NCBI GenBank assembly: GCA_019347805.1
Contig: JAHWKR010000035.1
Coordinates: forward strand, 1 to 36,890
From: Methanobacteriota archaeon
GTDB taxonomy: Archaea > Thermoplasmatota > E2 > JACPAO01 > JAHWKR01
Length of the DNA stretch: 36,890 bases
Direction: 5' to 3'
Below, one piece after another: positions 1 through 36,890 of the stretch; position 1 is the stretch's first letter; the number at the start of each line of letters is the position of its first letter. Position numbers and translations under genes: made by a program. A model generated the notes under the pieces. That model did not search any database. It was not told where the DNA came from and saw only the letters and a list, made by a program, of their open reading frames with translations.

Positions 1-1
1 C

Positions 2-865
2 TCGGACCACATCGCCACCTGGTACAACGACCTCGCGGTGAACAAGACGCTCATCGCGGGCCAATGGGGCCACAGCATGCCGGCCGAAGCGGAGGACGCC
101 TACGGCGATTGGTGGCACTATGTCACCGCCTTCTTCGACACGCACGTCAAGGGCGTCGACACCGGTATGTTCGGGACCGACGTCGCCTGGGTGCAGGACA
201 CCGACAAGACCTGGCACCGCTCGGCCGATTGGCCCCTCCAGGGCGAAGACCGCGACGAGATCGTCTTCCGTCTCACCGACAAGGCGACGCTCGACCCGAC
301 AGCGGACGACGTCACCGCCACGTTCACCTGGCACGCCTGTCCGCGCGACGAGCACTCCAAGGGCCAGACCTCGAAGCTCGGAAGCACCGGTCTCGCGGTG
401 GACCATTGCGCCCCCGGTGAGCCGACCGCGCTCTACTTCGAATCGGACGCGTTCGTAAACGACACGCTCCTTTCCGGCGTGCCCCTTCTCGACGTGACGC
501 TCCGCTCGACGAGCGACTTCACGCACCTCGTCTGGGTGCTCGAACGGATCGATGCCAAGGGCGAAGTGCGCCGGGAGAACTACGGCTACCTGAACCCGAC
601 CTACCGCCACGGCATCGACAATGCCACGCCGGTACCGACGGACACGCCGTACACGGTCACCATCGACGGCTACCCGCAAGAGGACGTCATCAAGAAAGGC
701 GAACGATTGCGCCTCACCATCAGGAGCCACGACGACGGACGCACCATCGAATCGTTCCGAGCGGGCACCAACACGCTCGTCATCGGACCGGACGCGCCCG
801 CCACGTTCACCTTGCCGGTGCGGCCCGACGATCTGAAGGGCGTGCGGCTGGCGATGGAGTCATGA
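2..865 (+). CDS. X-Pro dipeptidyl-peptidase / CocE-type serine hydrolase, C-terminal part (5' end outside window)
   Basis: The reading frame is open from the first bases of the window, so the gene begins upstream; 287 residues are visible. The visible part opens with a segment ending in GQWGHS, which matches the region around the catalytic histidine of the S15/CocE alpha/beta-hydrolase family (usually GPWxH). It is followed by about 230 residues rich in beta strands that fit the family's C-terminal jelly-roll domain: a WHRSADWP segment, then LLDVTLRSTSDFTHLVWVL, then a closing strand region. The catalytic Ser and Asp would lie upstream and cannot be checked. Known members cleave X-Pro dipeptides or hydrolyse esters and amides; which applies here cannot be told. 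A GTG at 38 would cut into the hydrolase fold and is not a likely start. Confidence 0.72.
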   Translation, partial: SDHIATWYNDLAVNKTLIAGQWGHSMPAEAEDAYGDWWHYVTAFFDTHVKGVDTGMFGTDVAWVQDTDKTWHRSADWPLQGEDRDEIVFRLTDKATLDPTADDVTATFTWHACPRDEHSKGQTSKLGSTGLAVDHCAPGEPTALYFESDAFVNDTLLSGVPLLDVTLRSTSDFTHLVWVLERIDAKGEVRRENYGYLNPTYRHGIDNATPVPTDTPYTVTIDGYPQEDVIKKGERLRLTIRSHDDGRTIESFRAGTNTLVIGPDAPATFTLPVRPDDLKGVRLAMES

Positions 866-910
866 GGTGTTGTCGAGCCAGCGCCTCTACGTGACAGCCT
901 TGGTTCCGCT

Positions 911-945
911 ACCTTTATAGTATGAACCATCCATAACCATCCATA
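911..945 (+). promoter_or_regulatory. TATA box and tandem direct repeat (probable autoregulatory operator) of the toxin-antitoxin operon
   Basis: A TATA-like element (TTTATAGT, about 914-921) lies about 28 nt before the GTG start at 946, which predicts a leaderless transcript. Between box and start are two exact back-to-back copies of AACCATCCAT (925-934 and 935-944). A direct repeat over the transcript start, in front of a ribbon-helix-helix antitoxin gene, is the usual place for the operator of such systems. No Shine-Dalgarno sequence is present, which agrees with leaderless translation. Confidence 0.55.
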
Positions 946-1140
946 GTGGCTCATACCACCATCCCCATCGACCCGCGCATCCGGGACCGCCTCCGCACCT
1001 TCGGCATCGCGGGGGAGACCTACAATGAGATCCTTGAGCGACTCATGGACGAATCCGCCGAGCGAGCGTTCACGGCCGAGCTCTACCGGATCTACAAGGA
1101 GACGCCTGAGGACGCCTGGGTCGACCTTGAGGACCTTTGA
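946..1140 (+). CDS. RelB/VapB-like antitoxin with N-terminal ribbon-helix-helix
   Basis: 64 residues from a GTG start. The N-terminus has a short beta strand (HTTIPID) followed by two amphipathic helices (PRIRDRLRTFG, then ETYNEILERLM), the pattern of a ribbon-helix-helix DNA-binding antitoxin. The C-terminal half is acidic and would be the toxin-wrapping tail. The stop codon shares one base with the ATG of the toxin gene (TGATG), so the pair is translationally coupled. The family role is to bind DNA and neutralise the toxin; this is inferred from arrangement and sequence pattern, without a database match. Confidence 0.72.
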   Translation: MAHTTIPIDPRIRDRLRTFGIAGETYNEILERLMDESAERAFTAELYRIYKETPEDAWVDLEDL

Positions 1141-1424
1141 TGGGGCGGCGGCTCAGGCTGCAGCCTGAGTATGCCGCTGATGTGCTCCGGAACGCGCCAC
1201 CCCAGACGCGCAAGCGTCTCAAGGCGGCCTTGCGCCTCCTCTTGGACGACCCGATGGGCTTGACGGTCGGGCTGGACGTCCGTGCGCTCCGACGCCCGCG
1301 CGGCCAACCGCGCATGTTCCGTCTCCGTGTGGGGGAGTGGCGCTGCGCGTTTCTCATCGAGGACGACGTCTTGTTCGTGGTCCGCATCTTCCATCGACGC
1401 GAAGGCTACGAATGGTTGGAGTGA
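1140..1424 (+). CDS. RelE/ParE-superfamily toxin
   Basis: 94 residues from the ATG at 1140; an in-frame TTG sits one codon earlier. The core (RMFRLRVGEW, CAFLIEDDVLFVVRIFHRREGY) matches the central beta sheet of RelE toxins: a basic R-x-FRLRVG strand, a hydrophobic strand after an acidic turn, and a C-terminal HRR(E)xY motif. N-terminal helices carry many Arg and Lys residues (PQTRKRLKAALRLLLDDP). RelE toxins usually cleave mRNA in the ribosomal A site; ParE relatives poison gyrase, and the two cannot be separated here. Gene order is antitoxin then toxin, with a one-base overlap. Confidence 0.8.
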   Translation: MGRRLRLQPEYAADVLRNAPPQTRKRLKAALRLLLDDPMGLTVGLDVRALRRPRGQPRMFRLRVGEWRCAFLIEDDVLFVVRIFHRREGYEWLE

Positions 1425-1440
1425 CCAAGAACGTAGAAGC

Positions 1441-1480
1441 GCAAGAAAAAAGAACGTGGAGAAGAAGGGGGAAAGAGAAC
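1441..1480 (-). terminator. Pyrimidine-rich terminator tract after uS10
   Basis: On the minus strand this is a run of C and T with two T-rich blocks. It lies beyond the hairpin region that follows the uS10 stop and probably ends the tuf-rpsJ transcript. Minus-strand genes elsewhere in the window show similar tracts. Confidence 0.45.
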
Positions 1481-1497
1481 CGGTCTCGACGGCCCGT

Positions 1498-1669
1498 GAG
1501 ATCTAAGATCTCAAGACGATATTCGGCTCGCGTGGGCTTTCGCCCCCGCTCGCCTCATGTCGTGCAGGTCTACGACCTGAGCACGATCTCGATGTTCGCC
1601 TCGCGCGGTCGCCCTTCGGGCTCCCTCGCTCGGCTCACTTCTCGATCGCCCTGGCGGTCTTACGACCGC
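1498..1669 (-). repeat. Hairpin-rich mosaic repeat downstream of and overlapping the end of rpsJ
   Basis: Five short inverted repeats stand in a row: 1498-1512 (GAGATC, loop TAA), 1534-1545 (GGGC, loop TTTC), 1562-1584 (GTGC plus AGGTC, loop TAC), 1611-1621 (GCCC, loop TTC) and 1654-1669 (GCGGTC, loop TTAC). The last spans the uS10 stop codon. The segment around 1604-1640 (CGGTCGCCCTTCGGGCTCCC) recurs at about 15821-15850, after another minus-strand gene. Between the hairpins lies a second copy of the uS10 C-terminal coding sequence (1570-1599). I know no named family for this repeat. Confidence 0.6.
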
Positions 1670-1974
1670 AGGACGATCTCGATATTGACACCGTCGGGCA
1701 CTTGGATGCGCATCAGTTGTCTGAGCGCTCGGTCGTCGGCGTCGAGGTCGATGAGCCGTTTGTGGATCCGCATCTCCCATCGGTCCCAGGTCTCCGAGCC
1801 TTCCCCGTCGGGGGACTTCCGGCACGGCACCTTGAGGTGCTTGGTGGGAAGCGGGATGGGTCCGGAGAGTGCTACGCCTGTCCGCTCGGCGATCGTCTTG
1901 ATCTGGGTACAGACCGAGTCGACCTGCGCGGCTTGGCGCCCTGTGAGGGAGATCCTTGCTTTTTGGCCAGCCAT
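1660..1974 (-). CDS. rpsJ: 30S ribosomal protein uS10
   Basis: 104 residues, close to the usual archaeal uS10 length. Recognisable features are an N-terminal strand with KARISLTG, the central segment with [20 protein letters not shown] typical of archaeal and eukaryotic uS10/S20e, the [12 protein letters not shown] helix-strand, and the C-terminal strand ending NIEIVLRS. The protein sits in the head of the small ribosomal subunit. It follows tuf on the same strand after 42 nt, the common archaeal arrangement, and is probably co-transcribed with it. Its stop codon lies inside a hairpin, and a partial copy of its 3' end lies exactly 90 nt further on. Confidence 0.95.
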
Positions 1975-2016
1975 GTTGACGCCTTCCCTTTTGATCGGGT
2001 CGCGTCGAGAAGCGTT

Positions 2017-3279
2017 CTACCGCTTCTCGATGTCGAGACAGACGCCTGCGGCCACGGTCTGACCCATGTCACGGATGGCGAAGCGTCCCAACTGCGGGAT
2101 CTCCTTGCCCTTCTCGATGACCATGGGGCGGGTGGGCCGGATCTTCACGATGGCCGCGTCGCCGGTCTTGAGGAACTGGGGGTTCTCCTCCTTGACCTGG
2201 CCGGTGCGGGGGTCGAGCTTCTTCTGGAGCTCTTCGAAGGTGCACGCGACCTGGGCGGTGTAGGCGTGGAAGACCGGGGTGTAGCCGGGGGCGATGACAC
2301 TGGGGTGGTTGAGGACCATGACCTGCGCCGTGAAGGTGCGGGCGACGGTCGGGGGGTTGTCCACGGGGCCCATGACGTCACCGCGGCGGATGTCGTTCTT
2401 GCCGACACCACGGCAGTTGAACCCGACGTTGTCGCCGGGGGTCGCCTCGGGGATCTCCTCGTGGTGCATCTCGATGGACTTCACTTCGCCCTGCTTGTCG
2501 GAGGGCTGGAAGGACACCTTGAGGCCGGGCTTGAGGACGCCGGTCTCGACACGACCGACGGGCACGGTGCCGATGCCGGTGATCGAGTAGACGTCCTGGA
2601 TGGGGAGCCGGAGCGGGAGGTCGGTGGGCTTCTTGGGCTCGTCGAAGTCGTCGAGGGCCGCAAGGAGCGTCTTGCCCTTGTGCCAGTCGAGCTTGCCGCG
2701 CTCCTTGACGCCGTCTCCGATGAAAGCGGAGATGGGGATGACCTCGACCTTGTCGGTGTTGTAGCCGACGCTCTTGAGGAGCTTGTGGACCTCGGCCTTG
2801 ACGGCGTTGAACTTGGCCTCGTCGTAACCGATGGCGTCCATCTTGTTGACGGCGACGACCAGTTGCTGCACGCCGAGCGTACGGGCAAGGAACACGTGCT
2901 CCTTGGTCTGGGCCTGGATGCCGTCCGGACCGGATACCATGAGGATGCCGGCGTCCGCCTGCGAGGCGCCCGTGATCATGTTCTTGACGAAGTCACGGTG
3001 GCCGGGGGCGTCGATGATCGTGAAGTAATACTTGTCGGTGTCGAACTTCTTGTGCGCGACGTCGATGGTGATGCCGCGCTCGCGCTCTTCCTTGAGACCA
3101 TCCATGATCCAGGCGAGCGCGAAGGATCCCTTGCCTTTCGACTCGGCTTCCTTCTTGTATTGTTCGACGACATGGGCCGGGAACTGGCCGGTGTCCAAGA
3201 GCAGGCGTCCGACGGTCGTCGACTTTCCGTGGTCGACATGACCGATCACGACGAGGTTCATGTGGGGCTTCTTTGCCAT
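2017..3279 (-). CDS. tuf: Elongation factor 1-alpha (aEF1A, EF-Tu homologue)
   Basis: 420 residues, the normal archaeal length. GTPase motifs: G1 GHVDHGKS at 13-20, G2 region GITID at about 69-73, G3 DAPGH at 90-94, G4 NKMD at 145-148. Domains 2 and 3 follow, with [11 protein letters not shown] and a C-terminal [14 protein letters not shown]. The protein delivers aminoacyl-tRNA to the ribosomal A site in the cytoplasm. The start ATG has a GAGGTAAG Shine-Dalgarno site just upstream. The gene is followed by rpsJ in what is probably a two-gene transcript. The sequence is of archaeal/eukaryotic type (eEF1A-like), not bacterial EF-Tu. Confidence 0.97.
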
Positions 3280-3430
3280 TTTCTTACCTCACGGTTGTCT
3301 GGCCCGCATGCGCAAGGCGCCGGAGGACAAGCCACCGGCTGGCCCATGACCACGGACGGCGCGGTCCACGGTTCTCCGCAAGAGGGCTCACGAAAAACCG
3401 CGCACGGGCGGACTCGAGCCGAGTATAAGG
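3280..3430 (-). promoter_or_regulatory. tuf promoter and long 5' leader
   Basis: On the minus strand a TATA-like element (CTTATACTC, 3422-3430) predicts transcription from about 3398, giving a leader of about 118 nt. That predicted 5' end coincides with one arm of a 7-bp inverted repeat, GCGCGGT (3359-3365) with ACCGCGC (3397-3403). The transcript would therefore begin inside a stem-loop. The leader ends in a GAGGTAAG ribosome-binding site. Whether the stem regulates tuf is unknown. Confidence 0.45.
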
Positions 3431-3449
3431 TTGTGTATTTGAACCTTTC

Positions 3450-3480
3450 GCACGGTCGGGGGTGTCCCGCCGTGCTTTTT
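3450..3480 (+). terminator. Terminator-like hairpin followed by five T
   Basis: GCACGG (3450-3455) pairs with CCGTGC (3470-3475), extended inside by CGGG/CCCG with one bulged base; TTTTT follows at 3476-3480. On the plus strand this looks like an intrinsic terminator, although no plus-strand gene is seen just upstream. A second perfect stem, CCAGTGC/GCACTGG with a TTTC loop, follows at 3495-3520. Apart from these hairpins and the two promoters, I see nothing in the 3430-3660 interval. Confidence 0.35.
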
Positions 3481-3664
3481 CGTTCGACCCGGGTCCAGTG
3501 CGTCCTTTCGGATGCACTGGCCGAGCGCGGCTTGCGGGGTCCAGGTCATCTACTTGTCGCCCGTGGCACCCTCTCCCCTTCTGCGACCCCTGCTCCCGCT
3601 GTCTGTCTGTCCCACGGGAAGTTTTTTCTACCCTGTCGTCTGCGTCCGGCCGTCGAAACCCGAC

Positions 3665-5749
3665 GTGGTCTCCGTGTCCCGAACCGCCCCCCTCCTCGTA
3701 TTGGCCCTCCTCGTCCTGTCGACCGTCCCGCTCGCGCTCCACGCTCAGGAGACGGTTACGCAGTCCGGGAGCGACCTGGAGATCCTCGACCCGAAGGGCG
3801 ACGTCAGTCCCTATGGGCTCCTCGGGGACGACCCGACCCCCGTCGGTGAGGTCTACGACCATGTCGATGTCGAACGGATCGTCATCGGCGCCGAGACCCC
3901 GGACACGTTCACCGTCACCTTCGACCTGGCCGGTCGCAGTGAGCCGAAGGCGATCGCCACCGAGGCGGTCGCCCTCAACGACGTCTCCTGTTACCTCCGC
4001 TGGACCTACGACGGCAAGGACGAGGTCGAATACAGGGTCGGCGTCCACGCCGGGAACTTCCTCGACGCCCCCGGCGGGGACCTGTCGCTCTATCCACAGC
4101 TCAATCGGATCGACCGCTCCGACGGCGACTACCGCTGGGATTACTGGTATCCGGAGGACGGCGCCTTCACGTTCGAATGGGACGCGGCCGAGCATTCATT
4201 CACCTGGGTCGTCGCCAAGGCCTTCACGCCGCTCCGCGCTGACGGCGAACCGCCCGCCAAGGGCGTGACCCTCACCCCCGTCTATGCCGCTTGTGGCACC
4301 GACGTCGCGTTCTTCGGCTCCCTCCAGGACCGGGTCATGACCGAGGGCCAGACGTTCCGGTTCACCGACCCCGGTGCCGGGTCCGTGGTCAAGATGCGCT
4401 TCGGCGGCCCCGAAACGAAGATCGGCACGACCGGCATCGTCCCCGGCGACGCCGTGGTGCTTCCGCTCTACGTCCTCAACACGGATGACAGCCGCAAGAT
4501 CGTCACCCTTACGGCGGCCGCCATCGCCCCCGACGGGACGACGCTGCCGTGGGAGCTCACCGTCGCGCCCCGGCTCGACCTCAAGGCGGGTGAATCCCGC
4601 GCCCTGAAGCTGGTCGCGAAGGCCCCCGCCGATGTCGCAGCCGGTGCCACGGCACGACTCCAGGTCGACCTCGAGGTCCTCGGCGTGACGGCGCCCGCAC
4701 GCGCTTCCCTCCCCGCCAAGGTGGTCCCCGTGCTCGGGCCCGACCTGGACACCTATCGTTTCTTCAGCATGAAACGCGACGCCTCGCCGACCGCGGACAT
4801 CTGGCCCGGTATGTTCGGCCCCAACGATCGAGTGACGATGTCGCTCCTCGATTCGGTCCCCGGTTTCGCACAGGACCCGGTCCTCGTCCGGCCGTTCACC
4901 GGCGGGTCTTCCTATGGTATGCTCGACCCGCTCGGCAAGGAGGTCCGGCTCGACCCGGAAGGCTTCGCCGAGCTCACGGTCGACATCCAGAGCGACCATG
5001 ACGCCAGTGTCGACATGGGGTTCGAGTTCTACATCGACGAGCTCGTCGCCGCCTGGTTCGGCGAGGTCCCGACCGGTGTCTCGACCCTCAAGTTGCCCAT
5101 CCTCAGCGAGCGCATGTCCTTCCCCGCCGGAACTCAGGTGGAGTTCTACATCTACCGCAGCATGGGCTTCGACGATGGCGTCGAGGCGCGGCTCGACCCG
5201 GCCACTTCCTCGTTCCGGCTCCCGCTCCTTCCGATCGCCGAACAGGAACTGCAGCTCACCGACGGTCGGTTCCTTCCCACCTTGGCGCTCGCGCCGGGTG
5301 AGGACAAGGAGGCCTATCTCAACGCCGGCAAGATCTATGCCTACGAGTTGGTGCTCGCCAACGAGGGCGTCGAGACGGACGACCTGACCCTTTCGGCGCG
5401 CGCGGTGAACGCCACCGGTTGGGACGTCCAGCTGGTCCCGGGTCGTTCCTTCCGTGTGCCCGCCGGCAACGCCACCATGTTCGGTGTCGAGCTCGTTCCG
5501 CCCGCGTCCGCGGTCGAGGGCGACAAGGTCGAGATCGTCGTCGAGGCGGTCTCCAAACACGACCCGGCGGCACGCGCCACGATGCGGCTCGGCGCCGTCG
5601 TGACCGGTCTCGACCTGCCGGAGAAGCGGTACGGCGTGAAGGAGGGCCAACTGCCGCCCCTCGAGGAGGCCAAGGAGGCGTCGGCGCCCACGCTCGTCGC
5701 GTTGACGGGTCTGGCCCTCGTGGCCTTGGCCCTGGCCCGGCGCCGCTGA
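3665..5749 (+). CDS. Large exported surface protein with NEW3-like Ig domain and C-terminal membrane anchor (paralogue A)
   Basis: 694 residues from GTG 3665 (GTG 3674 is an alternative). Signal peptide: RTAPLLVLALLVLSTVPLALHA, then mature protein. An N-terminal region begins LDPKGDVSP and has HVDVERIVIGAETPDTF, which looks like a beta-sandwich. A long beta-rich middle follows. Residues about 558-648 hold an Ig-like domain (YELVLANEGVETDD, ATGWDVQLVPGRSF) resembling NEW3 domains. The tail at about 673-694 is a hydrophobic helix ending in RRR. The next gene is a close paralogue, and three more distant ones lie at 21014-30499. No enzyme motif is visible; a role as a surface or adhesion protein is inferred. 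A TATA-like TTTTTTCTA lies at 3622-3630. Confidence 0.8.
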   Translation: MVSVSRTAPLLVLALLVLSTVPLALHAQETVTQSGSDLEILDPKGDVSPYGLLGDDPTPVGEVYDHVDVERIVIGAETPDTFTVTFDLAGRSEPKAIATEAVALNDVSCYLRWTYDGKDEVEYRVGVHAGNFLDAPGGDLSLYPQLNRIDRSDGDYRWDYWYPEDGAFTFEWDAAEHSFTWVVAKAFTPLRADGEPPAKGVTLTPVYAACGTDVAFFGSLQDRVMTEGQTFRFTDPGAGSVVKMRFGGPETKIGTTGIVPGDAVVLPLYVLNTDDSRKIVTLTAAAIAPDGTTLPWELTVAPRLDLKAGESRALKLVAKAPADVAAGATARLQVDLEVLGVTAPARASLPAKVVPVLGPDLDTYRFFSMKRDASPTADIWPGMFGPNDRVTMSLLDSVPGFAQDPVLVRPFTGGSSYGMLDPLGKEVRLDPEGFAELTVDIQSDHDASVDMGFEFYIDELVAAWFGEVPTGVSTLKLPILSERMSFPAGTQVEFYIYRSMGFDDGVEARLDPATSSFRLPLLPIAEQELQLTDGRFLPTLALAPGEDKEAYLNAGKIYAYELVLANEGVETDDLTLSARAVNATGWDVQLVPGRSFRVPAGNATMFGVELVPPASAVEGDKVEIVVEAVSKHDPAARATMRLGAVVTGLDLPEKRYGVKEGQLPPLEEAKEASAPTLVALTGLALVALALARRR

Positions 5750-5754
5750 GCCGC

Positions 5755-5775
5755 CTTCTTCCTTTTTCTCCCCCT
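5755..5775 (+). terminator. Pyrimidine-rich tract after paralogue A
   Basis: A C/T run with a central TTTTT lies just after the stop codon and before the promoter of the next gene. It resembles the T-rich terminators of archaea. Confidence 0.4.
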
Positions 5776-5795
5776 GCAGTCGCGTGGCTGCGGGA

Positions 5796-5828
5796 GCTTT
5801 ATCGTCTCCGTCTTCCTGTCGGTCCCAT
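5796..5828 (+). promoter_or_regulatory. TATA box of paralogue B, probable leaderless transcript
   Basis: GCTTTATCG lies at 5796-5804, its centre about 27 nt before the TTG start at 5828. The transcript should start at or next to the start codon. No Shine-Dalgarno sequence is present, which fits leaderless initiation. Confidence 0.5.
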
Positions 5829-7918
5829 TGCGGAACGCATCGGCTTCGCTCTTGGCCATCATCATGGTGCTCCTCGCGCTCCCGGCCCCGGCCATGGAGA
5901 CGGCCGATGATGCGCCCGCGCCGCTCGTCGTGGCCGACCCGGCCGGTGACCCGTCGCCGAACGCCCTCGTCGACGCGCCGAACCCGGTCGGGTCGGCTTA
6001 TCCGAACGTCGACATCGAGCGCTTCCTTGTGCACGAGGAGCGACCGGATTCGTTCCGTCTGACGATCGACCTCGTCGGGCGGCCGGCCACCACCGCGGTG
6101 CCCGAGGCGGTCGCGACCAACGACCTCTATTGTTCCATCGATTGGCGCTACGGCGACCGCGGCGACCGCCTCTATCGTCTGTTCGTCGGTGCGTTCAATC
6201 CGTTCGATGCCCCGGGTGGTCCGAAGAAATCGTTCTACACGGAACTGGCGCGGATCGGCGACGACGGCCGGGAAGTGGAGGGTCCTGTGTTGGAGGAGGC
6301 GGGGGTCTATGAGTTCTCGTGGGACCCGGAGGAGGTGGTCGTGTCGTTCCGCATGAGCAAGGCGGCCGTCCCGGTCGACGCGGAAGGCCGGCTGCCGTCC
6401 GCCGGTGACGTCCTCGTCCCGCAGCGTGCCCATTGTGTGACCAACATCGGGTATGGTGTCAACATCGTCGACAGGGTGGACCTCTCCGATGCGGCCTTCG
6501 CGTTCACCGACCCGGGGCCGGGGACGACGGTGCGGCTCGGGCTCGGCGGACGCATCGCCCCCTCGGAGGGTCGTTTTCCGGTGACGGGTCTGGGCGCGGG
6601 CGAGCAGGCGGTGCTGCCGTTCGAGGTGGAGAACCTCGATGCGGTGCGGAGGATCGTCTCGCTTTCTCCATCGGTCCGTGATGATGCGGGGACGCTGCTC
6701 GATTGGCCGCTCGTGATGGCGCCGCGCATCGACCTCGGGCCGCGCGAGTCGCGGACGGTCAATCTTGTCGTGCAGGTCCCGGACGACGCCGCGTTCGCGC
6801 TCGCCGCCCTCGTCCAGGTCGACCTCGAGGTGGTCGGGCTCGATGCGCCGGCGCGTGCGGCGGTGGAGGGGCGGGTCCTGCCGGTCTTGGGGCCGGGCAA
6901 TGACACCTACACGTTCCATGTGCGCACGCAGGACGGGAGCGTCCTCGCCGACCATTATCCGGGTCTGCTCCAGCACGGGACGCGCATCCTGTTGTCGCTT
7001 CTTGACGAGGTGGAGGGTTTCGATGACGCGCCGTTCATGTTGCGTCCGTTCGCCCCGCGCGCGCCCTATCTTGTGCTCGACCCGCTCGCGGGACCGGCGC
7101 GGCTCGACCCGGACGGCGTGGCGGAGTTGACGTTGGCGCTCGAGGGCGACGCGGGGGCCGATGTGCGGGTCTTGTTCGAGTTCCTCATCGACCGCGTGCC
7201 GGTCGCGCATTACACGGGCGATGTCCGGGCGGACGGGACGACGACGTTGCGGCTGCCCATCGTCGCGCCGGTGACATCGTTCCTGCTGGGCTCCGAAGTG
7301 GCGTTCGGGCTCAAGGTCGAGGTGCCGCCGGAGCGGGGCAACCTCGGTGTGCGGTTCGACCCGGCGGCCTCTTCGTTCTCGTTGCCGCTCTTGCCGGTGG
7401 CGGAGCAGCGGCTCGTGTTGTCTGATGGTCAATATCTGCCGACTCTGGGTCTTGCGCCGGGCCAGGGGAAGGAGGTCTATGTCAATCGGGGGGTGGTGCA
7501 GGCGTTCGACCTGATCGTCGCCAACGAGGGCGTCGCGACGGACGACCTTTCCCTTTCGGCACGTGTCGTGAACGCGACCGGTTGGGACGTCGACGTGGTG
7601 CCGGGCCGCGCGTTCCGTGTACCGGCGGGCAACGCCACCATGTTCGGTGTCGAGGTCGTCGCGCCGAGAGCGGCGGCCGAGGGCGATCGGGTGGAGGTCG
7701 TGGTCGAGGCGGTCTCGGAGCATGACCCGGCGGCACGGGCGTCGTTGCGCCTGTCCGCCGTCGTGACGGAGTTGCCTTTGCCGGAGCGGCGTTATGATGC
7801 GGGGGAGGGTCAACTCGCGCCGCTCGAGGAGGCCGAGGAGTCGCCGCCGGTCGGGCTCGCTTTCGTCGCGCTCTTCCTCTTGTTCGCCTTGGCGCGCCTC
7901 CGGCGACCGCTCTCCTGA
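5828..7918 (+). CDS. Large exported surface protein with NEW3-like Ig domain and C-terminal membrane anchor (paralogue B)
   Basis: 696 residues from a TTG start, chosen because it gives a clean signal peptide (RNASASLLAIIMVLLALPAPA) and sits at the distance expected for a leaderless transcript. The protein aligns with paralogue A along its length: DPAGDPSPNALVD near the N-terminus, DAPGG about residue 128, paired YPGL and LLPVAEQ segments, then the Ig-like domain at about 557-647 (LIVANEGVATDD, ATGWDVDVVPGRAF). The tail at about 675-696 is hydrophobic and ends in basic residues, preceded by EGQLAPLEEAEESP, almost the same as in A. Function unknown; probably exported and anchored in the cell membrane facing outward. 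Confidence 0.8.
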   Translation: MRNASASLLAIIMVLLALPAPAMETADDAPAPLVVADPAGDPSPNALVDAPNPVGSAYPNVDIERFLVHEERPDSFRLTIDLVGRPATTAVPEAVATNDLYCSIDWRYGDRGDRLYRLFVGAFNPFDAPGGPKKSFYTELARIGDDGREVEGPVLEEAGVYEFSWDPEEVVVSFRMSKAAVPVDAEGRLPSAGDVLVPQRAHCVTNIGYGVNIVDRVDLSDAAFAFTDPGPGTTVRLGLGGRIAPSEGRFPVTGLGAGEQAVLPFEVENLDAVRRIVSLSPSVRDDAGTLLDWPLVMAPRIDLGPRESRTVNLVVQVPDDAAFALAALVQVDLEVVGLDAPARAAVEGRVLPVLGPGNDTYTFHVRTQDGSVLADHYPGLLQHGTRILLSLLDEVEGFDDAPFMLRPFAPRAPYLVLDPLAGPARLDPDGVAELTLALEGDAGADVRVLFEFLIDRVPVAHYTGDVRADGTTTLRLPIVAPVTSFLLGSEVAFGLKVEVPPERGNLGVRFDPAASSFSLPLLPVAEQRLVLSDGQYLPTLGLAPGQGKEVYVNRGVVQAFDLIVANEGVATDDLSLSARVVNATGWDVDVVPGRAFRVPAGNATMFGVEVVAPRAAAEGDRVEVVVEAVSEHDPAARASLRLSAVVTELPLPERRYDAGEGQLAPLEEAEESPPVGLAFVALFLLFALARLRRPLS

Positions 7919-7956
7919 CACGGCCACGACGGAAGGGGCCGACCGCTGGGAGGGCG

Positions 7957-8070
7957 ATGCCGGCGCTCCCCGACGACCGGAAGGAGAGCCCCCGCCTCCC
8001 GCTCTTCGTCCCGCTCTCGCTCCTCGGACTCGTCGTCCTTGTCGCCCGGCGCAGGTCCAAAGCGTTTTAG
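7957..8070 (+). pseudogene. Orphan C-terminal anchor ORF (37 aa), probable remnant of a third paralogue
   Basis: The ORF encodes little except an anchor: ESPRLPLF, a hydrophobic stretch (VPLSLLGLVVLV) and ARRRSK. This is the same pattern as the tails of the large surface proteins (for example KAEESPSPVFLPVLAL...RRRR at 23260-23350). It lies 38 nt after the stop of paralogue B in a different frame. The simplest reading is the 3' remnant of a deleted paralogue. A real small membrane protein cannot be ruled out. Confidence 0.5.
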
Positions 8071-8108
8071 GCCGCCGGCGGCTCGCCCCGGAGCGGGGAC
8101 GATCCGTC

Positions 8109-8402
8109 TTGACAAGAAAGGACCTGAGGAAAGAAGACCCCTTCGTGAGCGGCAGCACCTACCGGGTACGCTCCGTCGGGACGCGGGACGAGCCGACCGA
8201 GACGGAAGGCGAGTTCCTCGGCTTCAGCGCGATCGGTTCCGGCGCCGAGGGCATCGTCATGAAGCTCGGCGACGGCCACGGCGACGTGGCGGGCAAGAAG
8301 CGGGTCATCCCGCTCCACATGCTCCTCCACGTCGACGTCATCAAAGAGAACAAGAAGGCCGAGGAAGCGGACAAGGAAGAGGCCGCCCACTACTATTCGT
8401 GA
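8109..8402 (+). CDS. Small conserved-looking archaeal protein of unknown function
   Basis: 97 residues from TTG 8109; GTG 8145 is an alternative that gives 85 residues. The sequence looks like a small all-beta protein: STYRVRSVGT, EGEFLGFSAIGSGAEGIVMKLGDG, then KKRVIPLHMLLHVDVIKE and an acidic helical tail ending AAHYYS. The pattern of a G-x-F-x-G-(F/Y)-x-x-I-G segment followed by a basic strand reading R-V-I-P recalls short Sm-like or beta-barrel archaeal proteins, but I cannot name a family. No signal peptide is present, unlike its upstream neighbours. A TTTTAGG element at 8064-8070 could be its TATA box. It is followed by the structured RNA candidate on the same strand. Confidence 0.6.
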   Translation: MTRKDLRKEDPFVSGSTYRVRSVGTRDEPTETEGEFLGFSAIGSGAEGIVMKLGDGHGDVAGKKRVIPLHMLLHVDVIKENKKAEEADKEEAAHYYS

Positions 8403-8565
8403 TAGCCCATCGTTGTGACTTGGAGGGGTCAAAACGGCCACGAGTGGTACGAATACCAAAGGCCTTTTGAGGGTGGGGGTCTCTCGGTGGTCTGCGGGCC
8501 GGCGCCGTTTCCGCAAAGCCACCAACACCACCACCAACCCACCACCGCATGCGCAAGCATGCACC

Positions 8566-8590
8566 CCGCGGCCAACCACCGCGGTTTTTT
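8566..8590 (+). terminator. GC hairpin followed by six T inside the RNA candidate
   Basis: CCGCGG, a 7-nt loop, CCGCGG, then TTTTTT. It has the form of an intrinsic terminator, but part of the T run can also pair with GCAAA at 8513-8517, so two alternative folds are possible. Confidence 0.4.
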
Positions 8591-8618
8591 GCAAGGCGCC
8601 GGCCCTGCATCCTTCTGG

Positions 8619-8638
8619 ACGACCTTCGGGTCGTTTTT
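8619..8638 (+). terminator. UUCG-tetraloop hairpin followed by T run
   Basis: ACGACC-TTCG-GGTCGT with TTTTT at 8634-8638. This stable short stem-loop with a T run probably marks the 3' end of the RNA candidate or of the preceding gene's transcript. The remaining 8640-8744 interval holds only a weak GC-rich inverted repeat (CGGGG 8703-8707 with CCCCG 8721-8725). Confidence 0.5.
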
Positions 8639-8744
8639 CGGACGAGCGGAGCGGCCGGACCTGCGGTCGACGATCGGTCTCGTGAAAAGGAGATGCCGGA
8701 CCCGGGGATGCAGAAGACACCCCCGAGCCCGGAACGTCGCGAGG

Positions 8745-8818
8745 CGGGCTAGGAGGGATTCGAACCCGCGGCCTGCGGATTAAGAGTCCGCCGCTCTACC
8801 TAGCTAAGCTACTAGCCC
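8745..8818 (-). tRNA. tRNA-Lys (anticodon CTT)
   Basis: On the minus strand the acceptor stem GGGCTAG pairs with CTAGCCC, with discriminator G. The D arm, an anticodon stem GCGGA/TCCGC with loop CTCTTAA (anticodon CTT), and the T arm with TTCGAAT are all present. The T stem has one C-T mismatch at pair 50-64. No intron is seen and CCA is not encoded. A TATA-like element for the minus strand lies at about 8862-8871. Confidence 0.93.
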
Positions 8819-8859
8819 ATGCGTCGCCGGGTCACCCCGGACAAGCGCGGCCAAAAGGG

Positions 8860-8872
8860 GGCCTCTATTTGA
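8860..8872 (-). promoter_or_regulatory. TATA box of tRNA-Lys
   Basis: The minus-strand sequence reads CTCAAATAGAGG. Its centre is about 47 nt before the tRNA 5' end, giving a predicted pre-tRNA leader of about 20 nt. Confidence 0.45.
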
Positions 8873-8932
8873 GCGTAACGACGTGAAGCGGAGAAATGGA
8901 TAGAGAAGCTAGGATGAGAAACGCCAGTCGGT

Positions 8933-9298
8933 TTACTCTAAAGTGCCTTTGAAGTGATATCGACAGGGGCAATTTAAGGCAGCGACATAGAGTGGATCGA
9001 TCACCATGTTGTCGTCGTGGTACCAACAGCCGCTAGCGTAAATCGTGCCGGGCCAGGTGAACACCTTGAAGTTCAGATAGACATGGTCATACCACACAGG
9101 CAAACAATTGAAGTCCGGACATGACGGTAGGGGGTCACATTCCACATCCCCCCTCATGATGATTGGTCGCTCCGACTCCTGGCGTGTGGTTTCCAACAGT
9201 GGTTCATGCATCGAGCTCTGCACGCCGCCGGCGGAACCGGCCAGTATCGCGACGAGCATTAGGCTCGCGATAGTCCCAAGAATGTAGGTTCGTTTCAT
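8933..9298 (-). CDS. Small exported cysteine-containing protein of unknown function
   Basis: 121 residues from the ATG at 9298. Signal peptide MKRTYILGTIASLMLVAILAGSAGG. The mature part of about 95 residues has six cysteines: one in GDVECDP, three in LPSCPDFNC and ASGCW, and two near the end (NCPC). It is rich in aromatic residues (VWYDHVYLNFKVFTW). The start is supported by a GGGAG site 9-10 nt upstream; that site is the 3' arm of a CCCA/TGGG stem-loop. The gene differs from its GC-rich neighbours in looking more AT-rich. It stands at the 3' end of the minus-strand cluster of exported paralogues but does not share their motifs. Confidence 0.62.
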   Translation of the reverse strand: MKRTYILGTIASLMLVAILAGSAGGVQSSMHEPLLETTRQESERPIIMRGDVECDPLPSCPDFNCLPVWYDHVYLNFKVFTWPGTIYASGCWYHDDNMVIDPLYVAALNCPCRYHFKGTLE

Positions 9299-9327
9299 TT
9301 TTGCATACTCCCAATGTGTGGGATCGT

Positions 9328-9350
9328 GAGGGAAGAGAGGAAGAGAAGGA
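9328..9350 (-). terminator. Pyrimidine-rich tract after exported paralogue P1
   Basis: On the minus strand this is a C/T-rich run after the hairpin repeat that follows P1. It probably terminates that transcript just upstream of the next gene. Confidence 0.35.
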
Positions 9351-9355
9351 GTGCC

Positions 9356-9473
9356 AGGCCGGGCGACCGAAGGTCGCATGCCCTAGCCCAAGTTCGGTTC
9401 GACAGAGGCTGACGCCCCTGTCTCACCTCACCTAAGTCTCACTCAGAAGCCTTCGGCTTCTTCGTTCAACTCA
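9356..9473 (-). repeat. Mosaic palindromic repeat block 1, directly after P1
   Basis: Three hairpins lie in order on the plus strand: 9363-9377 (GCGACC, loop GAA), 9402-9421 (ACAGAGGC with GCCCCTGT, one mismatch) and 9445-9461 (AGAAGCC, loop TTC). The last is 4 nt from the P1 stop codon. The 78 nt at 9396-9473 match 11209-11286 with five differences. The 46 nt at 9356-9401 match 11334-11379 with few differences, but the two modules are in a different order there. Confidence 0.75.
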
Positions 9474-10134
9474 TATCGACCGTCATGCTGCCTTTCGAGC
9501 CGAGGCAGACCGCGCCGGTCGTCTCGTCGAGGTAGATGCCGTAGACGAAGGCGCCGGGTTCGTTGACGCTGCCACCGGAAGGGACGGGCGAGGTGACGCT
9601 GGCACTATGGCAGCCAGCGGTGCGGGGGTCCTCGATATCGTCGCATTCGTTCGGATCGAGATCGCATCCACGCGTCTCTCCGCACGTGTTGTCGCGTCCG
9701 CCGTCGCGGCCGTCCTGGTAATCCGTGAAGATGCAGAACACGTAGTAGGTGTCGGCGGGCAACGTGTCGGTGACGCTGATGAGGAAGTCGGTATAGCAAT
9801 CGCCGCACTCTTTCGAGGCGATGGCGAAGATGCCCATGCGGACGAAGCCGTCGTCGGGGCCGCCGTTCAGCGGGTCGAGGATCTCACAGGTCGTCGTGAA
9901 TGCCGTGGTGAGCGCTTGGTCTTCGGGCGCTTCGCTGCCCCAGTCGCGCCATTCGGGCGCGCACGGTCGGGTGGCGAGCGCAGGTCCGAAGCGTCCCCCG
10001 GTGGCGGGGTTCAAGACGTTCACGGGACCGCTCGGGATGTCGTATTCTTCGGTCACGACTTCGCCGGCGTGGGTGGCGGGAAGCGCCACGAGGCTCATGC
10101 TGGCGATGATGGCGAGGGCTAGGGTCTTTTTCAT
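9466..10134 (-). CDS. Exported paralogous protein P1 (subtype I of the VDMS family)
   Basis: 222 residues. Signal peptide MKKTLALAIIASMSLVALPATHA, then GEVVTEEYDIPSG, the start shared by the family. Conserved core at about residues 115-155: CGDCYTDFLISVTDTLPADTY, an FC, and YQDGRD; then ECDDIEDPRTAGC and a C-terminal GIYLDETTGAVCLGSKG ending VDMS. Eight or more cysteines suggest disulfides outside the cell. Subtype I (with P4) shares RPCAPEWRDWG and DPLNGGPDDGF. The start was chosen for the signal peptide and for GGAGGT 6 nt upstream. A perfect hairpin (AGCACCA/TGGTGCT) lies 2 nt before that site. Function unknown. Confidence 0.8.
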   Translation of the reverse strand: MKKTLALAIIASMSLVALPATHAGEVVTEEYDIPSGPVNVLNPATGGRFGPALATRPCAPEWRDWGSEAPEDQALTTAFTTTCEILDPLNGGPDDGFVRMGIFAIASKECGDCYTDFLISVTDTLPADTYYVFCIFTDYQDGRDGGRDNTCGETRGCDLDPNECDDIEDPRTAGCHSASVTSPVPSGGSVNEPGAFVYGIYLDETTGAVCLGSKGSMTVDMS

Positions 10135-10139
10135 GCGGA

Positions 10140-10199
10140 TACCTCCATAGCACCACCTGGTGCTGGGCACGACAAGAGGTGCCATGCTTTTCCTTTTGC
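10140..10199 (-). promoter_or_regulatory. P1 promoter and 5' hairpin-SD element
   Basis: GGAGGT at 10141-10146 is preceded by a 7-bp hairpin at 10149-10164. An A-rich TATA-like element at about 10187-10199 would place the transcript start close to 10166, at the foot of the hairpin. Confidence 0.45.
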
Positions 10200-10202
10200 T
10201 GT

Positions 10203-10242
10203 CAAAAAAGGAGCATTGGAGGAGATGGGGGGAGGAGAGGGT
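10203..10242 (-). terminator. Pyrimidine-rich tract after P2
   Basis: The minus strand is a C/T run with a TTTTTT block, 20-58 nt after the P2 stop. It probably ends transcription before the P1 promoter. Confidence 0.45.
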
Positions 10243-10260
10243 TCCCGAATCGTACCTAGA

Positions 10261-10929
10261 CTACGACATGTCCACGGTGAAGTCACCGGTGGACCCGAGG
10301 CAGACCTGTCCGCTCGTGGAGTCGACGTGGGTGGCGAAGACGAATCCGACGGCGCCGTTCTCCGGCCCGCCTGAGGCGACCGGGGAACTGAGGCTGGCGG
10401 TCCCGCACGCTTCTACGCGGGGGTCCTCGATGTCGTCGGGGGTCTGCGAGGCGTCGCGCGGGTCGACGTCACCGCAGAACCGATCGGTGCGCTCGCGACC
10501 GTCCTGGTGGTCGGTGATGATGCAGAAGCTGAACATCGTGTCGGCCGGGAGTGTGTCGGTGATGCTCACCAGGAAGTCGAAGTAGCAGTCGCCGCACTCG
10601 GAGCCGAGGCCGGTGACGCCGCCGCGCACGACGACTCCATTGCCGTTGTTCGTGCTGCGGGCCGCGGGGCACGCGGTCCCGAACGCGGTGGTGAGGGCTT
10701 CGTCCTCTGGTGGGTCGTCCGTGGTGGGGTCACCGTCGGTCCAGTCGTCCCAGCCTTCAGTACAGATGGAAAGGCTCCAACTGATGGCGCATGCGGGGTT
10801 GCCGCACGTCGCGTTGTTCGCGCCGCTCGGGACGTTGTAGGTCCGTGTGATGACTTCGCCTGCCTGCGTCGAGGGAAGGGCGACGGCGACCATGAAGAGC
10901 ACGATGGCCGTGGCTAGTAGTTTTTGCAT
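10261..10929 (-). CDS. Exported paralogous protein P2 (subtype II of the VDMS family)
   Basis: 222 residues. Signal peptide MQKLLATAIVLFMVAVALPSTQA, then GEVITRTYNVPSGANNATCGNPACA, which marks subtype II (with P5). It has the conserved core CGDCYFDFLVSITDTLPADT, FCIITDHQDGRE, and TPDDIEDPRVEACG; the C-terminus has FATHVDSTSGQVCLGSTG and ends VDMS. No membrane segment lies beyond the signal peptide, so the protein is probably released or held by partners. The start is fixed by GGAGGT; a GACCCA/TGGGTC hairpin abuts that site. Function unknown. Confidence 0.8.
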   Translation of the reverse strand: MQKLLATAIVLFMVAVALPSTQAGEVITRTYNVPSGANNATCGNPACAISWSLSICTEGWDDWTDGDPTTDDPPEDEALTTAFGTACPAARSTNNGNGVVVRGGVTGLGSECGDCYFDFLVSITDTLPADTMFSFCIITDHQDGRERTDRFCGDVDPRDASQTPDDIEDPRVEACGTASLSSPVASGGPENGAVGFVFATHVDSTSGQVCLGSTGDFTVDMS

Positions 10930-10937
10930 ATGCTGAT

Positions 10938-10992
10938 ACCTCCGACCCATTACCACGTGGGTCTGCTAACGCATGACATAGGGTCCTTTTTA
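10938..10992 (-). promoter_or_regulatory. P2 promoter and 5' hairpin-SD element
   Basis: TATA-like CTAAAAAGG (minus strand, 10984-10992) predicts a start near 10961-10964. A hairpin GACCCA/TGGGTC (10944-10963) would therefore open the mRNA and lead directly into GGAGGT (10938-10943). Confidence 0.5.
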
Positions 10993-11063
10993 GGGTTCCT
11001 GTCGAAGAAGGTGCACTGGAGGGCGAGGCGGGAAAGCGGGGATGAGATGTCCACAGGGGTGCC

Positions 11064-11443
11064 CGATCTCGGGCTTCGCCCTTCGCTCAGGTCAATTGAG
11101 CTTCGTTCGCTCCGCTCAGGCTCGGTTCGACAGGGGCCGAGGCCCCTGTCTCACCTCACTTGAACTTCGCTCAGGAGCCTTTCAGTCTCATTCGCTCAAC
11201 TCATGCTCGGTTCGACAGGGGCTGGCGCCCCTGTCTCACCTCGCTTGAGTCTCACTCAGAAGCCTTCGGCTTCTTCGTTCAACTCAGGCTCGACGCTCTG
11301 GGCCCTTCCCGCCCAGAGCGTCGCACTAGAGCTAGGCCAGGCGACCGGAGGTCGCATGCCCTAGCTCAAGTTCCGTTCGCTCGGGCAGCGCCCTTCGCTC
11401 AGGTCACTTGAGCTTCGTTCGGAAGACCTGTGGTCTTCCTCAC
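11064..11443 (-). repeat. Mosaic palindromic repeat block 2, after the deleted paralogue
   Basis: A chain of hairpins is separated by related spacers of about 25 nt (variants of CTCACTTGAGCTTCGTTC). Stems: 11130-11149 (ACAGGGGCC, loop GA), 11215-11234 (ACAGGGGC, loop TGGC), 11258-11274 (AGAAGCC, loop TTC), 11291-11323 (13 perfect pairs, 7-nt loop), about 11341-11355 (GCGACC, loop GGA) and about 11421-11439 (GGAAGACC, loop TGT). The stems differ in sequence but spacers and spacing are kept. The last stem is adjacent to the stop codon of the deleted paralogue, as in block 1. It is not a CRISPR: repeat units are not identical and there are no unique spacers of even length. Confidence 0.75.
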
Positions 11444-11576
11444 TCAGCTCATTTCCGTCACGAACTCGCCGGACGAACCGAGGCGGACCGCACCGCTGGA
11501 TTCGTCGATTTGTGCGGTCGGTGCGGCGATCGCCCACGAGTGGGAACGCGATGGCCGCGGCTATCATCTTGTGCAT
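11444..11576 (-). pseudogene. Internally deleted, frameshifted member of the VDMS exported family (P3)
   Basis: The minus strand begins with GGAGGTA, a spacer, then ATG and a signal-peptide start (MHKMIAAAIAFPL) like P2. After about 15 codons the frame is lost. In another frame the sequence gives the family C-terminus (IDESSGAVRLGSSGEFVTEMS) and stops at 11444. Only 133 nt remain of an expected 670, so the middle has been deleted. The ending with SSGEF resembles subtype II. Confidence 0.8.
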
Positions 11577-11697
11577 GTCACTGTACCTCCGGCCCTCCAC
11601 CACCGCTGAAAAAGCAGCCAAAAATGGCAGAGAACATCAAAATGTCGACCCGAGATCGGTCATTGGTGCCGCAGCCGCAAGGCTGGTGAAGAGGTCA

Positions 11698-11734
11698 TGA
11701 AAAAAGGAAAGAGGGGAAAGTGAGGGGAAGAGGA
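11698..11734 (-). terminator. Pyrimidine-rich tract after P4
   Basis: On the minus strand this is a C/T run with a TTTTTT block about 20-55 nt after the P4 stop; probable terminator. The interval 11577-11697 otherwise holds only the remains of the P3 promoter region. Confidence 0.45.
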
Positions 11735-11752
11735 TCTTTCGGGTGTCGCCGT

Positions 11753-12421
11753 CTAACTCATGTCGACCGTCAGGCTGCCCTTCGATCCCAAGCAGGTCTG
11801 ACCGGTGGTCTCGTCAACGTACACGCCGTAGACAAACGTCGCGGGGCGGTTGTCGATGCCGCCGGCCGGAACGGGCGAGGTGAGGCTCGCGATGCTGCAA
11901 CCCGCAGAGCGGGGGTCCTCGATGTCGTCACATTCGTTCGGATCGACAGAGCAGCCGCGCGTTTCTCCGCAGGTGCTGTCGGTGCCGTCACGGCCGTCCT
12001 GATAGTTCGTGATGATGCAGAACGTGTAGTAGGTGTCTGCGGGGAGTGTGTCGGTGACCGACACCAGGAACTCCGTGTAACAGTCACCACAGTCGCTGCG
12101 GACGGCGGCGCTGAAGACGCCCATGCGGATGAAACCGTCATCGGGTCCCCCGTTCAGGGGGTCGAGAATCTCACAGGTCGTCGTCATGGCGAGCGTGAGC
12201 GCCTGGTCCTCGGGGGCTTCGTTGCCCCAGTCGCGCCATTCGGGGGCACAAGGCCGGGTCGAGATGGCGGGGCCGTAGCGACCATCATTGGTCGGGTGGG
12301 GAATGTTGACCGGACCGCTCGGTATGTCGTACTCTGCTGTCTTGACCTCACCGGCGTCGACGGCCGGTACCGCCGCGGCGCTGAACAGCGCCACGATCGC
12401 GAGTGCTAGGATCTTTCTCAT
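11753..12421 (-). CDS. Exported paralogous protein P4 (subtype I of the VDMS family)
   Basis: 222 residues. Signal peptide MRKILALAIVALFSAAAVPAVDA, then GEVKTAEYDIPSG. It is very close to P1: RPCAPEWRDWGNEAPEDQALT, CEILDPLNGGPDDGF, CGDCYTEFLVSVTDTLPADTY, CSVDPNECDDIEDPR, and a C-terminal LGSKGSLTVDMS. The start is supported by GGAGGT 7 nt upstream and by the signal peptide. The same subtype I protein occurs as P1, and in both cases a subtype II gene is the next one upstream on the minus strand, pointing to duplication of a two-gene block. Function unknown. Confidence 0.8.
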   Translation of the reverse strand: MRKILALAIVALFSAAAVPAVDAGEVKTAEYDIPSGPVNIPHPTNDGRYGPAISTRPCAPEWRDWGNEAPEDQALTLAMTTTCEILDPLNGGPDDGFIRMGVFSAAVRSDCGDCYTEFLVSVTDTLPADTYYTFCIITNYQDGRDGTDSTCGETRGCSVDPNECDDIEDPRSAGCSIASLTSPVPAGGIDNRPATFVYGVYVDETTGQTCLGSKGSLTVDMS

Positions 12422-12428
12422 GTTCAAT

Positions 12429-12487
12429 ACCTCCACCATGCCACGCGGGCACAGCTACTGTCGAGAACAGGATGCGGCCTTTTTACT
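12429..12487 (-). promoter_or_regulatory. P4 promoter and 5' hairpin-SD element
   Basis: TATA-like GTAAAAAGG (minus strand, about 12478-12486) predicts a start near 12456. A small hairpin TGCC/GGCA (12439-12451) lies 4 nt before GGAGGT (12429-12434). Confidence 0.45.
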
Positions 12488-12530
12488 CTTCTGGTGGACC
12501 AGGCTGGCGCTCTGGCGTTTTTTGGGCACT

Positions 12531-12541
12531 ACGTTATAAGA
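12531..12541 (+). promoter_or_regulatory. TATA-like element upstream of the small membrane-protein locus
   Basis: CGTTATAAG lies at 12532-12540 on the plus strand. It would start a transcript near 12562, leaving a leader of about 140 nt before the ATG at 12704. No other gene is seen in 12560-12700. Confidence 0.35.
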
Positions 12542-12703
12542 GGTGGGGACGAAAATTCGAGGGAACCGGGCCCCCCGGCTCCTGGCAGCTTTTCGAGTCT
12601 CAGACCCTGGAGTCTGCCAAACCCTTGTATCCGCCACTGGCGTTCGTCCATTGATGACGGGCGACGTCCTGCAGAGGCGGGGGACGCTGGACGAGGGATC
12701 CCG

Positions 12704-12817
12704 ATGATCCCGGCACATAAGATCAAGAAATATTTGCTCCGGCTCCTGGTCGTCGTGGGGATGCTCGTCCTCGGTGTCGTCATCTACGGGACGCTCTTCG
12801 GGCCGCTCGCGTGGTGA
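12704..12817 (+). CDS. Small single-pass membrane protein (37 aa)
   Basis: A basic N-terminus (MIPAHKIKKYLLR) is followed by one hydrophobic segment (LLVVVGMLVLGVVIYGTLFG), then PLAW and a TGA stop. A GAGGGAT site lies 5-6 nt before the ATG. The next reading frame (12821) begins one codon after this stop in the same frame. The two may therefore be one gene interrupted by a UGA, or two coupled genes. Confidence 0.5.
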   Translation: MIPAHKIKKYLLRLLVVVGMLVLGVVIYGTLFGPLAW

Positions 12818-12820
12818 TCG

Positions 12821-13105
12821 TTGGGACCGGACGAGGGATCCAAGACGTTACACGTCGAGAAGGTCTCCGCGGGTGAAGCCGAGGCGACTCTGATGCGGGA
12901 TGTATTGTCCGAGCATTGCGCACCACTCCTGGACGCCCTCATGGCCGCTCAGGAGGACCGTAGTGGGATCGTCGAGGATCAGGCCGCGTCCGACGCCAAG
13001 GTGTGCCTGCGCGAACGATACGGCTTGGAACTGCCGGCCGTGGTGGCGTTCGAGGACGAGATTTTCTCTATCGAGTGGAGGCAGGGGCACGTCGGTCCCT
13101 ATTGA
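12821..13105 (+). CDS. Small soluble protein of unknown function
   Basis: 94 residues from TTG 12821; ATG 12893 would give 70 residues. The sequence is acidic and helical in the first part (VSAGEAEATLMRDVLSEHCAPLLDALMAAQ) and ends with two probable strands (PAVVAFEDEIFSIEWRQGH). I recognise no family. It follows the small membrane protein by 3 nt in the same frame, so the pair may be one locus. A competing antisense frame (12848-13090) looks less protein-like. Confidence 0.45.
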   Translation: MGPDEGSKTLHVEKVSAGEAEATLMRDVLSEHCAPLLDALMAAQEDRSGIVEDQAASDAKVCLRERYGLELPAVVAFEDEIFSIEWRQGHVGPY

Positions 13106-13146
13106 GCGATCACCACGACGCTGGCGCTCGAGTTTTCAAGAGTCAG

Positions 13147-13183
13147 CAAAAAGAAAGTGTGGGGGAAAGGGAGGGAAGAGAGT
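13147..13183 (-). terminator. Pyrimidine-rich tract after P5
   Basis: The minus strand shows a C/T run with T blocks 15-50 nt after the P5 stop; probable terminator. Confidence 0.4.
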
Positions 13184-13196
13184 CGCCTAGACATGA

Positions 13197-13862
13197 CTAA
13201 GACATATCGACGACGAAGTCGCCGCTCGAGCCGAGGCAGACGCCACCGGTCGTGGAGTCGACGTGGGTCGCGAAGACGAAGCCGACCGCGGCGTTCTCTT
13301 CGCCGCCGGAGGCCACCGGGGCGCTGAGACCGGCGCTGCCGCACGCTTCGACGCGCGGGTCGTCGATGTCGTCCGGGGTCTGGTTGGGGTCGCGCGGGTC
13401 GACGTCGCCGCAGAAGTTGTCGCCGTTCGGGTCGTCGCGGCCGTCCTGGTGCTCGGTGATGATGCAGAAGCTGAACATCGTGTCGGCGGGGAGCGTGTCG
13501 GCGATGGTGACGAGGAAGTCGAAGTAGCAGTCGCCGCAGGTGGAGACGATGCCGAAGACGCCCATGTTGATGATGCCGTCGTCGCCCTTGCCGAGCGCGC
13601 CGCGGGCGGTCTGGAGCGTGGTTCCGATGACGAGGTCGAGGGGCTCCTCACACACGTCGTCGTCCTCGAGGCACCACCATTCGTCGTCCCAGCCGGACGA
13701 GCCAATGCTGGTGGAGACGGCGCAGGCGGGGTTGCCACAGGTGGCGTTGTTCGCGCCGCTCGGGATGTCGTAGTGCTTGGTGATGATCTCACCGGCTTGA
13801 CCGGACGGGAGCGCCATGGCGACGAAGATGGCCGCGATGGCGATGGCTATGGTTCTGTTCAT
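13197..13862 (-). CDS. Exported paralogous protein P5 (subtype II of the VDMS family)
   Basis: 221 residues. Signal peptide MNRTIAIAIAAIFVAMALPSGQA, then GEIITKHYDIPSGANNATCGNPACA as in P2. It has the core CGDCYFDFLVTIADTLPADT, FCIITEHQDGRD, and TPDDIDDPRVEACG; the C-terminus has FATHVDSTTGGVCLGSSG and ends VDMS. A tryptophan/acid-rich insert (GWDDEWWCLEDDDVCEE) replaces the matching part of P2. The start is supported by GGAGGT upstream and the signal peptide. Function unknown. Confidence 0.8.
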   Translation of the reverse strand: MNRTIAIAIAAIFVAMALPSGQAGEIITKHYDIPSGANNATCGNPACAVSTSIGSSGWDDEWWCLEDDDVCEEPLDLVIGTTLQTARGALGKGDDGIINMGVFGIVSTCGDCYFDFLVTIADTLPADTMFSFCIITEHQDGRDDPNGDNFCGDVDPRDPNQTPDDIDDPRVEACGSAGLSAPVASGGEENAAVGFVFATHVDSTTGGVCLGSSGDFVVDMS

Positions 13863-13870
13863 GTTTGCAT

Positions 13871-13957
13871 ACCTCCGATCCGCTGCGGACAGCAGACCAA
13901 GTCATGGCAGAGCACTGTCGCTTTAAGGACTTTGCCTGTCGCTTCAGCTATATAAAG
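13871..13957 (-). promoter_or_regulatory. P5 promoter region and 5' hairpin-SD element
   Basis: GGAGGT (13871-13876) follows a TCCGC/GCGGA hairpin (13879-13889) by 2 nt. Two TATA-like elements are possible on the minus strand: CTTAAAG (about 13921-13927), giving a start near 13897, and a stronger CTTTATATAG (about 13948-13957), giving a start near 13925. Confidence 0.45.
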
Positions 13958-14096
13958 AAAAACAGGAAAACGGGGCGGACGAAGATCGGAATCGAAAGGT
14001 CTCCGAGGGGCTTACCGGCGGGTCTTGCTTCGCCGGGATGGCTTCCACGGGCCGGCCCTTCGCGTCTGTTCGTTGTCACCGATTCCGCGGTCGCCG

Positions 14097-14810
14097 TTAC
14101 GCCTCCTCTTCCTCCGGCGTCCTGAGGATGGCGCTGGCGAGGCTCGCCGTGAAGATGCCGACGTAGACGACCCCGGCGACCATGAGGAGCCCGCTCACCA
14201 GGTGCCCCCCTTGTGTCTGCGGTTCCGGGACGGCGTAGGCGACGGTCGTGAAAAGGCTGAGGCTCCACCAGAGCGCGTCGGCGTAGCTGCCAAGGCCGAC
14301 CTTGGCGCCCTCGGTGATGAGCAGTCCGACGCCCCCGAGGCTGATGGTGATCGCGCCGACGACGAAGAGCGTGACAAGCTGTGCGTTCTCGGCGACGAGC
14401 CGCAGGCGGCGGAGGCGTCGTGGCAGGCGCGACATGGCGAGCCCGAGCTTGGTGTAGCGGCCGTAGCGGGCGAAGCGCAGGAGGCGCAGGAGGCGGCCAC
14501 CACGCACGATGTTGCCGCCGCTCGCCTCGGTCGGGAGCAGGGTGAACGGGATGAAGAACAGCAACTCGTAGCTGTGCGTGAGCGCGTAGCGCAGCCGCCC
14601 GCCGGACCGGCTGATCCGGTAGACCCAGTCGCCGAGGAACGCGGTCGCGATGGCGACGTCGGTCACTTTCAACCACATCGGTGCGGGAAGCGGGTTCTCG
14701 ATGCGGCTGATGCCGATGAGGACGCTGATGATGGCGAGGACCGCGAAGAACACCTCGCGCCAGGTCGGGTCTTCGCGTGGCTCCGGGGGGACGGGTCGTT
14801 CCTGCGCCAT
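14097..14810 (-). CDS. Voltage-sensor-type six-transmembrane ion channel with altered selectivity filter
   Basis: 237 residues. Probable segments: S1 about 17-35, S2 46-65, S3 76-92, S4 101-119, S5 145-165, pore helix 177-188, S6 203-228. S4 carries arginines at 103, 106, 109, 112, 115 and 118, one every third residue, the signature of a voltage sensor. The pore region reads LWWSLSLFTTVAYAVPEP; potassium channels have TVGYGD here, so both filter glycines are alanine and the aspartate is valine. S6 keeps glycines (VAGVVYVGIF). The family conducts K+ or other cations across the cell membrane; selectivity here is uncertain. A TATA-like CCCTTATG at 14827-14834 suggests a nearly leaderless transcript. 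Confidence 0.82.
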   Translation of the reverse strand: MAQERPVPPEPREDPTWREVFFAVLAIISVLIGISRIENPLPAPMWLKVTDVAIATAFLGDWVYRISRSGGRLRYALTHSYELLFFIPFTLLPTEASGGNIVRGGRLLRLLRFARYGRYTKLGLAMSRLPRRLRRLRLVAENAQLVTLFVVGAITISLGGVGLLITEGAKVGLGSYADALWWSLSLFTTVAYAVPEPQTQGGHLVSGLLMVAGVVYVGIFTASLASAILRTPEEEEA

Positions 14811-14900
14811 GGGCGGTCGGCCGCGGCATAAGGGCGTCCCCGGAATGGTGCTTCTATCGCGGCGCTTCGGACGGATCGGCGACCGTGGGGAATCAGGTCC

Positions 14901-14937
14901 GAGAAAACAAAAGGATGAAAGAGAGGGGAAGAGACAG
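14901..14937 (-). terminator. Pyrimidine-rich tract after P6
   Basis: The minus strand is C/T-rich with TTTT blocks 15-50 nt after the P6 stop; probable terminator. Confidence 0.4.
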
Positions 14938-14951
14938 ATCGAACGATCGTC

Positions 14952-15635
14952 CTAAGACATGTCGACCGTGAGACTGCCCTTGGAACCGAGGCAGACCTGA
15001 CCGCTCGTCTCGTCGACGTGGGATCCGTAGACGAAGGCGGTGACGACGTTCTCCTCGCCGCCGGCGGGCACCGCCGAGGTGAGGCTGGCTTCTCCGCATC
15101 CGGCCGCGCGCGGGTCCTCGATGTCGTCGGGTTCACCGGACGGGTCCTCGCCGCACCAGTTGTCGCCGTCGTCGCGGCCATCTTGGTACTCGGTGATGAC
15201 GCAGAACGTGTAGTACGTGTCGGCGGGGAGCGTGTCGGTGACGCTGACGAGGAAGTCGGTGTAGCAGTCGCCGCAGATCGACTGAAGGGTCGAGCTTGAG
15301 ACGCCGATGTTGACCGCACCGTGGTTGCCTTCGGCACCGGTCGCGTCGCGGGCGCTGCCGCAGGCGGTGGAGAATCCGGTGGTGAGCGGGCCGCCGAGCG
15401 CGTCGTCGTCGGGGCTTGACAGGACGCCGCCTTCCCAGTCGTCCCAGCCGGGGGTACAGATGCTCCAGGTGAGGCCGGGGCCACAGGTCGCGACGCCACA
15501 ACCGGTCGATGGGCTCAGGCGGATCGCGCCGGAAGGAACATCGTACTGGCCTGTAATGACTTCGCCGGCGTCGGCCGCCGGCACCGAGGCGGTCGCGAAA
15601 GCGGCCACCAGCATGATCGTAAAGATTCTCTTCAT
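14952..15635 (-). CDS. Exported paralogous protein P6 (subtype III of the VDMS family)
   Basis: 227 residues. Signal peptide MKRIFTIMLVAAFATASVPAADA, then GEVITGQYDVPSG. It has the core CGDCYTDFLVSVTDTLPADTY, FCVITEYQDGRD, and a GEDPSGEPDDIEDP segment that defines subtype III (with P7). The C-terminal part has YGSHVDETSGQVCLGSKG and ends VDMS. A glycine/cysteine-rich insert near residue 50 (STGCGVATCGPGLTWSICTPG) is partly shared with P2. The start is supported by GGAGGT and the signal peptide. Function unknown. Confidence 0.8.
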   Translation of the reverse strand: MKRIFTIMLVAAFATASVPAADAGEVITGQYDVPSGAIRLSPSTGCGVATCGPGLTWSICTPGWDDWEGGVLSSPDDDALGGPLTTGFSTACGSARDATGAEGNHGAVNIGVSSSTLQSICGDCYTDFLVSVTDTLPADTYYTFCVITEYQDGRDDGDNWCGEDPSGEPDDIEDPRAAGCGEASLTSAVPAGGEENVVTAFVYGSHVDETSGQVCLGSKGSLTVDMS

Positions 15636-15642
15636 TTTTCTT

Positions 15643-15728
15643 ACCTCCAACGTGCGCCTCCTTGCCAGGAGGGGGCAGACCCGAAGAGAGCGATTCGGTT
15701 TAAGCCGATTTTGGTTGCCTTATATATA
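15643..15728 (-). promoter_or_regulatory. P6 promoter region and 5' hairpin-SD element
   Basis: GGAGGT (15643-15648) is preceded 8 nt upstream by a CCTCC/GGAGG hairpin (15657-15672). That stem's own 3' arm (minus strand) is a second GGAGG. TATA candidates on the minus strand are CTTAAACC (about 15697-15704) and a strong TATATATAAGG (about 15717-15727). Confidence 0.45.
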
Positions 15729-15770
15729 CCGCCCTCAAGAAGAATGATTTTTGGCAAGTTATCGGTCTAT

Positions 15771-15810
15771 GAATGAAAAAAGTGAACAAAGGATGAAAAG
15801 GGGAAGAAGT
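15771..15810 (-). terminator. Pyrimidine-rich tract after P7
   Basis: The minus strand shows C/T runs with TTTTT, beyond a short repeat-like segment (about 15818-15850) that shares its hairpin GCCC-TTC-GGGC with the region after rpsJ. Confidence 0.4.
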
Positions 15811-15871
15811 CGCCTCACGCGGTCGCCCTTCGGGCTCCCTCGTTCGGCTTGCTGGAGCTTAGCGACAGGCA

Positions 15872-16468
15872 CTAGCTCATATCGACCGTCATCGTCCCGC
15901 TCGAGCCGAAGCAGACCTGTCCGGTGGTCTCGTCGGTGAAGTGGGCGTAGACGAAGGCCGTGGCGCCGTTGTCCTCGCCGCCGGCGGGGGTCGCGGACGT
16001 GAGGGTCTCAGAGCCGCATCCGGCGACGTTCGGGTCCTCGATGTCGTCGGGTTCACCGGACGGGTCCTCGCCGCACCACGAGTCGGTGTCGTCGCGGCCG
16101 TCCTGGTATTCGGTGATGACGCAGAACGAGAAGTAGGTCTCGGCGGGCAGCGTGTCGGTGATGGACACGAGGAAGTTGGTGTAGCAGTCGCCACAGTCGG
16201 ATTTGAGCGCGTCGCTGTAGATGCCGACATTGACGACGCCGGTTCCCTCACGGCCGGTGGCGCCGCGGGCGGCCGGACAGACGATGCCCTCGGCGTCCGA
16301 GTCATCGTCCCATTCGGGTCCGCAGGCGCGCGTCGAGACGGCGGCGCCGAAATTGCCGGTCGCACCGGACGGGACGTCATAACTGGCGTTCTTGACCTCG
16401 GCGTTGACGGCGGGCACGGCGGCCGCGATGAACGCGACGACGAGCAGTGTTGCGAAGAATCGTTTCAT
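15872..16468 (-). CDS. Exported paralogous protein P7 (subtype III of the VDMS family)
   Basis: 198 residues, the shortest member. Signal peptide MKRFFATLLVVAFIAAAVPAVNA, then EVKNASYDVPSG. It lacks most of the variable insert between the N-terminal strand and the core. The core is intact: CGDCYTNFLVSITDTLPAETY, FCVITEYQDGRD, GEDPSGEPDDIEDP; the C-terminus has TDETTGQVCFGSSG and ends VDMS. The start is supported by a GGAGG site 11 nt upstream and the signal peptide. P6 and P7 are adjacent and probably arose by tandem duplication. Function unknown. Confidence 0.8.
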   Translation of the reverse strand: MKRFFATLLVVAFIAAAVPAVNAEVKNASYDVPSGATGNFGAAVSTRACGPEWDDDSDAEGIVCPAARGATGREGTGVVNVGIYSDALKSDCGDCYTNFLVSITDTLPAETYFSFCVITEYQDGRDDTDSWCGEDPSGEPDDIEDPNVAGCGSETLTSATPAGGEDNGATAFVYAHFTDETTGQVCFGSSGTMTVDMS

Positions 16469-16479
16469 GTTGGTGGTTT

Positions 16480-16538
16480 CCTCCAAGTCGTCCCGAACGG
16501 ACGGGACAGGCGGACCACCGTCGCCCGGTCTAAGACCT
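16480..16538 (-). promoter_or_regulatory. P7 promoter and 5' hairpin-SD element
   Basis: GGAGG (16480-16484) is preceded by a GTCCCG/CGGGAC hairpin (16490-16507). A weak TATA-like CTTAGACC (about 16528-16535) would start the mRNA at about 16506, at the first base of the hairpin. Confidence 0.4.
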
Positions 16539-16605
16539 TTGTCGTCTTCTGTTTCACATCATGTGTGCGAAGCACGAAAACCGTGCGTGACAAAGTCAGG
16601 GAACA

Positions 16606-16640
16606 CCGAAAAAAAGAGGGAAGAACAAGGAAAAAGGAAC
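16606..16640 (-). terminator. Pyrimidine-rich tract after the CTERM protein gene
   Basis: On the minus strand there are two T-rich blocks within a C/T run directly after the stop codon at 16648; probable terminator. Confidence 0.4.
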
Positions 16641-16647
16641 AGCCGGA

Positions 16648-17778
16648 TCAGAGGTCCCGGCGGCGCGACGCCCACAGCGCGGCGACGGACAAAGCACCCA
16701 GGACGCCGAACAGCTCGAGACCGGGCGCGAGTCGGCCAAGGGGTCCGGACACGCCGGCGTCGTTCTTCGTGCCACCGCGCGCGAGGTCCTCGAAGTCGCG
16801 CAGTTTCGTTTTCGGCGCGAGTTTGCCGTCGAAGCGGGTGCTCGAGAAGTTCTCGAACGAGTAGAGCGAATCGCGGTAGGCGGGGTTCGGTGTCTCGCGC
16901 TCGGAGCACTTGTAGTCGGTGAGCGTGATGCGCCAGCGCAGTTCACCGGTCGACTTGTAGGCCTCTTCCTGGACGAAGCGGCACACCTCGGGGGCGTACC
17001 ACCAGATCTGGTAGCGCTTCTCCTCGGGGCGGTTCGGGTCGTCCCATTGGCGCATGTCGAGGATCTTGATGACGTACGTGTCGAACGTCTGCGTCTCGCC
17101 GTTCACGGGGAGGGTCAGCTTCTCTTTCCCCATGACCTCGTAGACGTCGAGGTAGGGGGACTGAACCTTGTCGCAAGCGGGACCGCCCTCGTATGGTTCG
17201 CAGTTCTTGATCTTCGAGAGCCGCATCGAGTCGACCTGCCATTTGTCGCCGACCGCGAACGGGTACTGCATCGTGATGCGCGGCGGGAAGTAGTCGACCA
17301 GCCGACCGCCCTTCTCGTTCGCCGTCGGGTCCTCGAACTGGTAGTCGTTCCACGATTCCTGGTGCGCCATGGCGAGGTCGTCGGTGCGGTGGTAGTTGTC
17401 GGTCTCCTGGCGCAGGACACCGGTGCCGTAGCCGGAGTCGACGGTCTGGTTCAGCCAGGTGGCGACACGGTAGGCCGTATGCTTCTTCATCGCCTCCGAG
17501 TGGCCCCAATACGGGCGGTCGGACCATTGCGAGAGCTCGACCTGCTCGACGGCCTGGACGCGGAACTTCCAGGTGCCTTCGGCGTTGGAGCCGTCGCCCG
17601 GGCCGGTCGTCTTCTTGTAGTACCAGAAGTCGCCGATGTTCCAGTTCGTGATGTCCACAAGCTCTTCCTCTTCGGTCGCCTCCTGGGCCGCGCCACCAGG
17701 CGCGAGGGCGACGGATGAGAGGACGAGCATCGTGATGGACGCGAGGATGACGGGGGTTCGGAGCGTGGCGTGCACCAT
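16648..17778 (-). CDS. Exported protein with PGF-CTERM-like anchor
   Basis: 376 residues from ATG 17778; a GTG two codons earlier is possible but overlaps the ribosome-binding site. Signal peptide VILASITMLVLSSVALAPGGAA. The mature part is rich in aromatic residues (NWNIGDFWYYKKT, PPRITMQYPFAVGDKW, RYQIWWYAPEVCRFV) and has two cysteine pairs. The C-terminus reads APGLELFGVLGALSVAALWASRRR, like PGF-CTERM anchors, in which a PGF motif, a membrane helix and arginines are processed by an archaeosortase and linked to lipid. The SD (GGAGGT) is the 3' arm of an ACCTCC/GGAGGT stem. A TATA box (CATATAGC) lies near 17820. Function unknown. Confidence 0.75.
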   Translation of the reverse strand: MVHATLRTPVILASITMLVLSSVALAPGGAAQEATEEEELVDITNWNIGDFWYYKKTTGPGDGSNAEGTWKFRVQAVEQVELSQWSDRPYWGHSEAMKKHTAYRVATWLNQTVDSGYGTGVLRQETDNYHRTDDLAMAHQESWNDYQFEDPTANEKGGRLVDYFPPRITMQYPFAVGDKWQVDSMRLSKIKNCEPYEGGPACDKVQSPYLDVYEVMGKEKLTLPVNGETQTFDTYVIKILDMRQWDDPNRPEEKRYQIWWYAPEVCRFVQEEAYKSTGELRWRITLTDYKCSERETPNPAYRDSLYSFENFSSTRFDGKLAPKTKLRDFEDLARGGTKNDAGVSGPLGRLAPGLELFGVLGALSVAALWASRRRDL

Positions 17779-17783
17779 GTTCA

Positions 17784-17826
17784 CCTCCAGGACAGGAGGT
17801 CGGAGTCCGGGTGTGGGCTATATGAT
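17784..17826 (-). promoter_or_regulatory. TATA box and SD-pairing hairpin of the CTERM protein gene
   Basis: The SD GGAGGT can pair with an upstream ACCTCC (stem 17784-17800 region, 6-nt loop). A TATA element at about 17817-17826 predicts a start near 17794, which would exclude part of the stem. Whether the SD is hidden therefore depends on the true 5' end. Confidence 0.35.
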
Positions 17827-17853
17827 GGTTGTGGCCATGGGGTGCCATCACGC

Positions 17854-17886
17854 GGAGGAAGAGGAGGAGGAGGAGGGGGAAAAATG
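17854..17886 (-). terminator. C/T tract after the small exported protein
   Basis: The minus strand reads a short T run followed by a long CTC repeat about 20 nt after the stop at 17904; probable terminator. Confidence 0.45.
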
Positions 17887-17903
17887 TAGCCGTCTTTAAC
17901 TAC

Positions 17904-18359
17904 TTACACACATCCGCATCCTTCATTCTCGCCTTCAATGAGGGCAAATAGAGCCGTGTGACCTCTAACCCACGCCCGGGGTGATTCACAGTAGCCGAAA
18001 TCTACGATGAACGGGATACCGTTCCAGATTCCCTCGCCAGTCGCGCCGCCGGTCCAAACGATATGAACCTCATCGTCAACGGATTTATCTACGGTAATCC
18101 AGCACTCAACCTTGGTGATGCTGCAACTGGAGTCACGTGTCTCTATCCAAATCCAGTTGGCGTGGTAGTAGCCACTGGAGGGATCGCGCCCTTGGGGCGT
18201 GGTGTCCCAGTACCAATTGCCGTCATTTTCATGATTTGTCGTTCCATGGCAGGATGCTGAGGATTCCTGTGCGATTGATGGCAAGCCCACAGCGAAGACC
18301 GCCAGTGTTGATATCCCAACAGTCAACATCGATGTCCATTTTTTTCGGTAGCTGTTCAT
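17904..18359 (-). CDS. Small exported cysteine-containing protein of unknown function
   Basis: 151 residues. The start is an ATG giving a basic N-terminus (MNSYRKKW) and a signal segment (LTVGISTLAVFAVGLPSIAQ). The mature part has SCHGTTNHENDGNWYWDTTP, YYHANWIWIETRDSSC, and a C-terminal CGCV; six cysteines in all. The region is visibly less GC-rich than its neighbours, which suggests a different origin. The Shine-Dalgarno site is weak (AGGGGCGA). I recognise no family. Confidence 0.62.
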   Translation of the reverse strand: MNSYRKKWTSMLTVGISTLAVFAVGLPSIAQESSASCHGTTNHENDGNWYWDTTPQGRDPSSGYYHANWIWIETRDSSCSITKVECWITVDKSVDDEVHIVWTGGATGEGIWNGIPFIVDFGYCESPRAWVRGHTALFALIEGENEGCGCV

Positions 18360-18423
18360 TTTTTGTCGCCCCTTTGGCGAGGTCAGCATTGAAGTTCATG
18401 TGATAACGACCACTAAACTCCAC

Positions 18424-18774
18424 TTCTATCGTCTACATATGAGCTTTTCATCGCTATAGGCGGATTAACGAGTGACAACGCCAATCTTCTCTCGTTCGCA
18501 CTATAAGCATTCCGTAAGCTTGACCCGCGAAGTGAGTGGCAGATGGAAATCCTCGACAAAGGGGTGAAGATGGTTCCATGAGGACGAGCGGAAAGGGCTC
18601 AACAGAAGGGAGGCCGTCCGACTCTTTACAGTGGTACGCCCAAAAAGCTCTAATAACCCCATGGGTACTTGTGGCGCTGACCATCCCCGAAGAAGGGTAC
18701 CGTGAAGGGGGGACAAGACGTGTCCGCACGGTGTTCTTGAGTCCCGATGAGGGGGTGGATCGGAGGTCGATATC
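18424..18774 (+). promoter_or_regulatory. Promoter and structured leader of the first lipoprotein cassette
   Basis: No gene was found in this interval, which is AT-richer on its left side. A TATA-like CTAATAAC (18650-18657) predicts a start near 18680 and a leader of about 95 nt. In the leader ACCGTG (18699-18704) pairs with CACGGT (18727-18732), enclosing GGACA/TGTCC. GGAGGT at about 18759-18764 is the ribosome-binding site for the ATG at 18775. Confidence 0.4.
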
Positions 18775-19653
18775 ATGCACAGATCCCTGCTCGTCGCGAT
18801 CGCCAGTCTCCTCTTCATACCCGCCCTGGCGGGTTGCCTTGGAGGCGATGATGCCCCGGACACCACTGACGACGACGGTCTTTGCGACGACAAGACCTGC
18901 GATGTCGAGAACAAGGACATCACCAAGGGCATGGGCCGCGTCGAGGGCTCGGTCAAGAACGCCGATTTCCAGGACCTTGCCGGCGCCAACGTGACGCTCA
19001 AGGAACTGGCGCTCACCACGATCACCAACGAGAAGGGCAAGTACGCCTTCAACGACCTCGAACCCGGTCTCTACACGATCCTCGCCGCCGCCCCGGGCCA
19101 CGCACCGGACGGCCGCCAGGTCGAGGTCAAGCCCGACGAGACCACCACGGTCGACATCGGTCTTGAAGAGCTTCCGCCGACCGCGGAACCCTACCGCTCC
19201 TCGCTCGTCGAGAACTCGGGCATGCTCGGTTGCGGTTTCTCGGCCGCCAAGTCGCTGCGCGGCAACCCGTGCGCCGACCTCGGTGACGAGAACGACAAGA
19301 ACACCTTCACTTTCGCCATGGACGCCGGTGTCACCGCCATCGCCATGCACCTCGAGGCGGACAACCCGCCCGCCAAGTATCCGGACAACCTCGAGTTCTT
19401 CTGGAAGTGGGACAACCCGCCCGGCGTCCCCAAACCGATCACCGGTCCGACGCCGCTGTCGGCCATCAAGGAGTTCGAGAAGGACAGCGCCGGATGGCAG
19501 GAGAGCCCGCGCGAGGCGAAATATGTCATCCTGCTCAACAAGGACGCGTCCAGTCCCCAGTTCGCGTACCAGATGCGCTTCACCACCTGGGTCGTCGTCT
19601 TCTACAACGGCGAGCCGGTGCCGAGCGGCTTCAGCCCCAAACCCGACGCCTAG
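18775..19653 (+). CDS. Lipoprotein 1 of cassette 1, with carboxypeptidase-regulatory-like domain
   Basis: 292 residues. A lipobox LAGC puts the lipid-bearing cysteine at residue 21. After an acidic linker, residues about 54-130 form a CarboxypepD_reg-like beta-sandwich: GRVEGSVKNADFQDLAGANV, LKELALTTITNEKGKYAFND, LEPGLYTILAAAPGHAPDGRQ. The rest (about 160 residues) is beta-rich with two cysteines and aligns to its paralogue at 25920. It is probably tethered to the outer face of the cell membrane. It heads an apparent operon with lipoprotein 2 (37 nt gap) and the large surface proteins. Shine-Dalgarno GGAGGT supports the start. Function unknown. Confidence 0.82.
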   Translation: MHRSLLVAIASLLFIPALAGCLGGDDAPDTTDDDGLCDDKTCDVENKDITKGMGRVEGSVKNADFQDLAGANVTLKELALTTITNEKGKYAFNDLEPGLYTILAAAPGHAPDGRQVEVKPDETTTVDIGLEELPPTAEPYRSSLVENSGMLGCGFSAAKSLRGNPCADLGDENDKNTFTFAMDAGVTAIAMHLEADNPPAKYPDNLEFFWKWDNPPGVPKPITGPTPLSAIKEFEKDSAGWQESPREAKYVILLNKDASSPQFAYQMRFTTWVVVFYNGEPVPSGFSPKPDA

Positions 19654-19690
19654 TCTCTTCCTACGATTCCACTACGAGGTGCTCACCAAC

Positions 19691-21001
19691 ATGCGAATCC
19701 GTACCGCGAACCTGAGGATGCTCGTCATCCTCGCTGCCGTTCTCATCGCCCCCCTTTCGGGCTGCTTCAGCGACGACAAGGCGAAGCCGAGCGACGATGC
19801 CGCCGACGGGGTCACCGTCGATGCGCCCCCTGAAGCCAAGACGGAGGAGACCGGCGAGGTCATCAAGGACCACACCAACTCCGCCGACCCCAAGGCGCAC
19901 TTCCACCACCTGTGGAACGGGCGTGAAGAGGTCATCCTTTGGAAGGACAGCGAGCCGGTCGAGTTCAAGACCATGGATTTCACCTTCGTCGGTGAGTACC
20001 GCTCCATGACCTGGGCCGAGTTCGACCTCGAGGACGACGGTGACGACAACAGCGACCCGCTCGCCGCCGACGCGGCGCCCAAAAACGTCGCCGACGTCGT
20101 CTTCGCCGGTACCGACTACATCGAGGCGACCTTCCCGGACCGCTTCTTCGACGGTGTCGGCAAGCTCAGCTTCTTCTGGAAGCCCGCCAACACGAACACC
20201 TTCGGCGGCGGCATCACGGTCAATCCGGAGGACGTGGTCCGCATCCACCTCGGTCAGACCGGCATGGCGGACCCGGCCCACCAGAACGCCGTCTCGCGCT
20301 GGAAGTTCCGCCTCGTCGCCTTCGAGACGAACGAGGTGTGCGAACTCGGCGGCGACACCACCCGTGCCCTCTGCCCGCCGGCCATGGCCACCGAGGCCCC
20401 GACCGACCCGGAGAACCCGACCCTCAAGATGGGCGGCTTCGGGATGATCGCCCACAACGGCGGTACCGAATCACTCGACCCGCCGCACCCCGACTTCTGG
20501 GGCAGCGCGAACACCTTGGTCTTCAAGACCATCGAGCGCGAGGTCACCGACCCGGTGGTCCAGACCCCGGTCGTGCGCGAAAAAAGCCCGCTTCTCACCG
20601 ACATCGCCCCGCTCCCGGGGGACGTCGTCCCGATGGGCACCGAGCGCGTCGAGGTGACGGTCGACTGGGAAGCGTCCCAGGCCCCTGACAACTTCCTCCT
20701 CAAGCTCCGCTACCACGGTGCGGACGACATCGACTACATCGACGCCCAGCCGAAGGACGGAACGGAGAAGACCGGCGCGAGCCCTGATGGCGGCAACACC
20801 TACGTCATCTACAACGTGGAAGGCGGCAAGGACCTGGGTCTTGTCGACCCGCCCTACGAGGCGCGCAGCTTCTGGCGCTTCGAGGTCGTGCCGTCGCTCA
20901 TGGACCCGCAGAACAGCGCCGTCGAGAACGCCGGCGTCTTCCAGGGATCGTTCAGCATCTCTGTGAAGGTGTTCAAGCAGGAGGGTTTCGTCCTCACCTA
21001 G
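19691..21001 (+). CDS. Lipoprotein 2 of cassette 1
   Basis: 436 residues from ATG 19691, preceded by GAGGTG. A lipobox LSGC puts the cysteine at residue 25. An acidic linker is followed by a His-containing segment (KAHFHHLWNG) and a beta-rich body with motifs shared with the paralogue at 26940: FPDRFFDGV, DPAHQNAVSRWKF, MIAHNGGTESLDPPHPDFW, VPMGTERVEV, VDPPYEARSFWRFEV. No enzyme motif is seen. The stop codon runs into the GGAGGTG of the next gene, so the two are surely co-transcribed. Probably a surface-exposed partner of lipoprotein 1 and the anchored protein. Confidence 0.8.
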   Translation: MRIRTANLRMLVILAAVLIAPLSGCFSDDKAKPSDDAADGVTVDAPPEAKTEETGEVIKDHTNSADPKAHFHHLWNGREEVILWKDSEPVEFKTMDFTFVGEYRSMTWAEFDLEDDGDDNSDPLAADAAPKNVADVVFAGTDYIEATFPDRFFDGVGKLSFFWKPANTNTFGGGITVNPEDVVRIHLGQTGMADPAHQNAVSRWKFRLVAFETNEVCELGGDTTRALCPPAMATEAPTDPENPTLKMGGFGMIAHNGGTESLDPPHPDFWGSANTLVFKTIEREVTDPVVQTPVVREKSPLLTDIAPLPGDVVPMGTERVEVTVDWEASQAPDNFLLKLRYHGADDIDYIDAQPKDGTEKTGASPDGGNTYVIYNVEGGKDLGLVDPPYEARSFWRFEVVPSLMDPQNSAVENAGVFQGSFSISVKVFKQEGFVLT

Positions 21002-21013
21002 GAGGTGCTCATC

Positions 21014-23353
21014 ATGACAAACAAGACACTCAGCGTATCCATCGCACTCGTCATGCTCGTGGGCACCGTGCCCTTCTTCCTTCCGGGCGTGGAAGCCCAG
21101 GCCCCCGGGGACGTCATCCTCTCCGACGGACCGGGCGACGTCGTACTGACCACCCCCACCTGCACCCCGCCCGACATCTCCTGCCGCAGGGAAGGCAGCA
21201 CCAACGACCCCACCGCGGCCCCTGCGCCCGACGGCATGAAATCGATCGATCTGACGGAGGTGCGGCTCTACGGTGAGACCCCGACCGAGTTCTGGATCGG
21301 GTTCAGCGTGGTCGACTTCGTCCGCCCCAACGCCCCCGCCGGCGCCTACCACACCTTCGTGGTCTGTTTCGACTGGGACGCCACAGGGAGCTGGTACCGG
21401 CTCTGGGTCAAGCTGGAGTACCCGGTCGGGAACGGCGAAGGCGCCACCGTCAAGCCAAAGCCGACACCCGACATCCGTTTCGACGAGGTCGCCACGGAGG
21501 CGGAATGCGCCCACACCTCCTTCGTCGGCAGCCCCAACAACGGCCGCATGCCGACGTCCTTCCTCGACCCGGTCCTGGACATCGAGGGCAAGACCTTCGA
21601 CGTGCGCATCCCGCGCCTCGGCATGGAAGAGATGAGGCCGTTGGACCAACCGCCCAAGCCGGTCCCCGGCGCGGGAGACACGTTCAGCTCGCTCACGGCG
21701 AAGTCGACGGCGCAGAGCGGGTCGTCGGTCTACCACGCCTATGATGTGGCCGGCCCCGGCTCGGACACTTTCACCTTCCAGACCGACACCGGCAACAGCG
21801 TCCTCCGGGTCAACGTCCAGGAGAACGTCAACGGCGCCTCGAACGGCGTCGAATCGACCGGCGGCGTGCCCATCTACGGCGTCGAGGTCGGCTCGTTCCA
21901 GACGGTGCCCCTCATCATCGAGAACCACCTGCCGGAACCCCTCAACGTCAACGTCACGGCGACCATCCTGGACGCCACCGACAAGGGCGCCTGGGACCTC
22001 AGGGTCATCCCGAACATCCCTGTGAAGGGCAAGGTCGGCGATGTCCCCGGCACCGAGACGGTGACGCTCATCGTCAACACCGACACATCGGTCTCGCACA
22101 AGGACCGGGCGCGCCTCTTGATCAGCGCCAAGGACGCCCGTTACCCCGAACTGCTCGGCGCGGGCCTGGTCGACGTCCTCGGTGTGCAACCGCCGAAGGC
22201 CGGCGCGAGCAAGGTCTTCTTCCACACCACCGGCCGCACCTGCGTGACGGCCGCGCACTGGGTCAACACGCTCCAGAGCGACGCCAAGGCGACCGCGAAC
22301 GAGCTTCCGTTCAACTCGTGCGACGTCGCCGGCGGTGGCGAGGCGACCATCGCCGGCGCCTCGGGCATCACGTTCCGACCGGACGTGCCGTTCTCGCGCG
22401 ACTACACCTTCTCCGTCACGGAGCCCGCGATGGGCCAGGTGGCGTTCAAGGCGGTCGCCAAGCTGCCCGGTCAGGAGCACGAGGCCCCCACCACGATGGT
22501 GGCGGACGTCTCCGTGTCGCTGACAAGCGGCGGCCAGTTGCTCGGCGAGACGATCATGACCAACCAGCTCATCGACGCCGACGGGACCGTGCTGCCGTTC
22601 GAGATCCACATCGACGCGCCGCTCCTTGGCGCGAAGGGCCGCGAGGTGCCGAACGACCGGCCGCTCGCCATCCGGGTGTCGGTCGACCCGCAGGACCGGA
22701 CCTTCGTCGTCTGTTCGGACGTCTGCGATCCGCTCCCGGAAGAGGAGCGGACGCTGCCCGACCCGTCGGCGTTGGTCGGGAAGATCTTCATGTTGACCCG
22801 CCAGTCCGAGGTGACGCTGCCGATCATCGACAGCCGCAAGTCGGGCGACCTGATCAACATCACCGCCTCGGGTGCGCTCATCTCGCTGCGTCTGTCGCAA
22901 CTGGACGCCGAGAAAAGCCGCTTCACGAACCCCGGCAAGACCGTCGTCTACAACGTCACGGTCCGCAACGAGGGCGTGAACGTCGACACGGCGACCATCG
23001 ACGCCTCGATCAACCGCACAGGCTGGAAGGCGGAGATCCTTCCGGTGCGCAGCTACAAGCTGGCGATCGGCGAGGCGCGTTCGTTCAACATCCGCGTCAC
23101 CGCCCCCGAGGACGCCCGTGAGGGCGAGCAGCTCGGTGTCACCGTCCGGGCGACCAGCAAGGTCGATCCCGAGGCGATGGCGACGCTGCCGCTTGTCATC
23201 GAGGCGACGAACGGTGTGCAGTTCGAGGACGATGTGATCGACGAGAACCTGCAGAAGGTCGACAAGGCGGAGGAGAGTCCGTCGCCGGTCTTCCTGCCGG
23301 TCCTGGCCCTCATCGGTCTGGCCGCTTGGCTCGGCCGTCGGCGGCGTCTCTGA
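21014..23353 (+). CDS. Large anchored surface protein of cassette 1 (paralogue C, NEW3-like Ig domain)
   Basis: 779 residues from ATG 21014; the Shine-Dalgarno AGGAGGTG overlaps the upstream stop. Signal peptide SIALVMLVGTVPFFLPGVEA, then QAPGDVILSDGPGDV. Shared motifs: DLTEVRLYGETPTEFW, VVCFDWDATGSWYRLWVKLEY, FDVRIPRLGMEE, TGRTC followed by AAHWVNTL, and NPGKTVVYNVTVRNEGVN, where the NEW3-like domain begins (about 639-735). The tail is EESPSPVFLPVLALIGLAAW then GRRRR. It shares long near-identical stretches with paralogue D. Cysteines are few and paired. It is probably anchored in the membrane with the bulk outside; ligand unknown. Confidence 0.82.
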   Translation: MTNKTLSVSIALVMLVGTVPFFLPGVEAQAPGDVILSDGPGDVVLTTPTCTPPDISCRREGSTNDPTAAPAPDGMKSIDLTEVRLYGETPTEFWIGFSVVDFVRPNAPAGAYHTFVVCFDWDATGSWYRLWVKLEYPVGNGEGATVKPKPTPDIRFDEVATEAECAHTSFVGSPNNGRMPTSFLDPVLDIEGKTFDVRIPRLGMEEMRPLDQPPKPVPGAGDTFSSLTAKSTAQSGSSVYHAYDVAGPGSDTFTFQTDTGNSVLRVNVQENVNGASNGVESTGGVPIYGVEVGSFQTVPLIIENHLPEPLNVNVTATILDATDKGAWDLRVIPNIPVKGKVGDVPGTETVTLIVNTDTSVSHKDRARLLISAKDARYPELLGAGLVDVLGVQPPKAGASKVFFHTTGRTCVTAAHWVNTLQSDAKATANELPFNSCDVAGGGEATIAGASGITFRPDVPFSRDYTFSVTEPAMGQVAFKAVAKLPGQEHEAPTTMVADVSVSLTSGGQLLGETIMTNQLIDADGTVLPFEIHIDAPLLGAKGREVPNDRPLAIRVSVDPQDRTFVVCSDVCDPLPEEERTLPDPSALVGKIFMLTRQSEVTLPIIDSRKSGDLINITASGALISLRLSQLDAEKSRFTNPGKTVVYNVTVRNEGVNVDTATIDASINRTGWKAEILPVRSYKLAIGEARSFNIRVTAPEDAREGEQLGVTVRATSKVDPEAMATLPLVIEATNGVQFEDDVIDENLQKVDKAEESPSPVFLPVLALIGLAAWLGRRRRL

Positions 23354-23358
23354 GGCGC

Positions 23359-23396
23359 TCCTCATCTCTTCCCTCCATCTCCCCTTTTTTCCCTCC
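23359..23396 (+). terminator. Pyrimidine tract with T6 between paralogues C and D
   Basis: A long C/T run with TTTTTT follows the stop of C. It may end part of the transcripts before paralogue D. Confidence 0.4.
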
Positions 23397-23432
23397 GCGG
23401 TGCCCAGGGCGACCGTCACCAGGTAGGATCAC

Positions 23433-25745
23433 ATGACCAAGAGGACGCAGAGCGCCACCATCCTGCTCATCCTCCTCCTTGTCGGCGCGGTGCCGGCCCT
23501 CTCCCCCGGGGTCGAGGCGCAGGCGCCCGGAGACGTCAAGGTCAGCGACGGTCCCGGCGACGTGGCGCTCATGCCGCCGACCAAGGAGACCCAGGACACC
23601 CCCACCCCGGCGACCTATCCCGAGGGCATGAAATCGGTCGACCTCACCGAGGTGCGGCTCTATGGCGAGACCCCGACCGAGTTCTGGCTCGGGTTCAGCG
23701 TCCTCGACTTCACCCGGCCGAACGCCCCCGCGGGCACGTTCCACACCTACGTGGTCTGTTTCGACTGGGACACGACGGGCAGCTGGTACCGGCTCTGGGT
23801 CAAGCTCGAATACCCGCTCGGCGGCGGCGAAGGCCCCGCCGTGAAACCCAAGGGCACACCGGCCGTCCGCTTCGACCAGATCGCCGACGCATCGGCCTGC
23901 ACGCACACCGCCTTCGTCGGCAGCGACAACGACGGCCGCATGCCGGTGCAGTACATCGAGCCGGTCCTCGACATCGAGGGCAAGACCTTCGACGTGCGCA
24001 TCCCGCGCATCGGCATGGAGGAGATGGCCCCCGCGAACGAGCCGCGCAAGCCGGTGCCGATGTCGGGCGGATCGTTCGGGAACCTGCAGGCGCGCTCGAC
24101 GGCCCACACCGGTTCGTCGATCTACCATGCCTTCGACATGGCCGGCCCCGCGAGCGACCGCTTCACGTTCCAGACCGACACCGGCAACAGTGTGCTCCGT
24201 GTCAACGTCGAGGAGAACGTCAACGGCGCCTCGAACGGTGTCGAGGAGACCGGCGGCGTGCCCATCTATGGCGTCGAGACCGGTTCTTTCCAGACCGTGC
24301 CGATTGTCATCGAGAACCACCTGCCGGAACCGCTGGACGTCAACATCACGGCGACGGTGCTCGACGCCACCGACAAGGGTGCCTGGGACCTCAGGGTCAT
24401 CCCGAACATCCCGGTCGCCGGCAAGGTCGGCGACAAGCCGGGTGTCGAGACGGTGACGCTCATCGTCCACACCGATCCCTCCATCTCGCACAAGGACCGC
24501 GCGCGGGTCCTGGTCTCGGCCACCGACCCGCGCCATCCGGGGCTCCTCGGTGCCGGTCTTGTCGATGTCCTCGGTGTCCAACCGCCGACAGCGAGCGAGA
24601 ACCAGGTCCATTTCCATTCGACGGGCCGCACCTGCACCTCCGCGGCGCATTGGATCAACACGTTGGCGGAGGACCCGAAGGCGACCGCCAGCGAGCTGCT
24701 CATGCGCTCATGCGACATCGCCGGCGGTGGCGAGGGGACGGTCGCCGGTGCCTCGGGCATCACGTTCCGGCCCGACGTCCCGTTCGCCCGCGACTACACG
24801 TTGTCCGTCACGGAACCCGCCAAGGGCCAGGTGGGGTTCAAGGCGGTCGCCAAACTGCCCGGGCAGGACCAGGAGGCGCCGACGTCGATGGTGGCCGATG
24901 TCGTCGTGACGCTGACGAGCGGTGGCCAGTTGCTCGGCGAGGCGGTCATGACCAACCAGCACATCGACGCCGCCGGGACGGTGCTGCCCTTCGAGATCCA
25001 CGTCGACGCGCCGCTTCTGGGCGCGAAGGGACGCGAGGTGCCGAACGACCGACCGCTCGCCATCAGGGTGTCGGTCGACCCGCAGGACCGCACCTTCGTC
25101 TTCTGTTCGGAGGCCTGCCAGCCGCTCCCGGAGGAAGAGCGGACGGTGCCCGACCCGTCGGCGGTCGCCGGCCGGTTCTACATGCTGATGGACAAGTCGC
25201 ATGTCACCTTGCCGATCGTCGACAGCCGAAGGTCGGGCGACCTCATCAACACCACCGCCTCGGGTGCGCTCATCTCGTTGCGCCTGGCGGACCCCGCCGC
25301 GGAGAAATCACGGTTCACGAACCCCGGAAAGACGGTCGTCTACAACGTCACGGTGCGCAACGAAGGGGTCAACGTCGACACGGCGACCATCGACGTCTCC
25401 TTGAACGCCACAGGGTGGCGAGCGGAGATCCTTCCGGTGCGCAGCTACAAGCTCGCCATCGGTGAGGGGCGCTCGTTCAACATCCGCGTCGTCGCCCCTG
25501 AGGAGGCGCGTGAAGGCGAACGCTTGGGCCTGAAGGTCAAGGCGACGAGCAAGGTCGACCCCGAGGCGGTCGCCATCCTGCCGTTCGTCATCGAGATCAC
25601 GCACGGCGTCGATTTCGCCGACGACGTCATCGATGAGAACCTGCAGAAGGTCGACAAGACGGAGGAGAGCCCGTCGCCGGTCCTCCTGCCGCTTCTCGCC
25701 TTGGTCGGCCTGGCCGCGTGGCTCGGCCGAAGACGCAGGCGATAG
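23433..25745 (+). CDS. Large anchored surface protein, second copy in cassette 1 (paralogue D)
   Basis: 770 residues. Signal peptide SATILLILLLVGAVPALSPGVEA, then QAPGDVKVSDGPGDV. It is collinear with paralogue C over its whole length, with many identical segments (SVDLTEVRLYGETPTEFW, NVNGASNGVE, GAWDLRVIPNIPV, SGLITFRP-like region, NPGKTVVYNVTVRNEGVN). It differs mainly near residues 45-60. The NEW3-like domain is at about 628-726. The tail has EESPSPVLLPLLALVGLAAW then GRRRRR. The two genes arose by tandem duplication. The start has AGGTAGGATC upstream. Confidence 0.82.
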   Translation: MTKRTQSATILLILLLVGAVPALSPGVEAQAPGDVKVSDGPGDVALMPPTKETQDTPTPATYPEGMKSVDLTEVRLYGETPTEFWLGFSVLDFTRPNAPAGTFHTYVVCFDWDTTGSWYRLWVKLEYPLGGGEGPAVKPKGTPAVRFDQIADASACTHTAFVGSDNDGRMPVQYIEPVLDIEGKTFDVRIPRIGMEEMAPANEPRKPVPMSGGSFGNLQARSTAHTGSSIYHAFDMAGPASDRFTFQTDTGNSVLRVNVEENVNGASNGVEETGGVPIYGVETGSFQTVPIVIENHLPEPLDVNITATVLDATDKGAWDLRVIPNIPVAGKVGDKPGVETVTLIVHTDPSISHKDRARVLVSATDPRHPGLLGAGLVDVLGVQPPTASENQVHFHSTGRTCTSAAHWINTLAEDPKATASELLMRSCDIAGGGEGTVAGASGITFRPDVPFARDYTLSVTEPAKGQVGFKAVAKLPGQDQEAPTSMVADVVVTLTSGGQLLGEAVMTNQHIDAAGTVLPFEIHVDAPLLGAKGREVPNDRPLAIRVSVDPQDRTFVFCSEACQPLPEEERTVPDPSAVAGRFYMLMDKSHVTLPIVDSRRSGDLINTTASGALISLRLADPAAEKSRFTNPGKTVVYNVTVRNEGVNVDTATIDVSLNATGWRAEILPVRSYKLAIGEGRSFNIRVVAPEEAREGERLGLKVKATSKVDPEAVAILPFVIEITHGVDFADDVIDENLQKVDKTEESPSPVLLPLLALVGLAAWLGRRRRR

Positions 25746-25756
25746 CGTCCCCACCT

Positions 25757-25780
25757 GCCTTCTTCCTTCACTTTCTTCTC
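25757..25780 (+). terminator. Pyrimidine-rich tract after paralogue D
   Basis: A C/T run with several TTC and TTT blocks starts 12 nt after the stop. A new TATA-like element (CGTTTTTGCC, about 25830-25839) and a hairpin CCGTCAC/GTGACGG (25879-25896) follow, belonging to the leader of cassette 2. Confidence 0.4.
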
Positions 25781-25919
25781 ACCGGGCGGAAGCGGGGCCG
25801 ACACCCTCCTTTCGCGTCGTGACCACAAACCGTTTTTGCCTCGCCGTGTCCTCCCTTCCGTCGCCTTGCGTCAGGTCCCCGTCACCAGTGTGACGGACGC
25901 GGGTGCCAGAGGCATGACC

Positions 25920-26816
25920 ATGGCGTCCCGTCCGACCGTATCCGTAGGCCTGTCCCTGATCCTTGTCGCGCTCGCGCTCTCCGGTTGCACCGACGGCGAC
26001 CGGCCCACACCCCCGGCCGTCCCGCCGGAGTGTTCGGAGACGGAGCGTTGCCGCATCGAGGGGCCGAACGAACCGGGCAAGGGGCGCATCGTGGGCGCCG
26101 TCAAGGACCTCGACTTCCAGCCGGTCGAGGGGGCGAACGTCACCCTCAAGGAACTGGCCATCGTGACCCGCACCGACGCGGAGGGCCTGTTCGCGTTCAA
26201 CCGGCTCGAGCCGGGCCTCTACACGGTCCTCGTCGCCGCGCCCGGCCATGCTGCGGACGGCCGGCAGGTGGAGGTCAAGGCGGACGAGGAGACCCGCGTC
26301 GATGTCCTTCTGGAGGCGCTTCCGGAGACGACGGCGCCCTACCGCACCGACATCCACCAACTCACCGGCTTCATCGGGTGCACGCTCGCCACCAAGGGCA
26401 AGACGCGCGGCAACACCTGTGGCAGGGTCTCGGAGGATCCGAACTACAAGAGCGATTTCCGTGTCCCGATGGACGCGGGGCTCACCGCGGTCGGCATGGC
26501 CCTCGACGCCGCCGCACCGCCGCCCGGTTCGACGTCCGACCTGGTCTACAGGGTGTGGTGGACCAACCCGCCGAACGTCATCCCGCCGATGATCGGCAAG
26601 ACCGGGGTCGACGAGGTCAAGATGGTCCCGCCTGGGGGTTGGCAGGAGTCGCCGCGCGGGACGACGGAGGACACAAGCCCCGCGGTCGTCAACGTCGAGC
26701 TCGACAACGGCGAGCGTGAGGCGCAGTTCACCTACCAGCACAAGTTCGACCTCTACCTCGTCTTCTTTCACAACGGCGAGCCGGTGCCGGACGGTTTCTC
26801 CGCCCGCCCGGATTGA
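25920..26816 (+). CDS. Lipoprotein 1 of cassette 2, with carboxypeptidase-regulatory-like domain
   Basis: 298 residues from ATG 25920, chosen because AGAGG lies 7 nt upstream; ATG 25914 is the alternative. The lipobox LSGC gives the cysteine at residue 23. The CarboxypepD_reg-like domain reads GRIVGAVKDLDFQPVEGANV, LKELAIVTRTDAEGLFAFN, LEPGLYTVLVAAPGHAADGR, nearly the same as in the first cassette. The C-terminal half also aligns (PYRTDIHQLTGFIGC, MDAGLTAVGMALDA, GWQESPR, FFHNGEPVPDGFSARPD). A separate promoter upstream means cassette 2 can be expressed alone. Confidence 0.82.
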   Translation: MASRPTVSVGLSLILVALALSGCTDGDRPTPPAVPPECSETERCRIEGPNEPGKGRIVGAVKDLDFQPVEGANVTLKELAIVTRTDAEGLFAFNRLEPGLYTVLVAAPGHAADGRQVEVKADEETRVDVLLEALPETTAPYRTDIHQLTGFIGCTLATKGKTRGNTCGRVSEDPNYKSDFRVPMDAGLTAVGMALDAAAPPPGSTSDLVYRVWWTNPPNVIPPMIGKTGVDEVKMVPPGGWQESPRGTTEDTSPAVVNVELDNGEREAQFTYQHKFDLYLVFFHNGEPVPDGFSARPD

Positions 26817-26838
26817 ATTTTCGCCACATGACCATAAG

Positions 26839-26931
26839 CGATTTTTATCCTGCTCTTCTCCCTCCATCCCTTCAGCCCGCCTGTCGTCAGGTCCCCACCC
26901 CCACGTGGACGCCAGGCACCACCCGAGGTGC
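26839..26931 (+). promoter_or_regulatory. Promoter of lipoprotein 2' and hairpin that includes its SD
   Basis: The TATA-like GATTTTTATCC (about 26841-26850) predicts a start near 26871. In the leader, GCACC (26916-26920) pairs with GGTGC (26927-26931), placing the GAGGTG ribosome-binding site in the 3' arm. CCTG/CAGG and GTCC/GGAC stems lie further upstream. Confidence 0.4.
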
Positions 26932-26939
26932 AAGCATAC

Positions 26940-28259
26940 ATGGTGTCCACCACCGCTCGACGAGCGCAAGCCATCGGCCTTCTGGCCCTGTTGACCGTAT
27001 CCCTCCTTCTGGCCGGCTGCATGGGCGACGATCCGCCGAAACAACGTCCGGACGACGACGGGGCCACATACACGCCCGACGCCCAGGTCCAGTCCCCCCA
27101 GGAAGAAGGCATCGATCCCATGACGCCCACCGGTGAGCCCGACGACGACGACACCGCCCATCATCACGACCAATGGCTCGGACGGGAAGCGGTCTTCGTC
27201 TGGCGGGACGCCCCTGTGCGGTTCCAGCAGTTCGACCTCGCCAAGGTCGGCAGCCATGGCACCTTGACGTGGGCCGGGTTCGGCTTCGAGGACGACGACT
27301 CGCAGGTCGACGACCCCAACACGCACGACCCCGCGCCCGAAAACCACGCCGATGTCGTCTTCGGCGGCACCGCCAACATCACGGTGACCTTCCCCGACCG
27401 CTTCTTCGACGGCGTCGACCGGCTCCACTTCTACCACCAGGCGGCCGACACGAACGCCTACACCGGCCCCACGCTCGTCCGACCCGGTGACACCCTGGTC
27501 ATCCCGCTCGACCGGATCGGGATGGCCGACCCGCCGCACCAGAACGCCGTCAGCCGCTGGCGTTTCCTCCTCGTCGTCGCCGAGGACCATGAACAGCACC
27601 CGTGCATGCTCGGCGCGCCGACCACGGAACCCGCATGTCCGCCCGCGTTCGCCCGCGAAGCCCCCCAGGACCCGAACGACCCGAAGCTCCTCCTCCACGA
27701 CCTCGAGATGATCGCCCACAACGGCGGCACCGCGTCGCTCGACCCGCCGCACCCCGACTTCTGGCAGGGCGCCGACACATTGTGGCTCGGCGAGACCGCG
27801 GCGCGCGCCGACGAACCGGTCCTCTGGACCCCGCTTTTGCGCCAAGCCGACCATCCGCTCGACGACCTGCGTCTGCCAAGCGGCAGCACCGTCCCGATGG
27901 GCACCGGTCACGTCACCGTCGAGGTGGAATGGACGGCCGACCCCGCCACCCCCCTCACACGGCTCCGTCTCTTCTACCATGGCGCCGACACCACGGTCTA
28001 CCAGGCCGCCACACCCACCACGGAGCCGGGATGCGAAGGAGCGGTCTGCACGCGATCCTATCGCATCGACAACGTAGTGGGTGGCGTCGACCAGGGCCTT
28101 GTCGACCCGCCCTACGAGGCGCAGAGTTTCTGGCGCTTCGCCCTCGCACCGAGCGACATCGAGAGCGAGACCCCACGCGGCGAGGCGCGCATCGGCGCCT
28201 TCCAGGGCGACGTGTCGCTGAGGGCGACGGCCCACCGCGCCGTGGAGGTGTTCGCATGA
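26940..28259 (+). CDS. Lipoprotein 2 of cassette 2
   Basis: 439 residues from ATG 26940. The lipobox LAGC gives the cysteine at residue 27. A long acidic linker with DDDDTAHHHDQW precedes the body shared with 19691-21001: FPDRFFDGVDRLHF, DPPHQNAVSRWRF, MIAHNGGTASLDPPHPDFW, VPMGTGHVTVEVEW, LFYHGADTTVY, VDPPYEAQSFWRF. Cysteines occur in the same places (near HPCML and ACPP). The stop overlaps the start of the next gene (ATGA), so translation of the two is coupled. It has a promoter of its own. Function unknown; probably surface exposed. Confidence 0.8.
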   Translation: MVSTTARRAQAIGLLALLTVSLLLAGCMGDDPPKQRPDDDGATYTPDAQVQSPQEEGIDPMTPTGEPDDDDTAHHHDQWLGREAVFVWRDAPVRFQQFDLAKVGSHGTLTWAGFGFEDDDSQVDDPNTHDPAPENHADVVFGGTANITVTFPDRFFDGVDRLHFYHQAADTNAYTGPTLVRPGDTLVIPLDRIGMADPPHQNAVSRWRFLLVVAEDHEQHPCMLGAPTTEPACPPAFAREAPQDPNDPKLLLHDLEMIAHNGGTASLDPPHPDFWQGADTLWLGETAARADEPVLWTPLLRQADHPLDDLRLPSGSTVPMGTGHVTVEVEWTADPATPLTRLRLFYHGADTTVYQAATPTTEPGCEGAVCTRSYRIDNVVGGVDQGLVDPPYEAQSFWRFALAPSDIESETPRGEARIGAFQGDVSLRATAHRAVEVFA

Positions 28260-30499
28260 ACCCCAGACACCCGGCCTTCGTCTTCGTCGCCCTCCTGGTC
28301 CTCGTCACCCTCCCGCTCCCCGGGAGCGCCCAACAAGAGCCGGAGGCGGTCGTCCAGGACGCACGCGGCGACCTGCGCCCCGTGGGCCCCGACGACGCCC
28401 TGGTCGAAGAAGCGCCCGGCGCCGACCTCTTCCCGCCGGCCGACATCACCGAGGTGCGCCTATATGGCGAGACGGCGACCGAGATCGCCATCGCGCTCAC
28501 CGTCGCCGACCTCCATCGGCCGGCCGGGCCCGGGCCCACCGGCGCGGCGCATGTCGTCTGCTTCGAATGGAGCGCCACCGGTGACACCTATCGGCTCTTC
28601 CTCGAGTTCCTCTACTCCGCCTTCGCGACCGACGTGAGCGCGCCTCCGGATCAGGTGCGCTACGCCTTCGACCGTGTCGTCGGACCCGAGTCGTGTAGAC
28701 CGAACATCCTGGTCGGCGACGGCGGCGTCGCCCACATGAGCCATATCTTCGTCCTGCCCGAGGTCGACGTCGACGCCGCGCGCGCCGTCGTCACACTGCC
28801 CCGGCTCGCGTTCCGCGAACTCGCCCTCGAAGGCGAGGCGCAGGTCGTGCCGTCCGGCGGCGACACCTGGAGCGGCTTGCGTGCCGCGAGTGTCGCCCGC
28901 ACGGGGCCGCACGTCGACCCGTTCGGCGACACCACGGAAGAGACCGCCACCTTCACGTTCGCGAGCGACACCGGCAACGAGCTGTTGCGCGTCCTCGTCG
29001 ACGCCGAGGCCGGGCAGGACGGCCGCGACGGCGCCGTGCCGGTGCATGGCGTCGAGACCGGGCGCTACCAGGCCGTGCCGCTGCGCATCGAGAACGACCT
29101 CGAGGAGCCGCTCACCCTGCGGCTTTCCGCCGACGTCGTCACCGGGGACCCGACCCGCTGGTTCCTGTTCGTCGTCGACGAGACCACCGTCCCGGGGGCC
29201 ACGGCGGCCGGTCCGGGTGTGCGCATCGTCACGCTCGTCGTCAACGCCGAGCCGGGCGTCGGCCACAAGGAGACCGCCCGCGTCAACGTGCGCGCCGTCC
29301 CCGTAGAACGTCCCGATGTGCTCGGCTCGGGTCTCGTCGACATCCAAGGGGTGCGCCCACCCACCGAGGCGGACCCGCTCGTACGGTTCCACTCGACGGG
29401 CGACACCTGCAGTTCCGCCGCCCACTGGATGAACACCCTCGAGCGTGACGCGAAGGGCGCCGCGAAGGAGGTGCGCCTGCGTTCGTGCGACACCGGAGGG
29501 GGCGACCTGTTCGCACCGGCCCAGGTCGGTCTGACGTTCCGCGCCGACGTGCCCTGGTCGCGCGACTATTACCTCTCCACCACAGAACCGGCGGCATTGA
29601 CCTTCGGCTTCCGCACCGCGATCACCCTCCCGGGCCAGGAGACCGAGGCCGGTACACCGGTCATCGCCGACCTTTCCGTGACGCTCGCCTCCGGGGGCAC
29701 CCTCATCGGCGAGGCCACCGTCCGCAGCGCACGGCTGACGGAGACACCGACACCGTTCACGTTCGAGATCCCCATCGACGCGGCGGTCTTCGGGGAACGC
29801 ACCCGGGCCGTCCCGGACGACCGGCCGCTCGCGGTGCGGGTCGCCGTCGCCCACCCGCAGCGCACGGTCGTGGTCTGCGAAAAAGACCTCTGCGGCGTCG
29901 AGGAGGAGGTGACCCTGTTCGACCCGGCGACGATGGGGAACCGCGTCTTTTTGGTGCTTGACGGTGCCGAGGCCGACCTGCCCATCGTCGAGAGCCGTCC
30001 TGCCGGACCCGTCCTCAACATCACGAGAAGCGGTGCGCTCGTCACCATGGGTGTCGAAGGCGAAAAAGAGCGCTTCGTCAACCCCGGCAGGAGCGCCGTC
30101 TTCAACGTCACGGTGCGCAACGAAGGGCTGCACGACGACCTCGTGACACTCGCCGCGATCGCCGATTCCGAAAGATGGCGCGTCCGGCTCGACCCGGGCG
30201 ACAAGCTGCGGCTCGGGCGCGGTGAGGAGGCGACGGTGCGCATCGCGGTGCAGGCGCCGGAGGACGCCGAGGAGAAGGAGCGGCTCGTCGTGCGATTGAC
30301 GGCGACGAGCGGTGTCGACGACCTGGCGCAGGTGAGCGAGCGCTTCACGGCGACCGTCACGAAGGGCGTCGAGATCGCCGAGCACCCGGACGGCACGTTC
30401 AGCGACCCACCGAAGGAGAAGAAGAGCCCCGGCGTCCCGTTCGTCGCCATCGTCGCGCTCCTTGTCGGTGTCGCGGTGTGGCGACGACGCAGGACGTGA
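28256..30499 (+). CDS. Large anchored surface protein of cassette 2 (paralogue E, NEW3-like Ig domain)
   Basis: 747 residues. It overlaps the preceding gene by 4 nt and has GGAGGTG inside that gene. Signal peptide AFVFVALLVLVTLPLPGSA. Motifs shared with C and D: DITEVRLYGETATEIA, VVCFEWSATGDTYRLFLEF, TGDTCSSAAHWMNTLE, NPGRSAVFNVTVRNEGL (start of the NEW3-like domain, about 607-701). The tail has KKSPGVPFVAIVALLVGVAVW then RRRR. It is more diverged than C and D are from each other, so cassette duplication came before the C/D duplication. Confidence 0.82.
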   Translation: MNPRHPAFVFVALLVLVTLPLPGSAQQEPEAVVQDARGDLRPVGPDDALVEEAPGADLFPPADITEVRLYGETATEIAIALTVADLHRPAGPGPTGAAHVVCFEWSATGDTYRLFLEFLYSAFATDVSAPPDQVRYAFDRVVGPESCRPNILVGDGGVAHMSHIFVLPEVDVDAARAVVTLPRLAFRELALEGEAQVVPSGGDTWSGLRAASVARTGPHVDPFGDTTEETATFTFASDTGNELLRVLVDAEAGQDGRDGAVPVHGVETGRYQAVPLRIENDLEEPLTLRLSADVVTGDPTRWFLFVVDETTVPGATAAGPGVRIVTLVVNAEPGVGHKETARVNVRAVPVERPDVLGSGLVDIQGVRPPTEADPLVRFHSTGDTCSSAAHWMNTLERDAKGAAKEVRLRSCDTGGGDLFAPAQVGLTFRADVPWSRDYYLSTTEPAALTFGFRTAITLPGQETEAGTPVIADLSVTLASGGTLIGEATVRSARLTETPTPFTFEIPIDAAVFGERTRAVPDDRPLAVRVAVAHPQRTVVVCEKDLCGVEEEVTLFDPATMGNRVFLVLDGAEADLPIVESRPAGPVLNITRSGALVTMGVEGEKERFVNPGRSAVFNVTVRNEGLHDDLVTLAAIADSERWRVRLDPGDKLRLGRGEEATVRIAVQAPEDAEEKERLVVRLTATSGVDDLAQVSERFTATVTKGVEIAEHPDGTFSDPPKEKKSPGVPFVAIVALLVGVAVWRRRRT

Positions 30500-30532
30500 G
30501 CTCCCAGACATTGCAGGAGGACGTCCACCCGT

Positions 30533-31147
30533 TCAGGCGGGTGGCGTCTCTTCCTTCGCCTTCTTGCAGATGGCGAGGAAGTTGCGGAACATCGTCACAC
30601 CATGCTCGGTGTGCTCCACCTCGGGATGGAACTGAGCGCTGAAGATGCGCCGGTCGCGGTCGCGCATCACCTGCACGGGACAACCTTCGCTCTTCGCGAG
30701 CACCTCGAAGCCGGGGGGCACCTTGTTGACCTCGTCATGATGGCTCTCCCACACCACCGACCGTTCCGGCACACCGGCCAAAAAATCGGGCTCTTCGTGC
30801 GGCAGGACGATGAGCTCCGTGGAACCGAACTCACCCTCGCCGGGCGCGGCGTCGCCGCCGAAGTGGCGCGCGATCAACTGGTGGCCCGCGCAGAGGCCGA
30901 GGACCGGATAGGGCGCGTTGTCGAGGATGTCGCCGCAATTGCCGAGCGTACCGGTGACACCGACGCGCGGCGCGCCGCCGGACAGCAGGATGCCGTCGAG
31001 GTCCGCCGCCTCGAGCTCAGACCAAGACGTGTCGTTGGGGACCATCTTCGTCTCGACCCCCAGATACTTGAGCACCCGCCATTCGCGATGGGTCCATTGG
31101 CCCCCGTTGTCCACGACATAGATCTTCAGGTCGGCTCCGTCCGGCAT
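30533..31147 (-). CDS. guaAA: GMP synthase, glutamine amidotransferase subunit (subunit A)
   Basis: 204 residues. This class I glutamine amidotransferase domain stands alone, as in archaea where the two halves of GMP synthase are separate genes. The nucleophile elbow GLCAGHQ has Cys86; the His and Glu of the triad are in QFHPEVEHTEHG (His174, Glu176). It supplies ammonia from glutamine to subunit B, which converts XMP to GMP in the cytoplasm. The synthetase subunit is not in this window. A minus-strand TATA (GCTTTAAGG, about 31189-31197) predicts a leader of about 20 nt. It converges on paralogue E, with 33 nt between the stops. Confidence 0.95.
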   Translation of the reverse strand: MPDGADLKIYVVDNGGQWTHREWRVLKYLGVETKMVPNDTSWSELEAADLDGILLSGGAPRVGVTGTLGNCGDILDNAPYPVLGLCAGHQLIARHFGGDAAPGEGEFGSTELIVLPHEEPDFLAGVPERSVVWESHHDEVNKVPPGFEVLAKSEGCPVQVMRDRDRRIFSAQFHPEVEHTEHGVTMFRNFLAICKKAKEETPPA

Positions 31148-31238
31148 CCAGGCACCCCGTCCTTTTCAGGTTCGAGCCGGGCCCGTCCCTTAAAGCTATG
31201 GAACCGGTGGGTGCTTGGTCATCCATGCCACCATAACT

Positions 31239-31248
31239 GTTTTAAAGC
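31239..31248 (+). promoter_or_regulatory. TATA box of the first PGF-CTERM protein
   Basis: TTTTAAAG at 31240-31247 predicts a start near 31271, 24 nt before the ATG at 31295. Confidence 0.5.
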
Positions 31249-31294
31249 CCGTTCCGCACTTCACGCCAGTCCGCCCTAGGTTCGAAGTGGTACC

Positions 31295-32347
31295 ATGTTC
31301 CGATACGCCGTCCTCCTCGCCTCCCTGATGTTCGTAGCCGCCCTTGCTCCTGGGATCTATGGTCAGGAGGAGGAAGAGAAGTTCTCGCCGGTCACTTTGC
31401 CGCTTGGGCCTGACACGGACCGGTTCTACATCTCGGTCCCGATCCAGCAGGGTGCGGAGAACCGGTGCCGTGACGCGATCCGTGACATGCACGGCCTCGG
31501 CAGCGACAACTCCTACAAGCTGTTCGCCACCAACAACCCGGACGACCCCTGCCGGTCCAACTCCGAGCCGGCATACAACTCGGGACGGCCGGACATGAGC
31601 ACCCTGCTCCAACCGACGGGCAACTCGCACCCGGTCTTCGTCATCCCGGTGACCGAATCGCTCCTACTCGACGCTTCGGGATCCATCACCGGAAAGCTCA
31701 CGATCGAAGCGGACCGGATCAGCGCTTTCCAGCCCTCCGTCCGCCTGTTCGAGACCACCCTGGATGCGGAAGGCGAAGAGGTGCTCAACGAGGTCGCCAA
31801 CTGGAGTGCTGCCGCGCTCGACACGAAGACGGACGGGGCGAGCAGCCCTACCGACGGGAAGAACCGCCACTCTTGGGATTTCGACCTTGGGGTCGCCCCC
31901 GAGACGCTCACCGGGAAGGTGCGGGTGTCGCTCGACCTGACACGCGGCGCCAGCGGTGTGAAGGCGTTCAGTACGATCGGTTACAAGATCATCACCTGGG
32001 GCGAGGGTGCGAGCTACATCGACATCCCGATCACCTCCGCCGCCGGCGGCGAGGAAGCGCAGCCCGATCTCATCACCTGCCCGGACGGCAGCGAGGTCGA
32101 AAACGGCACCGATTGTCCTGATGTCGTCGAGGAAGAGACCGGCGAGGACAACAACACGACCGATGAGGACCCCGGCACGACCCCTGTCGACACCGGGAAC
32201 AACACGACGGCTGAGCAGGACGACAACAACACGGCGAGCACCGGCGAGAAGAAGGGTCTGCCGGGCTTCGGCCTCGTGGCGGTCCTGGTCGCCGGCTTCA
32301 TCGGGGCCGCGGTCGTGCGCAGGCGCGACCTCCAGGTCCGCCGATAG
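31295..32347 (+). CDS. Surface glycoprotein-like protein with PGF-CTERM anchor (copy 1)
   Basis: 350 residues. Signal peptide MFRYAVLLASLMFVAALAPGIYG. A beta-rich body begins SPVTLPLGPDTDRFYISV and contains the NNPDDPCRS segment with two early cysteines. Then comes a CPDGSEVENGTDCPD linker and a low-complexity stalk rich in E, D, N and T, with several N-x-T sequons for possible N-glycosylation. The C-terminus GLPGFGLVAVLVAGFIGAAVV then RRR is a typical PGF-CTERM signal, cut and lipid-linked by an archaeosortase in related archaea. It is paralogous to the next gene. Function unknown. Confidence 0.82.
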   Translation: MFRYAVLLASLMFVAALAPGIYGQEEEEKFSPVTLPLGPDTDRFYISVPIQQGAENRCRDAIRDMHGLGSDNSYKLFATNNPDDPCRSNSEPAYNSGRPDMSTLLQPTGNSHPVFVIPVTESLLLDASGSITGKLTIEADRISAFQPSVRLFETTLDAEGEEVLNEVANWSAAALDTKTDGASSPTDGKNRHSWDFDLGVAPETLTGKVRVSLDLTRGASGVKAFSTIGYKIITWGEGASYIDIPITSAAGGEEAQPDLITCPDGSEVENGTDCPDVVEEETGEDNNTTDEDPGTTPVDTGNNTTAEQDDNNTASTGEKKGLPGFGLVAVLVAGFIGAAVVRRRDLQVRR

Positions 32348-32356
32348 GGCCCCCGA

Positions 32357-32394
32357 CCTGTCTCTTCCCGTCTCTTTCATCCCCCTCTTTTCGA
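32357..32394 (+). terminator. Pyrimidine-rich tract after PGF-CTERM copy 1
   Basis: A C/T run ending in CTTTTC follows the stop. It is followed by the TATA-like ACTAGATACATAC (about 32415-32427), centred about 26 nt before the next ATG (32446), which predicts a leaderless transcript for copy 2. Confidence 0.4.
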
Positions 32395-32445
32395 CGCTTT
32401 CATGGCGTCACCAAACTAGATACATACGGACCTGTCTGTCCCCCA

Positions 32446-33471
32446 ATGAGTCCCATGTGGTGGTCCCCCCGTCTCCTGACCTTGTCCGTCGCCATGCTCT
32501 TCGTCCTCGTCTCATCCGTCCCGGCCCTGGCCGAGGAGGACGCCACCAAGGTCCTGTCGACGCTCCCGCTCGGCCCCGACACGGAGACGTTCCATGTCTC
32601 GCTCACCAACACGAAGGACGGCGAGTATTGTCGTCAGGCGGTGCGGGACGCGTTCGGCTTCAACAACAAGAGCACCGCAGAACATCTCTATGCCACGAAC
32701 GACCCGGACGATCCATGCCGGAGCGCGACGCCACCGACGCTGTCACCGCACCAGCAAAGCGTCACCAGCAACACCGACCTGGAACACACGTTCAACATCC
32801 ATCTCATGCCGGTGGTCGACGAGATCGTCTTCCGCGAGGGCGAGAACATCGTTGGGACGCTCCATCTTTTCACCGAACGCGTCGGCACCATCGAGCCGAC
32901 GGTCTCGTTGCATGACCGGGAAGGCCAGGTGGGTGTGGACTGGTCGTCGGACGGCCCCGACCCGAAGGCCGACGGCGCGAAGGACCCGACGGACGGCCTG
33001 CAATACCACACCTTCGCCTTCGACCTTGGCCCGGCGCCGAAGGGCGCGAAGGGCGCGCTCATGCTCAACATCAGTGTCTATATCGAGGCGAGCGCGGACG
33101 GACAGCATGTCGGCTACGCTTCCGCGACCAAGTACGGTGTCGGGTTCACCGGTGACGATGCAGGAACGATCACGCTGCCCGTCAAGGAAGCAGTCGTCCC
33201 GACGCCGGAGACGGACGCACCACCGGTCGACAACGTCACCTGCCCGGACGGCTCGGAGGTCGAGAACATCGCGTGTCCGGACGACGAGACGGACGAAGAG
33301 CCGGCCTCGGACGACGCGCCGGGCGACTTCACGCAGACGATCGACCCCACGACCGACGGCAGGAACGCCACCGAGCCGTCGGACGACAAAGGTTTGCCCG
33401 GCTTCGGTCTCGCCACAGGCATCGCCGCCTTCGGAGCGGTGGCGGTGGGTCTCAGGCGTCGTCGCAGCTAG
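32446..33471 (+). CDS. Surface glycoprotein-like protein with PGF-CTERM anchor (copy 2)
   Basis: 341 residues. Signal peptide RLLTLSVAMLFVLVSSVPALA. It is collinear with copy 1: STLPLGPDTETFHVSL, YCRQAVRDAFGF, ATNDPDDPCRS, DPTDGLQYHTFAFDLGPAP, and CPDGSEVENIACPDD before an acidic stalk. The C-terminus GLPGFGLATGIAAFGAVAVGL then RRRR is a PGF-CTERM signal. Both copies have two cysteines near the start and two in the linker, so disulfides are likely. No Shine-Dalgarno site is seen; the start is probably leaderless. Confidence 0.82.
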   Translation: MSPMWWSPRLLTLSVAMLFVLVSSVPALAEEDATKVLSTLPLGPDTETFHVSLTNTKDGEYCRQAVRDAFGFNNKSTAEHLYATNDPDDPCRSATPPTLSPHQQSVTSNTDLEHTFNIHLMPVVDEIVFREGENIVGTLHLFTERVGTIEPTVSLHDREGQVGVDWSSDGPDPKADGAKDPTDGLQYHTFAFDLGPAPKGAKGALMLNISVYIEASADGQHVGYASATKYGVGFTGDDAGTITLPVKEAVVPTPETDAPPVDNVTCPDGSEVENIACPDDETDEEPASDDAPGDFTQTIDPTTDGRNATEPSDDKGLPGFGLATGIAAFGAVAVGLRRRRS

Positions 33472-33477
33472 GGGTGC

Positions 33478-35016
33478 TCAGACGTCGACCCCGACGCCGG
33501 TGCCCTGGGTCCAGGCTTGGCTGTCTCCACCCGGCCCGCTGTAGCTGTCGGGTCCCCCCAGATCGACAAGGAGTCCGGCTCCCGGATGGGGCAGCCCCAG
33601 GAGCACGAGAAGGTCGTCCACGGGCTTGAACGCCTTGCCGCCGGTCCCCCAGCCTTGCGCCTGGCCGGAGGCGGTGTAACGGTCGATGCCGGCGCCGTCC
33701 ACCAGGGCACCGAGACCGCCGAGTCCGGCGCCTTGGCCTTGCAGCCCGTCAAGGTCACCGGGACCGGACAAGGTGTAGTCGTCGTCGCCGATGGAGTCGA
33801 GAAGAAGACCCAGGCCGCCACCGTCGCCGAACCCTTGCGACCAGCGCACGGCCGAATAGTCGTCGCGGCCGGAGGTGTCGACGAGCATGCCGACGGCGTC
33901 GAAGTCGCCGACCCCCATCGACATCGTGCCGCCGAGATAGCCGTCGTTGCCGAGCGTGTCGATGAGGAGGCCGATGCCGCCGAGGATGCCGAAGCCTTGG
34001 CTGTCCCATGCAGTGTCGCCGTTCGCGTCGCGTCCTTCTGCCACCACGTACGCGTCGGAGCCGTCGGCGTCGAACAACACACCGACACCGCCGAGGTTGC
34101 CGGCGCCTTGGGTGAAGGTGAAGAAGCGGTCGGTGGCTTCGTAGTGGTCGTCGCCGAGGAGGTCGATGAGCACGCCGGGGGTGGTGGAGCCGACGCCGAT
34201 CGCCGAGCCGGCCGCGCGGTAGACGTCCGCCCCCGAGAGGTCCAGGGACACGGCGGCGGGGAGCCCGTTCGCGGTCGGCCAGAGGAGGGGCAGTCCGGAG
34301 CCGCCGGAGTTGCCGAGGTGGAGGTCGTCACCGCCGAGGTCGACCTGGAGCAGGTGGTCTCCTTCCAACGTGTCGTCGCCGGTCGAGCAGAGGAGCAGGA
34401 TGAAATCCGCTTGAAGACAGCTGGCTGCGAACGCGACGCCGAGGAACGGTGCTGTCGCCTCATCCACCGCGCGCTCAAGATGTGGCGCGGCCCGCAGGCC
34501 GGCGTCGAGGAGCGTCCACGCGGCGGCGGCGACGGCCGTCCGGTCGAGCCCAGGCAGACCGTCGCCCCACGCCGAAAGGAGCCCCTCCCGCATCCCGTCG
34601 TGACGCCATGTGCGGTATGCTTCGGCGACCGCTTCGGCCGAAACCAGGTCCATCGCGGCGACGGCCCCCTGTTGCAACGAGACGGCGTGGTGCATCGCGT
34701 CCAGGAGGATCACCAGGCCACGCTCCAGATCGCCGTCCAGTCCGTCCCAAACCGGTTCCCTTTCCGCCCCGACGAGTGTCGCCAGTCGGCCGTATGCGCT
34801 CTCCAGGTCGACCGAAGGCGGCCCCGGGTCGGCCCGCCCGATGACCCCTTCGAGCGGAAGCCCGGCGGCGACGACCGCCAGGGACAGAGCCTCGTGGGGA
34901 CCGGTCGGCAAACCCGTCGGAGCTTCCGACGAGACGGAGCCCCCCAGCGAGCCCGCAAGGAGCACCGGTAGCATCAGGAACAGAACGACGACCCGCAAGC
35001 GCACGACCAACACCAT
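33478..35016 (-). CDS. Exported protein with tandem glycine/aspartate-rich beta repeats
   Basis: 512 residues from ATG 35016; a TTG six codons upstream is possible. Signal peptide VVVLFLMLPVLLAGSLGG. The first 180 residues are largely helical. From about residue 215 the protein is built of repeats of about 25-45 residues with the pattern QGFG..GG.G.L.D..G.D.Y (for example QGFGILGGIGLLIDTLGNDG and QGFGDGGGLGLLLDSIGDDD). Such repeats suggest a stacked beta-solenoid, perhaps calcium-binding through the aspartates. There is no membrane anchor at the C-terminus. It is divergent from the DUF4430 operon across a short shared promoter. Function unknown. Confidence 0.72.
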   Translation of the reverse strand: MVLVVRLRVVVLFLMLPVLLAGSLGGSVSSEAPTGLPTGPHEALSLAVVAAGLPLEGVIGRADPGPPSVDLESAYGRLATLVGAEREPVWDGLDGDLERGLVILLDAMHHAVSLQQGAVAAMDLVSAEAVAEAYRTWRHDGMREGLLSAWGDGLPGLDRTAVAAAAWTLLDAGLRAAPHLERAVDEATAPFLGVAFAASCLQADFILLLCSTGDDTLEGDHLLQVDLGGDDLHLGNSGGSGLPLLWPTANGLPAAVSLDLSGADVYRAAGSAIGVGSTTPGVLIDLLGDDHYEATDRFFTFTQGAGNLGGVGVLFDADGSDAYVVAEGRDANGDTAWDSQGFGILGGIGLLIDTLGNDGYLGGTMSMGVGDFDAVGMLVDTSGRDDYSAVRWSQGFGDGGGLGLLLDSIGDDDYTLSGPGDLDGLQGQGAGLGGLGALVDGAGIDRYTASGQAQGWGTGGKAFKPVDDLLVLLGLPHPGAGLLVDLGGPDSYSGPGGDSQAWTQGTGVGVDV

Positions 35017-35024
35017 CAAGCTGA

Positions 35025-35056
35025 CTTGACACAAGTCAAGCGGAGTTACCTATTTC
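35025..35056. promoter_or_regulatory. Divergent promoter with perfect palindrome
   Basis: One AT-rich element (TACCTATTTCAT, about 35045-35056) can act as TATA for both strands. For the plus strand it places the start near 35078, next to GTG 35082; for the minus strand it places it near 35024. A perfect palindrome CTTGAC-ACAA-GTCAAG (35025-35040) sits beside it, over the minus-strand start region, and is a good operator candidate for co-regulation of both transcripts. Confidence 0.55.
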
Positions 35057-35081
35057 ATGGTGGCGGCCTTCCCGAGCCTTC

Positions 35082-35942
35082 GTGGCCCCCAGCGCCGCCC
35101 TGGCAGCCCTGCTGCTCGTCACCCTTCTCGCCGGCTGTGTGGAGATCACGGCCGACGACATCGACCTGAACGTCCAGCCGACGGCGACCCCCACGGAGGC
35201 GACCACACCTCGGACGGCCGGGATGAACTCGACCGCGCCCGTCACCGACATCACCCTCACCCTCGAGGACCTGCGACCCGACCCCCTCGCGCCGAACGGG
35301 TCCCTCCTCGTGCAGGCGTCGTTCCGGACGCAGACCCCCCTCCCGGAAGGCGCCACGCTCCACATCGCCCACCGGGTCGGCGAAGAAGAGCCGAAGGGAG
35401 AAGACCTCCCGTTCAACGCCAGCCAGCCGTCCGGACAGAGGACGTTCCACATCGACGTGACACCCGGCCCGCACCAGCTCCGTGTCGCGATCGGCTGGCG
35501 CCCCGCACCTGAAGCCCCCGTCGTTTCCGTCAACGAATCCACCCTCGACCTCGTCGTCATGGACCGCCTCACCGTCGTCCTCGATGCCGAAAAGAGGTGG
35601 CATGACGACCAGAAAGCCTTCCACACCACCCTCACCGTCCCGTTCGCGCCGTGGGATGAAGAATCGGCCTACGACATTCTCATGCGCACCGCAGAACGCA
35701 GCGGGTTCGCGGTCGAAGCGCATTACGACGAGGCGCTCGACTCCTACTATATCGAAGCCATCAACGGCACCAAGGAGACCTGGGCCACAGGCAACACCTG
35801 GAGCTACAGCTGGATGGTCCACCTCGACGGCAAGGAGACCCGCAGCGCGGCCGACGACACCCGTCCAGCCCCCGACCAGACGCTCTCATATCGCTACCTG
35901 AAGTGCTACACGACGGGCCGCTGCACGGACGGCGAGGTGTAG
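35082..35942 (+). CDS. Lipoprotein with DUF4430 (transcobalamin-like C-terminal) domain
   Basis: 286 residues from GTG 35082, probably leaderless. The lipobox LAGC gives the cysteine at residue 19. A Thr/Pro-rich linker leads to a beta-sandwich of about 100 residues. Residues about 170-280 match the DUF4430 pattern: ESAYDILMRTAERSGFAVEA, SYYIEAINGTKETW, NTWSYSWMVHLDGK, and a closing DQTLSYRY. In eukaryotic transcobalamin and intrinsic factor this fold is the beta domain that covers bound cobalamin. The next gene starts 2 nt after this one ends and encodes a probable alpha/alpha-toroid lipoprotein. The DUF4430 call is from pattern memory and moderately sure. Confidence 0.7.
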   Translation: MAPSAALAALLLVTLLAGCVEITADDIDLNVQPTATPTEATTPRTAGMNSTAPVTDITLTLEDLRPDPLAPNGSLLVQASFRTQTPLPEGATLHIAHRVGEEEPKGEDLPFNASQPSGQRTFHIDVTPGPHQLRVAIGWRPAPEAPVVSVNESTLDLVVMDRLTVVLDAEKRWHDDQKAFHTTLTVPFAPWDEESAYDILMRTAERSGFAVEAHYDEALDSYYIEAINGTKETWATGNTWSYSWMVHLDGKETRSAADDTRPAPDQTLSYRYLKCYTTGRCTDGEV

Positions 35943-35944
35943 CG

Positions 35945-36883
35945 ATGAAGCCGCTCCTCCACCCTGTCCTCTTCGCGCTCCTGGTCACACCGATCGTCGC
36001 CGGCTGCGTCGCCCCGGGACAACCCGATCTCCTGGCCTGCGATGAAACCTCGCTCATCCGCGACGCCGTCGCCCACCTCGCCCGTCTCGGTGACGCCACC
36101 GGCGGCGGCCTCCCCTACGCACCCGGAAAAGAGCCCGACCCGAAGACCACCGCCTGGGTGCTTCTTGCCACCGCAGTCGCCCGTCGCGCCGGGCACGAAG
36201 GCGGCTTCGACCCGGAGCCCCACCTCGACTACCTACACGCGCACCTCGTCGACCTGCCGCGCGAAGCAACACCCATCGACAGTGCCGCCAACAACCTGAG
36301 CCTCGCCCGCGCCGCCTTCCAATCATGGGGCAAGCCGCCGCAACACATCCCGTTCGAGGACCCGCACCATCCTGAGGTCAGGACGCTCGCCGACGCCTGG
36401 GACGCCCGCTACGACCCCGAGACCGGCCGCTACGGTGGACGGCTGAACGAACATCTCTTCGGCGCCTTCGCCGCCTGGGTCTTCGACCCGCCGGGGGCGC
36501 GCATCGACGCCATGGGACGATACGTCGGCGACCCGGACAAGAACCCCGACCTGGCGCGGGAAGGCACCGACGCCTACGGTCGTGACGCCTGGTATGCCGG
36601 TCATGCCCGTTCCGCCCTCGGCCCCGCACCTGAAAACCACACCCTGGCAGAAGGGCTCGACCGCATCCTCGATGCGCGCACAGAACAAGGCGCCACGAAG
36701 GGCTTCGCCGATGCCAGGAAGCCGGACGCCTCCTCAACGGCCGCAGCCATCCTTGGCCGCATCGCCTCAGGACAACAAGGGCACGAAGCGACCCACCAGG
36801 AAGCCGACACCTCCCCGCGCGGCCAGCAGAGAGCGAACGGTACCAACAAGTACGCCGAGTACAGCGATTACGCCGCCACCTAG
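35945..36883 (+). CDS. Lipoprotein with probable alpha/alpha-toroid (prenyltransferase/squalene-cyclase-like) domain
   Basis: 312 residues from ATG 35945, with GAGGTG at the end of the preceding gene as its binding site. The lipobox VAGC gives the cysteine at residue 21. The body is helical, with repeats like those of terpenoid-cyclase/TED-type toroids: LARLGDATGGGLPYAPGKEP then TTAWVLLATAVARRAG; RYDPETGRYGG then LFGAFAAWVFDP; and a last SSTAAAILGRIA. The same fold forms the alpha domain of transcobalamin, and the adjacent gene encodes the matching beta-type domain. Binding of cobalamin or another ligand is inference only. The gene is complete, ending 7 nt before the window end. Confidence 0.65.
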   Translation: MKPLLHPVLFALLVTPIVAGCVAPGQPDLLACDETSLIRDAVAHLARLGDATGGGLPYAPGKEPDPKTTAWVLLATAVARRAGHEGGFDPEPHLDYLHAHLVDLPREATPIDSAANNLSLARAAFQSWGKPPQHIPFEDPHHPEVRTLADAWDARYDPETGRYGGRLNEHLFGAFAAWVFDPPGARIDAMGRYVGDPDKNPDLAREGTDAYGRDAWYAGHARSALGPAPENHTLAEGLDRILDARTEQGATKGFADARKPDASSTAAAILGRIASGQQGHEATHQEADTSPRGQQRANGTNKYAEYSDYAAT

Positions 36884-36890
36884 ACGACGA

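Follow-up and report, generated by a model that had tools for sequence, protein, structure and literature searches.

A tandemly duplicated lipoprotein and anchored-protein cassette of an uncultured archaeon and the recurrence of its L2-L3 gene pair

The window analysed, a stretch of 36,890 nt, consisted of bases 1-36890 of contig 44 (C44) of an archaeal genome of 2.94 Mb that comprises 81 contigs (genome label G000). The L1-L2-L3 cassettes, the further L3 genes and two genes named by reading the sequence were located as follows.

L1a, 18775..19653, + strand: lipoprotein (lipobox LAGC) with a CarboxypepD_reg/transthyretin-like domain and a C-terminal domain (L1C)
L2a, 19691..21001, + strand: lipoprotein (lipobox LSGC) with two homologous beta-rich domains and the motifs HxHxxW (H70, H72, W75), D194xxH197 and PPH266PDFW
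L3a, 21014..23353, + strand: large protein with a signal peptide, an N-terminal domain and a pair of NEW3-like domains, ending in a hydrophobic segment and an RRRRL tail
L3a2, 23433..25745, + strand: recent duplicate of L3a, 76% identical
L1b, 25914..26816, + strand: paralogue of L1a, 44%
L2b, 26940..28259, + strand: paralogue of L2a, 45%, with the same His motifs
L3b, 28256..30499, + strand: paralogue of L3a, 40-41%
L3c, 3665..5749, + strand: distant L3 paralogue, unaccompanied by L1 or L2
L3d, 5828..7918, + strand: distant L3 paralogue, 47-48% identical to L3c and likewise unaccompanied by L1 or L2
EF-1-alpha gene, 2017-3279, - strand
GMP-synthase amidotransferase-like gene, 30533-31147, - strand

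Comparison of the proteins showed that the L1-L2-L3 order was present twice, head to tail, as a first-pass annotation of this DNA had described, with 40-45% identity between the copies (L1 44%, L2 45%, L3 40-41%). The further doubling of L3 in copy 1 (L3a and L3a2) and the two distant L3 paralogues at 3665-7918 were likewise recovered; L3c and L3d aligned with the cassette L3s mainly in the C-terminal NEW3/anchor part. Each of the three genes had, by a wide margin, its closest match in the genome in the other window copy, so the sequences would fit a single old duplication of the whole L1-L2-L3 block, followed by a younger duplication of L3a.

Other genes were also found in the window. A small pair on the + strand (946-1140 and 1182-1424) encoded a DUF7557-type protein and a ParE-like toxin (E 1.2e-06) and is likely a type II toxin-antitoxin. 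Six secreted paralogues of approximately 200-230 aa formed one array on the - strand (9466-10134, 10261-10902, 11753-12439, 13197-13862, 14952-15635, and 15872-16486), with a C.GS.G...VDMS-like motif at the end; the two that were tested had no Pfam match. Within this array lay an ion-channel-like protein (14097-14810, - strand; Ion_trans_2, E 1.5e-08). A tandem pair of secreted paralogues with PGF-like C-terminal anchors was located at 31295-32347 and 32446-33471 (+ strand).

The gap between L1a and L2a was 37 nt, the L2a stop was followed at once by a Shine-Dalgarno sequence, with 12 nt between this stop and the L3a ATG, and the L3b ATG overlapped the L2b stop (ATGA, -4). These spacings agreed with the first-pass annotation, in which the three parts were held to be made together. 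The gap between L1b and L2b, on which it was silent, was 123 nt; therefore, co-production is firm for L2 and L3 only. In a crude look at up to 90 nt upstream of L2a, L3a, L2b, and L3b, no clear AT-rich promoter box was seen.

By reading, a lipobox Cys followed the signal peptide in all four lipoproteins (LAGC in L1a and L2b, LSGC in L2a and L1b). The CarboxypepD_reg label first given to L1 was borne out by the profile PF13620 (E 1e-15), with scores of 57.9 bits for L1a and 55.5 bits for L1b against a gathering cut-off of 32.3. L1 shares this domain with the CarboxypepD_reg (PF13620)/transthyretin-like lipoproteins, and the domain was common to L1 and the L2-type fusions tested in genome G002; L1 differs from such lipoproteins in preceding L2-L3 and in having an additional C-terminal domain of its own (approximately 155 residues, with its own conserved residues). 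Homology of this C-terminal domain to that of L2 was not supported (hhalign 6-10% probability). There were 14 L1 matches in the window's genome, 12 of them outside the cassettes and without partners, and 41 in G002. On contig C28 of the window's genome, three L1 matches stood consecutively with L2 and L3 absent. No L1 adjoined the two L2-L3 pairs located in other genomes (G002:C124 and G059:C15). The best reading of L1 is that of a lineage-specific third part, recruited before the block was duplicated.

In L3, a signal peptide and an N-terminal domain common to the paralogues were accompanied by two NEW3-like domains, and the hydrophobic C-terminus bore an Arg tail. The NEW3 label proved approximate: the resemblance to NPCBM_assoc/NEW3 (PF10633) was present, but all five window L3s scored below the gathering cut-off of 24.4 bits [L3a 24.0 (residues ~639-714), L3a2 21.1, L3b 11.1, L3c 19.2, and L3d 21.7], and the domains are here called NEW3-like. 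The tail of L3a matched MYXO-CTERM/GC_trans_RRR (TIGR03382) with 16.8 bits against a cut-off of 15.85, that of L3a2 matched the related TIGR03901 under its cut-off, and L3b had no match. Processing of L3-type tails is possible, since the genome includes a gene for an exosortase/archaeosortase-like protein (E 2.6e-22). NEW3 (PF10633) proteins with sorting tails of the MYXO-CTERM or PGF-CTERM type share with L3 the NEW3-like domains, the hydrophobic stretch and the Arg tail; L3 differs from them in domains that lie under the Pfam cut-off, a tail without a PGF or Cys motif, and very few full-length relatives. The model of L3 had a pLDDT of 59 overall, mostly 70-88 around residues 290-390 and 620-730, and showed a chain of beta-sandwich domains. 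A fold search with this model returned generic Ig-chain matches only (query-normalised TM up to 0.16), which added nothing to this description.

Eight full-length L3s were found in the window's genome. Three were in the cassettes, and five had neither lipoprotein alongside [two at C44:3665-7918, the others on C28, C57, and C18]. A profile search of 390 genomes of the phylum, with a profile that included the members of G002:C124 and G059, gave full-length L3 matches, among those listed, in G000, G002, and G059 only; the remaining listed matches spanned the NEW3 part or little more. In G002, four L3-type genes stood in tandem on contig C162 (L079, 3686-12442) with no lipoprotein between them.

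L2 consisted of a lipobox and two beta-rich domains, and its two halves were homologous (hhalign 99%). The motifs HxHxxW and PxHxxxW stood before the first strand of the respective halves, and D194xxH197 in half 1 aligned with D386xxY389 in half 2, where Tyr replaces His. Outside the signal peptide region, searches of the family (21 members) against Pfam, NCBIfam, and PDB sequences revealed no match better than chance. The L2 family thus appears undescribed in these databases, while the other part types are known in outline. An AlphaFold2 model of L2, built from an alignment of three sequences, had a pLDDT of 43, and its fold was discarded.

Overall identity of the family members to L2a, L2b excepted, was 18-31%, mostly 20-30%. 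Among 34 members, D194, W204, D386, and Y389 were each conserved in 34/34, H197 and H266 each in 33/34, W75 in 32/32, and H70 and H72 each in 31/32; the lipobox residues G24-C25 were near-invariant. Four histidines and acidic residues kept so strictly most often form a metal site. Because HxHxxW, DxxH, and PxH are nearly invariant in so diverse a family, they suggest a putative metal site in L2. A link to the copper biology of Angelarchaeales (PMC9038741) was dropped because a search for CuMMO in the window's order found none.

L2-family members were present in 8 of the 390 genomes of the phylum, so far in one order, that of the window, and in one other class only, that of G059, with five of its seven searched genomes. 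In ten members from G002 and G003, a transthyretin-like (TTR) domain was fused ahead of the double domain. Of the 26 members without this domain, 22 had no adjacent L3; therefore, L2 can work without L3. In the window's genome, a third full-length L2 was located on C32 with neither L1 nor L3 adjacent, and a more distant member on C17. L2-family genes of one clade (L146 at G059:C7, L147 at G078:C101, and L148 at G091:C260) adjoined genes that by eye resemble nucleotide-sugar dehydrogenases, with TFB-like genes (also read by eye) beside them at G078:C101 and G091:C260; this conserved neighbourhood may point to surface glycans.

At four loci, which represent three genera, an L2 gene immediately preceded an L3 gene on the same strand: the two window copies, G002:C124, and G059:C15. 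The spacing was 12 nt for L2a-L3a, -4 for L2b-L3b, 9 nt at G002:C124, and -4 (ATGA) at G059:C15; the junction at G002:C124 consisted of a TAG stop, GGGGAG (Shine-Dalgarno), and then ATG. G059 belongs to a different class of the same phylum. Its locus was located by L2 alone, and the neighbour afterwards matched the L3N (1e-10) and NEW3 (1e-20) models, which had been built without that protein. By a rough estimate, five L2-type matches in a genome of ~2,700 genes with a single full-length L3 give a probability of chance adjacency of ~1 in 500. Gene calls in three very GC-rich genomes were made with another codon model. Since two of the four loci duplicate each other, the independent L2-L3 observations number three at most. 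A scan of 84,980 genomes by short patterns, which reaches close relatives only, returned one record beyond the window's genome, the groundwater MAG JACPAO01 ("Euryarchaeota archaeon"), corresponding to G002:C124.

In the L2 tree, the four L3-linked L2s and the orphan L2 of C32 formed one clade (support 94/90, not starred), in which G059 branched off, then G002, then G000. A matching L3 clade was not rejected (p-AU 0.43), nor was it positively recovered. The occurrence of L2-L3 in two classes may reflect either vertical descent or gene transfer. At the loci examined, no metal transporter or enzyme stood consistently beside the L2-L3 pair. No PADLOC model for anti-phage defence matched, and the cassette as a defence system was rejected on that account.

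The two lipoproteins had been proposed always to accompany the large protein. This did not hold: five of the eight L3s and 12 of the 14 L1 matches stood without partners, as did the third full-length L2, and both L1 and L3 were found scattered independently, L1 at the loci counted above and L3 alone at many loci. Co-occurrence thus failed for the trio, which was not found outside the window in the genomes searched, and was upheld for the L2-L3 pair, which recurred at two loci beyond the window, both in other genera and one of them in another class. An obligate three-part system was accordingly rejected as a general rule, with L1 and L3 scattered and L1 absent at both other L2-L3 loci. The earlier proposal is partly supported, in the smaller form of a two-part L2-L3 unit with L1 as a local third part: the coupled L2-L3 recurs in other genera, and those L2s share the clade of the window.

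Several explanations of the cassette were weighed. Our favoured explanation, held with a little less than even confidence, is that L2 and L3 form a surface module of two parts whose translation is coupled, in which L2 is probably a metal-dependent binder, L3 an anchored stalk, and L1 a later addition. A clearly less likely explanation is a cluster of paralogues without a shared machine, in which secreted and anchored beta-sandwich proteins, whose families are greatly expanded in this order, lie together and each member acts alone as cell coat or adhesin. The scatter of L1, with 14 matches in its own genome and 41 in G002, the occurrence of L3 singly or in tandem arrays of 2-4, the many loci at which L2-family members stand alone, and the further arrays of anchored and secreted paralogues within the window agree with such a cluster; however, chance would not maintain L2 and L3 in one order, on one strand, and -4 to +12 nt apart in three genera and two classes with a single clade of L2.

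An obligate L1-L2-L3 surface complex for binding or uptake, the model first proposed, is improbable. Although the full order is kept in two copies at similar divergence, and the ten TTR-L2-type fusions of G002 and G003 hint that both domain types can cooperate, neither G002:C124 nor G059:C15 has an L1, L3a2, L3c, and L3d have no lipoprotein of their own, 123 nt separate L1b from L2b, the C-terminal domain of L1 is unrelated to that of L2, and the transthyretin-like domain is promiscuous. There is also only a slight chance that L2 acts as an enzyme at the surface, a metal-dependent hydrolase or oxidase of two domains that is kept close to the membrane and presented by L3. Four His, two Asp, and two Trp that are nearly invariant amid high diversity have the pattern of an active site, and tandem homologous domains with histidine ligands recall the PHM/DBH copper monooxygenases. 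However, no enzyme profile of Pfam, NCBIfam, or PDB matched, the second repeat carries Tyr in place of the His of the first, and a substrate or pathway context is absent around the genes. For copper type II monooxygenases (PHM/DBH), no match to L2a or L2b was obtained at E up to 10; for the PHM/DBH profiles against the L2 family, there was no Pfam match at E up to 1 and none in PDB.

In the favoured two-part module, L2 would be the lipid-anchored binding part, with H70, H72, H197, H266, and D194 probably holding a metal ion (zinc or copper) that would form or stabilise a ligand site at the junction of the two domains. L3 would be a long chain of NEW3-like beta-sandwich domains with a C-terminal membrane anchor that carries or partners L2 at the surface, presumably in physical contact with it and possibly with a role in uptake. 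The transthyretin-like lipoprotein L1 would be a further surface part, recruited in the lineage and then duplicated with the block.

Literature searches, with subscription papers outside their scope, turned up no described system of this composition, in agreement with the first-pass annotation. The Thermococcales hypervariable Ig-domain gene module (PMC8416519) is an archaeal arrangement of a large Ig-domain protein and a neighbouring gene set, which resembles the L3 cassette; no sign of hypervariable downstream genes was seen at the L1-L2-L3 cassette. At G002:C94 (L083, 3541-8735), two L2-type lipoproteins of the TTR-double-domain form stood directly 5' of a large anchored protein, an order similar to that of the cassette at first sight; however, the anchored protein was an M14 carboxypeptidase unrelated to L3, and the locus was rejected as a third trio. 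By sequence, the cassette resembles archaeal arrangements of surface lipoproteins with anchored beta-sandwich proteins, and the L2 family with its conserved site appears to be new to the libraries searched.

Rather doubtful is the reading that L2 is a new family of archaeal surface metalloproteins and L2-L3 a new surface system of two parts, a receptor or an enzyme, with L3 displaying L2 on the exterior of the cell. If true, uncultured members of this archaeal phylum would possess an undescribed surface protein family that combines a conserved site open to in vitro testing with a partner gene that is also conserved. Some of the very numerous lipoproteins and anchored beta-sandwich proteins in these genomes, nearly all of obscure role, would then gain a first function.
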